The notes beneath the pieces are model-generated. The model did no database searches, was not told the DNA's origin, and worked only from the letters and a program-made list of their open reading frames with translations. The position numbers and the translations under genes are program-made. Below are positions 1 to 64,000 of a stretch of 64,000 nucleotides of DNA, in pieces (positions within the stretch are counted from its first letter, which is position 1; each line of letters starts with the position of its first letter). Origin of the DNA: Pandoraea anhela (GTDB taxonomy: Bacteria > Pseudomonadota > Gammaproteobacteria > Burkholderiales > Burkholderiaceae); NCBI RefSeq assembly GCF_902459655.1, contig NZ_CABPSB010000019.1, positions 45,556-109,555 of the forward strand, read 5' to 3'.

Positions 1-14
1 CCCGGACAGCCACC

Positions 15-1691
15 ATGACGACTCTGCTCGACGTCGAACACCTCACGCTCGACCTGCCCCCGAACGCGGATCGCCCGCATGCACTTCACGACGTCTCGTT
101 CTCGCTCGCGCGCGGCGAGATTCTGTGTATGGTCGGGGAAAGCGGCTCGGGCAAGTCGATGACCGCCAGTACCTTGCTCGGCCTGTTGCCGCCCGGTGTG
201 CAAGTCAGTGGCGGACGCGTCGCCTGGGAGGGCGCCGGCAACCTGCTGGCCTTGCCCGAAGCCGAGCGCCGCCGTTGGCGCGGTTCGCGCATCGGCATGA
301 TCTTTCAGGAGCCGATGACTGCGCTCAACCCGCTGCGCACCATCGGCGATCAGATCGCCGAGGTCTACCGCACGCATACGCGACTGCCGGGCAGCACCAT
401 TCGCGCCCGCACGCTCGATTGGCTCGAAGCCGTGCAGATCCCGTCGCCCAACGACGCCGCCAAGCGATATCCTCACGAACTGTCCGGCGGACAGCGTCAG
501 CGCGCCATGATCGCGATGGCGCTCGCGCTCGAACCCGAACTGCTGATCGCCGACGAGCCGACGACCGCGCTCGACGTCACCACCCAGGCGCAGATTCTCA
601 CGCTCATCCGCGAGCTACAGCAACGCAAGGGGACTGGCGTGCTGTTCATCACGCACGATTTCGGCGTGGTGGCGGAGATTGCGGACCGCGTTGCCGTCAT
701 GCGGCACGGGGAAATCGTCGAGCAAGGGGCGGCACCAACGATCCTGACGCGGCCGTCGCACGATTACACGCGCACGCTGATCGCGGCGGTGCCTGCGTTG
801 CCGTCATCGTCATCGTCTTCGTCGTCTGCGGCGACCGGCGCGCCCGTGCGGCGCGACGAAGCGACGCCGCCGGTGCTACGCATCGAGCAGGTGCGCAAGA
901 CCTACGCCAGGCGCGGCTGGCTCGGCAAGAAGGCGCCGGCGCACACCGCTGCGCTGCGCGACGTCAGCCTCGATGTGGGCAGCGGCAAAACGCTGGGCAT
1001 CGTGGGGGAAAGCGGCTCGGGCAAATCGACACTTGCACGTTCGATTCTTCGGCTCATGACGCCCGATGCCGGACGCATCCTCTATCGGGACATCGACCTG
1101 GCGTCCGGCGCGCTCGACGCCGACGCGCGGCGCACCGCGCTCGAGATTCAGATGGTGTTTCAGGACCCGTTCAGCTCGCTCAACCCGCGACGCCGCGTGG
1201 GCGATATCGTCACGCAAGGGCCGATTGCCCGCGGCGAGCCGCCGCGCGAGGCGCATGCCCACGCTCTGGCACTGTTCGAACTCGTTGGCCTGAGCGCCGA
1301 CGCGCTCGATCGTTTTCCCCATGAGTTCTCAGGTGGACAACGTCAGCGCATCGGTCTTGCGCGGGCGCTGGCGATGCGCCCGAAAGTGCTGGTCGCCGAC
1401 GAACCGGTGTCCGCGCTCGACGTCTCGGTCCAGGCGCAGGTGCTGCGTCTGCTCGCCCGGCTGAAGGCGGAGTTAGGGCTGTCGATGATTTTCATCACGC
1501 ACGACTTGCGCATCGCGGCGCAGTTGTGCGACTCGCTCGCCGTCATGAAGTCGGGCAGTGTGGTCGAGTACGGCGATACCGGCGCGATCTTTCGCGCGCC
1601 GTCGCACCCGTACACGCGCGCGCTGCTCGACGCGATCCCGGGGCGTGGCCGGGAAGTTCGCGCCGAGGCGCCGGCGCTCACCGCGGCCTGA
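15..1691 (+). CDS. Dual ATP-binding subunit of a peptide/nickel-type ABC importer
   Basis: The protein (558 aa) is two ATPase domains in one chain, equivalent to DppD and DppF fused, and would power uptake of peptides or similar solutes at the inner membrane. Two Walker A motifs (GESGSGKS) lie at residues 41-48 and 331-338, and ABC signatures at 156-163 (LSGGQRQR) and 438-445 (FSGGQRQR). Each half is followed by the oligopeptide-transporter C-terminal extension (SHDYTR, SHPYTR). A Ser-rich linker near residues 262-275 joins the halves. The ATG at 15 begins just inside the window, so the permease and binding-protein genes are probably to the left. Its stop abuts the stop of the convergent GntR gene. 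The family is certain; the substrate is not. Confidence 0.93.
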
Positions 1692-2477
1692 TCATTTGCG
1701 CAGATCGGCGATCGACAGGTAAGGAAGCCACGTGCCGGATGCCGACAGGCTTGCGAAGACGTGCGCTTTCGTTTGCTGGAGAAAGGTTTCGATGTGTTGC
1801 CGCGCGAGCGCTTCGGCGCGCGGCGCGTTGCCCGTCACCAGCGCACCGATGATGCTCTCGTGATCGTGCTCGATACGCGGGCGTACGCCCTGCACGCCGA
1901 AACCGAGCGATACGAGACGCGCCATGTCGTCCATCAACCCGGCGAGCGTCCGGTACAGGCGCGCGTTACCGCTGGCCGCCGCGATCGTCAGATGAAATTT
2001 GCGGTTCGTGTGCAGGAACCACTCGATCTGGTGGTCGATCGACTTATGGGCGAACGGCGCTTCGCACGCTTCGTCCAGACGCTGAAGCAGTTCGGTATCG
2101 ACGTTGCCGCATGCGAGCCGCGCCGCCATCGGTTCGAGTTGCGCGCGCAGCGTGAAGATCTCTTCGACGTCCGCCAATGTCACCGGCGAGATGCGGTACC
2201 CCTGGCGCGGAATCGCGCGCGCGAAGCCCTCGTGCACCAGCCTCACCAGCGCCACGCGGCAACTCGTGCGCGCAATGCCGTAGCGGCGCATCAACTCCGC
2301 CTCGCTCACCACCGCCCCCGGCATGATCACGCAGGTCAGCACGTCGTGACGGATGCGCTCGTAGGCATCGTCGCCGCGCGCAAGCGCAACGGCTTCCTCG
2401 GTTTCGCAGGAGGCCGGAGCGGACGCGGAGACCGACGCAGACACTGCGCCGGAAGCGGACGATGAGACGGAAGACAT
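1692..2477 (-). CDS. GntR-family regulator, FCD type
   Basis: A 261-aa transcription factor. The first 25 residues are Ser/Ala-rich and probably disordered. A winged-helix GntR domain follows (about residues 32-100, with LMRRYGIARTSCRVALVRL as the recognition region) and then an all-helical FCD ligand domain (about 105-240) with the usual Asp/His metal-site pattern (for example NRKFHLTI). FCD regulators usually repress catabolic genes and are released by an organic acid. It starts 3 bases after the end of the upstream 2-hydroxyacid dehydrogenase gene on the same strand, so the two are probably co-transcribed, and the dehydrogenase substrate or product may be the ligand (inference). Confidence 0.9.
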   Translation of the reverse strand: MSSVSSSASGAVSASVSASAPASCETEEAVALARGDDAYERIRHDVLTCVIMPGAVVSEAELMRRYGIARTSCRVALVRLVHEGFARAIPRQGYRISPVTLADVEEIFTLRAQLEPMAARLACGNVDTELLQRLDEACEAPFAHKSIDHQIEWFLHTNRKFHLTIAAASGNARLYRTLAGLMDDMARLVSLGFGVQGVRPRIEHDHESIIGALVTGNAPRAEALARQHIETFLQQTKAHVFASLSASGTWLPYLSIADLRK

Positions 2478-2480
2478 GGC

Positions 2481-3428
2481 TCAGTACCCTCTTGCTGCGT
2501 CGTAGACGAACGGCAACGGTGCGCCGCGTCGATGCGCCCCCAATACTTCTGCGACCTGCCGCGCCCGCGCCGCGTACGACACTGTCGACGCGATGTGCGG
2601 GGTGACGAGCACTTTCGGGTGACGTCGCAGGGCGTCTTCCGGCGGCAGCGGTTCGATGTCGAACACGTCGACGACCGCCGAGCGCAAGCGCCCGCTGTCG
2701 AGCGCGTCGAGCAACGCCTGCCGGTCGAGGTGCGCACCGCGCCCGACCTGAATCAGGCTCGCGCCCGCCGGCAGTTGCGCGAACAGCTTGCGCCCGAGAA
2801 TGCCGCGCGTGGCGAGCGTGTCGGGCAATAGGTTGACGAGAACGTCGGTCTCGGCGAGCAGGGTATCGAGTTGCGCATCGCCCGCGAAGACATTCACGCC
2901 GTTGAGCCGCTTCGGCGTACGCGACCAGCCGTTGACGCGAAAGCCGTTGGCGTACAGCCGGGTCGCGACGGCGCCGCCCAACTCGCCCAGGCCCAGCACG
3001 CTCACCCGCGTGTCGCGCGCGAGGCGGCCGGTCAGCTCGCTGGCCCAGCGACCGTCGCGCTGCGCGGCGACGAGCGCCGGCATGTCGCGCACCATGGCCA
3101 GCGCGGCGAACGTCACGAAGTCGCTCATACGCTCGCGCGTCTCGTCCGTCACCATGCGCACGATGGGCACATCGCTCGGCAGCGTCGGGTCGGCAAGGAT
3201 ATGGTCGACGCCAGCCGCCGCGCTCAGGATCAGGCGCAAACGCGGGTAATGTGCGAGACGTCCGTGATCGGGCTGATAGACCAGCGCGTACTTGACGTTG
3301 CGGGCGTCCACGAACGGATCGTCCCAGCCATAGACGCGCAGGCCCGGCATCAGCCGTGCGAAATGGTGCTGCCATTCGGTCAGCGCGGCAGCGCCGCCCG
3401 ACTTGATCAATAACGTATCGCCTTGCAT
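2481..3428 (-). CDS. D-2-hydroxyacid dehydrogenase, GhrA-like
   Basis: An NAD(P)-dependent reductase of the glyoxylate/hydroxypyruvate reductase A group, about 315 aa. A Rossmann motif GLGELG is followed by [15 protein letters not shown]. The catalytic set is visible as Arg in QVGRGAHLD, Glu in DIEPLPPED and His in TPHIAST. I prefer the ATG at 3428 (protein begins [12 protein letters not shown]) because the 31 residues available upstream are not typical of the family. The substrate is probably a small 2-oxo acid. It shares a transcription unit with the GntR gene and faces away from the permease at 3934, so one divergent promoter region serves both. Confidence 0.88.
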
Positions 3429-3933
3429 GACTTCGGGGGATCGCACCTCGCGCATCGGGGCGAGGGCTTCAGGATGGAGCGGCCTCCCATCGTACCGGCC
3501 GCCCGTCGCCCGGCTAAGCATTTGTTATCGAAAAGCTTATGAATGCATGGCAGAAATGCACGTCGCGTCTCGGCATAAGCATGCAGGAAGCGCGCAAACC
3601 CGTCGGGGCAACGTCCCGCTTGCAAGAAAATTTCTCGAATTGCCTGCAATGGGTCGCACCAGCCGAAACACTCACCGCCGCGCGCAAACGTCCGCCCCGT
3701 GGGCTTCATCACCATGCTGCGGCGCAACAATTCACGTGATTGTTTCGATATTCACAATAATCGATCCGTCACGCAGGCATTGTCTGCTGCGCCCGACACC
3801 CGCTATAGTTGGCCCGCCCCCGCGACGCGATAAGCTGATTCGTTCGCATATGAAGGACTGGCGAGGCGAGCAAGCACATCAGCGTCATGTTGCAAACGTA
3901 GTTATTAATGCGATGCCCCCATCGCGAGTAGAA
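3429..3933. other. Divergent intergenic region
   Basis: About 505 bases lie between the starts of the 2-hydroxyacid dehydrogenase and the permease. No convincing gene is present. The part from about 3700 to 3800 is clearly more AT-rich than its surroundings and carries a candidate promoter for the permease. Confidence 0.6.
3780..3809 (+). promoter_or_regulatory. Candidate sigma-70 promoter for the permease gene
   Basis: TTGTCT at 3780-3785 and TATAGT at 3804-3809 are separated by 18 bases and precede the permease start by about 125 bases. The match is good but rests on inspection only. Confidence 0.4.
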
Positions 3934-5253
3934 ATGAGAGACACAGCGACAGTCAACGCCGGAATCGGCAACCCGCCCCCCTCCCCGGAAGAAGTCCGCA
4001 AGCGCGTTTTCGCGATCGTTGCGGCGTCGTCAGGAAATCTGGTCGAGTGGTTCGACTTTTATATCTATGCGTTTTGCGCGATCTACTTCGCGCCGGCGTT
4101 CTTCCCGAGTTCGGAGCCTACCGCCCAGTTGCTCAACACGGCGGGCGTGTTTGCCGCCGGCTTTCTGATGCGCCCCATCGGCGGCTGGATCTTCGGTCGT
4201 ATCGCGGACCGCAACGGCCGCAAGAACTCGATGGTCATCTCCGTGATGATGATGTGCTTCGGTTCGCTGCTGATCGCGGCGCTGCCGACGTATGCCAGCA
4301 TCGGCACCTGGGCGCCGGCGTTACTGTTGTTCGCCCGTCTGCTGCAAGGCCTGTCGGTCGGCGGCGAGTACGGCACGACCGCGACCTACATGAGCGAAGT
4401 GGCGCTCAAGGGCCGTCGCGGCTTTTTCTCGTCGTTCCAGTACGTGACGCTCATCGGCGGCCAGTTGCTGGCCGTGCTCGTGGTCGTGATTCTCCAGCAG
4501 TTCCTGAGCGAAGCGGAACTCAAGGCATGGGGCTGGCGTATTCCGTTCGTGGTCGGGGCGGTCACGGCGGTGGTTGCGCTGTTGCTGCGTCGTACGCTGC
4601 ACGAAACGTCGACGAGCGAGAGCCGCAGCAATCGCGACGCCGGCTCGATCGCGGGTCTGTTCCGCCATCACAAGGCCGCCTTCTTCACGGTGCTCGGCTA
4701 TACCGCCGGCGGTTCGCTGATCTTCTACACGTTCACCACCTACATGCAAAAGTATCTGGTGAACACGGCCGGGATGCCGATCAAGACGGCGAGCTACATC
4801 ATGACGGGCTGCCTGTTCGTCTACATGTGCATGCAGCCGATCTTCGGCATGCTCTCGGACAAGATCGGCCGTCGCAACAACATGCTGCTGTTCGCCGGCC
4901 TCGGCGCGCTCAGCACGGTGCCCATCCTGACGGCGCTCAAGACGGTGCAAAGCCCGACCGTGGCCTTCTTGCTGATCTGTGTCGCGCTCGCCATCGTGAG
5001 CTTCTACACGTCGATCAGCGGCATCGTGAAAGCGGAGATGTTCCCGACGGAAGTGCGTGCCCTGGGTGTGGGTCTTGCGTATGCCGTGGCCAACGCTATC
5101 TTCGGCGGCTCGGCAGAATACGTGGCGCTCGGGCTGAAGAAGGTCGGCATGGAGCCGACGTTCTACTGGTACGTCACCGGCATGATGGTGCTCGCGTTCC
5201 TCGTGAGTTTGCGTCTGCCGCGTCAGGCGAAGTATCTGCATCACGAGCATTGA
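3934..5253 (+). CDS. MFS metabolite:proton symporter, KgtP-like
   Basis: A 12-helix major facilitator protein of about 439 aa, the usual length of the metabolite:H+ symporter family (alpha-ketoglutarate, citrate, proline/betaine carriers). Visible hallmarks are the family opening [20 protein letters not shown], the loop 2-3 motif [13 protein letters not shown], and [13 protein letters not shown] in helix 4. The ATG at 3934 gives the expected N terminus; an ATG at 3913 in the same frame is possible and neither has a strong ribosome site. It probably imports a dicarboxylate or 2-oxo acid, which would fit the divergent 2-hydroxyacid dehydrogenase, but the substrate cannot be read from sequence. 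Confidence 0.88.
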
Positions 5254-5400
5254 TCGCAACGGGAGAGGCGCGGGCTTTCATGCGGCGCCTCGCACCGTTC
5301 GTCGGCATCGACGCTGACCTCACGCGGTGCGCTTCGGCGCGCGCGTGACAGCCTGCGAAGGCCCTCCCGTCTCTGCGCGGCACGTGCCGCGTCCCTGCGC

Positions 5401-6309
5401 TCAGGTGTCGTCGCCAGCGGCCAGCCTGGCGCCTTGCCAGATGGCGTCGAGCACGGGGTGCGGCTGATGCCGCCGCCGGTAGAGCGCGATGTCGAAGCCG
5501 ATCTGCCAGTCCTTTCCCCCGACGATAGCCAGCGTGCCACGCGCGACGTCGTCCGCCACCAGACGCTGCGGCAGCCAGGCAATGCCCGCACCGCGTCGGG
5601 CCATCGCGAGAATCGCCTCGTAAGAATCCGCCTGATAGACCGGCTTGAGTGCCGGGCGATTCGGCATCTCTGCCAGATGACGGGCGAGCATCGCACGCAA
5701 CGTCAGATTGCGCGTAAACGCCAGCCACGGAATCGGTGCCGGACCGGCGGCGAGTCGATATCTCGCGCGGCCTTTGGCGTCGAGCGCGCTCACCGGCACC
5801 AGCACCTCGCGCGCCACGCTCAACCAGTCGAAACGCTCCTGATCGATGAGCAGACGGGTGTGTGCGCTGGAGTAGACGATGAGCAGGTCGGCTTCACCGG
5901 CCGCGAGCCGCAGGATCGCTTGTTCTGCGCTGCCCGTGGACAGGGTGGCGGTGAAGAAGCCGATGCGCGAGACGGTTTCGTCGTACCAATCGGGAAAAAA
6001 TGTCGCGGCGAGCGTGCGGCCCGTGGCGATCTTCAGGTTGTTTTCGAGGGTAGGCGCGGTGTCCTGCAACTGCGTGCGGGCGCTGTGAAGAATGTCGAGC
6101 GCGTTGGTCGCGGCGTCGAGAAACACGGTGCCTGCGGCGGTGAGTTCGAGCGGCTTGCTGCGCTCGACCAACTGCGTGCCGACCCACGCCTCCAGCGCAC
6201 GAATCCGACGGCCGAACGCCGGATGCGTGACGAAACGGTTCTCCGCCGCCCGCGTGAAACTGCGCGTGCGGGCCAGTTCGACGAAGTCTTCGAGCCATCG
6301 AAGTTGCAT
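5401..6309 (-). CDS. LysR-family transcriptional regulator
   Basis: A 302-aa LysR protein. The N-terminal winged helix contains the recognition stretch SFTRAAENRFVTHPAFGRRI, and a periplasmic-binding-protein-like effector domain follows from about residue 90. His-Pro-Ala in place of the usual Ser-Ala in the recognition helix marks the subgroup that opens MQLRWLEDFVELARTRSFTRA. It lies downstream of ruvA on the same strand with an 80-base gap and converges on the permease, so its target is unclear. Confidence 0.9.
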   Translation of the reverse strand: MQLRWLEDFVELARTRSFTRAAENRFVTHPAFGRRIRALEAWVGTQLVERSKPLELTAAGTVFLDAATNALDILHSARTQLQDTAPTLENNLKIATGRTLAATFFPDWYDETVSRIGFFTATLSTGSAEQAILRLAAGEADLLIVYSSAHTRLLIDQERFDWLSVAREVLVPVSALDAKGRARYRLAAGPAPIPWLAFTRNLTLRAMLARHLAEMPNRPALKPVYQADSYEAILAMARRGAGIAWLPQRLVADDVARGTLAIVGGKDWQIGFDIALYRRRHQPHPVLDAIWQGARLAAGDDT

Positions 6310-6389
6310 ACCGTCTCCTCGCTACCGTCCCACGTTTGTCGCCGATGCCGGCTTCGCGGGTCGTCGACGCGCGAAATGCCGGCGTCGGC

Positions 6390-6971
6390 TCAGGCTTTCG
6401 AGAGCGACTTGAGGGCGTGCTTGATACCGTCGGACACCGTGGTGCCTTCGGGCACCGTCTTGACGGCGGCAAGCGCCTCCTTGTCGGAGTAGCCCAGCGC
6501 CAGCAACGCGTTGACGACATCGCTCTTGTGATCGTGCGGCACGGCAGCGCCGGCCACAGTGCCGAGTTGCGCCCCGAGTTTGCCCTTGAGTTCGAGCAGC
6601 AGGCGCTCCGCCGTCTTCTTGCCGATACCGGGAATCTTGGTCAGCCGGCCCGACTCTTGCAGGGTGACGGCCTGCGCGATGTCCGCCACGCTCATGCCCG
6701 ACAGGATCGCCAGCGCGGTCCGTGCACCGACGCCCGAAATCTTGAGCAGTTCGCGAAAGGTGTTGCGTTCGTCCGGCGAGCCGAAACCGAAGAGCAGTTG
6801 CGCATCTTCGCGCACGATGAACTGCGTGAGCAGCGTCACGCGCTCGCCAACGTTCGGCAGGTTGAAGAAGGTGCTCATGGGCACCGAGATTTCGTAACCC
6901 ACACCCTGGCAATCGACCAGGATGTGCGGCGGATTCTTTTCCAGCAGCGTGCCGGAGATGCGGCCAATCAT
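6390..6971 (-). CDS. ruvA: Holliday junction branch migration protein RuvA
   Basis: A 193-aa RuvA, normal length. Domain I begins [15 protein letters not shown]. Two helix-hairpin-helix motifs that contact the junction are visible ([18 protein letters not shown] and [19 protein letters not shown]), and a C-terminal UBA-like domain III ([17 protein letters not shown]) would bind RuvB. RuvA tetramers hold the four-way junction while RuvB drives branch migration. The ATG at 6971 gives the canonical N terminus. Unusually, neither ruvB nor ruvC lies beside it: a LysR gene follows and a divergent 2-hydroxyacid dehydrogenase precedes it. Confidence 0.97.
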
Positions 6972-7290
6972 TGATGCCCCGAGAGAGTGACGTCGACAGG
7001 CGGCAAGTGTAGCAAACCGCCCGATGTGCAGCGCTCGAAGTGACCGAGCGGTTCGCGCTTCGTGTTTCGACACTCACAACCGCCGCGACGGCCCGCGGGC
7101 ATCGCTCACATCGCGCGACGACGCCCGCTCCCTTGTGTGGCGCGGCCATTTACGGCGAGGGCCACATCGCACAGCGTGTCGCGCCGCGCAAAGCGGCGCG
7201 GATCGGGATAGAGTGTCGTCTGACGGCGAATGCGAGCGGCACGCGCGGCCCCCGGCGCCGTCGATCCAAATTCCCTGACGGAGATTGAAG
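6972..7290. other. Intergenic region between ruvA and a 2-hydroxyacid dehydrogenase gene
   Basis: About 319 GC-rich bases between divergent genes. No credible gene, repeat or strong promoter was seen; GGAG at 7280-7283 is the ribosome site of the dehydrogenase. Confidence 0.5.
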
Positions 7291-8232
7291 GTGTCGCTGC
7301 CCCCCTTGCTGGTCATCATTCCGATGCATCCCGAGCAGTTGTCCGAACTGCAAACCCGATTCGACGTGATTTACCGCCCGAGCCACCATCCCACGCCGCA
7401 GGGCTGGGGACCGGAAGGCGAGCGCGTGCGCTTCGTGCTCACTAACGGTTCTCGCGGCATGAGCGCCGCCGAGCTGGCGCATTTGCCGAACGTGGAGCTG
7501 GTCAGCGCACTCGGCGCAGGCTATGAAAATCTGGACATCCCAGCCATGCGTGCGCGCAACATCGTCGCCGTCAACGGGGCCGGAGCCAACGCACCGACCG
7601 TCGCCGATCAGGGCTTCGCCTTGCTGCTCGCCGCCATGCGCCGTATTCCCGAGTACGACGCCGCCTGTCGCAAAGGCGTCTGGCGCGACGCGTTGCCGAT
7701 GCAACCGGGCGTCGCAGGCAAGAAGCTCGGCATCGTCGGCCTGGGCGCGGTGGGGCGTCAATTCGCCAGGCGCGGTGAAGGCTTCGATATGCCGATCGGC
7801 TACCGCAACCGTCAGCGTCGCGACGATCTGCCGGCCCATTACACCTACTTCGACAGCGTGCTGGCGCTGGCTGAGTGGGCCGACATTCTCGTTGTGACCG
7901 CGCCGGGCGGCGCAGAATCGCATCACATGGTGAACGCGGAGGTCTTGCGGGCACTCGGCAAGGATGGCTTCCTCGTGAACATGGGGCGCGGCAGCGTGGT
8001 CGATACGGCAGCGCTGGCCGATGCGTTGCGCAGCGGCGTCATCGCCGGTGCCGGCCTCGACGTCTACGAAGGCGAGCCGTCGCCGCCCGCAGCACTCATC
8101 GATTTGCAGAACGTCGTCCTCAGCCCACATGTGGCCGGGCGTTCTCCGGAAGCCGAGGCCGCAACGATCGCGATGTTCATGGAGAACACCCGCCGTTATC
8201 TGGCGGGCGAGGCGGTGATGACGCCGCTGTGA
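7291..8232 (+). CDS. D-2-hydroxyacid dehydrogenase, GhrB/hydroxypyruvate reductase-like
   Basis: An NAD(P)-dependent 2-oxo acid reductase of 313 aa. It has the dinucleotide motif GLGAVG, Arg in NMGRGSVVDT, Glu in DVYEGEP and His in SPHVAGRS, the complete catalytic set of the family. I chose the GTG at 7291 because GGAG at 7280-7283 sits 7 bases before it; a TTG at 7285 is also in frame but too close to that site. It is only distantly similar to the dehydrogenase at 2481-3428, so the two are not a recent duplication. No clear operon partner is present; the convergent small gene ends 15 bases away. Confidence 0.9.
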   Translation: MSLPPLLVIIPMHPEQLSELQTRFDVIYRPSHHPTPQGWGPEGERVRFVLTNGSRGMSAAELAHLPNVELVSALGAGYENLDIPAMRARNIVAVNGAGANAPTVADQGFALLLAAMRRIPEYDAACRKGVWRDALPMQPGVAGKKLGIVGLGAVGRQFARRGEGFDMPIGYRNRQRRDDLPAHYTYFDSVLALAEWADILVVTAPGGAESHHMVNAEVLRALGKDGFLVNMGRGSVVDTAALADALRSGVIAGAGLDVYEGEPSPPAALIDLQNVVLSPHVAGRSPEAEAATIAMFMENTRRYLAGEAVMTPL

Positions 8233-8246
8233 GCGTCTGACACGCC

Positions 8247-8498
8247 TCAGTGATTATCGAGCCCGTCGAGACTTCTCTCAGGCGACGGCGACAGTGTCAC
8301 GCCGTCGTTGACGGGCTCGAACTCGATGCTGCTTTGCGCGCTGCCCGTGGTGAAAACTGCTTCACAGGTCGGGCACTTCACTTCGGCGTCCGAATGGAGA
8401 TAGTCGTGGAGCGACTGGACGCTCGGCTCGCTCGCCACCACGGCGAAACGCGCCTTGCACGTGGGGCATACGACGAAACCCGTATGGATCGACAACAT
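8247..8498 (-). CDS. Small zinc-ribbon-like protein
   Basis: An 83-aa protein with two CxxC pairs (CPTCKARF near residue 12 and CPTCEAVF near residue 42) about 30 residues apart, which would bind one metal ion in a rubredoxin or zinc-ribbon fold. The acidic tail has no further motif. AGGAGG lies 7 bases before the ATG, so the start is well supported. The exact function is unknown. Confidence 0.75.
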   Translation of the reverse strand: MLSIHTGFVVCPTCKARFAVVASEPSVQSLHDYLHSDAEVKCPTCEAVFTTGSAQSSIEFEPVNDGVTLSPSPERSLDGLDNH

Positions 8499-8538
8499 GG
8501 TCAGCCTCCTGAATATTCATCGAGCGACACACCGCATG

Positions 8539-9216
8539 TTACAGCCAGTCGGTGCGGCGGGGGCTTTTGCGCATGGCGTCCTCCGCCTCTCGGCGCGATG
8601 GCGTGCGGCGGTCGTTCGCCGCGACGCCGACCGTCGGCTCGGCAGGCGTGACATCGACTGCCTCGCCTTGCACGCCTGGCGCACGCTGAACGGGATCGAA
8701 GTCGCGCCACTCGCCGCCCTCCCACACCCCGTTCGCCCGCTCGATCTCTGCGGCGCCCGCCTCGCGTAACACCGCGATGGCGGTATCGGCTGTCGTCTCG
8801 CTCACGTGCGTGGCCAGCATCACTCCCGCATCCCGCATGCCGGCCGCTCGGGCCGACACGCGCTCGCGGCCTCGCATGCGCCCAAGTGCACCGAGAAACG
8901 CCCCCAGATAGGCGCCCGCCATCATGCCGACGACCGGCACCAGCCAGAAGCGCCAGACGGTGAAGAACAACAGCGCCCCCAGCGCCAGCCCGAAAGCGCC
9001 GCCAGCGATCACCCCCTGCGCAGCGCCACGGCCAGCGGGACGCGCTGCGGCGTCAGCGTCGACATCGCCACCGATCGGAAATGTCGCGTGCTGCCCGGTA
9101 GGGTTCAAAAAGAAGACCGACACGTCAGACGGTCGAAACGACCGGTCATAGAGACGGTTCGCGACCCGAGTCGCCTGATCGAACGTCGTAAAGCGTCCTG
9201 CCACGATCATCGCCAT
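8539..9216 (-). CDS. Hypothetical membrane protein with a stress-protein-like N terminus
   Basis: A 225-aa protein. Residues 1-40 (MIVAGRFTTFDQATRVANRL and DVSVFFLN) resemble the short alpha/beta domain of general-stress or YflT-type proteins. Residues about 62-112 form a glycine-rich double hydrophobic segment (QGVIAGGAFGLALGALLFF and PVVGMMAGAYLGAFLGALG), a glycine-zipper pattern. A second alpha/beta segment follows (GVMLATHVSETTADTAIAVL) with a disordered charged tail. AGGGAGG precedes the ATG. It sits between the zinc-ribbon gene and the divergent ku gene; a role in stress response is only suggested. Confidence 0.7.
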   Translation of the reverse strand: MAMIVAGRFTTFDQATRVANRLYDRSFRPSDVSVFFLNPTGQHATFPIGGDVDADAAARPAGRGAAQGVIAGGAFGLALGALLFFTVWRFWLVPVVGMMAGAYLGAFLGALGRMRGRERVSARAAGMRDAGVMLATHVSETTADTAIAVLREAGAAEIERANGVWEGGEWRDFDPVQRAPGVQGEAVDVTPAEPTVGVAANDRRTPSRREAEDAMRKSPRRTDWL

Positions 9217-9438
9217 GGCAACCTCCCTGCATCGATGAGTGAGTATGCGTTCGTAAGTGCAGATACCGATCCTTATAGGAGGGCGACGCCGCCGCTTCGT
9301 TTCATCAAGGAATGCTTATGCGTCTCTCACAGGCATTGAGAAAATCAATGTCGGGGAACCGTCGCAGCACATCGCAATCGCAAAGAGGTGTACGGTGAGA
9401 TGGCATGACACGAGGGTGTGTCGGCGATGGGAGCATCT

Positions 9439-10473
9439 ATGGCTCGCGCGATATGGAAGGGTGCTATCAGCTTCGGTCTGGTCAACGTTCCCGTGACGCT
9501 GTTTCCGGCGTCGACGACGCACAAGCTCGATCTGGACTGGCTCGACAAACGCACGATGTCGCCCGTCGGTTACAAGCGGGTGAATAAGGAAAACGGCAAG
9601 GAAGTGCCGCGCGATCAGATCGTGCACGGATACGAGTACGAGAAGGGAAACTACGTCGTGCTTAGCGACGACGAGATCCGCGCGGCGAATCCGGCGGCCA
9701 CGCAGACCGTGGACATTCTGGCGTTCGTCGATGCGACCGAGGTGTCGTTCATGTACCTCGATACGCCCTATTACCTTGTGCCGGAACGCGGCGGTGCGAA
9801 GGCTTACGCGCTGTTGCATGCCGCCCTGATCCGAGCCGGCAAGCTCGGCATCGCGCGCGTGGTCATGCACACGCGCGCGCATCTGGCAGTGCTCGCACCG
9901 GCGGGCGACGCGCTCGTGCTCGATACCCTGCGATGGCAGGACGAAATGCGCGATCCGGCCGAGGTCGGGCTCACCAGGGAGAAGCTAGGCAAGCTCGCCG
10001 CACCGGGAGATCGCGAACTGGATATGGCGATCCGGCTCATCGACGAGATGTCGGGGCCGTGGCGTCCCGACGACTATCACGACACGTTTCAGGACGACCT
10101 CAAGGCGCTCATCGACCGCAAGATCGCCTCCGGTCAGACCCGCGAGATCGTACAGATCGACGCAGGTGCGCCGAAGCTCGAGCACAGCGGCAACGTGACC
10201 GACCTCATGGCGTTGCTCAGGCAGAGTCTGGGGACCCGGGGCAAGCGCGAGGCCGTCACCGTCGAGGCGGAAGCTGTCGCGGGCAAGGCCGCCAGGCCCG
10301 GGGCGAAAGCAAGCGACAAGGGCAAGGGCGAGGGCAAGACGGCGACGGTGAGGAAGACAAAGAAGGCGTCTGAGGTGTCAAAGGCATCTAAGGGATCTAA
10401 GGCGACCGTCGGAAAGACGGCGAAGACGCCCCCCAAGCGCGCCACGTCTACCAAATCTTCCAAAGCCCGGTGA
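9439..10473 (+). CDS. ku: Ku protein for non-homologous end joining
   Basis: A 344-aa bacterial Ku, starting MARAIWKGAISFGLVNVPV, the typical opening. The Ku core (residues about 1-260) forms the homodimeric ring that threads onto broken DNA ends. From about residue 270 the chain becomes a long Lys/Ala/Ser/Thr-rich tail, longer than in minimal Ku proteins and likely to bind DNA or LigD. GGGAG lies about 5 bases before the ATG at 9439. Its stop overlaps the GTG start of ligD (GTGA at 10470-10473), so the two are translationally coupled. Confidence 0.95.
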   Translation: MARAIWKGAISFGLVNVPVTLFPASTTHKLDLDWLDKRTMSPVGYKRVNKENGKEVPRDQIVHGYEYEKGNYVVLSDDEIRAANPAATQTVDILAFVDATEVSFMYLDTPYYLVPERGGAKAYALLHAALIRAGKLGIARVVMHTRAHLAVLAPAGDALVLDTLRWQDEMRDPAEVGLTREKLGKLAAPGDRELDMAIRLIDEMSGPWRPDDYHDTFQDDLKALIDRKIASGQTREIVQIDAGAPKLEHSGNVTDLMALLRQSLGTRGKREAVTVEAEAVAGKAARPGAKASDKGKGEGKTATVRKTKKASEVSKASKGSKATVGKTAKTPPKRATSTKSSKAR

Positions 10474-13127
10474 GCGCGACCATGCCCAGACGTGCCACTC
10501 CCGCCGCGGCGTCAGCGAAGACAACGACACAGGCGAAGACACAGGCGAAGACGAAATGCGGCAAAGCCGCCGATCCTCTGGCCGCCTACGACGCGAAACG
10601 CAACTTCTCCGCCACCCCGGAGCCTCGCGGCAAACGCACAGCGCACGCAAAAAGGTTGCCGAAAGCGTCGCCGAAGGGGTCGCCGAAAGCGTTGCGTTAC
10701 GTCATTCAGCGCCACGACGCGAGTCATTTGCACTACGACTTGCGCCTCGAACTCGATGGCGCGTTGCGGTCGTGGGCGCTGCCGAAGCAGCCGAGCCCGG
10801 ACGTCAGTCGCCCGCGTCTGGCCGTGCAGGTCGAAGATCATCCGCTCGCTTACGCCGACTTCGAAGGCGACATCCCGGCGGGCAATTACGGTGCCGGTCA
10901 CGTCGATATCTGGGACACCGGCACATGGACGCCGGACGGCAACGCAACACGCGATTATGCGAACGGCAAACTGTCCTTCACATTGCATGGGGAACGTCTG
11001 AACGGCCACTGGACGCTCGTGCGCACCGACAAGCCGGCGCGCCAACCGCAGTGGCTGCTGATGCATCGGCGTAGCGGGCAGGCGGTGCGTGAGCCTGCCA
11101 AACCCGCAAAGCACCCGACGGCGGCTCGCCGGTCGTCGATGACACCGCCTGACGAGATGCGTCCGATGCTCGCAACGCTCATTGACGTCGCGCCGTCATC
11201 CGAGGGATGGCACGCAGAGATGAAACTGGACGGCTACCGCGTACTCATTCGCATTGCCGGCGACGACGTACGAGTCTTCACGCGCTCGGGACAAGACTGG
11301 ACGCATCGCTTTGCACCGACGGTCAACGCATTGCACGCCCTCAGAAAACGCGGCTTGCCCAATGCCTGGCTCGACGGCGAGGCCGTTGTCATGAACGAAC
11401 ACGGCTTGCCGGACTTTCAGGCGCTGCAACGGGCGTTCGACGAAAACGCGCAAAGCGATATCGTCACTTACGTCTTCGATCTGCCGTGGTGCAACGCACA
11501 GGACTTGCGCGACACGCCGTTGCGCGAGCGTCAGGCGATGCTGAGCGCCATTTTCGACGCGAGCGGCATGCATGCTCAAGCCGACGCGCAAACGTCCGCC
11601 GTGCGAATCCTGCACCCTGTAACGGGCGATCTTGCATCGCTCTGGCGCAGCGCGTGTGAGGCGGGTCTCGAGGGCATCATCGTCAAGCGCGACGATTCGA
11701 CCTATGTCGGCGGGCGAAGCGACGCGTGGCGCAAGCTCAAATGTTCACAACGTCAGGAGTTCGTGGTGCTGGGGTTCACCGAGCCTGCGGGTGCAAGACA
11801 GGGCTTCGGCGCACTGCTGCTCGGCTATTACGACGACGACGGCAAGACGTTGCGATACGCGGGAAAGGTCGGCACCGGCTTCGATACCGGTGCATTGCTA
11901 CGCATACGCAAGCAACTCAACGCCATCGAGACGAGCGATCCGCCGCTGTCGCCCGCACCGCGCCCTGGCGGCGCGGCCCGTGTGCACTGGCTGCGTCCCA
12001 CGCAGGTCGCCGAAGTCCGCTTCGCCGAGTGGACGCGCGACGCCCACGTGCGGCACGCAGCGTTCATCGCCATGCGAGCCGATAAGCCGGCGAAGGACGT
12101 TCGCCGGGAAACCCGCCGCGACGGATCCGTCGACACGACTAAGGAGATATGTGCCATGCCGAAAACCGCGCAACGGACCGCCCCGGGTTTGCCCGCAACA
12201 CCCACCACGCCCACCATGCCCATAAAAATTACCCACGGCGAGCGAGTGACGGACACGCATTCGGGCGTGACCAAGCGCGAGCTTGCCGAGTACTACAACG
12301 CCGTGAGCCCTTGGATGCTGCCGCATCTCGCCGATCGCCCGGTGGCGGTCTTGCGCGCACCGGAAGGCATTGGCGGTGAGATGTTCTTCCAGAAGCATGC
12401 GGCGAAGACGATCACCGGTGTGCGTATCCTGCCCCCGTCGCTCGATCCGGATCATGCGCCGTTGATGCAGATCGACGACGCCAAGGCACTCGTCGGCGCG
12501 ACACAAATGGGGACGGTGGAATTCCATACGTGGAATGCGCGCAGCGATCTGATCGAGCGGCCGGACCGCGTGATCTTCGATCTGGACCCGGGCAATGGCG
12601 TGACGTTCGCGCAGGTCGTGGAAGGCGCATTGCTGATTCGTGAATTGCTCGATGCGCTCGGCCTGGCGGCGTTCGTGAAGACCAGCGGCGGTAAGGGATT
12701 GCACGTGGTGACGCCGTTGGCACGACGCCACGCATGGGAGATGGCGAAGGGTTTCGCGCAAGCCGTGGCGACCCACATGGCGCGCGTGTTCCCGGACCGA
12801 TTCACCGCGACCATGGGGCCAAAGCACCGCGTGGGCAAATGCTTCATCGACTATCTGCGCAATTACCGGGGCGCAACGACTGTTTGCGCCTATTCCGCCC
12901 GCGCGCGCGAAGGCATGGCCGTTTCGATGCCATTGCGATGGGAGGAATTGTCCGATTTGCCGGGCGCCGACGCATGGAACGTGCGCAACGCCATCGATCG
13001 CCTCAAAGGGCTCGGAGCGCTCGGAGCGCTTGAACAAGACCCGTGGGCAGACTATGAAAAGGCCTCCCAACAGCGGGTGACAAAGGCGATGCTGGAACGA
13101 TTGGGCGACGCCGCGCGCCATTCATAA
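10470..13127 (+). CDS. ligD: Multifunctional DNA ligase D
   Basis: An 885-aa LigD with three domains in the order phosphoesterase, ligase, polymerase, as in Pseudomonas. The 3'-phosphoesterase (about residues 60-200) shows HDASHLHYDLRLELDG and GDIPAGNYGAGHVDIWDTG. The ATP-dependent ligase (about 225-530) has motif I KLDGYR at 252-257 with catalytic Lys252 and IIVKRDDSTY in motif IV. The primase-type polymerase (about 585-870) has the metal motif DLDPG at 704-708. The first 50 residues are basic and disordered. It works with Ku to process and seal double-strand breaks. GTG at 10470 overlaps the ku stop; an ATG at 10482 is an alternative. Confidence 0.96.
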   Translation: MSATMPRRATPAAASAKTTTQAKTQAKTKCGKAADPLAAYDAKRNFSATPEPRGKRTAHAKRLPKASPKGSPKALRYVIQRHDASHLHYDLRLELDGALRSWALPKQPSPDVSRPRLAVQVEDHPLAYADFEGDIPAGNYGAGHVDIWDTGTWTPDGNATRDYANGKLSFTLHGERLNGHWTLVRTDKPARQPQWLLMHRRSGQAVREPAKPAKHPTAARRSSMTPPDEMRPMLATLIDVAPSSEGWHAEMKLDGYRVLIRIAGDDVRVFTRSGQDWTHRFAPTVNALHALRKRGLPNAWLDGEAVVMNEHGLPDFQALQRAFDENAQSDIVTYVFDLPWCNAQDLRDTPLRERQAMLSAIFDASGMHAQADAQTSAVRILHPVTGDLASLWRSACEAGLEGIIVKRDDSTYVGGRSDAWRKLKCSQRQEFVVLGFTEPAGARQGFGALLLGYYDDDGKTLRYAGKVGTGFDTGALLRIRKQLNAIETSDPPLSPAPRPGGAARVHWLRPTQVAEVRFAEWTRDAHVRHAAFIAMRADKPAKDVRRETRRDGSVDTTKEICAMPKTAQRTAPGLPATPTTPTMPIKITHGERVTDTHSGVTKRELAEYYNAVSPWMLPHLADRPVAVLRAPEGIGGEMFFQKHAAKTITGVRILPPSLDPDHAPLMQIDDAKALVGATQMGTVEFHTWNARSDLIERPDRVIFDLDPGNGVTFAQVVEGALLIRELLDALGLAAFVKTSGGKGLHVVTPLARRHAWEMAKGFAQAVATHMARVFPDRFTATMGPKHRVGKCFIDYLRNYRGATTVCAYSARAREGMAVSMPLRWEELSDLPGADAWNVRNAIDRLKGLGALGALEQDPWADYEKASQQRVTKAMLERLGDAARHS

Positions 13128-13167
13128 GCCCGGTGCGGCCCGGGAACCCGCACATCGATACCACGCG

Positions 13168-14142
13168 CTACGCCCTCGTCACCCCCGCGTCTCCCTCCTG
13201 TCGCCACCGCCGTTTATCCCGCAAAGGCGCCTCGCCGAAGACACGGGCGTATTCCCTGCTGAATTGCGATGCGCTCTCGTAACCCACCGCCTGCGCCGCT
13301 GCTGCGACCGCGATATCCGCGACGAAAATCAGGCGGCGTGCTTCCTGCAATCGCAACTGCTTCTGATACTGCAACGGGCTCATCGCCGTCACCAGTTTGA
13401 AGTGGTGATGCAGCGACGACACGCTCATATGCACTTCCTGCGCCAACGATTCCACCCGTAACGGCTGGGCATAGTGATCGCGCAGCCAACGCACCGCATG
13501 CGCGATACGGTTCATCTGGCTGTCCTGCAACGCCATCTGGCGTAACAACACGCCTTGCCCGTTCATCAGCAGTCGATAAATGATCTCGCGCTTGATCATC
13601 GGCGCGAGAATCGGAATGTCACGTGGCGTCTCCAGCAATCGCAACAGGCGCAGCACCGCGTCGAGCAACGCCGCATCCAGTCGGTTGACGTACAGCCCCC
13701 GGCCACATGGCGCCGGGGCAGGTGGCGGCAGATGCTCGTCGCCAATCAGCGAGGTTATGTCGTCCGCCACCAGATTGAGTCGCATGCCGAGATACGGCGA
13801 GTGTTCGCTCGCGCCCGACACCTGCGCCACCACCGGCAAATGCACCGACGACACGAGATAGTGCATCGGATCGTAGGCGTAATGCGCCTCGCCGATCTGC
13901 AAGCGCTTGCCGCCCTGCGCAATCACCGCGAACGCGGGCTGCTGCAACGCCGGATGCGGGCCGCCAGGATGCAACACGCGATGCACGAGCAAGCCCTCGA
14001 CCGCCGTGGGCGATGTGCCCTCCAGACCGTGCGTGGCCCGTTCGAGCAGTTGCACCAGTTCGGCGCGCGCCGCAGGCGACGGGTCATCCGAGAACACATG
14101 GGGTGGCGGCGCCTCACGCGGCGATGTTTTGACGAGATGCAT
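13168..14142 (-). CDS. AraC-family regulator with cupin-type N-terminal domain
   Basis: A 324-aa regulator beginning MHLVKTSPREAPPP. The N-terminal AraC_N-type beta domain spans about residues 45-205 (HPALQQPAFAVIAQGGKRL). The C-terminal double helix-turn-helix covers about 215-315 (VESLAQEVHMSVSSLHHHFK and AAAQAVGYESASQFSREYAR). GAGG lies 8 bases upstream of the ATG at 14142, which is why I use it rather than further upstream starts. The divergent aldo/keto reductase starting at 14399 is the likely target, a common arrangement for this family. It converges on ligD. Confidence 0.88.
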   Translation of the reverse strand: MHLVKTSPREAPPPHVFSDDPSPAARAELVQLLERATHGLEGTSPTAVEGLLVHRVLHPGGPHPALQQPAFAVIAQGGKRLQIGEAHYAYDPMHYLVSSVHLPVVAQVSGASEHSPYLGMRLNLVADDITSLIGDEHLPPPAPAPCGRGLYVNRLDAALLDAVLRLLRLLETPRDIPILAPMIKREIIYRLLMNGQGVLLRQMALQDSQMNRIAHAVRWLRDHYAQPLRVESLAQEVHMSVSSLHHHFKLVTAMSPLQYQKQLRLQEARRLIFVADIAVAAAAQAVGYESASQFSREYARVFGEAPLRDKRRWRQEGDAGVTRA

Positions 14143-14398
14143 GACGGTATCCTCGATCCGAACCGGGTTCCGACGCCGCGTCGCGGCATCCCCGGTCTCC
14201 GTGTACGACAGCATACGCCCGCCACAAAGCATTGCCTGATTCTCCGACATCGGATTGACAGGATCAGGCAGGAAATGTGCAGGAACAGGTACTGCTTGCC
14301 TGATGCTGCGCGACGCATAATGCCTCCCATCCCGTGCATGCCGTCGCCTCCCCCTGACGGCCCCATGCGACGGGCGGCAATTTCTACGGAGCAACGCC

Positions 14399-15448
14399 AT
14401 GCGACAACGCAAACTTGGCAATACCGGCCTCTTCGTCTCGGAACTGTGTCTCGGCACGATGACCTTCGGCGGACAGGGCGACATGTGGAGCAAGATCGGC
14501 CAATTGCAGCAGAACGATGTCGACACACTCGTCGGCCGCGCGCTCGACGCGGGGATCAACTTCATCGACACCGCAGACGTCTATTCGGAAGGTCAGTCGG
14601 AGATGCTCACCGGTCAGGCGCTGCGCAACCTCAAGGTGCCGCGCGACAGCGTGGTGGTCGCAACGAAGGTCTTCGGCGTCACCGGCGCGCAGTCCAGCAA
14701 CTCGCGCGGCCTGTCGCGCTATCACATCATGGACGGCGTCAAAGCCAGCCTCAAACGCCTGCAACTCGATCACATCGATCTGTATCAGGTGCACGGCTTC
14801 GACCCGGTCACGCCGATCGAAGAGACGCTCGGCGCACTCGACACGCTGGTGCGCCAGGGCCATGTGCGATATGTCGGCGTCTCGAACTGGGCGGCGTGGC
14901 AAATCGCCAAGGCACAGGGCATTGCGGCGCGCCTGAATCTCGCCGGCTTCGCCTCGCTTCAGGCGTACTACACCGTTGCGGGACGCGATCTCGAACGCGA
15001 GATCGTGCCGATGCTGCGCAGCGAGAACATCGGTCTGATGGTGTGGAGCCCGCTCGCGGGCGGCCTGCTCTCCGGCAAGTATACGCGTGAAGGTCAGGCC
15101 GAAGCGGGCGCGCGCCGTCAGCGCTTCGACTTCCCGCCGGTCAATGTGGAGCGCGCCTATGACGTGATCGACGTGATGCGCGGCATCGCGGCAGAAAAGG
15201 GCGTGTCCGTGGCGCAGATCGCGCTCGCCTGGTTGCTGGCGCAGCCGGTCGTCTCGACGGTCATCATCGGGGCCAAGCGCGCCGACCAGCTCGACGACAA
15301 CATCGCGGCAACGCGTGTCACGCTGAGCGAGCGGGAATTGACGACGATCGATGCCGTCAGCGCGCTGCCGAGCGAGTATCCGGGCTGGATGCTCTCGCGT
15401 CAGGGCGACCCGCGTCGCGCACAACTCGCCGAAGCGGGTCTGCTGTAA
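14399..15448 (+). CDS. Aldo/keto reductase
   Basis: A 349-aa NADPH-dependent reductase. The catalytic tetrad can be read as Asp in FIDTADVY, Tyr in the same motif (DVYSEG), Lys in VVATKVFG and His in YQVHGFD. The C-terminal NADP-binding part is AQPVVSTVIIGAKRADQLDDN. The protein belongs to the broad YajO/YghZ-like group that reduces small aldehydes and ketones; the substrate is not evident. It is transcribed away from the AraC regulator and followed by a possible terminator. Confidence 0.92.
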   Translation: MRQRKLGNTGLFVSELCLGTMTFGGQGDMWSKIGQLQQNDVDTLVGRALDAGINFIDTADVYSEGQSEMLTGQALRNLKVPRDSVVVATKVFGVTGAQSSNSRGLSRYHIMDGVKASLKRLQLDHIDLYQVHGFDPVTPIEETLGALDTLVRQGHVRYVGVSNWAAWQIAKAQGIAARLNLAGFASLQAYYTVAGRDLEREIVPMLRSENIGLMVWSPLAGGLLSGKYTREGQAEAGARRQRFDFPPVNVERAYDVIDVMRGIAAEKGVSVAQIALAWLLAQPVVSTVIIGAKRADQLDDNIAATRVTLSERELTTIDAVSALPSEYPGWMLSRQGDPRRAQLAEAGLL

Positions 15449-15469
15449 CCCACGTCATCGATTCAACGC

Positions 15470-15503
15470 AAGACGGCGCACCGACACCAAGGTGCGCTGT
15501 CTT
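15470..15503 (+). terminator. Possible terminator after the aldo/keto reductase
   Basis: Arms AAGAC-G-GCGCACC (15470-15482) and GGTGCGC-T-GTCTT (15491-15503) pair with one wobble around an 8-base loop, 21 bases after the stop. The run of T expected after an intrinsic terminator is weak, so the call is tentative. Confidence 0.45.
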
Positions 15504-15560
15504 CGTTGGCGCGGGTCGATGCGCGCCATGACGTAAGACGCCGCCAGTACGCGATACGGA

Positions 15561-15698
15561 CTCGTGCGGTCCATCGCGAAGCCGATCGGCCGCCGACTGC
15601 GTGAGATTCAGTTCCTCTGCCGTGACGGTCGTGCTGCACGTGCGCAGCGGCGATTCGAACACGAGCAACAGATTCAGATCGAGCGAGCGTAAGTTCAT
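15561..15698 (-). pseudogene. Remnant of a LysR-family gene
   Basis: On the minus strand, translation from an ATG at 15698 reads MNLRSLDLNLLLVFES and then, after a degraded stretch, AEELNLTQSAADRL, which is the start and part of the recognition helix of a LysR DNA-binding domain. The match ends after about 46 codons and the reading frame then turns into unrelated sequence; no effector domain follows before the aldo/keto reductase. This looks like a decayed 5' fragment. It could in principle be read as a short hypothetical ORF, but the helix is damaged. Confidence 0.55.
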
Positions 15699-15795
15699 CC
15701 CCAGCCGTGCAGTTCTGCCAAATGCGTCCCGCATTTTAGGCAACGACCTGCGGCGCGCGCGGTGCGGGAAACCCCGCCCATGCGCTGCGCCGCGT

Positions 15796-16728
15796 TCATG
15801 CTATGTGCGTGCGCACGTCCGGGCGCGCCGCCGCATGCAGACACGCGATCACTTCCAGAACCTCGGGCCGCTTCTCGCGCCTGGCCGTCACGACGTGGTA
15901 TTGCAGCGGGCACGGGACTTCGACGTCCGACAATCGCACCAGACGACTGCGCGCGATCCAGTCGCGCGCGAGCGGCGACCGGGCCAGCGCAATGCCCAGC
16001 CCTGCCTCGGCGGCCCCGAGCACCACCGTGTAATCTTCGAAGCGCCGATCGCGCGCTCGCGGTCGCAGCGACACGCCCTGCGCGCCGCACCATGCACGCC
16101 AGCCCGTCAGATCGGAGTCGTGCAACAAGGGCATCGCCAGCATCTCCGACACGCTTGCGCCCGAGTCCTTGCCCTTGCTCGCGTGCCTGAGTTGCTGCGC
16201 GATCTCCGGCGACGCGACGGGGTAGAGCGTCTCGCCCAGCAGCGGCTCCGAATCGACGCTTGCCCAGCCACCGCGACCGTAGCGCAGCGCAATGTCGACC
16301 TCGCCCGCACTCACGTCGGCGTTGCGATGCTCGGTCGTCACCTGAATGTCGATGAACGGCTGCCCCGCCTCCAGCGATTGCAGCCGCTCCAGCAACCACA
16401 GTTTGGCGAAGGACGGCACGACGCTCAGCCGCACCGCCGGCGCTTTGCGCGCCTGATGCCACTGGTCGGCTGCGGCGTCGATCACGTCGAAGGCATGCTC
16501 GATGCGTCCGAGAAATCGCTGACCGTCGCAGGTCAGCCTGACGCCTCGTCCGTGGCGCTCGAAAAGCGCGCAACCGAGCCAGTTCTCGACCGCACCGACC
16601 CGCCGGCTGATGGCGCCGTGCGTGAGACCGGTGGCTTCGGCCGCGGCGGTAAACGAGCCGTGACGCGCCACGACACAGACGGTTTCCAGATTCGCCAGCG
16701 GGGGGCGGGCGCGGGGTTCTGACGTCAT
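15796..16728 (-). CDS. LysR-family regulator, GcvA-like
   Basis: A 310-aa LysR regulator. The DNA-binding domain includes ARHGSFTAAAEATGLTHGAISRRV and the effector domain starts near residue 95 (VRLSVVPSFAKLWLLERLQ, the FAxxWLxPRL-type signature of the GcvA group). The ATG at 16728 gives a normal LysR start (MTSEPRARPPLANLETV). It is divergent from the glutathione transferase starting at 16929 with a 200-base gap, so that gene is its likely target. ATCTTGCC at 16827-16834 and GGCAAGAT at 16871-16878 form an inverted repeat in the gap. Confidence 0.9.
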   Translation of the reverse strand: MTSEPRARPPLANLETVCVVARHGSFTAAAEATGLTHGAISRRVGAVENWLGCALFERHGRGVRLTCDGQRFLGRIEHAFDVIDAAADQWHQARKAPAVRLSVVPSFAKLWLLERLQSLEAGQPFIDIQVTTEHRNADVSAGEVDIALRYGRGGWASVDSEPLLGETLYPVASPEIAQQLRHASKGKDSGASVSEMLAMPLLHDSDLTGWRAWCGAQGVSLRPRARDRRFEDYTVVLGAAEAGLGIALARSPLARDWIARSRLVRLSDVEVPCPLQYHVVTARREKRPEVLEVIACLHAAARPDVRTHIA

Positions 16729-16826
16729 AGGGCGAGGGACATCGATGAAAAAAGATGGAAAAAGACAGGAAAAATAGGGGCGGAAGGCGGTAACGCGACG
16801 GCGCGTGAGGTGTGAGCAAAGATCAC

Positions 16827-16878
16827 ATCTTGCCATCGATTTGTGCAGTAGCTTATCACCGCGCGTGTGCGGCAAGAT
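16827..16878. promoter_or_regulatory. Inverted repeat in LysR/GST divergent promoter
   Basis: Perfect 8-base arms ATCTTGCC (16827-16834) and GGCAAGAT (16871-16878) are 36 bases apart between two divergent starts. It may be a two-site operator for the LysR protein. Confidence 0.35.
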
Positions 16879-16928
16879 AGCCATCTGCGCGTGATTTCGC
16901 ACCCGCATTTTCCCTACAGGAGTCCATC

Positions 16929-17630
16929 GTGTCAGCCGCCGCCCCCGCATCGTTCACGCTCTACGTCGACGCACAGTTCACCAGCCCTTACGCACTGTCG
17001 GTCTTCGTCACGCTGCGTGAGAAAGGTATTCCGTTCGCGCTGCGCACCGTCGATCTCGATCAGGGCGCCCATCACGAAAGCGGCTTCGCCGAGATGTCGA
17101 TCACGCGCCGCGTGCCCACGCTCGTGCACGGCGATTTCACGTTATCCGAATCGTCGGCCATCGATGAGTATCTGGAGGCGATTTCGCCTGACGTTCCGGT
17201 GTATCCGTCGGAGGTTCGCGACCGGGCGCGCGCCCGTCAGGTGCAGGCATGGCTGCGCAGCGATCTGGGGGCTTTGCGCGAGGATCGTTCGACGCAGGTG
17301 ATCTTCTACGGTCCGTCAGACCGGCCGCTGAGCGACGCCGGTTACGCTGCCGCGAGCAAGCTGATCGCCATCGCCCAAAGTCTGCTGCCGGATGGCCGCC
17401 TGTCGCTCTTCGACACCTGGTGCATTGCCGACGTCGACCTCGCCGTCATGATCAATCGTCTGGTGTACAACGACGATGTGGTGCCGCAAGCGCTCGCCGA
17501 ATATGCCCGCCGTCAGTTTCTGCGCCCGGCGGTGCAGGAATGGATGGCGATGCCGCGTCCGCCCTTTGCCACGCAAGCGCTACCGCCGCAGCATGACGGC
17601 GCGCAGGCGGCGCAGGGCAACGTCGCCTGA
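16929..17630 (+). CDS. Glutathione S-transferase, YfcF-like
   Basis: A 233-aa glutathione transferase. The N-terminal thioredoxin-like domain reads FTLYVDAQFTSPYALSVFV and contains the cis-Pro and glutathione-binding region RRVPTLVHGDFTLSESSAI; an all-helical C-terminal domain follows. The pattern matches E. coli YfcF, which has glutathione transferase and peroxidase activity. GTG at 16929 is supported by AGGAG 7 bases upstream. The LysR gene opposite may control it. Confidence 0.88.
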   Translation: MSAAAPASFTLYVDAQFTSPYALSVFVTLREKGIPFALRTVDLDQGAHHESGFAEMSITRRVPTLVHGDFTLSESSAIDEYLEAISPDVPVYPSEVRDRARARQVQAWLRSDLGALREDRSTQVIFYGPSDRPLSDAGYAAASKLIAIAQSLLPDGRLSLFDTWCIADVDLAVMINRLVYNDDVVPQALAEYARRQFLRPAVQEWMAMPRPPFATQALPPQHDGAQAAQGNVA

Positions 17631-17660
17631 GCGGCGCGCCGCCGCTTGCGCCCGCTGCCC

Positions 17661-18068
17661 TCAGACCGCGACCATCGTCAATTGCTGGCGATGGATGCGG
17701 ATGTGGAGCAGGACCAGCAGCCGGTTGGGGCAATCGTCGCGCACGGCGACTTTGCCCCGTCGGCGGGAATCGCGTGAGCCGCGTGTATCGTTTGCGTCGT
17801 TCGTATCACTTGCGTCGGGCGTGGCGTGGAGCGTCGCATGCCGGCTGGCGAGCGCCGCCTCATAGGCGGCCGACGCCACCGAGCGCGCCGCGAGCACCAG
17901 CAACAGCAATGACCCCGCCATGGCGATCCGGAAGTCCCCGGAGGTGAAGATACGCTCCGGCACGTCGAACACGAGCATGGCGATCACCACGCACGCATCG
18001 ATGCACACCGCGCCCAGCGAGGCCACAAGCAGGTAGGCGCGCAACATCCGAATCGTCGTCGATTTCAT
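17661..18068 (-). CDS. Small inner-membrane protein of unknown function
   Basis: A 135-aa protein. Two hydrophobic segments (about residues 9-34, MLRAYLLVASLGAVCIDACV onward, and about 45-68, RIAMAGSLLLLVLAARSVAS) would cross the inner membrane. The C-terminal half is a charged linker rich in Asp/Asn/Thr/Arg and ends RQQLTMVAV. GGAGAGGAG precedes the ATG at 18068, supporting this start over longer readings. I do not recognise a family. Confidence 0.6.
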   Translation of the reverse strand: MKSTTIRMLRAYLLVASLGAVCIDACVVIAMLVFDVPERIFTSGDFRIAMAGSLLLLVLAARSVASAAYEAALASRHATLHATPDASDTNDANDTRGSRDSRRRGKVAVRDDCPNRLLVLLHIRIHRQQLTMVAV

Positions 18069-18503
18069 CCGTCTCCTCTCCCTTTGCTCCGAACGGTCGG
18101 CACGCGGCGCAAGCGTGAGCACCGGCGTCTTTCGGTCCGCCATGGCGGCGTCGCCGGCCGCGTTCCCGGCATCATCCGCTCCCGATGTTAAATGTCGAGT
18201 GCCGCAGTTCTGTGACCGGAAATGTTTTTTTACACTCTTTTTCGTCTCGTCCGCCGCCCGCCGGGACAGGGTCTCGACAGACGCCCGGCGCCGCAAATCC
18301 CGTCCAACCGCGCACATTTCTTGCGAAGATCGGCCAAATTCCAACAATTTTCGGCGTGATTAGGGGGAAAAGGCTGCCGTGACGGGAGACGCGGTGAATT
18401 CAGTCGACAGGCAGGCCCCGAAAGGAGGAAAATATCGCCACCTTGCCGTTTACGTTAACGGCACTGACGACTGAAGCCACCTCTGCCGAGACACTGAAGA
18501 AAC
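18069..18503. other. Intergenic region upstream of ilvE
   Basis: About 435 bases between divergent genes. It holds an AT-rich stretch near 18220-18245, a strong Shine-Dalgarno-like AAAGGAGG at 18421-18428 that precedes no usual start codon at a normal distance, and an inverted repeat at 18445-18462. No gene is supported. Confidence 0.5.
18445..18462. promoter_or_regulatory. Inverted repeat upstream of ilvE
   Basis: GCCGTT (18445-18450) and AACGGC (18457-18462) are perfect 6-base arms around a 6-base centre, 41 bases before the ilvE start. It could be an operator or a leader hairpin. Confidence 0.35.
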
Positions 18504-19601
18504 ATGAGCGCTGACAACCAATTGCGTTTTGTCGTGGAGCCGCACGCCAACCCGACCCCTGCCGACCAGATCACCGCCGCGCTGGCGAATCCGGTATTCG
18601 GCCGCGTATTCACGGATCACATGGTCACGATCCGCTGGACCGAAGGCAAGGGCTGGCACGACGCGAAGGTCGAAGCCCGGCGTCCGTTCCAGATCGACCC
18701 GGCATGTGCCGTGCTGCACTACGCGCAGGAAATCTTCGAAGGCATGAAGGCCTATCGCAGCGAAGATGGCAAGATCTCGTTGTTCCGCCCGCAAGCCAAT
18801 GCCAGGCGTTTCCGTGAATCGGCACAGCGCATGTCGATGGCCGACCTGCCGGAGGCCGTGTTCCTCGAAGCCGTGGAAAAGCTGGTCGACATCGACCGCG
18901 CCTGGATCCCCGGCTCGGAAGGCAGCAGCCTCTACATCCGCCCGTTCATGTTCGCCTCGGAGAGCTTCCTTGGCGTGCGTGCCGCGCATGAATACATCTT
19001 CTGCGTGATCGCCTGCCCGGTCGGTCCGTACTTCAAGGCCGGCAAGTCGGCCGTGACGGTGTGGGTCTCGGATCAGTACACGCGCGCGGCGCCCGGCGGC
19101 ACGGGTGCGGCCAAGTGCGGCGGCAATTACGCCGCCAGCCTGATCGCGCAAACGGAAGCGAGCGCCAAGGGCTGCGATCAGGTCGTGTTCCTCGACGCGG
19201 CGCAGCACCGCTGGATCGAAGAACTCGGCGGCATGAACGTTTTCTTCGTGATGGACGACGGCTCGCTCCAGACGCCGCCGCTCTCGGGCACGATCCTGCC
19301 GGGCATCACCCGCGCCTCGATCATCGAACTGGCCCGTCGCGAAGGCCTCACGGTCAATGAAACGCCGTACGAATTCGCCCAGTGGCAGGCCGATGCAGCC
19401 AGCGGCCGCGTGAAGGAAACGTTCGCATGCGGCACCGCGGCGGTCGTCACGGCCATCGGTCAGGTGCGCCATGCGAACGGCGAATTCAATATCGCCGATG
19501 GCGGCGAAGGCCCCGTCACCAAGCGCATTCGCGATCAACTCACGGGCATTCAGCGTGGCAAGGTCGCCGATCCGTTCGGCTGGGTGCACCATGTCGCGTA
19601 A
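18504..19601 (+). CDS. ilvE: Branched-chain amino acid aminotransferase
   Basis: A 365-aa PLP enzyme (fold type IV) that interconverts leucine, isoleucine and valine with their 2-oxo acids, using 2-oxoglutarate/glutamate. The PLP lysine is Lys204 in GAAKCGGNYAAS. Other family marks are LHYAQEIFEGMKAY and the phosphate-binding loop ACGTAAVV. The length and opening match the longer BCAT group also found in eukaryotes and many Proteobacteria rather than the shorter E. coli-type enzyme (about 310 aa). It stands alone; a YitT gene follows after 160 bases. Confidence 0.95.
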   Translation: MSADNQLRFVVEPHANPTPADQITAALANPVFGRVFTDHMVTIRWTEGKGWHDAKVEARRPFQIDPACAVLHYAQEIFEGMKAYRSEDGKISLFRPQANARRFRESAQRMSMADLPEAVFLEAVEKLVDIDRAWIPGSEGSSLYIRPFMFASESFLGVRAAHEYIFCVIACPVGPYFKAGKSAVTVWVSDQYTRAAPGGTGAAKCGGNYAASLIAQTEASAKGCDQVVFLDAAQHRWIEELGGMNVFFVMDDGSLQTPPLSGTILPGITRASIIELARREGLTVNETPYEFAQWQADAASGRVKETFACGTAAVVTAIGQVRHANGEFNIADGGEGPVTKRIRDQLTGIQRGKVADPFGWVHHVA

Positions 19602-19763
19602 TGCGGGGTAGTGCAGCGCAATTGCACGTGATGGATGTAGTACCGACATAACAAGCTGTGAAGCTGCGCGTCGCCCGAGACAGCGACGCGGGAAATCACC
19701 GGCGGCGCGTCGCGACATGAGGAGAGTCGGGCGCGCCGTCTTGTCGTTCCTGACTGACAGATC

Positions 19764-20411
19764 ATGAAACACGAAACGGGTACCGTATCCGGTGCCATCG
19801 CGGCAACCGACACAATCGGGGTTCCGCATTCCGTGCCCGAAGACATCTATGCGATGGTCATCGGCATGGCATTCGTGGTGGTCGGCCTGGTGCTGCTCAA
19901 GGCGGCCGGGCTGGTCACCGGCGGCGTGGCAGGCATCGCACTGCTCGCCTCGTACATCTTTCCGCTACCGGTAGGCACCATCTTCACGCTGGTGAACATA
20001 CCGTTCTTCCTGTTCGCGTATTTCACGATGGGGGCGCGTTTCGCGCTCAAGTCGACGATCGCGAGCTTCGGCATCACCTTCGCGCTCGCGGCCATGCCGC
20101 AGACGTTCGACATCGCCTTCATCAACCCGCTGTTCGCGGCGTTCGTGGGCGGTACGCTGTGCGGCATGGGCATTCTGGCGCTCGCACGTCATGGCGCGGG
20201 TGTCGGCGGTACGGGCATCTTCACGCTGTGGCTGCAACGCCGGCGCGGCATCAACGCCGGTATCACGCAGGTGTGCATCGACACGATGCTTCTGCTCGCA
20301 TCGCTCAGCACGATCCCGGTGGGACGCGTCGCGTGGTCCGCCGTGTCCGCCATCGCCATGAGCGCGATGGTCGTGGCCTGGCACAAGCCGGGACGCTACA
20401 CGGGCCGGTAG
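19764..20411 (+). CDS. YitT-family membrane protein
   Basis: A 215-aa protein with five or six hydrophobic helices (for example YAMVIGMAFVVVGLVLLKAA and AGLVTGGVAGIALLASYIF). The motif GLVTGGVAGIALL and the later GGTLCGMGILALARHGAGVG are typical of the YitT/DUF161 family, possibly secondary transporters. This version lacks the C-terminal cytoplasmic DUF2179 domain found in many Firmicutes relatives. The function is not established. Confidence 0.82.
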   Translation: MKHETGTVSGAIAATDTIGVPHSVPEDIYAMVIGMAFVVVGLVLLKAAGLVTGGVAGIALLASYIFPLPVGTIFTLVNIPFFLFAYFTMGARFALKSTIASFGITFALAAMPQTFDIAFINPLFAAFVGGTLCGMGILALARHGAGVGGTGIFTLWLQRRRGINAGITQVCIDTMLLLASLSTIPVGRVAWSAVSAIAMSAMVVAWHKPGRYTGR

Positions 20412-20480
20412 GCGCGCCGGGCAACGGTATCGACGGGTGGACCGCGCCGATCTACCGTTTCACTGCCCCGCCTCGCCACG

Positions 20481-21479
20481 TCAGGCGTTCGGGCCTTCGG
20501 CCGGTCGAAAGTCTGGCCGGTCGTCTGGCCGGTCGTCTGGCCGGTCGTCTGGCCGGTCGTCTGGCCGATGGTCAGGGCGATAGTCGGGTCGATAGGCTTT
20601 CGCCTGATCCAGCAGCCACTCGCGAAACACACTGAGGGGCCGACCGTGGGTCAACTCCGTCGGGTAGACGAGGTAATAAGCCGACTCGGCCACGCTTTTC
20701 ACGTCGAACGGGATCGTGAGGCCCAGCGTCGCCAACTGGCCTTCGACGAAGAACTTCGGCACCAGCGCAATGCCCAGCCCCGCCGCCGCGCCGGCGATCA
20801 GCATCGTGTGCAGTTCGTAGCGCACCCCCTGCAACGACCGGTGGTCTTCGATGTGCTGCTCGGCAAACCATTGCGTCCAGGCGCTCGGACGCGTCGTCGA
20901 GTGCAGCAACGGATACGTCAGCAAATCGGCCGCCGCGCGCACCGGCCCTTTCAGGATCGACGGCCGGCACACCGGCACCACCTCTTCCCCGAACAGATAA
21001 TCCGACGATGTGCCCGGCCAAGTGGGCTGGCCGAAGTGGATGGCGGCCTCGAAGTGCGTCTCCTCGAACGTGAAGAGGTCGGTATGCACGCCCATGTTGA
21101 CCCGAACGTCCGGATGCCGGTCGTCGAAGTCTTTCATTCTGGGAATCAACCATTCCGACGCGAAAGTCGGCAACACCGCCAATTCCAGTGAGCCGCCCCC
21201 GCTGCCGTGCGCCATGATGGCGAGCGTGTCGCGATCCAGTTGTTCGAGCGTGCGCCGCACCTGCGTGCCGTAGAGACGCCCGGCGCGCGTGAGGACCACC
21301 CGCTGCTTGGCCCGCACGAACAGACGCACGCCCAGTTGTGTCTCCAACGTAGCGATCTGGCGCGACACCGCGCTCTCGGTCAGAAACAGCTCGCGTGCCG
21401 CATGCGTGAAGCTTTCATGCCGGGCAGCGGCTTCGAAGGCCAGAAGCGCCGACGTGCCGGGGGTCTTGAACTTTCGCAT
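20481..21479 (-). CDS. LysR-family regulator next to lysine-catabolic genes, with a repeat tail
   Basis: A 332-aa GcvA-type LysR protein (HESFTHAARELFLTESAVSR in the recognition region). It is divergent from the DUF1338, dehydrogenase and transaminase genes starting at 21643, so it probably controls them, with lysine or a degradation product as ligand (inference). A T-N11-A box lies directly upstream of its ATG. The C terminus is odd: residues about 295-325 are repeats of [Y/H/D/F]RPD, encoded by 12-base repeats at 20517-20588, and extend past the normal end of a LysR protein. Confidence 0.9.
   Translation of the reverse strand: MRKFKTPGTSALLAFEAAARHESFTHAARELFLTESAVSRQIATLETQLGVRLFVRAKQRVVLTRAGRLYGTQVRRTLEQLDRDTLAIMAHGSGGGSLELAVLPTFASEWLIPRMKDFDDRHPDVRVNMGVHTDLFTFEETHFEAAIHFGQPTWPGTSSDYLFGEEVVPVCRPSILKGPVRAAADLLTYPLLHSTTRPSAWTQWFAEQHIEDHRSLQGVRYELHTMLIAGAAAGLGIALVPKFFVEGQLATLGLTIPFDVKSVAESAYYLVYPTELTHGRPLSVFREWLLDQAKAYRPDYRPDHRPDDRPDDRPDDRPDDRPDFRPAEGPNA
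20517..20588. repeat. 12-base tandem repeat inside the LysR gene
   Basis: Four identical units CCGGTCGTCTGG at 20517-20528, 20529-20540, 20541-20552 and 20553-20564 are followed by two degenerate units to 20588. On the minus strand each unit encodes Asp-Asp-Arg-Pro in rotation. Because the unit is a multiple of three, copy-number change would alter tail length without breaking the frame. Confidence 0.9.
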
Positions 21480-21480
21480 G

Positions 21481-21501
21481 TTGATTCCGAAAACGCATCA
21501 A
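21481..21501. promoter_or_regulatory. LysR-type T-N11-A box
   Basis: TTGAT (21481-21485) and ATCAA (21497-21501) are perfect 5-base arms with exactly 11 bases between, the classical LysR box. It lies one base upstream of the LysR start codon (21479) and about 140 bases before the DUF1338 start, placing it to serve both. Confidence 0.6.
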
Positions 21502-21642
21502 GTGGCAATATTATCTCGCTTTACGCGCGACGCATCCGTTTCAATAATGCAGTCATTGCAAGACGGCATGGCGCAAGGTGCTCCGTGCCACGCCCTGACA
21601 CCCTGCGGCGCCGCCCCAGATGCCGCTCCCTCTGCGAGAGAT

Positions 21643-22671
21643 ATGATGCGCAATGCCAATGTAGAGTCGCTGCTGGTTTCCCTGATCGGGAAGACACGAA
21701 CCGACGCACTTTTCGCCACCCTCAACACGCCGTCCATTCTGGCCGACTTCGAGCCCGGCCGTGTCACCCGCGCCGAACTGGCGCAGGCGATGAACATGGC
21801 CCTGTTCGAAGGGCTGCTCGAGCGTTCGCAGAACGGCCGCACCTACACCGAAGAGGCCATCGCCGCCGGTGGCGGCGTCTACTTCGATCACGGCGCACTG
21901 CGCACCGTGCGCTGGGACCAGAACGGCGCCCTGCCGCCGGGTGAAGCGGCGTTTACGCGCATTCTGCGTCCGCTGGGCTTCAAGCTCAACGGCCGTTACC
22001 CGCTCGACCGTCTCGGCATGACGGGCCGCGCCTACGCGCATGAAGATTGCCCCGACGAGATCTCGCAATTCTTCGTGAGCGAGCTGCATCCGGAGCGTTT
22101 CTCGGAGACGTTCCAGCAAACCGTGTCGCGCGTGGTCGGCACGTCCAAGGACCCGCTCACGCCGGCCGCCGTCGCTCAACTGTGGGAATTGGAGCGTGAC
22201 GGTACACTACCGCTGGAGACCGCCCAGGCCTTGCTGCCGGTGATCGTGGGCGCATTCGCCTGTCAGCATGACGTACCGAGCGAAGCCGATTACGAACTGC
22301 TGCTGGCCGAATCGGCCGAAATGGCGTGGATCGCCACCGAAGGCAACGCCTTTAACCATGCAACGGACCGCGTGGAAGACGTCTTCGCGCTGTCGGACGC
22401 CGAGAAGGCCAAGGGCCGCCCGATGAAGCCCGAAGTCGAGCGCTCGCGCTCGGGCCGCGTGTTCCAGACGGCCTATCGCGCCGACACCGTGCGTCGCGAA
22501 TTCCGCGGCAAGAACGGCGAGATCGTCACACGCGAAGTGCCGGGTTCGTTCTACGAATTCATCACGCGTTACCGCGAGTACGACACGGTCAAGCACTGCT
22601 GGAAGACCGATCTGCGTTTCGATGCCGGCAATGCGCAGGGCATTTTCAAGATGACGGCCAACGCCAAGTAA
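21643..22671 (+). CDS. hglS: DUF1338 protein, probable 2-oxoadipate dioxygenase/decarboxylase
   Basis: A 342-aa protein of the DUF1338 family. The characterised member HglS converts 2-oxoadipate to D-2-hydroxyglutarate with Fe(II) and O2 in Pseudomonas lysine catabolism. Three likely iron ligands are present in the family contexts: His in FDHGALRTV, His in AFNHATDRV and Glu in SFYEFITR. The neighbours fit the same pathway, since the dehydrogenase and transaminase would make 2-oxoadipate. The chain is about 100 residues shorter than HglS as I recall it, so it belongs to a shorter subgroup. ATG codons at 21643 and 21646 are both possible; GAGAG lies just upstream. Confidence 0.8.
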   Translation: MMRNANVESLLVSLIGKTRTDALFATLNTPSILADFEPGRVTRAELAQAMNMALFEGLLERSQNGRTYTEEAIAAGGGVYFDHGALRTVRWDQNGALPPGEAAFTRILRPLGFKLNGRYPLDRLGMTGRAYAHEDCPDEISQFFVSELHPERFSETFQQTVSRVVGTSKDPLTPAAVAQLWELERDGTLPLETAQALLPVIVGAFACQHDVPSEADYELLLAESAEMAWIATEGNAFNHATDRVEDVFALSDAEKAKGRPMKPEVERSRSGRVFQTAYRADTVRREFRGKNGEIVTREVPGSFYEFITRYREYDTVKHCWKTDLRFDAGNAQGIFKMTANAK

Positions 22672-22700
22672 CCAACACAGCATTCCATAAGGGTATCAAC

Positions 22701-24200
22701 GTGAACGCAACTTCCATCCTCAACGAACTGGGCATTGCCAAACTGGCCGAGACGGGCGACATCGCCGTGCACTCGCCGATCAACGGCGAACTGATCGGCC
22801 GCGTGGCCAGCGCTTCGGTCGCCGACGCGCAAGCCGCGCTCGCCCGCGCGCAAACCGCCTTCACCGCATGGCGCAATGTGCCGGCCCCGCGCCGCGGCGA
22901 ACTGGTTCGTCTGCTCGGTGAAAAGCTGCGCGAGCGCAAGCAGGCGCTCGGTGCGCTGGTCACGCTCGAAGCCGGCAAGATCCTCCAGGAAGGTCTGGGC
23001 GAAGTGCAGGAAATGATCGACATTTGCGACTTCGCCGTCGGCCTGTCGCGTCAGTTGTACGGTCTGACGATCGCGTCGGAGCGCCCGGGCCACCGCATGG
23101 CCGAGACGTGGCACCCGATGGGCGTTTGCACCGTCATCTCCGCGTTCAACTTCCCGGTCGCCGTGTGGTCGTGGAACGCCGCGCTGGCCCTCGTGTGCGG
23201 CAATGCCGTGGTGTGGAAGCCGTCGGAAAAGACGCCGCTGACCGCACTGGCCGTGAACAAGCTGATGGAAGAAGTCATCGCCGAATTCGGCGACGCACCG
23301 GAAGGCCTGACGGCGCTGGTCATCGGCGGGCGCGACGTGGGTGAGGCGCTCGTCGCCGATCCGCGCTCGGCCATCGTGAGCGCCACGGGCAGCACGGAAA
23401 TGGGCCGCAAGGTCGGCGTGGAAGTCGCGCGTCGCTTCGGCCGCTCGATTCTCGAGCTCGGCGGCAACAACGCCGGTATCGTGACCGATAGCGCCAACCC
23501 GGAACTCGCCCTGCGCGGCATTCTGTTCTCGGCAGTCGGCACCGCCGGTCAGCGCTGCACCACGCTGCGCCGCCTGTTCGTGCACGAGAGCGTGTACGAC
23601 AAGACCGTCGAGCGTCTCAAGACGCTGTACGGCAAGGTCGCCATCGGCAATCCGCTGGAGCGCGGCACGCTCATGGGCCCGCTGATCGACGAAGGTGCGT
23701 TCAAGCGCATGCAGGAAGCGCTCGAACAAGCGCGTGCGCAAGGCGGCAAGGTAACGGGCGGCGAGCGTCACATCGTGGCGGGCAGCGAAGGCGGTTTCTA
23801 CGTGAAGCCTGCCATCGTCGAAATGCCGTCGCAGACGGAAGTCGTGCTGACGGAAACGTTCGCGCCGATTCTCTACGTGCTCAAGTACAGCGACTTCGCA
23901 CAAGCCATCGACGCCAACAATGCGTCGTCGCACGGTCTGTCGTCGTGCGTGTTCACGAACGACCTGCGCGAAGCCGAGCGCTTCACGTCGTCGGCCGGTA
24001 GCGACTGCGGTATCGCCAACGTCAACATCGGCCCGAGCGGCGCGGAAATCGGCGGCGCGTTCGGTGGCGAGAAGGAAACCGGCGGTGGCCGCGAGTCGGG
24101 CTCCGACGCATGGAAGGGCTACATGCGCCGCGCGACCAACACCGTGAACTACTCCTCCGCCCTGCCGCTCGCGCAAGGCATCGACTTCTCGATCGAGTAA
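22701..24200 (+). CDS. amaB: Aldehyde dehydrogenase, AmaB/ALDH7-like (aminoadipate semialdehyde)
   Basis: A 499-aa NAD-dependent dehydrogenase. Catalytic Cys286 lies in GTAGQRCTTLRR and general base Glu252 in LELGGNN. The sequence GTAGQRCT, the opening NELGIAKL and the C-terminal GGEKETGGGRESGSDAWK are characteristic of the ALDH7 (antiquitin) group, whose members oxidise 2-aminoadipate 6-semialdehyde (from piperideine-6-carboxylate) to 2-aminoadipate. It follows the DUF1338 gene after 29 bases and probably shares its transcript. The start is GTG at 22701 with a weak AAGGG before it. The lysine-pathway assignment rests on family and neighbours. Confidence 0.9.
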   Translation: MNATSILNELGIAKLAETGDIAVHSPINGELIGRVASASVADAQAALARAQTAFTAWRNVPAPRRGELVRLLGEKLRERKQALGALVTLEAGKILQEGLGEVQEMIDICDFAVGLSRQLYGLTIASERPGHRMAETWHPMGVCTVISAFNFPVAVWSWNAALALVCGNAVVWKPSEKTPLTALAVNKLMEEVIAEFGDAPEGLTALVIGGRDVGEALVADPRSAIVSATGSTEMGRKVGVEVARRFGRSILELGGNNAGIVTDSANPELALRGILFSAVGTAGQRCTTLRRLFVHESVYDKTVERLKTLYGKVAIGNPLERGTLMGPLIDEGAFKRMQEALEQARAQGGKVTGGERHIVAGSEGGFYVKPAIVEMPSQTEVVLTETFAPILYVLKYSDFAQAIDANNASSHGLSSCVFTNDLREAERFTSSAGSDCGIANVNIGPSGAEIGGAFGGEKETGGGRESGSDAWKGYMRRATNTVNYSSALPLAQGIDFSIE

Positions 24201-24306
24201 GTCGCGCTGACAGCGCTGCGGCGTCGGACATTGCGGTCACTGCGAACCTCGCGGCTACCGACCATGCACGACGCCCGGCGCTTGTCACATGTCACCGCGT
24301 CTGCCC

Positions 24307-24333
24307 GTGCCGGACACAGCAAGTGTCCGGCAC
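24307..24333. repeat. Perfect 11-base inverted repeat between dehydrogenase and transaminase genes
   Basis: GTGCCGGACAC (24307-24317) and GTGTCCGGCAC (24323-24333) flank a 5-base loop in the 185-base gap. There is no T run, so it is not a standard terminator; it may stabilise or punctuate the transcript or bind a regulator. Confidence 0.7.
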
Positions 24334-24385
24334 CACCGCTTCCCCGATCGCATCCTCACGTCACGCGTTGAACAGCGAGGCCCTC

Positions 24386-25582
24386 ATGTACGCATTCACT
24401 TCTCCGTTCGCCAATCCGGCCGGTTCACCGATTCGCGAACTGTTCAAATACCTGTCCGAGCCGGGCATGATTTCGTTCGCGGGCGGGTATCCGGCAAGCG
24501 ACCTGTTCGACGTCGACGGGCTCGCCGCCGCGCAGGCGCGCGCCTTCGCGCTGCCCACGCGCTGCCTCCAATACGGTCCGACCGACGGGCTCGCAGAACT
24601 CAAGGCGCAACTCATCGCGCTGATGGCGCAACGCGGTTCGCCGAGCGCCTCGGAAGAACTCCTGGTGACGACCGGGTCGCAGCAAGGGCTCGACCTGCTG
24701 CTGCGCGTGATGGTCGCGCCGGGCGACGTCGTGGTGACGGAGCAACCCGCCTATCCCGCCACGTTACAGGCACTGCGTCTGCAACAGGCGAAGATCGTTA
24801 CGGTGCCCGTCGATGCGAACGGCCTGAACGTCGACCATCTGAGCGCACTGCTTCGAGACGGCAAGATTGCGGTGCCCAAGCTGCTGTACACCGTGCCGAC
24901 GTTCGCCAACCCGACGGGCGCGACGCTCTCGCGCGAGCGGCGCATTGCGCTGCTGAAGCTGGCCGTCGAGTATCGCTTCGTGATCGTCGAAGACGACCCG
25001 TACGGCGATCTGCGTTTCGCGGGCGACACCGTGCCGACCATGCTCGGTCTGACGGCCGAGGTGCCGGGATCGCGCGAATGGCTGGTGCACTTCTCGAGCC
25101 TGTCGAAGATCGTCGCCCCCGGGCTGCGTGTGGGCTGGACGGTTGCGCCGCCGGAGATCGCGCGACGCTGCGTCGTCGCCAAGCAGACCGTCGATCTGTG
25201 CAGCGCCCCGTGGACGCAGGCCATCGCTGCGGAGTATCTGGCCGAAGGCTCGCTCACGCGCCACCTGCCGAAGATCACCGAGGCTTACCGTCTCAAGTGC
25301 GAAGCGATGTGCGGTGCGCTCAGCGCCAGACTCGGCGATGCGATTCAGTTTCACGCACCGCAGGGCGGCATGTTCGTGTGGGCGCGTCTGGCCGCCGTGA
25401 AGACCAGCGAATTGCTGCCGAATGCGATTGCCGAGAAGGTGCTGTTCGTGCCGGGCACGGCGTTCTTTGCAGAGCACGCGGACGAAGCGTCGCTGCGCCT
25501 GTCGTTCGCCGCGCCCGCCGTGACGGCGATCGAGGAAGGCGTGGCGCGTCTGGCTCGTGCGATGGAAGCCACGGCCAAATAA
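24386..25582 (+). CDS. PLP-dependent aminotransferase, LysN/2-aminoadipate transaminase-like
   Basis: A 398-aa fold-type I aminotransferase of the subgroup that includes LysN and the aminotransferase domain of MocR. The opening YLSEPGMISFAGGYPASDLF, the substrate region PTFANPTG, EDDPYGDLRF, and the PLP lysine Lys241 in FSSLSKIVAPGLRVGW are all present. In this cluster it would convert 2-aminoadipate to 2-oxoadipate. GCGAGG lies 5 bases before the ATG at 24386. There is no helix-turn-helix domain in front. Alternative roles as a general aromatic or branched-chain transaminase are possible. Confidence 0.88.
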   Translation: MYAFTSPFANPAGSPIRELFKYLSEPGMISFAGGYPASDLFDVDGLAAAQARAFALPTRCLQYGPTDGLAELKAQLIALMAQRGSPSASEELLVTTGSQQGLDLLLRVMVAPGDVVVTEQPAYPATLQALRLQQAKIVTVPVDANGLNVDHLSALLRDGKIAVPKLLYTVPTFANPTGATLSRERRIALLKLAVEYRFVIVEDDPYGDLRFAGDTVPTMLGLTAEVPGSREWLVHFSSLSKIVAPGLRVGWTVAPPEIARRCVVAKQTVDLCSAPWTQAIAAEYLAEGSLTRHLPKITEAYRLKCEAMCGALSARLGDAIQFHAPQGGMFVWARLAAVKTSELLPNAIAEKVLFVPGTAFFAEHADEASLRLSFAAPAVTAIEEGVARLARAMEATAK

Positions 25583-25853
25583 GACCGACGACAGGATGCG
25601 CGGCGCGAAAGCGCCGCCCCCATGCGATGCGTGCGGCTGACGTCCAAGGTCCACACGGTGGCCGCCAGGCCGTGCGGCTTGCCCGTGTCCGCGATTCGCG
25701 GAAGAACGGCTGGGGAACGAGAAGACCGGCATCGCAGACGATGGCGGCCAGTTCGCTCAATGGGAAGCGCGTAACCGTGCGCTCCACGAGGTGTTGATCC
25801 GGGCCTGCCCGTCGCGCTGGCTGCATCGCCGGCGCGCTGAACACCGCACAAAC
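25583..25853. other. Convergent intergenic region
   Basis: About 270 bases between two gene ends. Fragments such as a minus-strand reading near 25690-25800 (ELAAIVCDAGLLVPQPF) look protein-like but have no support as a gene; a decayed remnant is possible. Confidence 0.4.
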
Positions 25854-27032
25854 TCAGCGCGGCAGACTCTCGCGCACGATCTGAGCGAAGTAACGCGCGC
25901 CGAGCGGCAGAATCGCGTCGTTGAAGTCGTAGCAGGCGTTGTGCAGCGGGATCGCGCCGGGCTCGTCGCCACTGCCGTTGCCGATGAACGCGAAGTTGCC
26001 CGGCACGTGCTGCAAGAAGACGCCGAAGTCCTCGGACGCCATCATCGGCGCGACATCCGCATCGACCATCGCGTCGCCCGCCACCGCCTTCGCGGCGCGC
26101 ACGGCAAGTGCGGTGTTGTCTGCCCAATTCATCGTCGGTGCGAATTCATGCGTGTATTCGAACTCGCAATGCGCGCCGTGCATCGCGCACGCGCCCATGC
26201 AGATCTCGCGCATGCGCGTCTCGAGCAACTGCTGGACGTCCGGCGTATCGCTGCGCGTGTCGCCCTTGATGACGACGTTCGTCGGAATCGCATTGCGAAT
26301 GCCGTCGGTGATGAACTCCGTGCACGAGACCACCGCCGACAGTCCCGGATCGACGTTGCGCGCCACCACCGTCTGAAGCGCCAGGACGATCTGCGCGCCG
26401 ATCACCAGCGGATCGACGCCCATATGCGGGCGCGCGGCATGCGTGCCCTTGCCGCGAATGCGAATGACGAAATTGTCCTCGCTCGCCATGATGCCGCCGG
26501 TGCGCGTGGCAATGCGTCCCGCCGGTATCCCCGGCATGTTGTGCACGCCGTAGATCGCGTCGATGGGAAAGCGCGTGAGCAGTCCGTCGGCGATCATCGC
26601 TTTCGCGCCCCGTCCGTGTTCTTCCGCCGGTTGGAAGATGAAGCGCACCGTACCGTTGAAGTCGCGCGACTCGGCCAGTAACGTCGCCGCGCCGAGCACC
26701 ATCGACATGTGGCCGTCGTGTCCGCACGCATGCATCTTGCCGGGCGATTGCGACGCGTGATCGCGCCCCGGCGCCTGCTCGGTGATCGACAGTGCGTCCA
26801 TATCGGCGCGAATGCCAATGGCGCCGCTGCCCGTGCCCACGCGAAGATTCGCCACAACGCCCGTGCCGCCGATATGGCGGTGCACGTCCAGCCCGAGGTG
26901 CTCTAGCATCGTCGCGACCGTCTGCGACGTGGCGACTTCCTCGAACCCCGTTTCCGGCAGGCGATGAAAGGCATGCCGCCATCGCGTCAATGCCTTGGCG
27001 AAATAGGTGTCCTGCGCGATATCCTGACTCAT
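25854..27032 (-). CDS. M20-family amidohydrolase (hippuricase/IAA-amino-acid hydrolase type)
   Basis: A 392-aa metal-dependent amidohydrolase of the M20D group. Metal-binding motifs are visible: MHACGHDGHMSM, EEHGRGAKAM, and GVHNMPGIPAG. These enzymes remove an amino acid from an N-acyl or related amide in the cytoplasm. It is the last of three minus-strand genes, after the diaminopropionate ammonia-lyase (92-base gap), and probably belongs to the same unit. The ATG at 27032 (MSQDIAQDTYFAKAL) gives the normal family length. Confidence 0.9.
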   Translation of the reverse strand: MSQDIAQDTYFAKALTRWRHAFHRLPETGFEEVATSQTVATMLEHLGLDVHRHIGGTGVVANLRVGTGSGAIGIRADMDALSITEQAPGRDHASQSPGKMHACGHDGHMSMVLGAATLLAESRDFNGTVRFIFQPAEEHGRGAKAMIADGLLTRFPIDAIYGVHNMPGIPAGRIATRTGGIMASEDNFVIRIRGKGTHAARPHMGVDPLVIGAQIVLALQTVVARNVDPGLSAVVSCTEFITDGIRNAIPTNVVIKGDTRSDTPDVQQLLETRMREICMGACAMHGAHCEFEYTHEFAPTMNWADNTALAVRAAKAVAGDAMVDADVAPMMASEDFGVFLQHVPGNFAFIGNGSGDEPGAIPLHNACYDFNDAILPLGARYFAQIVRESLPR

Positions 27033-27124
27033 GGCTGATGGCCCTCTTCCGGACGATGCGGATGATGCGGATGATGCCGATAATGCCGGCAAACTCGACA
27101 TTGCCGACATTGCCGCAACCTGGC

Positions 27125-28366
27125 TCAGCGTGCGAGCCACGCCTGCTGACGCGCTTCGACGGACGCCGCCGGCTCGCCCACGAGTGTGGCATACACGCGC
27201 GGCGCGGTCGCGCCTTCGGTGTTGACGAGCAGCACGCGTGAGTCGGGGCACAGCCCGAGTGCTGCGGCCATCGCCGGCGTCGTCGCAGCCAGCATCAGGC
27301 CGGCCAGCCCGGCAACCCCGGACTCTCCCGCAACGAACGGCACGTCGTTGTCGCTGCCGCGAGCAAGACGCTGCATGGCCTCGACCGCCTGCGCATCGGT
27401 CACGGTCATGAATGCGTCGACCGACGGTTGCAAGAAACGCCACGCGAGCGGCGACGGCTCGCCACACGCCAGTCCAGCCATCACCGAATCGACGGATCCC
27501 GACGCCGACACCGCTTTGCCCGCAATCGCACTCTGATACAGGCAGTCGGCCTGTTCCGGTTCGACAACCACGAACGCCGGACGCCGCTCACCCCAGCGCT
27601 CCCAGAGATAGCTCACGATCCCTGCGGCCAGCCCGCCCACACCGCCTTGCAAGAAGACGTGTGTCACGGGGCTGGCCGCGTCCGTGCGCGACGCATCGCC
27701 CGCCAGCGCCTCAGCGACTTCCGCCGCCACGGTGCCGTACCCCTGCATCACGTCGCGCGGAATGACTTCGTATCCGTCGTAGGACGTATCGGAAACCACA
27801 TGCCACCCATGACGCGCTGCCAGCGCCGCAGCTTCCTCGACCGACGCGTCGTAGTTGCCCGCGATGCGCACGATCTCGGCGTCGTACGCCGCAATCGCCT
27901 GCTCGCGCTCGTCGCTCACCTGGGCATGCAGCACGATCACGCAACGACAGCCGATACGCTGCGCCGCGGCGGCCAGCGCGCGCCCGTGATTGCCGTCCGT
28001 GGCGCTGACGACGGTGAAGCCGCTGAGCGCCTTGCGCTGCTCGCCGCGAAACAGCGACCGCGCCGTGAATCCGTCCAGCGTCTTCCCCCCGAACTCACGC
28101 AGCAACAGGCGTACCAGCGCGATCGGCGCACCGAGCGCCTTGAAGCTGCCCAGCGCGGAACGCTGCGCTTCGTCCTTCACGAGCACGCCGCGCACACCGA
28201 GCGACGCGGCCAGATCGGGCAGCGAACGCAGCGGCGTGCTGTCGGGCGTGAGCCCGTCCCAATGCGCCAGCCACTCGCGGCTTTGCTGCGCCTGCGCGAT
28301 GCTCATGATGCCCTGCAGGTCTGCCGGGTAGGGCGCTCGCGTTGCACGAGGATTGACGTAAAGCAT
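27125..28366 (-). CDS. dpaL: Diaminopropionate ammonia-lyase
   Basis: A 413-aa PLP enzyme of fold type II that splits 2,3-diaminopropionate into pyruvate and two ammonia. PLP Lys76 is in GSFKALGAP, and VSATDGNHGRALA and the glycine-rich phosphate loop QGGVGGLAAG are typical of the family. The start ATG at 28366 has GGAG 6 bases upstream. It lies between a carbamoylase-type hydrolase and an M20 amidohydrolase, similar in content to the E. coli ygeX-ygeY region, which suggests the pathway releases diaminopropionate from a modified precursor (inference). Confidence 0.9.
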   Translation of the reverse strand: MLYVNPRATRAPYPADLQGIMSIAQAQQSREWLAHWDGLTPDSTPLRSLPDLAASLGVRGVLVKDEAQRSALGSFKALGAPIALVRLLLREFGGKTLDGFTARSLFRGEQRKALSGFTVVSATDGNHGRALAAAAQRIGCRCVIVLHAQVSDEREQAIAAYDAEIVRIAGNYDASVEEAAALAARHGWHVVSDTSYDGYEVIPRDVMQGYGTVAAEVAEALAGDASRTDAASPVTHVFLQGGVGGLAAGIVSYLWERWGERRPAFVVVEPEQADCLYQSAIAGKAVSASGSVDSVMAGLACGEPSPLAWRFLQPSVDAFMTVTDAQAVEAMQRLARGSDNDVPFVAGESGVAGLAGLMLAATTPAMAAALGLCPDSRVLLVNTEGATAPRVYATLVGEPAASVEARQQAWLAR

Positions 28367-28432
28367 GGGGGGCTCCGGTGTTGCGGGATGATCGGAAAAC
28401 GATGGGGTCAATCGGGTGTGCCGGACGTGACG

Positions 28433-29701
28433 TCACGACTGCACCACGCCGAGACGATGCGCGACCACATCGAGCAACACTTCGGCGCCGCGCACGAGCT
28501 GATCGTCCTCGGTATGCTCGCGCGGGTTATGGCTGATGCCGCCCCGGCTGGGCACGAAGATCATCGCGGCCGGGGCGATGCGCGCGATCATCTGCGCGTC
28601 GTGCCCTGCGCCCGACGTCATGCGCTTGTACGACAGCCCCATGCGCCTGACGCTGGCTTCGATGGCGTGCGTCAGTTCGGCGTCGAAGACCACTGGCGGG
28701 AAGCGCGCCAGACGTTCCGTCGATACGCGCACCCCCTCTTCGGCGGCCGTCTTCATCAGGAAGTCGGCCAGACGCGCTTCACTCTCGCACAAACGCTGCT
28801 CGTCGGGATCGCGCATGTCGACGGTGAACACGGCACGGCGCGCAATCACGTTGATGACACCTGGCTCGAACCGCATCGTGCCGACGGTGGCGAGCGTGGT
28901 GCCCGACTCGACAGCGATGCGACGCAGCTCGGCCACCGTGGCGGCGGCGACGTAACCGGCATCGTGACGCAAACGCGTCGGCGTCGTCCCCGCGTGGTTG
29001 GCATTGCCCTGCACGGTAATCTGCTGCCACGAGATGCCCTGCAAATTCTCGACGACGCCGATTTCCAACCCTTCCGCTTCGAGGATCGGCCCTTGCTCGA
29101 TATGCAGTTCGAGGTATTCGTGCGGCACGAGCGTGCCCGGCGTCATGTCGCCGGCGTAGCCGATACGCACAAGTTCGTCACCAAGACGAGCGCCGTCCGT
29201 GCCGATGGCGTCGAGCGCTTCCTCCAGCGGCAGACCGCCCGCGTGGACCAGCGAGCCCATCATGTCGGGGTGAAAACGTGCCCCTTCCTCGTTGGTGAAC
29301 GCCGCCACGGTGATCGGGCGCGACGGCTCGATGCCGGCGTCGCGAAACGCACGAATGACGGCCAGACCGCCGAGCACGCCGTAGCAACCGTCCAGCGCAC
29401 CGGCATTGACCACGGTATCGATGTGCGAGCCCATCATCAGCGGGCGCGGCATCTGACCCGTTGTGCCCTTCGCGCACGGCAGCGTGCCGAAAATGTTGCC
29501 GATGCGATCGATCTGCACGTCGAGATCGAGGTCGCGCATCCACGCGACGACCTGATCGCGGCCGGCTTTTTCGTCGTCCGAGAGGGCGACCCGGGTCCGT
29601 CCGCCCGCAACGGGATCGGCGCCGATGTCACCGAGTTCGCGCAGTTGTTGGAGCAGGACGGCGCCGTGCAGACGGAGCGGGGAAGTTTTCGTGTCGGACA
29701 T
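28433..29701 (-). CDS. Zn-dependent hydrolase, N-carbamoyl-L-amino acid hydrolase/allantoate amidohydrolase family
   Basis: A 422-aa M20C-type hydrolase. Zinc ligands sit in GSHIDTVVNAGALDGCYG and FTNEEGARFH, and the dimerisation/substrate region includes QGNANHAGTTP. Members open N-carbamoyl amino acids, ureidoglycolate or allantoate. It is the first gene of the three-gene minus unit and is divergent from an Lrp/AsnC regulator. The ATG at 29701 (MSDTKTSPLRLHG) is preferred over one nine codons upstream because the extra residues are not family-like. Confidence 0.9.
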   Translation of the reverse strand: MSDTKTSPLRLHGAVLLQQLRELGDIGADPVAGGRTRVALSDDEKAGRDQVVAWMRDLDLDVQIDRIGNIFGTLPCAKGTTGQMPRPLMMGSHIDTVVNAGALDGCYGVLGGLAVIRAFRDAGIEPSRPITVAAFTNEEGARFHPDMMGSLVHAGGLPLEEALDAIGTDGARLGDELVRIGYAGDMTPGTLVPHEYLELHIEQGPILEAEGLEIGVVENLQGISWQQITVQGNANHAGTTPTRLRHDAGYVAAATVAELRRIAVESGTTLATVGTMRFEPGVINVIARRAVFTVDMRDPDEQRLCESEARLADFLMKTAAEEGVRVSTERLARFPPVVFDAELTHAIEASVRRMGLSYKRMTSGAGHDAQMIARIAPAAMIFVPSRGGISHNPREHTEDDQLVRGAEVLLDVVAHRLGVVQS

Positions 29702-29898
29702 GAGGCGATCGGTCGTTCTTGTAGGCATCGGCAGGCATGACGCGCATTGCGCCGGGATGACACCGCGCGGCTGTTGCCCGCACCGGGCTTCGGAAGGTTG
29801 CCGCTAGCGGAGTATCATCGATGAGACCGAATAATATTCCGGCGCGCGCGTACGATTTACGCGTTTTCGGCGTCTCAAACGAACTTTTATTGCGCACC

Positions 29899-30372
29899 AT
29901 GAGCCTCGACAGCTACGACATCGCCTTGCTCGCGGCGATTCAACAAGATGCGACGACACCCCAGCACGCGCTGGGCGCGCAGATCAGTCTCTCGTCCGCT
30001 GCGGTGAACCGGCGACTGAAGAAGCTCGCCGACGAAGGCGTGACGCGCAAGACGGTGTCGCTGGTCGACCCCGAGCGCGTGGGCTATGCGCTCACGATCA
30101 TCACGGAGGTCGAGGTCGAGAACGAACGGCTCGACCTGCTCGACGCCATGAAGCGCAGCTTCCTCGCCTGCCCGCAGGTACAGCAGTGTTACTACGTCGC
30201 GGGCGAATGCGACTTCGTGGTGATCATGGTGGTGCAGAACATGGCGCAGTACACGGCGCTCACGCGCACCCTCTTCTTCGAGAGCAATAACGTCAAGCGC
30301 TTCAAGACGCTCGTCTCGATGAGCAACGTCAAAGTCGGGCTGGAAGTACCGCTGGACGCCGTCGCGGACTGA
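29899..30372 (+). CDS. Lrp/AsnC-family regulator
   Basis: A 157-aa regulator with an N-terminal helix-turn-helix (TTPQHALGAQISLSSAAVNR) and a C-terminal RAM ligand domain (about residues 65-150, VQQCYYVAGECDFVVIMVV). Lrp-type proteins sense amino acids. It is divergent from the hydrolase, ammonia-lyase and amidohydrolase genes and is the likely regulator of that unit, with diaminopropionate or a related amino acid as possible effector (inference). It converges closely with the HD gene. Confidence 0.9.
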   Translation: MSLDSYDIALLAAIQQDATTPQHALGAQISLSSAAVNRRLKKLADEGVTRKTVSLVDPERVGYALTIITEVEVENERLDLLDAMKRSFLACPQVQQCYYVAGECDFVVIMVVQNMAQYTALTRTLFFESNNVKRFKTLVSMSNVKVGLEVPLDAVAD

Positions 30373-30409
30373 ACGCTGCAACGGCGTTGCCGAAGACGGC
30401 AGGTTTGCC

Positions 30410-31108
30410 TCAGCGTGCCGGGGAGATTTCCTCGCGCAGCAGTTCGACGTAAGCGCGCATCGCCGCCACGCGTTGCTCGCCGATACGCCGGGCCGTGGCG
30501 GTCATGAGGCCGTCGTTCAGATGCAGCAGCTTCGTCTCGAAGTGATCGAGTGCGAAACGGCGGTCGTCCAGCTCACGGTGAGCGGCGAACGGATCGGCGG
30601 GGTCGTAAAGCCGCGATCCGTTGCGGCCCGCGACATAGAACGTGCGGGCGATGCCGATGGCGCCGATGGCGTCGAGACGGTCGGCGTCGCGCAGCACGAA
30701 AGCCTCGCGCGAGCGCGGCGCGATACCGGCCGAAAAGCTGTGGGCTTCGATAACGTGGGCGGTGGCCTCGACCCGCGCCGGATCCCAGCACATCGCTCGC
30801 AGCACTTCGCTGGCCTTGTCGGCAGACAGACGCGACGCCTGCGAGCGGCGCGGATCCGTCTTCTCCACGGGCACGCAGTCGTGCAGCAATGTGGCGACCG
30901 CCAGCATCTCCCGATCGAGCGCGGGCTCGTCTGCGGCAATTTCCTTCACGAGTTTCCAGACGCGAATCAGATGCGACCAGTCATGCGAGCCATCGTCGCT
31001 GTCTTGCCCGCCAGCGCGTACCCCCATCGTATCGAGTACGGCGGCAATGGTGTCGCTATACGGAAAGAAGGCTTGCAGCAGCGGATTGACGGAGTGAGTC
31101 ATGAGCAT
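30410..31108 (-). CDS. HD-domain phosphohydrolase, YedJ-like
   Basis: A 232-aa HD-superfamily protein. Metal ligands are seen as His in GSHDWSHLIRV, the HD pair in VATLLHDCVP, and Asp in LRDADRLDAIGA. The order matches the YedJ group, of uncertain physiological substrate. ATG codons at 31108 and 31102 are both possible. There is no obvious operon partner. Confidence 0.85.
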   Translation of the reverse strand: MLMTHSVNPLLQAFFPYSDTIAAVLDTMGVRAGGQDSDDGSHDWSHLIRVWKLVKEIAADEPALDREMLAVATLLHDCVPVEKTDPRRSQASRLSADKASEVLRAMCWDPARVEATAHVIEAHSFSAGIAPRSREAFVLRDADRLDAIGAIGIARTFYVAGRNGSRLYDPADPFAAHRELDDRRFALDHFETKLLHLNDGLMTATARRIGEQRVAAMRAYVELLREEISPAR

Positions 31109-31246
31109 CGGATTTCCATTACGAATACGTATGACTGACGGATTTTAGCCATTAAATCGAAATGCGGCGCATAAGACGTTGCCGTACATCGCCCCCTTTC
31201 GTTTTGCACAGGGAAACCCCCGCTTATCCTGGGGATCGCCGATTCC

Positions 31247-31270
31247 GATGCGATGCCATCGGTTCGCATC
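31247..31270. promoter_or_regulatory. Inverted repeat upstream of the GNAT-like gene
   Basis: GATGCGA (31247-31253) and TCGCATC (31264-31270) are perfect 7-base arms with a 10-base centre, about 70 bases before the start at 31340. It could be an operator. Confidence 0.35.
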
Positions 31271-31339
31271 TGGCGAGAATCTCAACAGATTGATCTGATA
31301 AAAAAAGATCCCGTTGAGCATCTTCTATGAGGCATCCAA

Positions 31340-32401
31340 ATGACGAATCCTTTTCGCACCGGTAGTCATTTCCCCGTTCCATCGAGTCATCAGGCCCCTT
31401 CGCTTCACTCCTCACAGCAACAGGTCTCTCAGCCCCCGCAAGGCACACCGACCGCACTGGCGACGCCGGCCGGCCTTCAGGGACTGTCGGCGCTGAATGC
31501 CGCGGCCCCTGGTGGCGCGCACGCAAATCCGCCAGGGCGACGCGTGCAGATCTCGTCGATCCCGAATCACCAGATCGGCCAGGCAACCCACCACCTTCAA
31601 TCGCACATGAATTGGTTTGCCCAGTCAGCCAACGGCAAGAGGCTGCCTCGCCAGCTGCGGCAATCGGCGGAGTACGAGGAATGGGGGACCCGGCACGAGG
31701 CAGCGAAAGAAGTGTTCGACATGATCCGGCAGCAGGTCCAGGACGGATCGCTCATGCCGGGCGATGCCGTACAGGTCAGTTCGGAAGGTCATATGACGGG
31801 CGTCATGACCGTGAGCGTCTCCCCGAGAGAGGAAGATATGAGGGACACGTTCTGGATCGACAACATCATCACGCACCCCGGCGCGTCGGGGGCGGGCGAG
31901 TTGCTGGTCGAGAAGGCCGTTTCCATGTCGATGAACAAAGGCTTCGGCGGCACCGTCAGACTGATGGCCCTTTCGGGTCAGGACTTCTATCAATCGGTCG
32001 GGTTCCGGGATCTCGGCGGCGGCATGATGGAGCTTCGCCCCAGCCAGAGCAACAAGTGGTCGAACGTCAACGGTACATGGCTGTTGAGCCGCCGCATGCA
32101 CAAATCGGGCCTCGTTCAGGACATCCCCCGTACCGTGCCTCAGCCGGAAGCGCAGGTGATGGCACAACTGCGACAGGCCACGCCTCAGCAGCGCATCGCC
32201 TTCGCCCTGCGCCCGAACGAGAAGCCGGAGATGATCCCGTTTGCCAATCAAATCATGCAAAGCCTTCAGCAAGCCGTCGCGGCCAACCGTCATGAGCATC
32301 CGCTCGACGTTTGCGATCGCACGCTGCGGCAATTGTGGCTCGCCAACGAGGAGCAACGACCGCTCTTCAACAAGTTGATCCGAGCGTTTGCCGTGCGCTG
32401 A
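31340..32401 (+). CDS. GNAT-like acetyltransferase with a disordered, effector-like N terminus
   Basis: A 353-aa protein I do not recognise as a named family. Residues 1-70 are rich in Ser, Gln, Pro and His with almost no charge (FRTGSHFPVPSSHQAPSLHS), as in many type III secreted effectors. Residues about 165-240 follow the GNAT pattern: WIDNIITHPGASGAGELLVE for the acetyl-CoA loop (R/Q-x-x-G-x-G/A degenerate to GASGAG) and DFYQSVGF, the usual fYxxxGF motif. A helical C-terminal part (about 265-353) has no clear match. GAGG lies 7 bases before the ATG. No secretion genes are in the window, so secretion is inference. Confidence 0.6.
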   Translation: MTNPFRTGSHFPVPSSHQAPSLHSSQQQVSQPPQGTPTALATPAGLQGLSALNAAAPGGAHANPPGRRVQISSIPNHQIGQATHHLQSHMNWFAQSANGKRLPRQLRQSAEYEEWGTRHEAAKEVFDMIRQQVQDGSLMPGDAVQVSSEGHMTGVMTVSVSPREEDMRDTFWIDNIITHPGASGAGELLVEKAVSMSMNKGFGGTVRLMALSGQDFYQSVGFRDLGGGMMELRPSQSNKWSNVNGTWLLSRRMHKSGLVQDIPRTVPQPEAQVMAQLRQATPQQRIAFALRPNEKPEMIPFANQIMQSLQQAVAANRHEHPLDVCDRTLRQLWLANEEQRPLFNKLIRAFAVR

Positions 32402-32430
32402 GACCGCACGCGACGCGGCATAACCCTTTT

Positions 32431-32478
32431 ACGCTTTGACGCTTTGACGCTTTGACGCTTTGACGCTTTGACGCTTTT
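32431..32478. repeat. 8-base tandem repeat ACGCTTTG
   Basis: Five perfect copies of ACGCTTTG run from 32431 to 32470 and a sixth (32471-32478) differs only in the last base. The array begins 30 bases after the stop of the GNAT-like gene. The unit is not a multiple of three and lies outside any supported gene. Confidence 0.9.
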
Positions 32479-32704
32479 GTGCTCGACCGGGAAGCCGCCA
32501 TCGCTTCGCGCTGTGTTCGTTCGAGGTGTCTGCGCAGCCGGCGCACGGCCGTTTTCGTGCCGCCTGCCGCGCAGGCACGATGGACGGCGATCCGTTGGTC
32601 CGTGCAGCGCTGATGATCGCTCACGAACGTTGACACTCGACAGTGAAACGATTGCCCCCGCGTTGCCGAGCGAGAGAAGCGCGTCAATAGCGGCATGAAT
32701 GACC

Positions 32705-32737
32705 TGGCGATTACACAATCGCCATATTCCGTATACT
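32705..32737 (+). promoter_or_regulatory. Palindrome and -10-like box upstream of the PLP desulfhydrase gene
   Basis: TGGCGATT (32705-32712) and AATCGCCA (32717-32724) are perfect 8-base arms around ACAC. TATACT at 32732-32737 is a good -10 element, so the palindrome overlaps the expected -35 region and could be a repressor operator. The downstream gene starts at 32866. Confidence 0.45.
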
Positions 32738-32865
32738 TTCCTACGTCGACGCGCGCTCGACTCGATTCCCGCTTGCCCGCGCGACACAAAAACTTCGGAC
32801 TCCACTCAATCGCAGTCACCAACATCGACGCGGCTGCCGAAAGGTCGGCAGCGTCAGGAGGCAGC

Positions 32866-33915
32866 ATGATCTCTTCGTTGCAATCGGCACTCGACACCTT
32901 CCCCACCGTTTCGCTGATGAGCCAGCCTACGCCCATCGTGCGTCTCACGCGGCTCGAACAGGCATGCGGCGCCCGGGCGCGAGGCATTCGCATCTTCGTC
33001 AAGCGCGACGATCTCGGCGAGACCGGCGGTGGCGGCAACAAGCTGCGCAAGCTCGCTTTCTTGCTGGGCGAAGCCCTCGCCACGAACGTCGACACCGTCG
33101 TCGCGATGGGCGGCTTGCAGTCCAATCATGCGCGCCTGAGCGCAGCGGCATGCGCCCGACTGGGATTGTCGTGCGAACTCCTGCTCGTCGACACGGTGCC
33201 GAAGCACGAGGTCGACTATCGCGAAAACGGGAATGTGCTGCTCGACCGGATTTTCGGCGCAACCATAACGTTTCTCCCTGCGCACAGCGACGCGATGAGC
33301 GTCGCGCAGGCACGCGCGGCGGAATTGTCGAGCGTGGGACGTAAGGCGATGGTCATCCCGACCGGCGGATCGTCGCCGCTCGGCGCTCTCGGATATGCCG
33401 GTTGCGCTCAGGAGATTCTCGACTACGAAGCGGCAAACGGCATTGAGTTCGGCCACATCGTCGTACCGAATGGCAGTAGCGCCACGCACGCCGGTCTGAC
33501 GGCCGGACTCCAGATCGCCGCGCGACGCGGCAAGATCGTGCGCGCGTACTCGGTCCTCCACGACCAGCCGACGACCTATGCCAAGACCGTGCAACTGATT
33601 GAAGGCGCGCTCGCCCTGCTCGGCGCAAGCGATACCCCCTTCGACGCCGCCTCGGATGTGACCGTCGACGGCAGCTATCGCGGCGACGGCTACGGCTTGC
33701 CGACCAGCGCCATGATCGATGCCGTGCAGCTGCTCGCGCGCACCGAAGGCCTGCTGCTCGACCCGGTGTATTCGGGCAAGGCGTTCTCCGGATTGCTCAG
33801 CGACATCGAAACCGGACGCCTGGGGACCGATACCGACGTGCTGTTCGTGATGACCGGCGGCACGCCCGGGCTGTTCGCCTATCGAAACACCTTCGCCCCC
33901 GACATCGCACGTTGA
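32866..33915 (+). CDS. D-cysteine desulfhydrase/ACC deaminase-family PLP enzyme
   Basis: A 349-aa fold-type II PLP enzyme. PLP Lys59 is in GGGGNKLRKL, followed by GGLQSNHARLSAAAC and GGSSPLGALGY, the motif set of D-cysteine desulfhydrase, ACC deaminase and L-cysteate sulfo-lyase. These enzymes release ammonia plus pyruvate (with sulfide or sulfite) or 2-oxobutyrate. Which substrate applies cannot be decided here. AGGAGG lies just before the ATG at 32866. It stands alone, with a palindromic promoter region upstream. Confidence 0.88.
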   Translation: MISSLQSALDTFPTVSLMSQPTPIVRLTRLEQACGARARGIRIFVKRDDLGETGGGGNKLRKLAFLLGEALATNVDTVVAMGGLQSNHARLSAAACARLGLSCELLLVDTVPKHEVDYRENGNVLLDRIFGATITFLPAHSDAMSVAQARAAELSSVGRKAMVIPTGGSSPLGALGYAGCAQEILDYEAANGIEFGHIVVPNGSSATHAGLTAGLQIAARRGKIVRAYSVLHDQPTTYAKTVQLIEGALALLGASDTPFDAASDVTVDGSYRGDGYGLPTSAMIDAVQLLARTEGLLLDPVYSGKAFSGLLSDIETGRLGTDTDVLFVMTGGTPGLFAYRNTFAPDIAR

Positions 33916-34163
33916 ACGCCCGCATCGCGGCGAAGCCCGTCGGTTGAGGATTTCAGCCTCGTTCACTACCACGCTTCGCCGCGCCAATGACGCGCATCGA
34001 TTGTTCCGTCCATGCAACTTTGAATTTCCCCGACGCGTATTTTTTGCGCCGCAGCGTGCCGATAAGATGAGCGCCACCTGTGGCAGCGCAAGCAGGAACG
34101 AGCCAGTACGGATTGCCGACACCGTCGTCGGATGACATTTGCTTTTGGATGAGAACAATCGCC

Positions 34164-34550
34164 ATGCATCGTTTCAATATTCAGTGGGTTGCGCGGGTGC
34201 TGATGTCGGCCCTTTTCCTGATCGGAGGCATTCGCAAAATTCTGGCCTTCAAGGCAACCGTCGGCTACTTCTCGGCCATCGGCCTGCCGTTCGCCGAAGT
34301 CGTCACCGCGCTGGTCATTCTGATCGAAGCCGGCGGCGCCATTGCGTTGATTCTGGGCTGGCGTCTCAAGCCGCTGGCGCTCGGTCTGGCCATCTACACC
34401 GTGGCGACCGCCTTCATCGGTCACCGCTTCTGGGTTGCCGATCCGGCGCAGTTCAGCGGCCAGTTGAACCATTTCTTCAAGAACATCGCCATCGCCGGCG
34501 GCTTCCTGCTGCTGGCCGCGCCATCGAACGCGTCTGACGCGAAGGCATAA
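34164..34550 (+). CDS. DoxX-family membrane protein
   Basis: A 128-aa protein with four hydrophobic helices (for example VARVLMSALFLIGGIRKILA and FAEVVTALVILIEAGGAIAL). LFLIGGIRKI and the helix-2 region FSAIGLPF are typical of DoxX/DUF4149-like proteins, often tied to redox or thiol stress. ATG at 34149 is a possible longer start. A strong terminator follows. Confidence 0.87.
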   Translation: MHRFNIQWVARVLMSALFLIGGIRKILAFKATVGYFSAIGLPFAEVVTALVILIEAGGAIALILGWRLKPLALGLAIYTVATAFIGHRFWVADPAQFSGQLNHFFKNIAIAGGFLLLAAPSNASDAKA

Positions 34551-34597
34551 GCCTCATTACGGTATTGCTTGGTCGCGTCGCGGCCGCAACGCCACCG

Positions 34598-34638
34598 AAA
34601 CCCCGACTGGCCGGCGGCCATCGGGGTTTCGTTTTTTT
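34598..34638 (+). terminator. Intrinsic terminator after doxX
   Basis: AAACCCCGA (34598-34606) and TCGGGGTTT (34621-34629) form a perfect 9-base stem followed by CG and seven T (34632-34638), a textbook rho-independent terminator. Confidence 0.9.
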
Positions 34639-34657
34639 AAGGGAGTGCTTAAAAAAA
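34632..34657. terminator. Second A/T hairpin overlapping the doxX terminator
   Basis: TTTTTTTAAG (34632-34641) and CTTAAAAAAA (34648-34657) are perfect 10-base arms around GGAGTG. The T run of the first terminator is the left arm. It may make termination work in both directions or insulate the response-regulator promoter. Confidence 0.5.
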
Positions 34658-34681
34658 TCGGGCGGGCGTTTTCGTGGAGAA

Positions 34682-34698
34682 TTGTCGAGTTTTGTCGA
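34682..34698 (+). promoter_or_regulatory. Direct repeat, candidate response-regulator site
   Basis: TTGTCGA occurs at 34682-34688 and 34692-34698, 10 bases apart start to start, which is one helical turn and the usual layout for OmpR-family dimers. A -10-like TACACT lies at 34727-34732. This would allow autoregulation of the two-component genes. Confidence 0.4.
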
Positions 34699-34757
34699 CT
34701 CGCCATACCGGCGTACACGAAGCCGTTACACTCCCGACATCCCGTGAAAGTCTCTCA

Positions 34758-35462
34758 ATGTCAGCCAGAATTCTCCTCGTCGAAGACGACGCCCGTCTTT
34801 CCGCACTGATTTGCGGTTATCTCCAGAAGCACGGCTATCAGGTCGAGTGCGTGCTCGACGGCGCACGTGCCGTGCAAACCATTCTGCGACGGCGTCCCGA
34901 CCTGGTCATTCTCGACGTCAACCTGCCGGGCAAGGACGGTTTCGAAATCTGCCGCGAGGCCCGTGCGCATTACCTTGGCATCGTCATCATGGTGACGGCG
35001 CGCGACGAAGAATTCGACGAAGTCCTCGGCCTCGAACTCGGTGCCGACGACTACGTGCACAAACCCGTCGAGCCACGTGTGCTGCTCGCGCGTATCAAGG
35101 CCCAACTGCGGCGCAACGAGCACCTCGCGCCGAGTCTCAATCAACCCGAGAGCATCACGATGGGCAAATGCCGTATCGATCGCAGTACGCGCTCGGTCAC
35201 GTTGCCAAACGGCAAGCAACCCGAGCTGACATCGGCCGAGTTCGACCTGCTCTGGGCGCTAGCCTGTTGCGCGGGGGAAGTCGTGACGCGCGACGCGCTG
35301 GTGAGGCAGTTGCGCGGGGTCGAGTTCGACGGGATCGACCGGTCCGTCGACGGGGGGATCTACAAGCTGCGTCGCAAGCTCAACGACGATCCCGGCGCAC
35401 CGCAATGCATCCTCACGGTGCGCGGCAAGGGCTACCAACTCAACAAATCGTGCTGGGACTGA
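34758..35462 (+). CDS. OmpR-family response regulator, RstA-like
   Basis: A 234-aa response regulator. The receiver domain has the acidic pocket at Asp10-Asp11, phospho-acceptor Asp53 (VILDVNLPGKDG) and the conserved Lys in YVHKPVEPR. A winged-helix DNA-binding domain follows from about residue 135 (ELTSAEFDLLWALA to VRGKGYQL). It is followed after 43 bases by its histidine kinase. Features resemble RstA of the RstAB pair; the signal and regulon are unknown. Confidence 0.92.
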   Translation: MSARILLVEDDARLSALICGYLQKHGYQVECVLDGARAVQTILRRRPDLVILDVNLPGKDGFEICREARAHYLGIVIMVTARDEEFDEVLGLELGADDYVHKPVEPRVLLARIKAQLRRNEHLAPSLNQPESITMGKCRIDRSTRSVTLPNGKQPELTSAEFDLLWALACCAGEVVTRDALVRQLRGVEFDGIDRSVDGGIYKLRRKLNDDPGAPQCILTVRGKGYQLNKSCWD

Positions 35463-35505
35463 CCCGACGCGACCTCACTCAAGACCGGCATCGCCGGCGC
35501 CGACG

Positions 35506-36651
35506 ATGCACACCAACAAACGCCACCCCTATCGCTACTGCCGGCTGCGATGTTTGCGGTTCCGGCGGTCCTGGACGGACACGCGCGCCGACCGGCGCCC
35601 GAGTTGGTCGCGACTGTACGTGCGCACCTACTCGAAGTTGCTTCAACTCTGCCTGATGGTGCTTGCCGTGCCTGCGCTGTTGCTGGCGATCGCCTTGCCG
35701 GCCAGCGCCTGGGAAGGCGCGTTGAACGTCACGCACTTTCTCGTGCCGTGCGTGCTCAGCACCTTGCTGTTGCCGGCGATCGTCGCCTATCGCTGGATGC
35801 GCCCGGTCTGGCTCGATCTCGTGATGGTTCGCGAGCGCGCAATCGACTTCAGCGGCGGGCGCTTTCACACACGCGCCAAGGAGTCGTACAGCGTCATCAT
35901 CGGTCCGCTTGCCCGCACGCTCAATGCGCTGGCCGAACGCATGGAGAAGCTGATCGCGACGCAACGCGATCTGACCAACGGCATCTCCCACGAGTTGCGC
36001 ACCCCGCTCGCGCGCCTGCGCTTCGCACTGGAAATCCTGCGCGATCCGACGTCGGGGCCGCAGGCTTGCGAACAGGCGCTGGCAGGCATCGATCAGGATG
36101 TCACCGAACTCGACGAACTCATCGACATGAGCCTCACTTTCGCCCGGCTCGAATACAGTTCGCTTCAGTCGAATCTCGAGGCCACCTCCGTCGCCCACTG
36201 GTTCGCCAATCAGGTACGCGACGCAACGCTGCTTTATGCCGAGCGTCAGATTACGCTGGAGTGCAATCTCGACACGTCGTGCCAGGTCGTCATGGACAAG
36301 CGGCTGATGTCGTACGCGATGCGCAATTTGCTGCGCAACGCGAGTCGCTATGCGCGATCGCGCATCGTCGTCGGGATGGCGTTGCGGCATGGAAACATCG
36401 AAGTTTACGTCGAAGACGACGGCCCCGGGATTGCGCCGGCGGACCGCACGAAAATTTTCGACGCCTTCGTGCGACTCGACCGCCGCACGGGCGGTTACGG
36501 ACTCGGGCTGGCCATCACCGAGCAGGTCATGCGCGCGCACCTTGGCAACGTCGCGGCGACCGATCCCGTGAGCCTCGGCGGTGCGCGCTTCGAAATCCGT
36601 TGGCCGGCGATCTCACCTGCGATAGTGGCGTCGCTCCCCGAGGCATCCTGA
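35506..36651 (+). CDS. Sensor histidine kinase, RstB-like
   Basis: A 381-aa inner-membrane kinase. The first 40 residues are basic; two hydrophobic segments lie at about residues 45-68 and 76-98 with almost no periplasmic loop between, so it may sense within the membrane or cytoplasm. A HAMP-like linker precedes the dimerisation domain with phospho-His162 in GISHELRTPLARLRF. The ATPase domain shows MRNLLRNASRYA (N box), VEDDGPGIAP (G1) and GGYGLGLAI (G2). It pairs with the upstream regulator. Confidence 0.9.
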   Translation: MHTNKRHPYRYCRLRCLRFRRSWTDTRADRRPSWSRLYVRTYSKLLQLCLMVLAVPALLLAIALPASAWEGALNVTHFLVPCVLSTLLLPAIVAYRWMRPVWLDLVMVRERAIDFSGGRFHTRAKESYSVIIGPLARTLNALAERMEKLIATQRDLTNGISHELRTPLARLRFALEILRDPTSGPQACEQALAGIDQDVTELDELIDMSLTFARLEYSSLQSNLEATSVAHWFANQVRDATLLYAERQITLECNLDTSCQVVMDKRLMSYAMRNLLRNASRYARSRIVVGMALRHGNIEVYVEDDGPGIAPADRTKIFDAFVRLDRRTGGYGLGLAITEQVMRAHLGNVAATDPVSLGGARFEIRWPAISPAIVASLPEAS

Positions 36652-36705
36652 CGGCGGCGGATCGTGCGCGCCGATGCGCCGGTTCGTCGCGATCCCGCCC
36701 CCACC

Positions 36706-39189
36706 TCAGTACGTTCGGCCCAACTGGAAGTAGAGGTTGTTGCGTCCGCCCGGCGCCATTGCAAACCCGACATAGATCGGACCGAACGAAGTGGTCAGGG
36801 CGGTGAAGAACGTAACGCTTCGTTTGAGCGTGCCGCTGCCGAAGGCGTCGTCTGCCGACCAGACATTGCCGGCTTCGAGACTCACCCCGACGAACAACCG
36901 GCGAACCGGCGATGCGGTAAACGACGCAATGCGGTTCATGTATGTAATGTTGCCGTACATCATGGCGTTGCCGGCCAGCTGGTCCGCGCCATATGCCGAC
37001 AAATGCTGGAAGCCCCCCAACGTGAAGCCGAACGGGTTCGTTACGTTTACGCCACCGAAGTTGTTGCCCGCTTCGAGCGTCGCGCTCACGCTGTGCCGCC
37101 CGTAGCTCGTCGCGACGATGCCCTTGCCATAAACCTCCGTATAGCTGTTGGTGCCGGCGAATAGCGAGCGCTCCGCCCGTAATTCGGTGAAGTAGCCGCG
37201 ACGCGCGAATTGCGGGTCGTCCAACTGATCGATCACGAGGCGGGCGCGGGCGCTGAGTTGTCGTCCGGAGATATCGGGGAACAGAAGCTCTCGGGACGCG
37301 CCCGGTTCGTCGTCTTCGTCGTTGCCGATGGGCAGGTTGTATTGCGGCACGGCCGTGCCATGCGTGTAAGCGACACCGATACGGAAGTCGCCCAGGGTCG
37401 AGACCGGAAAGCCGATGTCGACGCCGGCGCGCTCAGTCGTGAGCCGGTAGCGGGTGAGCTTGACGTCGCCCGAGTCGTTGTAAATATTCGCGTGTCGCCG
37501 CTGAATGTCGACATAGGGCGCGATGTACGCGCCCCACGGATTGCCGAACGGCTGGCGCAACTCCGCATGAAGCTCCGCGACGTCGCTGCCGAGCGTCGTA
37601 TCCACCCGCGCTTCGAGCCCGCTGCTCGTGAGCCACGGTCGACGATAGCCGAGATGCAAACGGAAGCTGCCCTCCTCTTTCGACGTCGCCGACAGGCCCA
37701 GACCGAATAGCAGAAAGTTCGGGCCCCAGCGTTTTTCCTGCGCCGTAATCACGAGCGTGTTCTGACCGCTCTCTTCGACGAACTGTTGCGTGACGCTCTC
37801 GAAGTCGTCTTCGTTGACGAGCGCGAGGAGGTCCTTGTTGACCACGGCCGGATCGTAGATGTCGCCCTCCTTCACATGCAGCGCCGCGCGAATCTTCTGT
37901 GCCGGGACCACGCCGCGCGAGTTGATCTCGATCTTCGCGATGCGCACCGCCGGGGCACGCGAGGTCGAATGCGCCGCGCGCCAGACCGCGTATTGCGACG
38001 GGCTCAACGCGAGCGGCTCAAGCTTGGGCAGCGCCGCCAGCGCAGCGGCTTCGCCTGCGGCGATCGCTTGCGAGGCGTTCTCGAAATCGGTGAAGGTCAG
38101 GCGCCCCAGATCGGGCTGAATCAGCACATCGCTTGCGCGCAGTTGGTCGCGCTGTCGCGCGACGTTCTGGCGAATCAGAATGCCGACCATCTGCTGGAAG
38201 ACGTCCGCCGGAGACGACAGCGCATCGAGCGGGCGCAGCGGCGAGCCGATATCCACCGCGATCACGATGCCCGCGCCCATCGAACGCGCGGTTTCCACCG
38301 GCAGATTACTAACGATGCCGCCGTCGACCAGCGTGCGGCCACCGACATCCACCGGCGAAAAAAGACCGGGCAACGCCATGCTCGCGCGAATGGCCTGCGG
38401 CAACGAACCATGATCGAGCACGATCATTTGTCCCGTCTGCAAGTCGGCTGCGATCGCGCGAAACGGCACCGGTAGCTTGTCGAACGATACCGAACCGCCG
38501 ACGGCCGGCGTCCACTCCTGCAACAACGCCTGAAGCCTGTTGCCATGCACCAGTCCCGACGGAAGCTGGAAACCGTTGCGTCCGAATCCGAGAGAAAAAC
38601 TGTCGACGTAGTAGCGCTCGTCTTCCCGCTGCGACTGCGGCAGATCGCTGCGATCGGTGACGTCGAACGCGATGTCGGCGAGGTTCACATGCTCCAGACG
38701 CGCGCGCATGTCCTGTGCGCTCAGACCGCTGGCGTACAGACCGCCGACCACCGCTCCCATGCTGGTCGCGGCAACGCAGTCCACCGGGATACGATGCGCC
38801 TCCAGCACCTTGAGCACGCCGAGATGGGCATAACCCCGCGCACCGCCGCCCGAGAGCACCAGCCCGACCGACGCGCGCCCGGGCTCACCGCCTGCGACGC
38901 GGCAGGCAGCGCCGGTGGCGGGAGCGTCCGCCGGAATGGGGGCCATCGGCGCTGTCGACGTGGCCAATGTCGTCCATGCCGACGATGGAGCCAATGGAGC
39001 CGATGGAGCCGAGGCAGCGGCGGGAGCGGTCCGGGCGGCCGCCTTTGCGGCTTGCCCCGAAGCAGCCCACGGCGCCGCGCAGACGAGCGGTGCACCGAGC
39101 GCCCACAGCAGGGCGACCGTCAGCCAGCGCGTACCGAGCCAGCGAAAACCGTCCCGGTGGCGCTTTTGGAGGTTCGGGAAACGGCTCAT
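36706..39189 (-). CDS. Patatin-like phospholipase with C-terminal BamA-type barrel
   Basis: An 827-aa exported protein. A signal peptide is followed by an Ala/Pro/Ser-rich linker (about 42-90), then a patatin domain with oxyanion loop GGGARG (114-119), nucleophile Ser143 in ATSMG and Asp289 in VDGG. The first Gly of the usual GxSxG is Ala here. A POTRA-like segment (about 410-480) and a C-terminal outer-membrane beta barrel ending with an aromatic residue (FQLGRTY) match PlpD-type type Vd autotransporters and related proteins. It would hydrolyse lipids at the cell surface or outer membrane. It converges with the kinase gene. Confidence 0.9.
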   Translation of the reverse strand: MSRFPNLQKRHRDGFRWLGTRWLTVALLWALGAPLVCAAPWAASGQAAKAAARTAPAAASAPSAPLAPSSAWTTLATSTAPMAPIPADAPATGAACRVAGGEPGRASVGLVLSGGGARGYAHLGVLKVLEAHRIPVDCVAATSMGAVVGGLYASGLSAQDMRARLEHVNLADIAFDVTDRSDLPQSQREDERYYVDSFSLGFGRNGFQLPSGLVHGNRLQALLQEWTPAVGGSVSFDKLPVPFRAIAADLQTGQMIVLDHGSLPQAIRASMALPGLFSPVDVGGRTLVDGGIVSNLPVETARSMGAGIVIAVDIGSPLRPLDALSSPADVFQQMVGILIRQNVARQRDQLRASDVLIQPDLGRLTFTDFENASQAIAAGEAAALAALPKLEPLALSPSQYAVWRAAHSTSRAPAVRIAKIEINSRGVVPAQKIRAALHVKEGDIYDPAVVNKDLLALVNEDDFESVTQQFVEESGQNTLVITAQEKRWGPNFLLFGLGLSATSKEEGSFRLHLGYRRPWLTSSGLEARVDTTLGSDVAELHAELRQPFGNPWGAYIAPYVDIQRRHANIYNDSGDVKLTRYRLTTERAGVDIGFPVSTLGDFRIGVAYTHGTAVPQYNLPIGNDEDDEPGASRELLFPDISGRQLSARARLVIDQLDDPQFARRGYFTELRAERSLFAGTNSYTEVYGKGIVATSYGRHSVSATLEAGNNFGGVNVTNPFGFTLGGFQHLSAYGADQLAGNAMMYGNITYMNRIASFTASPVRRLFVGVSLEAGNVWSADDAFGSGTLKRSVTFFTALTTSFGPIYVGFAMAPGGRNNLYFQLGRTY

Positions 39190-39388
39190 GGCTTACGGGG
39201 GGCTGGGAAAAGACGCAAGAATACCCGCTTTCCGTTTCGCTCAATGGACCGAGAAGGTGGCAGATTCCCCCGCGAATGGGCAGGGGAAGGAATTCCTGAA
39301 CAGCCACGCGAGTGCACACGCAGGTGAAAACGCAAGTGAGCACGCCAGTGAGCACACGAATTGCGTTAGGGAATTTTCCCAGCAACGT

Positions 39389-40090
39389 CTAGCTGACAAG
39401 ACACTTGAACAGAAGGCGCGCGGCACCGACATCCGGGGCAACCGCCAGACGGGGCAGCAGGAACGGATCGTCGTGCGCGCCGGCACGCCCGCGTTGCGTG
39501 GTGGTGGCGTTCCGGTAGCCGGCACGCTCGACGATGTCGCGCACGCTGCGGGTGACGTTGCCGTAGGGATAGCAGAACGCTTCGATGTTGGTCCCGCAGG
39601 TCGTCTCCAGACGATGCTTGGCACCGATGATTTCGTCGACGGCATCCTCCGGTGGGATATCGGGCAACGACACGTGATTGAGCGTGTGCGCGCCGACCTC
39701 GTGCCCGCAACGCATCCATGTCAGAAGTTTGTCGCGGCACATCAGCGGTTCGGGCCGCCGGCAGAGGTGCGCGTCCCAGTCGTTGCACCCGCCCAGGCGT
39801 CCCGCCACGAAGTAGCAGGTCGCGGTGAAGCCGAGCGAATCGAGCACCGGCATCGCGTTGTCGAAAACGCTCACGAAGCCGTCGTCGAACGTGATGCCGA
39901 ACACTCTCGCCCGCCCGGGCGCGCGAAGGTACGCCTGAAGCTCGCGCATGCTCAGGCCCTGATAGCCGAGGCGCTTGAGCCACGACATCTGTGCCGCGAA
40001 GGTATCCGGGGCAACGCATAGCCCGCGCAACGGATCGTCGTGCGTGGGCACCGCGCGGATCTGGTGGTACATCAGAATCGGAAACGCCAT
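39389..40090 (-). CDS. Polysaccharide deacetylase, NodB-type
   Basis: A 233-aa carbohydrate esterase family 4 protein. It starts MAFPILMYHQI, has the TFDDG metal/catalytic motif (GITFDDGFVSVFDNAM) and the HxxxH-like motif in VGAHTLNHVSL, and later CYPYGNV. It would remove N-acetyl groups from a glycan. The start at 40090 lies 10 bases after the stop of the upstream glycosyltransferase, so the two are one transcription unit for making or altering a surface polysaccharide or glycolipid. Confidence 0.88.
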   Translation of the reverse strand: MAFPILMYHQIRAVPTHDDPLRGLCVAPDTFAAQMSWLKRLGYQGLSMRELQAYLRAPGRARVFGITFDDGFVSVFDNAMPVLDSLGFTATCYFVAGRLGGCNDWDAHLCRRPEPLMCRDKLLTWMRCGHEVGAHTLNHVSLPDIPPEDAVDEIIGAKHRLETTCGTNIEAFCYPYGNVTRSVRDIVERAGYRNATTTQRGRAGAHDDPFLLPRLAVAPDVGAARLLFKCLVS

Positions 40091-40100
40091 GCCGTCGATC

Positions 40101-41306
40101 TCAGGCGATTTGATTGTCGGCACGACGCTCGCTTGAGTGCGAACGCTGCACGCTGCGGCGAACCGGCACCGTCGGCGCCGACGATGCGCGCGAACTGCGC
40201 GACGACACGGCATCGACATACACGGCATGCGTCGCCGCGACGAAATCGTCGAAATCGAATTCGTGCTGCCCTTTGCGCCGGGCCATGTGTCCCATATGAC
40301 GCAGGCGTTCCGGCTTATCGGCGATGTACATCAAAACATGGGCGATCGATTGCGGGTCGCGCGGCGGCACGATCCAGCCGTCGACCCACGGTGTGACGTT
40401 TTCCGGCAAGCCGCCGACATTCGTCACGAGGCTGGCGCAGCCGGCGGCCATGGCCTCGCGGCAGGCGTAGGACAGGCTTTCGTGATACGAGAGCACGAAC
40501 GCGACATCGGTCACAGCCAGCAAGTGATGCACGTGGTTGATCGATCCCGTGAAGAGGATCTGGGCGTCGAGACCGCATTGCTCGACCATCGCGCGTTGCG
40601 CCATGCTCGGATCGGTTCCGGCGAGCCAGACGCGAAAACGCCGGCGCGTAGGCTCCGGGAGCAACGTGAGCGCCATCACCAGATCGGCCCAGCCTTTCGC
40701 TGCCCCGGTGCCCGCCGCGCTGCCGAGCACGATGCTGTCGTCGCCCCTCGCGCCGAGCAGCGCGGCACGGCGGCGCAGGCGTTCGTCTTCGCCGAGCGGT
40801 TCGGTGCGTGGGGCATGCACGCCGTGTTTGACAACGACGATGTTCGGATACGACGACTCGCGCTCCAGCATCGACCGGACAAAATCGCTCACGGCAATCG
40901 TGCGGGACGTGCCGAAGCGCGCACGCAACCGGTTGCCGAGCGAGTTCGCGCGATAGGTGTTGTGCTTGGTGAAAACGATCTCGGGCCGCCTGGCCAGCCC
41001 CGCGACGGCGAGCATGACCTGACGATGATCGGGGGAGCCATTGACATGCACGACGTCGAAGTGGCTTTCGCGGATCAGGCGACGCAGGCGCAACGTCTCA
41101 CGCAAGAAGCTGTGCCAGCGCGGCTTGAAATCGATCTCGACTGCCGTGACGCCGGGCAACCGCCGGACCTGCTCACCGAGCCAGCTACCGGGGGGTGTCG
41201 CGACGGTGATCTGATGCTCGCAGCTCATGGCCCGTGCGAGTTCCCGAACGTAAGTGTCTTGCCCGCCGCCGCAGCCGACGTGAAAGTTGGTGTAAAGAAT
41301 CTTCAT
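40101..41306 (-). CDS. Glycosyltransferase family 4
   Basis: A 401-aa GT-B glycosyltransferase. The N terminus MKILYTNFHVGCGGGQDTYV carries the acceptor-side glycine loop; the C-terminal donor domain includes LGSAAGTGAAKGWADLVMAL and the nucleotide-sugar motif HESLSYACREAMAAGCASLV (EX7E region). It would act at the cytoplasmic face of the inner membrane. It is followed at once by a deacetylase gene; two or three of these enzymes often build lipid-linked glycans. The Ser/Arg-rich C-terminal 30 residues are unusual and likely disordered. Confidence 0.9.
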   Translation of the reverse strand: MKILYTNFHVGCGGGQDTYVRELARAMSCEHQITVATPPGSWLGEQVRRLPGVTAVEIDFKPRWHSFLRETLRLRRLIRESHFDVVHVNGSPDHRQVMLAVAGLARRPEIVFTKHNTYRANSLGNRLRARFGTSRTIAVSDFVRSMLERESSYPNIVVVKHGVHAPRTEPLGEDERLRRRAALLGARGDDSIVLGSAAGTGAAKGWADLVMALTLLPEPTRRRFRVWLAGTDPSMAQRAMVEQCGLDAQILFTGSINHVHHLLAVTDVAFVLSYHESLSYACREAMAAGCASLVTNVGGLPENVTPWVDGWIVPPRDPQSIAHVLMYIADKPERLRHMGHMARRKGQHEFDFDDFVAATHAVYVDAVSSRSSRASSAPTVPVRRSVQRSHSSERRADNQIA

Positions 41307-41616
41307 TCGTGACGATCCGATGCGGATCCGAGGGGTGTCTGCACGAATGGTAGGAAGATCGGCGCCGACCCGGTGTCGAGTCTCGATGAGATTTGTTTCG
41401 TTTTGTCGCCTGGCGATGGCGGATATGTCGGCGTAAAAAGAACCGGGGCGTCGTCGATGATCGCCCCGGCCGGGGGAAAACTGCCGCGAGACAGGCCGGG
41501 CACTGTGACGGTATGTCGCCATATGTCGCGACGTACCGCTGCGTGCGCTCCATGTCGGTCTGCGCGGTCCTGCGCACTAAGCGCTAACGGCCAAGGACTG
41601 AAGAGGCTAAGAAGCG
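41307..41616. other. Intergenic region upstream of the glycosyltransferase
   Basis: About 310 bases between two minus-strand genes. CGGTA-T-GTCGC (41509-41519) and GCGAC-G-TACCG (41528-41538) form an imperfect palindrome. No gene is supported. Confidence 0.5.
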
Positions 41617-42198
41617 TTACGGCAACAAGACCTTGTCGACGACATGAATCACGCCGTTCGACTGCATGACGTTGCTGATCGAGATATGGGCGACCCCGCC
41701 TTTGTCGTCCGTCACGCTAAGACGTCCGCCGTCCTTCTTCACGGTGAGCGAATCGCCTTCCACGGTCTTCAGCGATGCCATGCCACGGCCGTCGTCGACG
41801 GCCTTCATCAAATCCTGAGCGGAGAGTTTTCCCGGCACGACGTGGTACGTCAGCACCTTGACCAGCGCAGGTTTGTTCTCCGGCTTCAACAGGGTGTCGA
41901 CGGTGCCTGCCGGAAGCGCCGCAAACGCCTCGTTGGTCGGCGCAAAGACGGTGAACGGTCCGGGGCCGGAGAGGGTATCGACGAGTCCGCCCGCTTTCAC
42001 GGCGGCGACCAGTGTCGTGTGATCCTTTGAATTCACCGCGTTCTCGACGATGGTCTTCGAGGGGTACATGGCGGCCCCGCCGACCATGACGGTCTTCTCG
42101 CCGTCCATCGGCGCCGCACTCGCCTGTATCGCCCCGCCGAGCGCACAGCACGTTGCCACAAGCACCGGCAGAAATCCGGTGGCATAACGAGTCTCCAT
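41617..42198 (-). CDS. Secreted fasciclin-domain protein
   Basis: A 193-aa protein with a signal peptide (about residues 1-29, METRYATGFLPVLVATCCAL) and one FAS1 domain: GPFTVFAPTNEAFAALPAG (H1 motif) and VLTYHVVPGKLSAQDL followed by NGVIHVVDKVLLP (H2). Such proteins mediate adhesion or have unknown periplasmic roles. AGGTGA precedes the ATG at 42198. It is downstream of the lipoprotein esterase on the same strand with a gap of 46 bases. Confidence 0.9.
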   Translation of the reverse strand: METRYATGFLPVLVATCCALGGAIQASAAPMDGEKTVMVGGAAMYPSKTIVENAVNSKDHTTLVAAVKAGGLVDTLSGPGPFTVFAPTNEAFAALPAGTVDTLLKPENKPALVKVLTYHVVPGKLSAQDLMKAVDDGRGMASLKTVEGDSLTVKKDGGRLSVTDDKGGVAHISISNVMQSNGVIHVVDKVLLP

Positions 42199-42244
42199 TT
42201 CATCACCTGTATGAGGGCGCTTCGCCAAGCGGAAGCCTTCTTTA

Positions 42245-43141
42245 TTACGAACGGCAACGATTCGCGGATGCATGTCCGGCAAAAGAATTCATGTAGGTGA
42301 CGACGTCTTCCAACACAGGTGCAGCGCTTCGGAATGGCACGCTTACCGCACCGATAAGCATCGCGTGCCCGACCGGGTAATGCCGCACTTCCACAGCGTT
42401 GCCGGCCGCTTGCAGACGCTGAGCGAAGCGCAGGGTATTGCCGGGATCCACGACACCGTCGGCATCGGCAACGCCCAAAAACATCGGCGGCTCATCTCCC
42501 GTCACGAAATGAATCGGCTGACTCGCCGGTCGTATCGACGCCGGGAAAATCCGGCGCAGCACGTCGCTTTTCAGCGGCAGAAAATCATAGGGTCCGGCGA
42601 GACCGATCACCCCGGCGATGTCGCATCGACGCAAGCCATTGGCGCGCAGATAGGTGGCGTCGGTGGCAAGCAACGCCACGATCTGGGCGCCTGCCGAGTG
42701 TCCCATCAGAAACAACTGCGCCGGATCGGCGCCATACTCGCTCGCATGACGCCGCGCCCAGCGGACTGCCAGCGCCGCATCGTCGACGAACGCCGGGAAC
42801 GTCACTTCGGGATAGGTGCGATAGTCGGGGACGATCACCATGAATCCGCGCGACGCAAGCGCTTCACCGACGAAGCGATAGTCGGCACGGTCGCCGTTTT
42901 GCCAACTGCCGCCGTAAATGAACACCACCACAGGCATCGTGCCGACATGCGTGGCACCTTGCGGTAAAGGCAGATAGACGTCGAGCCGCTGCCGTTCGGA
43001 CGCGCCATAGGCAACGTCCCTGATATCGCGATACGTCTCGCGCGGGGTGAGCGCGTCGACGAGCGCCACCGGTGTGCATGCACTGAGTAAGATGCCGACG
43101 AACAAGGCGGCCAGAATGCGGCCGAACGAGACGTTCACCAT
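42245..43141 (-). CDS. Lipoprotein alpha/beta hydrolase (esterase)
   Basis: A 298-aa exported esterase. The lipobox LLSAC puts the lipidated Cys at residue 22. The fold shows oxyanion motif FIYGGSWQNGDR, nucleophile Ser149 in MGHSAGAQ, acid in VADADGVVDP and His in YPVGHAML. It resembles BD-FAE or hormone-sensitive-lipase-type carboxylesterases; the substrate is not clear. AGAAGGAG lies just before the ATG. It is divergent from a lipocalin lipoprotein gene. Confidence 0.87.
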   Translation of the reverse strand: MVNVSFGRILAALFVGILLSACTPVALVDALTPRETYRDIRDVAYGASERQRLDVYLPLPQGATHVGTMPVVVFIYGGSWQNGDRADYRFVGEALASRGFMVIVPDYRTYPEVTFPAFVDDAALAVRWARRHASEYGADPAQLFLMGHSAGAQIVALLATDATYLRANGLRRCDIAGVIGLAGPYDFLPLKSDVLRRIFPASIRPASQPIHFVTGDEPPMFLGVADADGVVDPGNTLRFAQRLQAAGNAVEVRHYPVGHAMLIGAVSVPFRSAAPVLEDVVTYMNSFAGHASANRCRS

Positions 43142-43385
43142 TGACGCTCCTTCTGAAGACTGGCGACCGGACGTGGAAACGCTTTTGGGAAGGCGCAGCG
43201 CAGCGGGCGGATCGAGGCAAAAAGCGCGCGCCCCATGCCTGGGTGAGTACGTATGCGGCGGGCAAACGGATGCGCAACGCGCCATCTGGATGAAAAATAT
43301 TTTCGATTTCGCTGCATCCACACCGGCGTGGCGTCCGTATCCTGCCTAAGAAGACGTCGTATTCATGACCTGAGGGAGGGTTCGC

Positions 43386-44060
43386 ATGCTGCCTGCTGCC
43401 GTCATTGCTTCCGACATAACGACATGGGTATCGCGCCGAAACCGGCGATTGGCGCAGCGCGCGCAACAATGCGTCGTACGCATTATCGGTGCGGCGTTGA
43501 CAGGCCTGGCGCTCTCGGCATGCTCCGGATCGCCGCCCAACCCCAATCCCCGTGCGGATGTCCCGCTTCAGTCGGTGCCGGTGGATTTACCGAAGTACAT
43601 GGGGCGCTGGTACGTGATCGCCAACATTCCGTATTTCGCCGAACGCGATTTCGTCGGCAGCCGCGCCGAGTGGGTGTTGCGCGAAGACGGCAAGATCGAC
43701 GATCACTTTTATGGCCGCAAGGATGGTTTCGACCAGCCGGAGCGCCACTATCAATTCGTCGACAGCGTGGTGCCCGGCAGCGGTGGCGGACACTGGCGGG
43801 TCCGACTCTTCTGGCCCATCTATGTCTCGCAACTCACGGTGTACGTCGACCCCGACTATCGCTACACCCTGCTCGGCTACCCGGACAAGTCGCTCGGCTG
43901 GGTCTTTTCAAGGGAGCCGCAGATGGACGACGCGACTTACCGCGCCCTGCTCGCCCGTTTCGACGCCCTGGGCTACGACACGTCGCGCTTCCGACGTGTG
44001 CCGCAGACCCCGGAGCAAATCGGACAGGCAGGCTTCGCGTCGCCGGGGCAGAAGGATTGA
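43386..44060 (+). CDS. blc: Outer-membrane lipocalin, Blc-like
   Basis: A 224-aa lipocalin. The lipoprotein signal ends LALSAC with Cys46; the n-region before the hydrophobic part is unusually long, so the true start may be internal, though GGAGGG supports the ATG at 43386. The lipocalin signature YMGRWYVIANIPYF and the downstream strand sequence YRYTLLGYPDKSLGWVFSR match bacterial Blc, which binds lysophospholipids. It is followed by a terminator. Confidence 0.87.
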   Translation: MLPAAVIASDITTWVSRRNRRLAQRAQQCVVRIIGAALTGLALSACSGSPPNPNPRADVPLQSVPVDLPKYMGRWYVIANIPYFAERDFVGSRAEWVLREDGKIDDHFYGRKDGFDQPERHYQFVDSVVPGSGGGHWRVRLFWPIYVSQLTVYVDPDYRYTLLGYPDKSLGWVFSREPQMDDATYRALLARFDALGYDTSRFRRVPQTPEQIGQAGFASPGQKD

Positions 44061-44152
44061 CATGACGGGACGGCGGGCACGCCGTGACTTGTCGACGAGC
44101 GCATTGTGTTGAGGAGCGCATGGTTTTGACGAGCACATAAGCGGGAGACAAC

Positions 44153-44186
44153 AAAAAACCCCGCAGACCAGCGGTCTCCGGGGTTT
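44153..44186. terminator. Bidirectional intrinsic terminator
   Basis: Stem AAACCCCG (44156-44163) with CGGGGTTT (44179-44186), extended by inner pairs AGACC (44165-44169) and GGTCT (44173-44177), and a run of A at 44153-44158 on the left. It ends the lipocalin gene and, read on the minus strand with its T run, the large glycosidase gene. Confidence 0.85.
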
Positions 44187-44245
44187 CCGGGCGGGATGCC
44201 GTCAATGCGCATCCCGCCGATCCTTCACGTCTCGATGCCGATGCG

Positions 44246-47200
44246 TCAGAAGCCGATGCCCAGGACAACGTGCTCCGGTGTCGCCGAGACCAGCGTCGAG
44301 CTTTGGTCGGCCACATCGTCGTACGAGAAGCCGTAGGCCTTGCGATCGATGCTGTGATCGTGCCAGAACTTCGCGTAGGCGTTGTACGGCCCCTTGGCAT
44401 ACCAGGCCGACGACGGGGCTGCCCACTGCGTGTCGTCTTCCATGATATGGCGGTTCAGTGCTGCGGCCACCTGGGCTTCGATCGCCAGCTCCGTCGCATT
44501 GCCGGAGGCCAGCGGACCCTTCGCTTCGAGCATGTCCTGCGTGTTCGGATGGTTCACGTAGTACTTGCCGCCCACAAAGGCGCCATTGCCCTGATCGATT
44601 TCGGTGAACACAAGCTGGTCGCCGACCGTCTGGCCAACAAACTTGCGTGCATTACCCCACATCAACAGCGTCAGCGTGTGCGTACGGTAGTACTCCCACA
44701 TGCTGTCGATGTAAGCATCGAAGTACTTGCCGTTCGGTTGTCCCGCGTCGAATCCGCCCTTGCTCGGCGCCATGATGCGATACGGCGACGGGTTGGTCGG
44801 CAGGAACTCCGGCGGCACTTCCTTCTGGTAGGCCGCGAAGATCGATGCGCGCGACTCGGTGATACCCGAGCGAACGTGCGTCGTGCGGTTGCTGCCGTAC
44901 ACGTCTTCGGTCAGCGGGAAGCCGAACTGATCGACTTGCGTGTTGTTCAGCCACAGGCCGTTATCGCCATAGGTGAATTCATACCAGTCGAAGTAGACGT
45001 CGATGTTGGGATCCGTCGGGTTGCGGACATCCGGGCCGGCGAAGCCGATCTGGTTGGCCGCATCCTTCAGGGTGCGGATATACAACGGCGAGCCCAATGC
45101 CACGAAGGCACGCGCGCCGAAGAGCTTCGGGAACTTCAACTGCTTCGCCTGCGCCAGCGTGAAGAAGTAGTTGCTGTAGTTCTTGCCGCCCTTCGTCAGA
45201 TGGCCCGGTGCGTCGTTATCGGTGTCCGACATCAGCACCGTCGTGCCGTCCGGCTTGAGATAGACGAACTGGCCATTCTTCGCCGGATCGTGCGCGATAA
45301 CCGCAACGTAAATCTGATCGTCGCGGTAGGCGCCGTTCGTGTTGTTACGCAGCTCGACACCGATCTGATTCGGATAAATCGGATAGTCCGGGATCGTGCC
45401 GTCGTCCGTCGCAGCCGGCGCGTTAGCGCCGCCAGCCCCGCCTTTCGGCGGGACAGCGCTATTGCCACTACCACCCCCGACCGTCACCGGCGTGACCGTC
45501 AACTTGGCCGGCGTGCTGGTGACGTTCGAGTTGCCGTCGTCGGCCACCACGCCGTACTGCGCGCCGTTGTCGTCCAACGTCGTGGCCGGCGTGTCGTACG
45601 ACGGGTTGGCCGTCACGGCAACCTGCTGGCCGTTGCGGAACCACGTGTACGACAGGTTAGGCGCACCGATCACCGACACCGAGAAGTGCGCCGACTGGCC
45701 CACTTGCACGGTTTGCGGTTGCGGCTGCTGATCGAAACTCAGCTTCGGACCATAGATTTCGAACTCGAACAGCGAGTAGCCGTACTGCGTTGCCCGCTTG
45801 ACACCCTGCATGCGCACATAGCGTGCAGCGACCGTCTGGAACGACAGATTTTCGGTCGCCCCACGCCCCGTGTTCTGGGTGTAGACCGTCTTCCAATCGC
45901 CATCCTTGCCGGTGTCGGACACCTGAATCAGATACTGCTTGCCATACGCAAATTCCCACTTAAGGCGAACCAGGTTGACCGCCTGCGACTTGCCGAGGTC
46001 GATCGTGATGCTGGCCTTGTCGGCGTCCGGATTGTCCAGGAACAGCGATGCCCACCGCGTCTTGATGTCGCCATCGTTGACGTTGGTCGCCGCGCTGAAA
46101 CCCTCGTACTCCACCGGCGTCGACGTCACCGTCTTGTTCAGCGCGAGGTTCGTGTCGTTGGACGGCACGCCATCCACGACATTGAGCGTTGCACCGTCGC
46201 TCAGCTTGCTTGCACCGCCGGCGCTGACGAGCACGGTGAACTGCGCACCGTTGTCCTCCAGCTTGACGGCCGGCGTGGTGTAGCTCTGGGCCACGGCGCC
46301 GTCGATCTGCACGCCGTCGCGATACCACTGATAGGACAGCGCACCGGTGCCGGTCGCACTGACCGTAAACGTTGCCGTCTTGCCAATGGACGCCGACTGG
46401 CTGATCGGCGGGGTGACGATCACGGGCGGCGGGACTTGCGGGTTGTTGTTACCCGGATCCGGCTGAGCCTCCGTCACCGTGAGCTTGAACTTCTGGCTCG
46501 TCACGCTTGCCGACGCGTTGCTCGCCACCACGTAATACTGCGAGCCGTTGTCCTCGAGCTTGAGCGGCGGGGTGTCGTAGACTGGCGCCAGCGACGTGTA
46601 CACCGGTGCGTCGTTGGTCTCCCCTGCCTTCGCCACGCGGTACCACTTGAACGTGATCGGCGCCGAACCGTCGATGCCGACAGCGAAATGCGCCGACTTG
46701 CCGACCGTGCCCGTCACGTCCTCGGGCTGCACCGTCAACTTGGGCGGCGTCACCTGCGGCGTGCCGGACACACACAGCACCCAACCCGGCGCGTTGTCGA
46801 TGAGGCCTTTACGCTCCTCGCCGGCTTGCGTGATCAGGAAGGCCTGCGTCTTGTCCTCCGGCACGATGGTCGAGGTCCACGTCGTCCACTTTTCCGGGAA
46901 CGCGCATGCGGCGGTGTTGTTGCCGGCAATCGAAAGCGCTTCGTCATGCGTCGGCAGACGCTTGCCCTGCGCTTCGCACCACGCCTTTGCGGCAAGCTGC
47001 GTGAACTGCGCACCGGCCTGCGTGAGCGTGTATTGCTTGCGATTCCACACCAGCGTGCTGCTGTTGTCTCTGACCGTCGCGGGATCGAGCACCGAATAGC
47101 GTTCGTGGGTGTAAAGACTTCCGTCGTTACAGTTCGGAACGTCATAGACCTCGATTTCGTACAGCGAGTAGCCATAGGCCGTGGCGCGCTTCTGCCCCAC

Positions 47201-50200
47201 CATGCGCACATAGCGCGCAGTGATCGTGGGGAAGGTGAAGTCGTCCACGCCACCGGCGAAGCCCGCCGGCGATTCGTATGCCTTGACGAAGTCGACGTTG
47301 TTGTTCGACACCTCGATGCGATACGAACTGGCGTAAGCCGCTTCCCAACGCAGAATCATGCGGTTGATCGGCACCGGCGCCCCGAGATCGACCGTGATCG
47401 ACGCGTTGTCGCCGTCCTTCTGGTTCGAACCCCAGCGTGAACTGACATTACCGTCGGTCACGTTGCTCGCCGGCAGCCCCTGCGGATCCTGGTTGCTCGC
47501 GGAGAAAGCCCGCTTGCCACGCGCAAGGTTCACGCCCGGCGCCGCCTGACTCAGCGTTGCCGGATCGCTCACGACCGTCTTGCCCGAGGCGTTCGTGACC
47601 GCCACCGTGTACTTGCCGAGGTCCTTCGGCGCGACCGCGTCGATGGTGAGCGTCGGCGAATCGCCGCCCACCACACCCGACGGGCCGGTCCAGAGGTAAT
47701 GCAACGGCTTCGAACCTTCGGCTTCCACGGTAAACGTCGCGCTCTGGTTGAGCGCCGCGATGGTATCGCCCGGACCGCGCGTGATCGTCGGCGCGGTTGC
47801 GGCACCGACCTTGAGCACCACCGGCGAGGACGTCACCTGCGCGAGGGGGTTCTTGACGAACACCTTGAACAACGCGCCGTCGTCCGCTGCCGTCACCACG
47901 GGCGTCGTGTAGGTCGCCGACTTCGCGCCGTCGATCGCGACGTCGTTACGGAACCACTGGTACTCGATCACGGGGGAACCCGTCACCGCGACGGTAAACG
48001 TCGCCGTCTGACCGATCACGACCGTTTGCGCAACGGGTGGCGTGTCGATCGTCACCGCACGCGCCGGGATGACCGACAGTACCGCGTCGCCCGACGTCAC
48101 GACGCCTGCGGCATTGCGCACGCGCACGCCGTAGACATGGCCGTTGTCGGCGCTGGTCGCGGCCGCCGTATCGAGACTGCTGCCGGTGGCACCCGGAATG
48201 TCCTGGTGATCGCGCTGCCATTGGAACTGCATGGGCGCGGCCCCGGAGACCGACACGTCGAAGTGTGCGGGCTGACCGACGCTGACCTGCTGGCTGGCCG
48301 GCGGCACCACGATCTGCGGCGCCGACGTCGCAGCTTGAATCGGCACGACGACCGGCGCCTTGACGTCATACGACACCGTGCCTGCGCCCAGCCCCGGCGA
48401 GGTGGCGCTCACCGTCACGTGGCCCGTCTGGAACGTGCTGCGAATCGCGATACGCGTCAGCCCCCCTTCGGCGGCGAGTTCGTGATCGCCCGGCGAGTGA
48501 TAGCTCGCGGGCTTGTCCATCGTCACGATGTGATCCCAGCCGCCACGGTAGTTGGCCACCGCCTTGTTATCGACGTCGAACGTGATGAGGTTCGAGGCGT
48601 CCGGTACGACAACGCCGTTGACATCGACCACCTGCGCGGTCACGAATGCGGCGTCCGATCCGTTGGCCGTGATCTGGAAGGTCTGACCATCCGGACGAAC
48701 GACGTTCGGCACCATCGAAAGCACAATGTGATGCGGTGCACCGGCCGTGACCTGTTCGTCGATCACCGGCTTGCCGTCGTAAGTGACTTGCGCGCCGAAG
48801 CCGTCGACGCAAAGCGCCTGCACCTTGCCGGGCGCCCAGGGCACGTCGTCCCAGTGCACTTGTCCGACCAGGCCGGTGGTGTCGCCCTTGTCGTTGTCGG
48901 TCGCCGTCGCCAGCGTATTGGGCTTCTGATCGCCGCCTTGCTGCACGCCGTTGACCATGAGACGCACCGCCGGGCAGTTACTGAACGCATTCACACGCAC
49001 CGGCCCCTTGCGGTTCCAGGTGTTGGCGAGATGGACCACCGGCTTGATGTTGTAGGGCGTCCAGGCTGCCTGATACGCGTAGTACATCAGACGCGGGAAG
49101 CGGTTGCCGTCGGTCATCGACTCGCCCAGCGAGCGCACGAACGGGCCCGTGGGGTTCTGGATGGCATCGTAAGTCTTGCCGCTCCAGTAGAACCCGTCTT
49201 CCCCGGGTTCGTCGGCCAGATACCAGTGAGCGATACCGAAGGCGTTGGCGAGCACGCCTTTGCGCCAGTTGTTGAGGAACGGACCGACGAGATCCATCTC
49301 CTTGTCGTAGTTCTCGCGGAAGTCCCCACGCCCCCAATACTCGGCAGACCATGCGGGCTTGTTCGGGAACTGGTGCTTCACGCCGACTTCGCATCCTTCG
49401 AGCGTGCAGCTCAGGATGTCGCCGTTGTCGCCGTTGGGCGTGCGATCCGCTTGCGCGCGCGTGTTGATCGGATCCCATGTACGGCCGATGACGGCGAGCT
49501 TCTTCGCGAAGTCCGTCTGCATGATGCCGTTGTTCGCTTCCCAGGCCAGCACCGACGGGTTATTGCGGTCGCGCACGATCATTTCGCGATGCAGCTCCTG
49601 CTTGAGCAGGTACTTGTCGATCTTGTTCTGCGGGCAGTCCTTCGTCGGCGCCGACAACTGGTAGCAGTCGTTGAAGCCGTTTTCACCGTCTCCGCTGGGC
49701 TGCACGACGAAAATGCCCAGCGCGTCGGCGGCCTGAAGGAACTCCGGACTCGACGACGAGTGGCCCGGACGATACAGATTGCCGCCCGCGTTTGCCAACA
49801 GCTGAAGATCGCGCCACTGCTGCTCTTCCGGCACGGCGGTGCCGAGGGCCGGATAGTCGTAGCGTCCCGACCCGCCCCAGAGATGCGTGGCAAATCCGTT
49901 GACGCTCGGGAAATTGGTGTCCCAGGTAATCGTGCGGATCCCCAGCGGGCTTTCCGTCGAATCGACCACTACGCCGCCCACGCTGACGAGGTGGAACACG
50001 CGATACAGGTACGGTTTGCCGCGAGGCACGTTGTTCGGATACCAGAGCGTCGGATTGTCGACCGTCAGGTTCTGGGTCACGAGGGTCGGGTGCAGTCCCG
50101 GACCGGCGTTGGGCGGCAGAATCACGTCGCTCTTGGACTGCGCGACGACCTTGCCCTTCGCGTCGACGATCTGCGTAGTGACCTGTGCGGTCTGCGCAAT

Positions 50201-51004
50201 GCCGGACTCGTTCAGGACGTTCGTGCCGATCTGAATGTTCGCAGAGGCCGCCGTACCCGAGCCGTCCGTGGCCGGGCTGTCGATGCTCACGGTCGAGACG
50301 TGCGTCCCCCAGGTGTTCAGCACCGGGTAGACGTTCAGCGGGATGTGAACCGGGTCCGTCACGTACATGTAGACCGGACGGAAAATGCCGGTGTCGCCCT
50401 GACCGAAGCGGAAAGCACCGGAGAAGTCCGGATCCTGGAACCAGTCACCGTTCGATGCCACTCGCACGGCGATCACGTTGTCGGTCACGCCGTCGGCGGT
50501 AACCGCGTCGGAGATATCGACGGCAAACGGCAGGAAGCCGACCACGTGCGTGGCGTCGGGGTTGCGAACGCTTTGATTGCGGATCAGCTTGCCGTTGATG
50601 TAGACCTGAGCGCCCATGTGAGCGCCCTCGAATTCCACGATGATCTTGCGGCCGGCGTATGCCTTGTCGAGCTTGAAGTGCTTGCGATACCACCCCAGGC
50701 CGTTCGGTGCCTCACCGCCGCTTCGAATGTTCGAGAACATTTCGTTCTCGTTCATCGAATGCGGAATGCCGACCGACTTCCAGCCCGAATCGTCGAATCC
50801 CGGCTGCGAGACGCCATTGGGTTCGGCATTCCCCAGAAACTTCCACGGAGTCGCACCGAGATTGATCTTTACACGCGCCGAAGCGGGAACCGGTATCGGC
50901 GGCGATGTCCCATTGGTTTGTGGAGTGGCTGTGCCCGCCACCGCGAACATGCAAGCCAACGCGATGCTCGTGCATGTCCACGCGAATGAATGTCGTCTTC
51001 TCAT
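44246..51004 (-). CDS. Giant secreted GH2-type / GH64 multidomain glycosidase
   Basis: A 2252-aa exported protein. After a signal peptide (about 1-26) come a GH2 sugar-binding domain (about 47-225), beta-sandwich (232-372) and TIM-like barrel (375-660) with likely nucleophile Glu555 (SAEYWGRGDF), then a DUF4982-like region and a Big-type domain. Next are Ig-like domains near 895, 985 and 1075, a discoidin (F5/8C) domain at about 1159-1290, a lectin/Lcl-like domain (1291-1410), Ig domains near 1420 and 1525, a second discoidin (1619-1752) and an Ig near 1755. The C-terminal 385 residues (from about 1869) are a GH64 beta-1,3-glucanase with Glu2009 and Asp2025, spaced 16 apart as in known laminaripentaose-producing enzymes. 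The normal GH2 acid/base Glu is absent (WEANNG, 488-493). It probably degrades fungal or plant beta-glucan. Confidence 0.85.
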   Translation of the reverse strand: MRRRHSFAWTCTSIALACMFAVAGTATPQTNGTSPPIPVPASARVKINLGATPWKFLGNAEPNGVSQPGFDDSGWKSVGIPHSMNENEMFSNIRSGGEAPNGLGWYRKHFKLDKAYAGRKIIVEFEGAHMGAQVYINGKLIRNQSVRNPDATHVVGFLPFAVDISDAVTADGVTDNVIAVRVASNGDWFQDPDFSGAFRFGQGDTGIFRPVYMYVTDPVHIPLNVYPVLNTWGTHVSTVSIDSPATDGSGTAASANIQIGTNVLNESGIAQTAQVTTQIVDAKGKVVAQSKSDVILPPNAGPGLHPTLVTQNLTVDNPTLWYPNNVPRGKPYLYRVFHLVSVGGVVVDSTESPLGIRTITWDTNFPSVNGFATHLWGGSGRYDYPALGTAVPEEQQWRDLQLLANAGGNLYRPGHSSSSPEFLQAADALGIFVVQPSGDGENGFNDCYQLSAPTKDCPQNKIDKYLLKQELHREMIVRDRNNPSVLAWEANNGIMQTDFAKKLAVIGRTWDPINTRAQADRTPNGDNGDILSCTLEGCEVGVKHQFPNKPAWSAEYWGRGDFRENYDKEMDLVGPFLNNWRKGVLANAFGIAHWYLADEPGEDGFYWSGKTYDAIQNPTGPFVRSLGESMTDGNRFPRLMYYAYQAAWTPYNIKPVVHLANTWNRKGPVRVNAFSNCPAVRLMVNGVQQGGDQKPNTLATATDNDKGDTTGLVGQVHWDDVPWAPGKVQALCVDGFGAQVTYDGKPVIDEQVTAGAPHHIVLSMVPNVVRPDGQTFQITANGSDAAFVTAQVVDVNGVVVPDASNLITFDVDNKAVANYRGGWDHIVTMDKPASYHSPGDHELAAEGGLTRIAIRSTFQTGHVTVSATSPGLGAGTVSYDVKAPVVVPIQAATSAPQIVVPPASQQVSVGQPAHFDVSVSGAAPMQFQWQRDHQDIPGATGSSLDTAAATSADNGHVYGVRVRNAAGVVTSGDAVLSVIPARAVTIDTPPVAQTVVIGQTATFTVAVTGSPVIEYQWFRNDVAIDGAKSATYTTPVVTAADDGALFKVFVKNPLAQVTSSPVVLKVGAATAPTITRGPGDTIAALNQSATFTVEAEGSKPLHYLWTGPSGVVGGDSPTLTIDAVAPKDLGKYTVAVTNASGKTVVSDPATLSQAAPGVNLARGKRAFSASNQDPQGLPASNVTDGNVSSRWGSNQKDGDNASITVDLGAPVPINRMILRWEAAYASSYRIEVSNNNVDFVKAYESPAGFAGGVDDFTFPTITARYVRMVGQKRATAYGYSLYEIEVYDVPNCNDGSLYTHERYSVLDPATVRDNSSTLVWNRKQYTLTQAGAQFTQLAAKAWCEAQGKRLPTHDEALSIAGNNTAACAFPEKWTTWTSTIVPEDKTQAFLITQAGEERKGLIDNAPGWVLCVSGTPQVTPPKLTVQPEDVTGTVGKSAHFAVGIDGSAPITFKWYRVAKAGETNDAPVYTSLAPVYDTPPLKLEDNGSQYYVVASNASASVTSQKFKLTVTEAQPDPGNNNPQVPPPVIVTPPISQSASIGKTATFTVSATGTGALSYQWYRDGVQIDGAVAQSYTTPAVKLEDNGAQFTVLVSAGGASKLSDGATLNVVDGVPSNDTNLALNKTVTSTPVEYEGFSAATNVNDGDIKTRWASLFLDNPDADKASITIDLGKSQAVNLVRLKWEFAYGKQYLIQVSDTGKDGDWKTVYTQNTGRGATENLSFQTVAARYVRMQGVKRATQYGYSLFEFEIYGPKLSFDQQPQPQTVQVGQSAHFSVSVIGAPNLSYTWFRNGQQVAVTANPSYDTPATTLDDNGAQYGVVADDGNSNVTSTPAKLTVTPVTVGGGSGNSAVPPKGGAGGANAPAATDDGTIPDYPIYPNQIGVELRNNTNGAYRDDQIYVAVIAHDPAKNGQFVYLKPDGTTVLMSDTDNDAPGHLTKGGKNYSNYFFTLAQAKQLKFPKLFGARAFVALGSPLYIRTLKDAANQIGFAGPDVRNPTDPNIDVYFDWYEFTYGDNGLWLNNTQVDQFGFPLTEDVYGSNRTTHVRSGITESRASIFAAYQKEVPPEFLPTNPSPYRIMAPSKGGFDAGQPNGKYFDAYIDSMWEYYRTHTLTLLMWGNARKFVGQTVGDQLVFTEIDQGNGAFVGGKYYVNHPNTQDMLEAKGPLASGNATELAIEAQVAAALNRHIMEDDTQWAAPSSAWYAKGPYNAYAKFWHDHSIDRKAYGFSYDDVADQSSTLVSATPEHVVLGIGF

Positions 51005-51156
51005 TTTTTCATCGTGATACCAAATGATCCCGCCGACACTCGTTTCGCACAGCTCTGAGACAGTCCGAGATGTTCCTTAGCGACGCCGACGGTTAGATTG
51101 AACTCCGAATGAATGGCGGCACTCTGAGGTACCTCGGGCGCAATACTAAGTTGGCT

Positions 51157-51381
51157 TCACCTGACTGGATTTTCACGAACGCCTTCAACATCTTTCATCG
51201 AAAAGCCTTCGAAATGCTCAACTATTTCACGTATCAAAACAAAATAATCGTGCAGATCAAGCGCTGAAAAGGCGATCTCCGGTTGTCGCAGAGCAATTCT
51301 CAAGCACGCCTCGTAAGAAAAACCTCCCATCGTCCGGTAGCTTTTGATCGAAATTCGGATACCTAACTGAAGAATTGACAT
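51157..51381 (-). CDS. Possible small hypothetical protein
   Basis: A 74-aa reading frame from an ATG at 51381, with balanced composition and helix-like stretches (IAFSALDLHDYFVLIREIVE). AAGGGA lies about 9 bases before the start. It sits in an AT-rich gap upstream of the large glycosidase gene on the same strand. I recognise no family and chance cannot be excluded. Confidence 0.3.
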   Translation of the reverse strand: MSILQLGIRISIKSYRTMGGFSYEACLRIALRQPEIAFSALDLHDYFVLIREIVEHFEGFSMKDVEGVRENPVR

Positions 51382-51467
51382 CAGATGCCGTTCCCTTCAA
51401 CCCGACACTGAAAAATTCACCACTGCACCGTCTTACGCAGACCGACGACAATCCTGCATCGACGATG

Positions 51468-51499
51468 AAAAAACCCCGGTGAGCAGGGCACCGGGGTTT
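51468..51499 (-). terminator. Intrinsic terminator of the amidase gene
   Basis: Perfect 11-base arms AAACCCCGGTG (51471-51481) and CACCGGGGTTT (51489-51499) with a 7-base loop; on the minus strand the stem is followed by a T run. Confidence 0.85.
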
Positions 51500-51598
51500 C
51501 ACTGACCACGACCGTGAGGGTATGTCCCTTGCCTGCGAACCACCCGCCGGCATACGGCTCTAGGCGCCAGGGCCGCGAGCCACAAAGACGCATGCCGA

Positions 51599-53056
51599 TC
51601 AGTTGCGCGCGGACACCAGCGGGCGTCGCCCCGACCAGGGCATGACCTGTTCGAGCACGGATGCAACTTGCAGCAACATGGCTTCATTGCCAATCTTCGC
51701 CGTGATCTGAACACCAATCGGCAGCCCCGCCTCGCTCATGCCCAGCGGTAGCGAGATCGCGGGTTGCCCTCCCACATTGAAGGGGAAGAGGAATGCGGTG
51801 TCCTTGAGAAACGCTTCGTTGTACGCCGCCCAATCGCCTGTCGACATATCGAAAGCCGACCCAATGGGGAACGGGAGTCGGCACGACACCGGAGAGACGA
51901 AGAGATCGAATGCGTCGAGTGAATTGGCGATCTCCATGCCGCCATGCCGCATCGCATCGATATCTGCCGCATGCGAGACCGCGTCGATGCTTTTCCCCAT
52001 TTCGATCGCCGACCAGGTGTACGGTTCGAGTGTCTCTTGCGTCGGAGCGACGCCTAACGCTTTTGTCGAACCGGCGAACTGAAGCGCTGCCTGCACAGCG
52101 AGAATTCTCGTGTAAGCGCGCCAGCAACCCTGGATATCGAAGCTCAGATCGTGGGCGTCGACATGATGCCCCAGCGTGGCCAGTTGCACCGCGACGTCGT
52201 GCACCGTTTTTGCGATTTCCGGATCGACCGCCCCCCCTTGCGGCGACCGCACAGTGAATCCACAGCGCAAGCGCTCCGGTGCTTTCTCGGACAGCGACAG
52301 AAAAGAGCGATCCGGCTTGGGCAGCGCATAGGGCTCGCCCGGCGTGCCACCGGCAACGACATCGAGGAAGGCCGCCGTATCGCGCGTGGTACGAGACAGG
52401 CAAAGGAAGACCGCGCCCCCATGCCAGAAATCCGCCGCGGGCGCGATAGAGGCACGCCCACGCGATGGCTTGAGTCCGACCGTTCCGCACATGGCCGCCG
52501 GCATGCGAATCGAGCCTGCGCCGTCGCTCCCCTCCGCCAGCGGCACCATGCCCGAGGCGACCGCCGACGCCGCCCCTCCGCTCGAGCCCCCGGAGGTCAG
52601 CGCGGTGTTCCAGGGATTGCGGGTCGGCCCGTTGAGTTTCGGCTCCGTGGTCAACGCCCAGCCGTTCTCGGGAACGTTGGTAAACCCGAAAGGAATCAGT
52701 CCGGCGGCACGCATCCGCCGCACCGCCTCGTTGTCGGCGGCCGGCACATTGTTATGCAGCCGGTAATAACGGCTGCTGTTCGTCGATTGCAGACCGGTTG
52801 CGGTCGTTGCAAGATCCTTGAGCAAAAACGGAACGCCGGCGAATACGCCGTCGCCGGGCGGCAATCTCGCCCGCTTGCGGGCATCGTCGTAGCAGCGCTG
52901 GCTTACGGCGTTGAGCGTCGGATTGAGCTCGTCCGCGATCTGGATCGCCACCTCCATCAACTCCGTCGCGCTCACCTCACCGGCCTTCACCAACGCGGCG
53001 AGTCCCAGCGCGTCGTGTTGCAAATACACTTCTCTCATCGGGTTGTGCGTCGTCAT
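51599..53056 (-). CDS. Amidase-signature enzyme
   Basis: A 485-aa hydrolase of the amidase signature family with the Ser-cisSer-Lys triad: Lys80 (VPFLLKDL), Ser158 (GGSSGG) and Ser182 (GSDGAGSIRMPA). The 24-residue spacing between the two Ser is that of the family. The closest described type by pattern is the 6-aminohexanoate cyclic dimer hydrolase/aryl-amidase group. The ATG at 53056 has AAGGTGG 6 bases upstream. It is the last gene of a minus unit after a nucleoside-symporter-family permease and a porin, so it may act on the imported compound. Confidence 0.9.
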   Translation of the reverse strand: MTTHNPMREVYLQHDALGLAALVKAGEVSATELMEVAIQIADELNPTLNAVSQRCYDDARKRARLPPGDGVFAGVPFLLKDLATTATGLQSTNSSRYYRLHNNVPAADNEAVRRMRAAGLIPFGFTNVPENGWALTTEPKLNGPTRNPWNTALTSGGSSGGAASAVASGMVPLAEGSDGAGSIRMPAAMCGTVGLKPSRGRASIAPAADFWHGGAVFLCLSRTTRDTAAFLDVVAGGTPGEPYALPKPDRSFLSLSEKAPERLRCGFTVRSPQGGAVDPEIAKTVHDVAVQLATLGHHVDAHDLSFDIQGCWRAYTRILAVQAALQFAGSTKALGVAPTQETLEPYTWSAIEMGKSIDAVSHAADIDAMRHGGMEIANSLDAFDLFVSPVSCRLPFPIGSAFDMSTGDWAAYNEAFLKDTAFLFPFNVGGQPAISLPLGMSEAGLPIGVQITAKIGNEAMLLQVASVLEQVMPWSGRRPLVSARN

Positions 53057-53127
53057 GTTATCCACCTTCATTAAAAATTCGATAGGTCCGCCGTGGCGAA
53101 CGGCGTACCTACCCCTTATCAATCAAG

Positions 53128-54345
53128 TCAACCGAGCGCGCGCGCCGTCACCCCATCCCGGGCACGTTCGCGGCGAAATCCAATCAGATGCACGAGCGCG
53201 GCAACCGCCGAGAGCGCCATCGGGTACAGCCAGAAGCTCTGCCAGCCGGCGAGATTGAGCGCGGTCGCGCCGGCCTGGAGGCTCGTGTTGTAGATGTGGC
53301 CGGCAACCTGTGCACCAACGAACATGCCCAACCCGTAGGTAAAGAACATGACGAGCCCTTGCGCCTGCCCTTTGGCTGCCGGCCCGGCGACCTTTTCGGT
53401 ATAGACGAAAGCCGTCACGAACAGAAAGTCGTAGCAGATGCCGTGAATGGCAATACCGATGAACACCAGCGTGAGGCTCGGTGGCAGCGCGCCGGTGGAA
53501 TAGAGCGCATAGCGTGCGACCCAGGCGCACATGGCGAGCAGAATCATCCATTTGTATCCGACGTGTCGGATCAGCAGCGGAATCAACGCAATCGCAACCA
53601 GGTCGCTCAGTTGGCCTGCCGTCATCACCGTGCCCACTCGCTGGAACCCCACCGCGTCGGCAAACGTCGCGGTATATGCGTAATAGAACGTGAGCGGAAT
53701 CATGATGAGGAACATGCACCCCAGCAGCACGGCGAACTGACGGTGCTTGAGCAAAGCCAGTCCCTGAGCGAAGGTATTGGCAGACTGTGATCCCGGATTG
53801 TCCTGCGGCAAACGTCGGGGCAACGTCAGGCTCAGCCCCCCCAACACCAGCGATGCGACCGCCGCAATCGTGAACACCGACGTGGAATCCGACAGCCCTG
53901 CCTCGCCGATGAAAAACCCCGGCACGATCCATCCGACATTCGCGAACAATCTGAGGTAAGGGAAGTTTTCCGCCTGCCCGAGATGCGCAAACGCAATATT
54001 GTTCGTCAGCGATAGCGTCGGCATGAAACAGAGGTTATAGACGAACAGCGTCACGAGCAGGCCCGTGCTGTCGCCCCGCTCGATGAACGATGGCACGGCG
54101 AAGAGCAACAAGCCGCCAACGACGTGCAGCGCACCGAGCAGCCGCTCGGCGCTGAAGTATTTATCGATCAGATAGCCGGCAATGAAAGGGGTAATCATCG
54201 ACGCCACCGGGCCAAGCGAGTACAGATTCCCGATGTGCGCGCCCAGACCGTGTTTGCTCAGGACGAGCCCTGCCGTCACGAACCATGCGCCCCAGACGAA
54301 GAAGTTCAGGAACATGACCGCCGCGATACGAATATAGATGCTCAT
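53128..54345 (-). CDS. MFS transporter, nucleoside:H+ symporter family
   Basis: A 405-aa membrane protein with 12 predicted helices. The opening RIAAVMFLNFFVWGAWFVTAG and the helix region YFSAERLLGALHVVGG match the NupG/XapB/YegT family (Nucleoside:H+ symporters). Many members outside enteric bacteria carry other substrates. It lies between a porin and an amidase gene on the same strand; the three could take up and hydrolyse one compound. Confidence 0.88.
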   Translation of the reverse strand: MSIYIRIAAVMFLNFFVWGAWFVTAGLVLSKHGLGAHIGNLYSLGPVASMITPFIAGYLIDKYFSAERLLGALHVVGGLLLFAVPSFIERGDSTGLLVTLFVYNLCFMPTLSLTNNIAFAHLGQAENFPYLRLFANVGWIVPGFFIGEAGLSDSTSVFTIAAVASLVLGGLSLTLPRRLPQDNPGSQSANTFAQGLALLKHRQFAVLLGCMFLIMIPLTFYYAYTATFADAVGFQRVGTVMTAGQLSDLVAIALIPLLIRHVGYKWMILLAMCAWVARYALYSTGALPPSLTLVFIGIAIHGICYDFLFVTAFVYTEKVAGPAAKGQAQGLVMFFTYGLGMFVGAQVAGHIYNTSLQAGATALNLAGWQSFWLYPMALSAVAALVHLIGFRRERARDGVTARALG

Positions 54346-54356
54346 GATGCGTCACC

Positions 54357-55460
54357 TCAGAACGTATGCTTCAGGCCGAGGCGAAACGCCGCCTGTGCCC
54401 GGGTGGACGATGCGCCGAAGCCGGTGATCTGAGCGACGCTCGCGCTTCCGGCAGCGCGCTGGTAGACGGCCATCAGGTAAATGTCGGTCCGTTTGGAAAG
54501 CAGATAGTCGGCCATGAAATTCACCTGGTGATATTTCGGCGAGGCGCCTGTCGAGTTGTCGTTGCCGAACGTGTACGTGTAGGCGCCGAGCAGATACCAC
54601 TCAGGCCGGAGCTGATAGCCCAACGCCAGTTCGACGTTCTTGAAACTGGCGTTGTGACCGGAGGCGCCGCCCACGAATACCGTGTTGGTGAAGCTGCCCA
54701 TCAGCTTGGCCTTGCCGAACGCATAACTGATCCCCGCGCCCGCAATGTTTTCGTACTCGGCGTTAGGCAAGTAACTGCCGTACACGGTGTTGGTGTATGT
54801 CGCCCTGTTCATGTAAAACCCATCGAGCCCCGTGCCCGGCGACGCCGCTCGCAGGAATGCCGCGCCGAAGCCGATCGGACCGTTTGCATAATTCACGCCG
54901 ATGCTCCACACGCTGTTGCGATGGAAGTCGCCGACAACGTTGCCGAACGCATACAGACCGCCGAACGACAGCCCGTTGTAATCGATGCTCCGATACTTCA
55001 CCGAATTGCTCACGATGAAACCGTTATCCGTGTTGTCCACGTCCTGCGGATGCGAAAAATACCAACCGGCATAGGCGCCATTAGACGTATAGGGCGCTAC
55101 GAAATCGACAATCGAGTCGTATTGCCGGCCAAACGTCAGCGTGCCCGACGTCTTGCTCGACAGGCCCATCTTCGCCTGCCGGTTGAACGCCCTGCCCGAC
55201 CCGTTCCCGGTAAATCCGTCGAAACCGTTCTCCAGTTGAAACACCGCCGAAATTCCCCCGCCCAGATCTTCACTGCCCCTGAACCCGTAGTTGCTTCCGA
55301 CAGGAACGCCGCTCACCGCCTTCCACCCGCTCCTGCCGCCATCGTTGCTCACATATGTCAATCCACTGTCTATCAATCCATACAACGTCACGCTGCTCTG
55401 CGCTTCGGCGCCCGACGAACACAGCGCTCCCACTACCCCAACAACGGCCAATCGCTTCAC
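54357..55460 (-). CDS. Outer-membrane porin, Burkholderia type
   Basis: A 367-aa trimeric general porin of the Gram-negative porin_4 family. A signal peptide ends AEAQ, then the mature start SSVTLYGLIDSGLTYVSNDG and C-terminal Phe (RLGLKHTF) are typical. I chose the GTG at 55460 because AGGAG at 55467-55471 lies 6 bases upstream and the signal peptide is then of normal length. The upstream ATG would add 11 polar residues. It starts a minus-strand unit with permease and amidase, divergent from the RpiR gene. Confidence 0.93.
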   Translation of the reverse strand: MKRLAVVGVVGALCSSGAEAQSSVTLYGLIDSGLTYVSNDGGRSGWKAVSGVPVGSNYGFRGSEDLGGGISAVFQLENGFDGFTGNGSGRAFNRQAKMGLSSKTSGTLTFGRQYDSIVDFVAPYTSNGAYAGWYFSHPQDVDNTDNGFIVSNSVKYRSIDYNGLSFGGLYAFGNVVGDFHRNSVWSIGVNYANGPIGFGAAFLRAASPGTGLDGFYMNRATYTNTVYGSYLPNAEYENIAGAGISYAFGKAKLMGSFTNTVFVGGASGHNASFKNVELALGYQLRPEWYLLGAYTYTFGNDNSTGASPKYHQVNFMADYLLSKRTDIYLMAVYQRAAGSASVAQITGFGASSTRAQAAFRLGLKHTF

Positions 55461-55748
55461 GATCTTCTCCTGTCCTTGCGATGACGCCGGCACGTTTTCG
55501 GGATGTGCCGGTCGTTTGCTGCGCCGTGGGGTACGGTTGTAAATAAAATATGGACAACTAATTTTTTTCTACTTGTGTTTTCGACATTCGATATGCGCGA
55601 TACGGGAACGTCGGCGGTGCCGCGCATGCCCGCAGACTTGCTACCATCTCCCCCGCCGGAGAACGTCAGTCAACCTTCGCTACATGCACCTCCGATTCAA
55701 GCGTATGCTTAAGAAATAATTTTTTCATTAGGTGTTACACTGACGAAT
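55461..55748. promoter_or_regulatory. Divergent promoter region of porin and rpiR
   Basis: AT-rich between about 55535 and 55580 and again from 55705. AGAAA (55712-55716) and TTTCA (55723-55727) make an inverted repeat with four paired bases just upstream of a -10-like TACACT (55736-55741). GTTGT and ACAAC arms near 55536-55560 are also present. The rpiR ATG at 55749 has no clear ribosome site. Confidence 0.4.
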
Positions 55749-56624
55749 ATGAAAAAAAATGACCAAACACTACTGGAGCGTATGCGCAGCGCCATGCAGA
55801 CGCTGAGTCCGGCCGAACGACGTGTCGCGATGACCTTGATCGCCGACTTCCCGATCACCGGACTGAAGACGGTCGTGGAAATCGCAGCGGCGTCCGGTGT
55901 GAGCCCGGCGACCGTGTCGCGATTTGCCGAAACGCTCGGCTATGGCAATTTCGCAGAGTTCCAGCGCGCGCTGCACGCCGACGTCGTGGCGCGCTTCGCT
56001 TCGCCGGGTGCGCTCTTCGAAACATTGCCCGACAAGCTCTCCGAAGGTGAGGGGGCAGACGCCGCGCTTACCCTGTTCAATCAGCTCGTGACGGACACGA
56101 TGAGCGCAACGGACGCCAGTGAGGTCGAAGCGCTCATCGATCACCTGGCCGACCCCAAGCGCACGATCTACTTCCTTGGGGGGCGTCAGACCGGATCCCT
56201 GGCACTGTATTTCCGGCAGCTCACGCATAATTTGCGCGCGAAAACGGTGCATATCGGCGGCATCGACGGCACTGCCGTGGACCTGCTCGCCGAGCTCGAT
56301 TCGCGTGCCACGCTCATCGCCTTCGACTTCCGACGCTATCAACAGGACACCGCGGACTTCGTCGCGGCAGCCGCTTCGCGCAAGGCGCAGATCGTGCTCG
56401 TGACGGACCCGTACATGTCGCCCGCCGTCAAGAACGCGCATCAAGTGTTCGTGTGCCACACGCGCAGCGGCGTGCCGTTCGATTCGTTCGTCAGTGTGCT
56501 GGCCTTCATCGACTTTGTGTGCCAGCAACTCTTCATTCGGCTGGGGCAAGACGCACATAACCGCATTACTCGACTGGAAAGTATTCGCGAAGCCGCAGGC
56601 GTGGAACACATGTTGAGAAAATAG
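55749..56624 (+). CDS. RpiR/MurR-family regulator
   Basis: A 291-aa regulator with an N-terminal helix-turn-helix (VVEIAAASGVSPATVSRFAE, about residues 38-60) and a C-terminal SIS domain (about 118-250, YFLGGRQTGSLALYF) that usually binds a phosphosugar. RpiR proteins with SIS domains also regulate non-sugar catabolism. It lies between the porin/permease/amidase unit and the amine-related unit and is the only regulator of the island in the window, so it is the likely controller of both (inference). Confidence 0.88.
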   Translation: MKKNDQTLLERMRSAMQTLSPAERRVAMTLIADFPITGLKTVVEIAAASGVSPATVSRFAETLGYGNFAEFQRALHADVVARFASPGALFETLPDKLSEGEGADAALTLFNQLVTDTMSATDASEVEALIDHLADPKRTIYFLGGRQTGSLALYFRQLTHNLRAKTVHIGGIDGTAVDLLAELDSRATLIAFDFRRYQQDTADFVAAAASRKAQIVLVTDPYMSPAVKNAHQVFVCHTRSGVPFDSFVSVLAFIDFVCQQLFIRLGQDAHNRITRLESIREAAGVEHMLRK

Positions 56625-56724
56625 ACACACTCGCCCGACCCCCACGCTTTATCGGTCGAGTGCGTCAAACCATTGCCTCATGCACGTCGGACTATGTTGC
56701 TCATTTGCCGATGTGCCTGTGTGC

Positions 56725-57867
56725 TCACACCCCCGCGAGCGGATAGATTCGCCGGGCGTTCCCCACGGAAATCGCCTCCGCAATGCGTTCCGCATCTGCG
56801 GGGGTGCACGCGCCGTCGGCAATCCAGCTGTCCAGCACCCGGCCCAGCATGAGGCGGAACTGCGCCGCGCCGAGGTAATGCAGTTCGGGCAACCCGAACG
56901 CGTCCGAACTGAACAGCTGTTTGTAGAACGGCCCCATTTCCATCGCGTGACGCATCGCGCTCAATGCCGACGGCCCCAGAAAATTCAGGATGGCGCCGAC
57001 GTCGTAGTACACGTGCTGGAAGATCTCTGCGAGCCAACCTGCTTCCCGGATGAACGGATAGTTGTGCAGCAGTGTGATGGGAACGCCCAGCGGCTCCGTG
57101 GCTTTAAGGAAATCGGTGAAGTGCGTCGGGTCGCACGCATGCATGTAGACATCGGGGTCGCCAAATCCGACATGCAGTTGCAGCGGGAATCGCTTCTCGC
57201 GACACACGTCGATCCCCATCCACAAGCCGAAGCGCAACAGCACCGTATCGCTCAGACGAGGGGCCTCGCCGCCTGACGTGTCGAGTGCGCGCAGCCAGCG
57301 CGACGCGGCCGCCTCCACTTCCTGCACGCTCGGGCGGGTCTGGTCGATCTTGAATGTCGACCGGTAAGCCACGACACTTTTCAGACCAACCGCGTCGACG
57401 CAACGCGCGCGAAGTTCCGCCTCGCAGCGCTGTGCGAACGTCGCGGCGTCACCGCCCTCTCGCGCGACCCCCTCGATCACGGATTCGATACGCACCACCT
57501 CACGTGCCGGGGCAGCGGCAAGCGCACTCACGCCCCCCACATCGGTCAGACGCGTCGAGCGGTGTCCGGTATCGACCAGGTAAATCCCGATCCCCGAGGC
57601 GCGCAGCAAACGGCGTCCCACTTCCTCCACACCCAGCGCCTGACGGCGCTCGACGTAGGCTTTCGGTGAAGCAAACGGCTCGAGATCGAGAACCGGCGCG
57701 CAGTGTCTGCGGATCAGCAGCCCCAGCGGCTTGTCGAACTGCGATGTGCCTTCCGGCGGCGGCATATAGCTCTCGGACAGAAGCGCTTCGAATCCGGTGC
57801 GATCGAGCGGCGCGCGAATGGTGCCGTGGCAATGGTGGTCGATCAATGGATGCTTGATGTCGATCAT
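56725..57867 (-). CDS. Amidohydrolase related to the N-terminal half of FluG
   Basis: A 380-aa metal-dependent amidohydrolase of the TIM-barrel type. The N-terminal metal motif is LIDHHCHGTI; later LQLHVGFGDPD and LLHNYPFIREA carry further His ligands, and FSSDAFGLPE the catalytic Asp region. In fungal and plant FluG/NodGS such a domain is fused to a glutamine-synthetase domain; here the neighbouring gene upstream encodes just that. The pair may hydrolyse or form gamma-glutamyl amides of an amine. It is the last gene of a four-gene minus-strand run. Confidence 0.83.
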   Translation of the reverse strand: MIDIKHPLIDHHCHGTIRAPLDRTGFEALLSESYMPPPEGTSQFDKPLGLLIRRHCAPVLDLEPFASPKAYVERRQALGVEEVGRRLLRASGIGIYLVDTGHRSTRLTDVGGVSALAAAPAREVVRIESVIEGVAREGGDAATFAQRCEAELRARCVDAVGLKSVVAYRSTFKIDQTRPSVQEVEAAASRWLRALDTSGGEAPRLSDTVLLRFGLWMGIDVCREKRFPLQLHVGFGDPDVYMHACDPTHFTDFLKATEPLGVPITLLHNYPFIREAGWLAEIFQHVYYDVGAILNFLGPSALSAMRHAMEMGPFYKQLFSSDAFGLPELHYLGAAQFRLMLGRVLDSWIADGACTPADAERIAEAISVGNARRIYPLAGV

Positions 57868-57885
57868 GATGTCGTATCGATGAGG

Positions 57886-59196
57886 TCAGTAAATATCGCG
57901 ATAAATGTCGCAAACGGCCTCGGGCGTGCGCCCTTCCATCGCGGCGATTTCATCGCGCTTGATCCGGAGATAGGCGTCGAGCAGCGTGGGGGACAACCAC
58001 TGCGCGACGGCCGCGTCGGCCTGAAGCGCATCCAGCGCCTCGCCCAACGTGGACGGCAACGGCGTGATGTCCAGCGACGCGCGCTCGGCATCGGTCATGT
58101 CGGCCGGATCACGATCGGCGAGCGGCGGCGTAGCAAGCTGGCGACGAATGCCGTCGAGACCGGCGTAAGCGAGCATGCCGATGAGCAGATAGGGATTGCT
58201 CAACGCATCGGGCGCCCGAAATTCGAGATTGATGGCCCGCGCGCGATCTTTTTCATTCTGTGCTGCCGGAGGGCACACACGCACCGCCGCCTCTCGGTTT
58301 TGCACGCCGAACGAGCTGTAGCCGCAACTCCAGTGATGCGGTCCGAGCCGCTGGTACGACACCGGCGCCGGTGCAGCAATGGCGCAGATGGCGTTGACGT
58401 GCGCCATGATCCCGGCCACAAACGCACCTGCTTTTTCCGAAATCAGCGACGGCGAACGCGCGTCGTACAGCACGGGTTGGCCGTCCGCATCGACGAAACT
58501 GAAATGCACGTGCTGACCGTTGCCCACGGCGTCCGGGGCGGGTTTTGGCGAGAACGTAAGCTTGAGGTTCTGCCGTCTTGCCACTTCGCGCAGCACTTCG
58601 CGAACGAGCAACGCGCGGTCGGCGCCGCTCACACCCGGCGCCGGGCCACACGCAATTTCGAGTTGCCCTTTGCCGAACTCCGGCTCGATGGTTTGTGGGT
58701 CCAGATTCGCGGCCCGCAATGCGGTGACTGCCGCATCGAAGAACTTGGCCGACGCGCGAAACGCGTCGACGGTGTAGACCGGACGCGCGGCGATCTCCGG
58801 CTCGCCCCAACGCGTGAACTCGAACTCGAACGCACTCAACATCGTCCAACCGGTCTCGGCGCGCAACGCCGAAAGCGCCGTCTCGCAGAACGCACGCGGG
58901 CAGCAATCCCAGGGCGTGCCGTCGCGCGTCATCGACTGCGTCAGCACCATATTGAACGAGGGCCACCCGTCGCTCGCCGGCAGATGTGCCCCGGCGCCCA
59001 CGGGCACCTGACGCACTTCGTCCATCGGCCCCCATGGGTTGTCGGCCACAGTGCCGAACGGCAGGATCGCCTGACCGGCCGACGGCCAGCCCACGCCGTT
59101 GCGCTTGACCGCACTCAGATCGTCCTGCAAGACCGCCCTGCATCGGGCCAGACCGTTCAGGTCGCACCAGGTCAACATTGCCAAATCACTATTCAT
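57886..59196 (-). CDS. Glutamine-synthetase-family ligase (gamma-glutamyl amide type)
   Basis: A 436-aa protein of the glutamine synthetase superfamily but not housekeeping GlnA. Metal and ATP motifs can be seen: FEFEF (metal), GNGQHVHFSF in place of the GlnA NGSGMHxH loop, NREAAVRV for the glutamate-binding Arg, and LEFRAPDALSNPYLL near the C terminus. The adenylylation Tyr region of GlnA is missing. Such enzymes ligate glutamate to amines (PuuA, GMAS, FluG). It starts after the flavoprotein gene in the same direction and is followed by the FluG-like amidohydrolase after 18 bases. Confidence 0.88.
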   Translation of the reverse strand: MNSDLAMLTWCDLNGLARCRAVLQDDLSAVKRNGVGWPSAGQAILPFGTVADNPWGPMDEVRQVPVGAGAHLPASDGWPSFNMVLTQSMTRDGTPWDCCPRAFCETALSALRAETGWTMLSAFEFEFTRWGEPEIAARPVYTVDAFRASAKFFDAAVTALRAANLDPQTIEPEFGKGQLEIACGPAPGVSGADRALLVREVLREVARRQNLKLTFSPKPAPDAVGNGQHVHFSFVDADGQPVLYDARSPSLISEKAGAFVAGIMAHVNAICAIAAPAPVSYQRLGPHHWSCGYSSFGVQNREAAVRVCPPAAQNEKDRARAINLEFRAPDALSNPYLLIGMLAYAGLDGIRRQLATPPLADRDPADMTDAERASLDITPLPSTLGEALDALQADAAVAQWLSPTLLDAYLRIKRDEIAAMEGRTPEAVCDIYRDIY

Positions 59197-59306
59197 TTCG
59201 CTCTCCGTACTGCTTGTCGCGTGTCTGCCGGCGTCGTCTCTGCGCCGTGCGGCACGTCGTGTCTATTCAGATAGATCCGTGCGCTGCTGTTATCGTGTTC
59301 AGTCCG

Positions 59307-61382
59307 TCATATCGGGAACGGAAATGCATCGAGCGCGGGAATTTCGCGGCGGAACGTCAAGGTCTGCACCGGCACGCCTAGCTCACGCGCGAACCGATGC
59401 CCCGAATAGACGGCGGCCGCTATCGTGCCGGGCGCCAGCCCGTCACCGATCAGGTGAAGCGACGTCTTGCCGCCGTCATCCGACGCATTGCGACGCTCCG
59501 CCAGCGCGTCGTACAAACTGCGCTCAGGCGCCCGGGACGTGACCAGCAGCATCGATGCCGCCGCGATGTCGTGTGTCTTGCCGGTGTACTCGCAGGCGAG
59601 CGTGACGCTATCGTCGCCGACACCGGCGATCGAATGCGAGGCGACGATGGATACGCCAAGTTCCATCAGGCGCCGCTGAATACGCGTCTGTTCGAGTGTG
59701 TTGTGCGTCCAGTTGGCGACATCGACCGCCGGCGTCACGAAAACGACTTCGACGCCGCGTGCGCGCAACAGCTCGGCGAGCACGCTTCCCATGTAGTAGT
59801 GATCGTCGTCGAACAGCACCACCGGAGACGGCACCGGCGCACCGGCCATCACATCGTCCGGGGTCAGCACCGGCAATGCCGTTTGCGGCAGCGGCGAGCG
59901 CAACGCACGACCGAGGCCGTCACGCCGCCAATGGGAGCCGGTCGCCACGAACACATGCGCCGCGTCGAACTCCAGCACGTCCTGCGCGCTCACCGGACTG
60001 TCCTGATAGATCTCGACGTTGGGCATGCGGCGCAACGCTTCAAGGCGGTAGTCGATGACGCGAATCCAGGCCGAGAGTCCCGGCAGGCGCGCTTCGCGCG
60101 TGACCCGCCCGCCCAACTCGCGAGCGGCGTCCACCAGCGCCACCTCATACCCGCGCTCGGCAAGCACGCGGGCGCACTCCAGCCCCGCTGGTCCCCCACC
60201 GACGACAAGCGTTCTCGCCGGCTCGCTGGCGCGAGGCACCCGCTCCGGATGCCAGCCACGGCGCCATTCCTCGCCCATCGTGGGATTTTGCGTGCAGCGT
60301 ACGGGCGTCATCGTGTGATCGCCGCTGACGCAGATGTTGCAACCGATGCATTCCCGGATCTCGTCGGTGCGACCGGCATCGATTTTCGCCGGCAGGAACG
60401 GATCGGCGATGGACGGGCGCGCGGCCCCGATCAGGTCCATCACGCCCCGCCGGATCTGCGCGACCATGGCGTCCGGCGACGTGAAACGCCCGACGCCGAC
60501 GACCGGCTTCGTGGTCATCGCCTTCAGCCCTGACAGAAACTGCTCCTGAAATCCCTCTTCGGAGAATCGGGACGTCATGCTGTCGTTGGACCAGTCGGCG
60601 ACATTGATATCCCAAAGGTCGGGCAGTTCGGCAAGCGTCGCGAAGATCTCGCCACCGTCGCCCTGACGCTCCAGCCCCTCGCGTCCCATGCGTTCGTCGA
60701 CGGCCAGGCGAACCGCGACGGCACACCGGTCGCCCACGGCATCCTTGGTGTCTTCGATCAGTTCTCGCAGCAGGCGCAGACGATTCTCGACGCTGCCGCC
60801 GTAGGCGTCTTGTCGCCGATTGTTGCGCGGCGTCAGGAAGTGGAACGGCAACCCCAGATCGTGCCCGGCGTAGACATAGATGATGTCGAATCCGGCATCT
60901 CGAGCCCGCCGGGCCGCTGCCCGGTGCAACTGCCGCAAATGCCGGATGTCCTCCAACGTCATGGCGCGCGCCTGAATCGGATCGTAGCCGCGCACAGGGG
61001 TGTCCGACGGCGCCCACGGAATTTCCCGGCTGAATCGGTTCGGCGCGGAATAGCCGTTGAACGCCAGCTCGATGCCGGCCAGCGAGCCATGCGCATGGAC
61101 CGCCTGCGCCATGCGGGCAAGTGCGGGCACATCGCGGTCGTCCCAGAGCCGGGCTTCGATGTAGGGAGAGAATTCGCTCAGTGGGCTGATCTCGCACTCT
61201 TCCGTGCAGACGACACCCCATCCGCCCTCGGCTTTCACCGCGCGCATGCCCGCCATGGCCGACGGATGGACGTGCCCCATGCCGTTGCAATGCGGCACCT
61301 GATAGAAGCGATTGCGTGTCCTGACAGGGCCGATCTGTACCGGCTCGAACAGGATGTCGAAGCGTGGATCACGAGCGGACAT
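59307..61382 (-). CDS. Trimethylamine/histamine dehydrogenase-like iron-sulfur flavoprotein
   Basis: A 691-aa enzyme with an FMN TIM barrel (about 1-340), a 4Fe-4S site and an FAD/ADP-binding C-terminal half (VVGGGPAGLECARVL near 390). Cys32 in FYQVPHC matches the cysteinyl-FMN residue of trimethylamine dehydrogenase, and Cys345, Cys348, Cys351 and Cys363 form the cluster site (CIGCNIC, RCTQNP). Such enzymes oxidise amines and pass electrons to ETF; etfB is encoded at 63906. TEEC stands where the trimethylamine enzyme, from memory, has TEYC of its aromatic bowl, so the substrate is probably different, perhaps histamine or another amine. Its start overlaps the stop of the upstream gene by 14 bases. 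Confidence 0.87.
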   Translation of the reverse strand: MSARDPRFDILFEPVQIGPVRTRNRFYQVPHCNGMGHVHPSAMAGMRAVKAEGGWGVVCTEECEISPLSEFSPYIEARLWDDRDVPALARMAQAVHAHGSLAGIELAFNGYSAPNRFSREIPWAPSDTPVRGYDPIQARAMTLEDIRHLRQLHRAAARRARDAGFDIIYVYAGHDLGLPFHFLTPRNNRRQDAYGGSVENRLRLLRELIEDTKDAVGDRCAVAVRLAVDERMGREGLERQGDGGEIFATLAELPDLWDINVADWSNDSMTSRFSEEGFQEQFLSGLKAMTTKPVVGVGRFTSPDAMVAQIRRGVMDLIGAARPSIADPFLPAKIDAGRTDEIRECIGCNICVSGDHTMTPVRCTQNPTMGEEWRRGWHPERVPRASEPARTLVVGGGPAGLECARVLAERGYEVALVDAARELGGRVTREARLPGLSAWIRVIDYRLEALRRMPNVEIYQDSPVSAQDVLEFDAAHVFVATGSHWRRDGLGRALRSPLPQTALPVLTPDDVMAGAPVPSPVVLFDDDHYYMGSVLAELLRARGVEVVFVTPAVDVANWTHNTLEQTRIQRRLMELGVSIVASHSIAGVGDDSVTLACEYTGKTHDIAAASMLLVTSRAPERSLYDALAERRNASDDGGKTSLHLIGDGLAPGTIAAAVYSGHRFARELGVPVQTLTFRREIPALDAFPFPI

Positions 61383-62274
61383 CTTCGCGTTCTCCTCTCG
61401 ACAGTGTCGAAACCGTGCGCGTGAGCAGACTGGACATCGGCAACCCCTGCGTCGCGCATGGCGTCTCACGCTGCCAATGGCCTCGATGCTCCCGCTGGCA
61501 TTGCACGAGTGCGTCGACGAACACGTCGGCCCAATGGATCGCCCCTTCCGGGTCGGCGATGAGATCCTGCCGAAACTCGACCTGAAGGTGCGCCAGCCCA
61601 CGTCGCATCGCGTGCTCCGGCGTCGTGAAGTCGATGCCGATATCGAGCGTATACGGTTGGTTATCGCCCACGCACAGGTCCTCGCGCGCTTGCAGGCATT
61701 CGATGACCGGGCGCGCCACGCGCTCGTCTACCGACCAACTGATGCCAATGTCCCACGGACGATGCTGGCCCTGCCAGTGGGGTGTACACGAGTGCAGCGA
61801 CAGAAACACCGGAGCGCCGCCCGCCGCGAGCACGCCTTCAAGCTCGGCAGCTACCGTGCGCTGATAAGGCACGAGAATCTCGTCGATCCGCTGCTCGCGA
61901 TTGCGTGCCGAGAGTCCCCGGTTGCCCGGCACGGCAATGCCACCCGACGTTTCCGGAATGGACGCCGGATCTTCCGGATACCGGTTGCAATCGATCACCA
62001 GTCGCGAGAACCCGGCTTCAACGAGCGTTGCGCCCAGACGCGCGGCCACACGTCTGGCTACGGTGTGCATGCCGATGTCCCAGCCGATGTGAGACGCAAG
62101 CGCCGACGCCGTCAACCCCAACTGCGAGAGCTTTGCCGGCACGGCGTTCGAGGCATGGTCGGACACGATGAACCAGTGGGCGCTGGTCCCGCGAATTACC
62201 GTTGCCGGCGCAGGGTCCGACGCCTCCAGCAGCCCTGGAGACGGCCGTGCCGTCCGTTCAGCGAAGGCGCTCAC
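61369..62274 (-). CDS. N-formylglutamate amidohydrolase-family protein
   Basis: A 301-aa protein of the FGase (HutG2-like) family. The metal and active-site motifs IVSDHASNAVP, DIGMHTVARRVA, VIDCNRYPEDPAS and LSLHSCTP are present. Members release formate or cleave N-formyl or N-acyl acidic amino acids; one appears in histamine degradation in Pseudomonas putida as well as in histidine use. It is the first gene of the minus-strand run and overlaps the flavoprotein gene by 14 bases, which indicates translational coupling. The substrate is unknown. Confidence 0.87.
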   Translation of the reverse strand: MSAFAERTARPSPGLLEASDPAPATVIRGTSAHWFIVSDHASNAVPAKLSQLGLTASALASHIGWDIGMHTVARRVAARLGATLVEAGFSRLVIDCNRYPEDPASIPETSGGIAVPGNRGLSARNREQRIDEILVPYQRTVAAELEGVLAAGGAPVFLSLHSCTPHWQGQHRPWDIGISWSVDERVARPVIECLQAREDLCVGDNQPYTLDIGIDFTTPEHAMRRGLAHLQVEFRQDLIADPEGAIHWADVFVDALVQCQREHRGHWQRETPCATQGLPMSSLLTRTVSTLSRGEREDVRS

Positions 62275-62313
62275 GCTGCACCACCTTGCGCTTCGTTGCA
62301 GGACAGGAATGAC

Positions 62314-62329
62314 TGAAAGATTATTTTCA
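62314..62329. promoter_or_regulatory. TGAAA-N6-TTTCA operator candidate
   Basis: Perfect 5-base arms TGAAA (62314-62318) and TTTCA (62325-62329) with a 6-base centre, 40 bases upstream of the N-formylglutamate amidohydrolase start. Arm and centre lengths match the element upstream of rpiR (55712-55727) apart from one base. Confidence 0.45.
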
Positions 62330-62522
62330 TAAAATACACAAACATCAAAAATGAAAAATCACAATCAAAGGTTAGCACTTTCGCACGGAAGATATATATA
62401 TTTCTTTTCTAAGTGTTTACTCTCATTTGTATGAAATTTTTCATTCTGTAGTCTTGCCATCCAAACCGCATGGGGCGGTTCATCGTCGCCCTGTGGGGGG
62501 CCGACGGCTTCGAGGGGGAGAT
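62330..62522. other. AT-rich divergent promoter region
   Basis: The 62330-62455 stretch is by far the most AT-rich part of the window, with runs such as TATATATAT. It must hold the promoters of the divergent amidohydrolase/flavoprotein and permease units. TGAAATTTTTCA lies at 62432-62443. Confidence 0.6.
62432..62443. promoter_or_regulatory. Second TGAAA/TTTCA palindrome
   Basis: Arms TGAAA (62432-62436) and TTTCA (62439-62443) with a 2-base centre, 80 bases before the permease start. The arms equal those of the site at 62314-62329. Confidence 0.4.
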
Positions 62523-63866
62523 ATGACTGTCGAGTCGTTTGGATATACGCAAGAGCTCAAGCGCGTACTGAGCTTTCGGGACCTGATCGTCTACGGGATG
62601 CTCTGGATGATCCCCGTCTCGCCATTCGGGATTTATGGGTTCGTCTCAGATGCTTCGCATGGGATGGTCGCCCTGGCCTATCTGGCGGGTGTCATCGCCA
62701 TGGCGCTGACGGCCGTGAGCTATCAATCGATGTCGGCCGCCTTCCCGCTGGCGGGGTCCGTCTACACCTATGCCCAGCGCGGAATCGGACCGACGCTCGG
62801 GTTCATGGCGGGCTGGTTGATCCTGCTCGACTACCTCCTGATCCCTTCGCTGCTCTATATCGGCAGCGCAGCCGCCCTCGCCCCGATGTTTCCCGAGTTG
62901 CCTCGTTGGGGATGGATTCTGCTGTTCGCCGGTATCGGCGCAGGAATCAACCTTCTCGGCATGGAATTCACCGCGCGGGCCGGCAAGTGGCTGCTCGCAT
63001 TGCAACTGCTGGTGCTGTCGGTGTTCTGCGTCACCGGCCTGTATGCGCTTTACTTCGGCCACGTCGGTGCGGGGCGACTGACGATGGCCCCTTGGTATCA
63101 GCCGGCCGCGTTCAGTCTGTCTGCCATGTTTTCTGCGGTAGCAATCGCAGCCGTGTCTTTCCTCGGTTTCGACGCCATTTCCACGATGTCGGAAGAGGTT
63201 CGGGCAGAGGGCAAAGGGCTTGTCGGACGCGCGACGTTGGCGTCGCTCTTTGTCGTCGGCGCGTTATTCATTCTTCAAACGTGGATCGCTGCCGATCTGG
63301 GTGCAGGACATCGGGCCAGTGCGCCGGAGACGGCGTTCTATGAAATTGCCGAGTTCTCCGGTGGCCATTGGCTTTACGTCCTGACATCCTGCACCACCGT
63401 GTTGGCATGGGGTGTCGCAAACTCTCTGGTATCGACCGCCTCCATTGCACGCATTCTGTTTTCGATGGCGCGCGACCGTCAGTTGCCTTCCGTGTTGGCG
63501 CGGATCTCTCCGGTCCGACGCGTTCCCTATGTGAGCATTCTGCTGGTGGCCGTTATCTCGCTCGTCGTTTCGCTCGCGTTCATGGAAAAGCTCGATCAGC
63601 TCACCCGTTTTGTGAACTTCGGCGCGCTCACCGGCTTTCTGATGTTGCATGTGGCAGTCGTCAACCATTTCGTGCGGCGCAACCGTTCGACGCAATGGCT
63701 ACGGCATCTGGTCGTGCCGGTCGTCGGTTTTGTGGTGGTCGCCGCCGTGCTGTACGCGATGGGCCGCGATACCTGGGTGCTGGGTCTGGGTTGGCTCGCC
63801 GTAGGGGGAATCTATTACGCGATCCTCACACGCGTGCTGCGGCAACGGGTGCAGATAGAAGTCTGA
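62523..63866 (+). CDS. APC-family amino acid/amine permease
   Basis: A 447-aa inner-membrane transporter with 12 hydrophobic helices. It has the family opening SFRDLIVYGMLWMIPVSPFG, the helix 2-3 region SYQSMSAAFPLAGSVYTYAQ and later SFLGFDAISTMSEEVRAEGK, where the Glu/Gly-Phe motif lies. Such permeases carry amino acids or biogenic amines; given its neighbours an amine is likely. GGGGGAG precedes the ATG at 62523. It is followed after 39 bases by etfB in the same direction. Confidence 0.9.
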   Translation: MTVESFGYTQELKRVLSFRDLIVYGMLWMIPVSPFGIYGFVSDASHGMVALAYLAGVIAMALTAVSYQSMSAAFPLAGSVYTYAQRGIGPTLGFMAGWLILLDYLLIPSLLYIGSAAALAPMFPELPRWGWILLFAGIGAGINLLGMEFTARAGKWLLALQLLVLSVFCVTGLYALYFGHVGAGRLTMAPWYQPAAFSLSAMFSAVAIAAVSFLGFDAISTMSEEVRAEGKGLVGRATLASLFVVGALFILQTWIAADLGAGHRASAPETAFYEIAEFSGGHWLYVLTSCTTVLAWGVANSLVSTASIARILFSMARDRQLPSVLARISPVRRVPYVSILLVAVISLVVSLAFMEKLDQLTRFVNFGALTGFLMLHVAVVNHFVRRNRSTQWLRHLVVPVVGFVVVAAVLYAMGRDTWVLGLGWLAVGGIYYAILTRVLRQRVQIEV

Positions 63867-63905
63867 GTGGCGCTGCCGTGTTCTTGTCGTATAGGAGATA
63901 GTGAA

Positions 63906-64000
63906 ATGAAGGTGCTTGTGCCCGTCAAACGGGTAGTGGATTACAACGTAAAAGTTCGTGTGAAGAGCGACGGCACGGGCGTCGACATCGCGAACGTGAA
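63906..64000 (+). CDS. etfB: Electron transfer flavoprotein beta subunit, partial
   Basis: The first 31 codons of etfB, cut by the window end. The protein opens [20 protein letters not shown], a near-exact ETF beta start. AGGAG at 63893-63897 lies 8 bases before the ATG. ETF accepts electrons from flavoprotein dehydrogenases and passes them to ETF-ubiquinone oxidoreductase. Its position beside a trimethylamine-dehydrogenase-like gene suggests a dedicated electron acceptor; etfA should follow outside the window. Confidence 0.93.

What the first reader, a model, noticed from the sequence alone, without database searches (positions are those of the whole stretch)
44246..51004. GH2-type and GH64 glycosidases fused in one 2252-residue exported protein
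The N-terminal third has the GH2 three-domain order and the last 385 residues form a GH64 beta-1,3-glucanase with both catalytic residues (Glu2009, Asp2025). Between them lie six Ig-like domains, two discoidin domains and a lectin-like domain. I know of no described enzyme with this combination. Such a chain could bind a beta-glucan surface, cut the backbone with GH64 and act on side groups with the GH2 part, which would suit attack on fungal or oomycete walls.
Basis: partly seen in the sequence, partly recalled or inferred. Interest (0 to 1): 0.8.

Follow-up and report, generated by a model that had tools for sequence, protein, structure and literature searches.

The report
Giant secreted two-headed glucan-degrading protein
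A soil bacterium makes a giant exported protein that joins a beta-1,3-glucan-cutting enzyme to a second sugar-enzyme-like head lacking its usual catalytic acid; the same design recurs in distant bacteria, often beside export genes, and may serve to attack fungal or similar cell walls.

Summary
The 2252-residue fusion at 44246-51004 (-) is real. Pfam finds all GH2 domains, Ig-like repeats, two F5/8 domains, a weak Lcl_C lectin-like domain and a C-terminal GH64 with both catalytic acids. It is no sequencing accident: the genome (Pandoraea) holds a second, 2666-residue version, and GH2-like plus GH64 modules share one open frame in 13 genes from Pandoraea, a second Burkholderiales family and Granulicella (Acidobacteriota).

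Two points change the interpretation. First, the GH2 acid/base glutamate is glycine (Gly493) in 16 of 16 aligned family members, while the nucleophile (Glu555) and a set of barrel residues stay invariant; 24 of 24 control GH2 genes keep the glutamate. So the GH2-like head is either an enzyme with a displaced acid (Glu441 or Glu489) or a binding module. Second, type II secretion genes sit beside the gene in six Pandoraea and three Paraburkholderia loci. In Pandoraea the linked GspF occurs in exactly the 6 of 32 genomes with the gene (one of them with its GH64 end interrupted). The window copy itself stands apart from that cluster.

Best reading: a type-II-secreted, wall-binding beta-1,3-glucanase with an unorthodox GH2-like partner. 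Substrate, export route and fungal target are inferred, not shown.

The parts
44246..51004 (-). whole gene, 2252 aa, GH2-like to GH64 fusion protein
50915..51004 (-). residues 1-30, signal-peptide-like N-terminus; read by eye, no predictor run
   Evidence: sequence
48335..50872 (-). GH2-like module, residues 45-890 (sandwich, Ig, TIM barrel about 340-660, DUF4982, C5)
49526..49528 (-). Gly493, at the position of the GH2 acid/base Glu (WEANNG, normally W-x-x-G-N-E)
49340..49342 (-). Glu555, retained GH2 nucleophile (AEYWG)
49682..49684 (-). Glu441 (DGENGF, loop after strand 3 of the barrel), invariant; first candidate for a displaced acid/base
   Evidence: role inferred
49538..49540 (-). Glu489 (WEANNG), invariant where the 24 control GH2 genes have Ser or Gly; second candidate
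   Evidence: role inferred
47555..48334 (-). Ig-like domains 1-3, about residues 891-1150
   Evidence: Ig_3; boundaries approximate
47144..47530 (-). DS1, F5/8 type C domain, residues 1159-1287
46805..47104 (-). Lcl_C (lectin-like) domain, residues 1301-1400; E 4e-6, below Pfam cut-off, found in the same position in the other family members
46175..46777 (-). Ig-like domains 4-5, about residues 1410-1610
   Evidence: boundaries approximate
45749..46153 (-). DS2, F5/8 type C domain, residues 1618-1752, close to chitosan-binding CBM32 of a Paenibacillus enzyme
45485..45742 (-). Ig-like domain 6, about residues 1755-1840
   Evidence: boundaries approximate
44249..45370 (-). GH64 beta-1,3-glucanase module, residues 1879-2252
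44978..44980 (-). Glu2009, GH64 catalytic position
44930..44932 (-). Asp2025, GH64 catalytic position

Best explanation
The gene encodes an exported, multimodular wall-attacking protein. It probably leaves the cell by a type II secretion system (encoded beside the 2666-aa sister gene elsewhere in this genome), clings to a polysaccharide surface through its discoidin/CBM32 and lectin-like domains on a stalk of Ig-like domains, and cuts beta-1,3-glucan with the C-terminal GH64 module. The N-terminal GH2-like head still has the nucleophile pocket but has lost the ordinary acid/base. I think it most likely still handles a specific wall sugar as a retaining enzyme with a displaced acid (Glu441 or Glu489); next most likely as a sugar-binding head. 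Shown from sequence: domains, catalytic residues present or absent, conservation, genetic linkage to the secretion genes. Inferred: secretion route, substrate, activity of each head, the fungal target.
For: GH64: Pfam E 1.9e-76; matches solved GH64 enzymes at E down to 7e-85 with Glu2009/Asp2025 in place, kept in all 12 fusion genes aligned and seen in the 13th, Granulicella. GH2-like head: 119 of 321 barrel columns invariant in 16 members from four lineages, including Glu555, Glu441, Glu489, Arg381-Tyr382-Asp383-Tyr384-Pro385 and Gly414-His415; dN/dS over the head 0.19-0.20 against three Pandoraea sister genes and 0.08 in the one pair of sister-gene orthologues tested. Binding: DS2 against chitosan-binding DD1/DD2 at E 2.2e-33; these are reported to bind chitosan specifically (PMC5635096 and PMC5651945, passages). 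Secretion: GspG and GspF beside the gene in 6 of 6 Pandoraea sister-gene loci (GspE in 5; the sixth stretch ends first) and GspG, F, E in 3 of 3 opened Paraburkholderia loci; a secretin in the same clusters; the linked GspF at 92% or more identity in exactly the 6 of 32 Pandoraea genomes that hold the gene. A T2SS of the relative Burkholderia rhizoxinica releases chitinolytic enzymes, and chitinase is needed to enter fungal hyphae (PMC4166002, abstract and passages).
Against: No activity, binding or secretion was tested. Pandoraea-type T2SS genes were not found beside the gene in 6 of 6 stretches (about 19.5 kb each) of the second Burkholderiales family, in the one Granulicella stretch, or anywhere in the 64-kb window, so linkage is not universal. 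GH64 is missing from the protein in G135 and in two unbroken Paraburkholderia genes, so the glucanase is not obligatory. Flanking genes in the window show no polysaccharide-use cluster. Beta-1,3-glucan also occurs in oomycetes, algae and plants. The co-occurrence with the T2SS partly reflects physical linkage and shared ancestry. Over longer distances dN/dS of the head rises to 0.30 (G331) and 0.37 (P. largidicola), with dS at or above 1.
Confidence: 0.6

Rival explanations
1. The GH2-like head is a pseudoenzyme: a sugar-binding or spacer module that adds affinity or specificity to the GH64 glucanase, with no catalysis.
For: Canonical acid/base Glu is Gly in 16 of 16 family members, and in the broken PGU19 copy.
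Against: The nucleophile Glu555 and two further acids (Glu441, Glu489) are invariant; pure binding would not obviously need the nucleophile. The head is kept in G135 and two Paraburkholderia genes where GH64 is absent, which does not suit a mere helper of GH64.
Confidence: 0.35
2. The GH2-like head is an active retaining glycosidase in which Glu441 (loop after strand 3) or Glu489 (strand 4) has taken over the acid/base role.
For: Glu441 and Glu489 are invariant in 16 of 16 members and are Glu also in the Persicobacter relative and, as aligned, in the solved protein 6hpd, both of which also lack the canonical Glu (Trp there). 0 of 24 control GH2 genes with the canonical Glu have Glu at either place. 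In the LacZ-type control L076 the column of Glu441 lies between the E and H of IETHG, which I recall (no call) as magnesium ligands beside the acid/base in E. coli LacZ.
Against: No usable structure: the AlphaFold model had mean pLDDT 40, so distances are unknown. The Glu441 column is a gap in 21 of 24 controls, so it sits on an inserted loop whose alignment says little. Glu489 lies four residues before the canonical site and may point deep into the barrel.
Confidence: 0.45
3. The target is not a fungal wall but another beta-1,3-glucan surface (oomycete, algal, plant callose) or a bacterial beta-glucan.
For: GH64 acts on beta-1,3-glucan in general (family knowledge); no gene next to the window copy points to fungi; the nearest relatives of the head outside the clade are a Bacteroidota (Persicobacter) plasmid gene and 6hpd, the latter recalled as from the alga-degrader Formosa agariphila (no call names its source).
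Against: DS2 is closest to chitosan-binding domains, and chitosan is typical of fungal walls.
Confidence: 0.35
4. The fusion is an assembly or sequencing artefact joining two genes.
For: None found.
Against: Both modules in one uninterrupted frame in 13 genes from separate loci, including the complete Granulicella plasmid NC_015065.1.
Confidence: 0.01

Closest known systems
GH64 beta-1,3-glucanases with solved structures (5h4e, 9vp9, 5h9x, 3gd0)
   Same: Sequence match over residues 1879-2252 with both catalytic acids
   Different: The solved chains are 367-444 residues long; here GH64 is the tail of a 2252-residue chain with a GH2-like head
6hpd, 'Beta-galactosidase (GH2)', and a Persicobacter plasmid gene
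   Same: 6hpd is the best PDB match of the GH2-like head (E 1.3e-68); both lack the canonical acid/base Glu and have the extra Glu pair
   Different: Persicobacter is 28.6% identical over the head; Trp, not Gly, at the acid/base place; about 990 residues, with no GH64 or F5/8 match in the Persicobacter protein
NCBIfam GalA / GalB beta-galactosidases (NF041462, NF041463)
   Same: Best curated GH2 models for the head (255.8 and 234.9 bits)
   Different: Far below their cut-off of 900 bits; catalytic acid missing
Paenibacillus sp. IK-5 chitosanase/glucanase discoidin domains DD1/DD2 (CBM32; 4zy9, 4zz5)
   Same: Closest solved relatives of DS2 (E 2.2e-33); reported chitosan-specific (PMC5635096, PMC5651945, passages; that these PDB entries are the IK-5 domains is recalled)
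   Different: There attached to a GH8 enzyme (PMC5635096 passage); here one of two (window) or four (sister gene) such domains in a GH2-like/GH64 chain
Granulicella tundricola WP_157478238.1
   Same: GH2-like head, three F5/8, Lcl_C and GH64 in one protein; head also has Gly at the acid/base place
   Different: Acidobacteriota; no Pandoraea-type T2SS genes found in the 26.7 kb around it
T2SS plus chitinolytic enzymes of Burkholderia rhizoxinica (PMC4166002)
   Same: A Burkholderiales T2SS exporting wall-degrading enzymes against a fungus
   Different: Chitinase/chitosanase, not a GH2-like/GH64 giant; shown by experiment there, only inferred here

Membership tests
GH64 beta-1,3-glucanase | Sequence match to the GH64 family model over its length | tested here: met
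   258.2 bits against a cut-off of 27, profile 2-368 of 370
GH64 beta-1,3-glucanase | Catalytic Glu and Asp | tested here: met
   Glu2009 and Asp2025 align with Glu and Asp of the solved enzymes; chain 5h9y, otherwise like 5h9x, has Ala where Glu2009 aligns; that these are the catalytic pair is recalled
GH64 beta-1,3-glucanase | Beta-1,3-glucan hydrolysis | not testable with these tools
   needs an assay
GH2 (canonical retaining hydrolase) | Sandwich, Ig and TIM barrel domains in order | tested here: met
   all three above Pfam cut-off
GH2 (canonical retaining hydrolase) | Nucleophile Glu | tested here: met
   Glu555, invariant in 16 of 16 members
GH2 (canonical retaining hydrolase) | Acid/base Glu of the N-E motif on strand 4 | tested here: not met
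   Gly493; Gly in 16 of 16 members, Glu in 24 of 24 control GH2 genes
GH2 beta-galactosidase GalA (NF041462) | Score above the curated equivalog cut-off | tested here: not met
   255.8 against 900 bits
CBM32 / F5/8 type C domains | Family match | tested here: met
   two stretches, 134.3 bits against 28.2; E 2.2e-33 to 4zy9
CBM32 / F5/8 type C domains | Chitosan-contacting residues and binding | not tested
   contact residues were not looked up; binding needs an assay
Type II secretion substrate with its own T2SS cluster | T2SS genes next to the gene | tested here: inconclusive
   met for the sister gene and its orthologues in 6 of 6 Pandoraea and 3 of 3 opened Paraburkholderia loci; not found at the window copy, in 6 of 6 stretches of the second family, or in Granulicella
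Type II secretion substrate with its own T2SS cluster | Export depends on that T2SS | not testable with these tools
   needs a deletion strain

The most novel reading that the evidence does not exclude
The clade defines a catalytically rebuilt GH2 type: the acid/base glutamate was replaced by glycine and its role moved to Glu441 on the strand-3 loop (or Glu489 within strand 4), and this enzyme is delivered, fused to a GH64 beta-1,3-glucanase and a wall-binding stalk, by a private type II secretion system.
Probability: 0.35. Interest if true: 0.7.

Novelty: new variant of a known kind. Interest (0 to 1): 0.5.

Why it matters
If the GH2-like head is active, GH2 has a second way to place its catalytic acid, in a group that seems to include a solved relative (6hpd), so the question is directly testable. 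If it is not active, a glycosidase barrel has been kept under purifying selection as a binding head in several lineages. Either way the protein and its linked secretion cluster are a compact candidate system for bacterial attack on beta-glucan walls, annotated in the two annotated records of it that I opened only as 'hypothetical protein' and 'beta-1,3-glucanase family protein'.

Tried and rejected
The second structure job was not used. A first attempt to read control GH2 genes picked wrong frames in many loci; it was replaced by a frame choice through tblastn and the exact columns were re-read. There L075 (failed row), L077 and L080 (no GH2 barrel in the aligned part) and nine loci without a hit (L103, L145-L152) were dropped from the count of 24; six loci that were the window gene, its sister or repeats were left out beforehand, and L131, L157 and the G814 row repeat genes already counted. 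My first idea that the G014 remnant marks the window locus was dropped: it sits at the sister-gene locus beside the ECF sigma gene. Artefact and chance readings were rejected. Long frames on the opposite strand of the gene were set aside, since the family matches lie on the minus strand. Term searches for 6hpd (two unrelated papers) and for GH64 with Pandoraea (one review, not opened) or with multimodular, discoidin, Ig-like, GH2, type II secretion (27 papers with three or more terms, 15 listed, one opened for passages) showed no paper on this protein. In one search the GH64 row for P. largidicola is meaningless, as that protein has no GH64.

Full report
WHAT IS THERE. The minus strand of the window holds one uninterrupted frame, 44246-51004, of 2252 codons. 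Pfam finds, in order: the GH2 sandwich, Ig and TIM-barrel domains, DUF4982 and GH2_C5, all above cut-off; six Ig-like stretches; two F5/8 type C domains; an Lcl_C lectin-like domain (E 4e-6, below its cut-off); and GH64 at the end (E 1.9e-76). The start reads like a signal peptide (by eye; no predictor was run).

WHOSE IT IS AND WHERE ELSE IT OCCURS. Its genome has a second gene of 2666 aa, 83% identical over window residues 1-1861, with four F5/8 domains. In the genus, 6 of 32 genomes hold the gene (in one, G008, the GH64 end is interrupted) and one more (G014) a C-terminal remnant. In a second Burkholderiales family, 6 of 43 genomes hold the GH2-like head, and 5 of these have GH64 in the same frame. 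Among the 30 best plasmid records listed (of 1395 with any GH2-like match), the head occurs in Granulicella tundricola (45.9% identical, fused to GH64, WP_157478238.1) and in five Paraburkholderia records at 51-55% identity. Of the three Paraburkholderia loci that I opened, two have an unbroken protein of about 1865-1885 aa without GH64 and one (PGU19) has the head split over two frames with a 46-residue GH64 leftover nearby. Genes with both modules in one frame number 13: seven in Pandoraea (G008's with the GH64 end cut off), five in the second family, one in Granulicella. No GH64 outside these genes and remnants was found in the 32 Pandoraea genomes at E <= 0.001. In an even sample of the class, the head matched 8 of 369 genomes; outside Pandoraea no match exceeded 37% identity. 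In an even sample of the order, GH64 occurs in 19 of 399 genomes; apart from the window genome's two genes and a 2344-aa frame in G331, the listed open frames are 463-942 aa.

THE GH2-LIKE HEAD LACKS THE USUAL ACID. Against solved GH2 enzymes the motif W-S-I-G-N-E reads W-E-A-N-N-G here, so the acid/base Glu is Gly493; the nucleophile is Glu555 in AEYWG. Gly493 is invariant in 16 of 16 aligned family members and is also Gly in the broken PGU19 copy. Control GH2 genes in the same alignment have Asn-Glu in 24 of 24 (dropped rows are listed under Tried and rejected). The head is not decaying: 119 of 321 barrel columns are invariant; dN/dS is 0.20 against the sister gene and 0.08 between two sister-gene orthologues, near GH64 (0.16 and 0.09); against G331 the barrel is 67% identical, the Ig stretches 46-50%. 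Over longer distances dN/dS of the head is 0.30-0.37 with dS at or above 1, which is hard to read. Two extra glutamates, Glu441 in QPSGDGEN and Glu489 in WEANNG, are invariant and are Glu also in the Persicobacter relative and, as aligned, in 6hpd, both of which have Trp in place of the canonical acid. None of the 24 controls has Glu at either place, but for Glu441 this is weak: 21 of the 24 have a gap there. This makes a displaced acid plausible, not proven; the structure prediction failed (pLDDT 40).

THE SECRETION LINK. Beside the sister gene lie divergent GspG, GspF and GspE genes, with further cluster genes and a secretin at C12:44072-44566. GspG and GspF are next to the gene in 6 of 6 Pandoraea sister-gene loci, GspE in 5 (the sixth stretch ends earlier); all three are next to the gene in 3 of 3 opened Paraburkholderia loci. 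In P. largidicola the cluster includes a secretin that also carries a cohesin-type domain, and pseudopilin-like proteins. GspF at 92% identity or more is present in exactly the six Pandoraea genomes with the gene, out of 32; eight further hits (two in G024, one each in five other genomes, and a second one in G001) are at most 42% identical. If the genomes were independent, such a match would have odds of 1 in 906,192 (32 choose 6), but they are related and the genes are physically linked, so that number overstates the case. Against the link: no such genes were found in the 64-kb window, in the six stretches of the second family, or around the Granulicella gene.

THE WINDOW COPY. DNA similarity to the sister loci runs from 44192 to 51157-51210 and stops, so the copy carries its own upstream stretch, part of which is highly conserved with the sister genes, but sits in other surroundings: a glycosyltransferase and a patatin/Omp85 gene on one side, an amidase, transporter, porin, RpiR-type regulator, amidohydrolase and glutamine-synthetase-like genes on the other. 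In the tree of the head it branches within Pandoraea, between G023 and the rest (100/99; midpoint root), so it is probably not a recent duplicate of the sister gene in this genome. It has two F5/8 domains fewer than the sister and, by eye, one Ig-like repeat fewer; the missing part lies just before GH64.

HOW IT PROBABLY WORKS. Export through the inner membrane, then out by the T2SS; attachment through F5/8 (CBM32-type) and Lcl_C domains; backbone cutting by GH64; and an accessory action of the GH2-like head on a sugar not yet known. The nearest solved relatives of DS2 are discoidin domains of a glucanase/chitosanase, recalled as DD1/DD2 of Paenibacillus sp. IK-5; passages of PMC5635096 and PMC5651945 call DD1/DD2 chitosan-specific, and the reference list of the latter names a paper on a chitosanase discoidin domain needed for binding to the fungal wall, of which I saw only the title. 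Pandoraea strains have been isolated from wood decayed by a white-rot fungus (PMC12628761, passages), but the four strains tested there, one of them Pandoraea, neither inhibited nor stimulated the fungus on plates. A T2SS of Burkholderia rhizoxinica exports chitinolytic enzymes, and the T2SS and chitinase are needed to enter fungal cells (PMC4166002, abstract and passages). A fungal target is thus the leading guess, not shown.

KNOWN OR NEW. Each module belongs to a known kind. A survey of GH2 architectures mentions F5/8 domains downstream in some GH2 proteins (PMC5145203, passages only). My paper searches listed none that describes this protein (listings only, open-licence library). I rate it a new variant of a known kind.

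Noticed in passing
window 44270-47440 and 47699-50989 (+); L035:6561-14345 (-); L038:6000-13937 (+): Very long open frames (1056 and 1096 aa here, 2594 and 2645 aa in relatives) run antisense to the gene; probably a by-product of high G+C codon use.
   Followed up: no
L037 about 5784-7121 (G008): The GH64 end of the G008 gene is split: about 1.3 kb of DNA between two pieces that overlap by five bases of the window gene (44407-44411), as after a transposon insertion.
   Followed up: partly
L036:9976-10529 (G014); same species as L034 (Pandoraea anapnoica): Only a C-terminal GH64 remnant with a stop is left beside the conserved ECF sigma gene; no linked T2SS gene was found in the 18-kb stretch.
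   Followed up: partly
L035:14746-17625: An ECF sigma factor, an unknown 377-aa frame and a cytochrome P450 (only a part of it in G008) lie on the other side of the sister gene in all six Pandoraea loci and in G014; possible regulator of the gene.
   Followed up: partly
L072:16324-17979, L115:14152-15540, L116:14262-15638, L117:14390-15931: In the second Burkholderiales family a smaller divergent GH64 protein lies next to the giant gene in four of six loci.
   Followed up: partly
L127:11847-14351 (Paraburkholderia largidicola): The linked secretin carries a cohesin-type domain and TPR repeats.
   Followed up: no
window 36706-39189 (-): Patatin-like phospholipase joined to an Omp85-type barrel.
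   Followed up: no
window 51599-59196: Gene group: amidase, nucleoside-type H+ symporter, porin, RpiR-type regulator, amidohydrolase, glutamine-synthetase-like protein; looks like a catabolic cluster.
   Followed up: no
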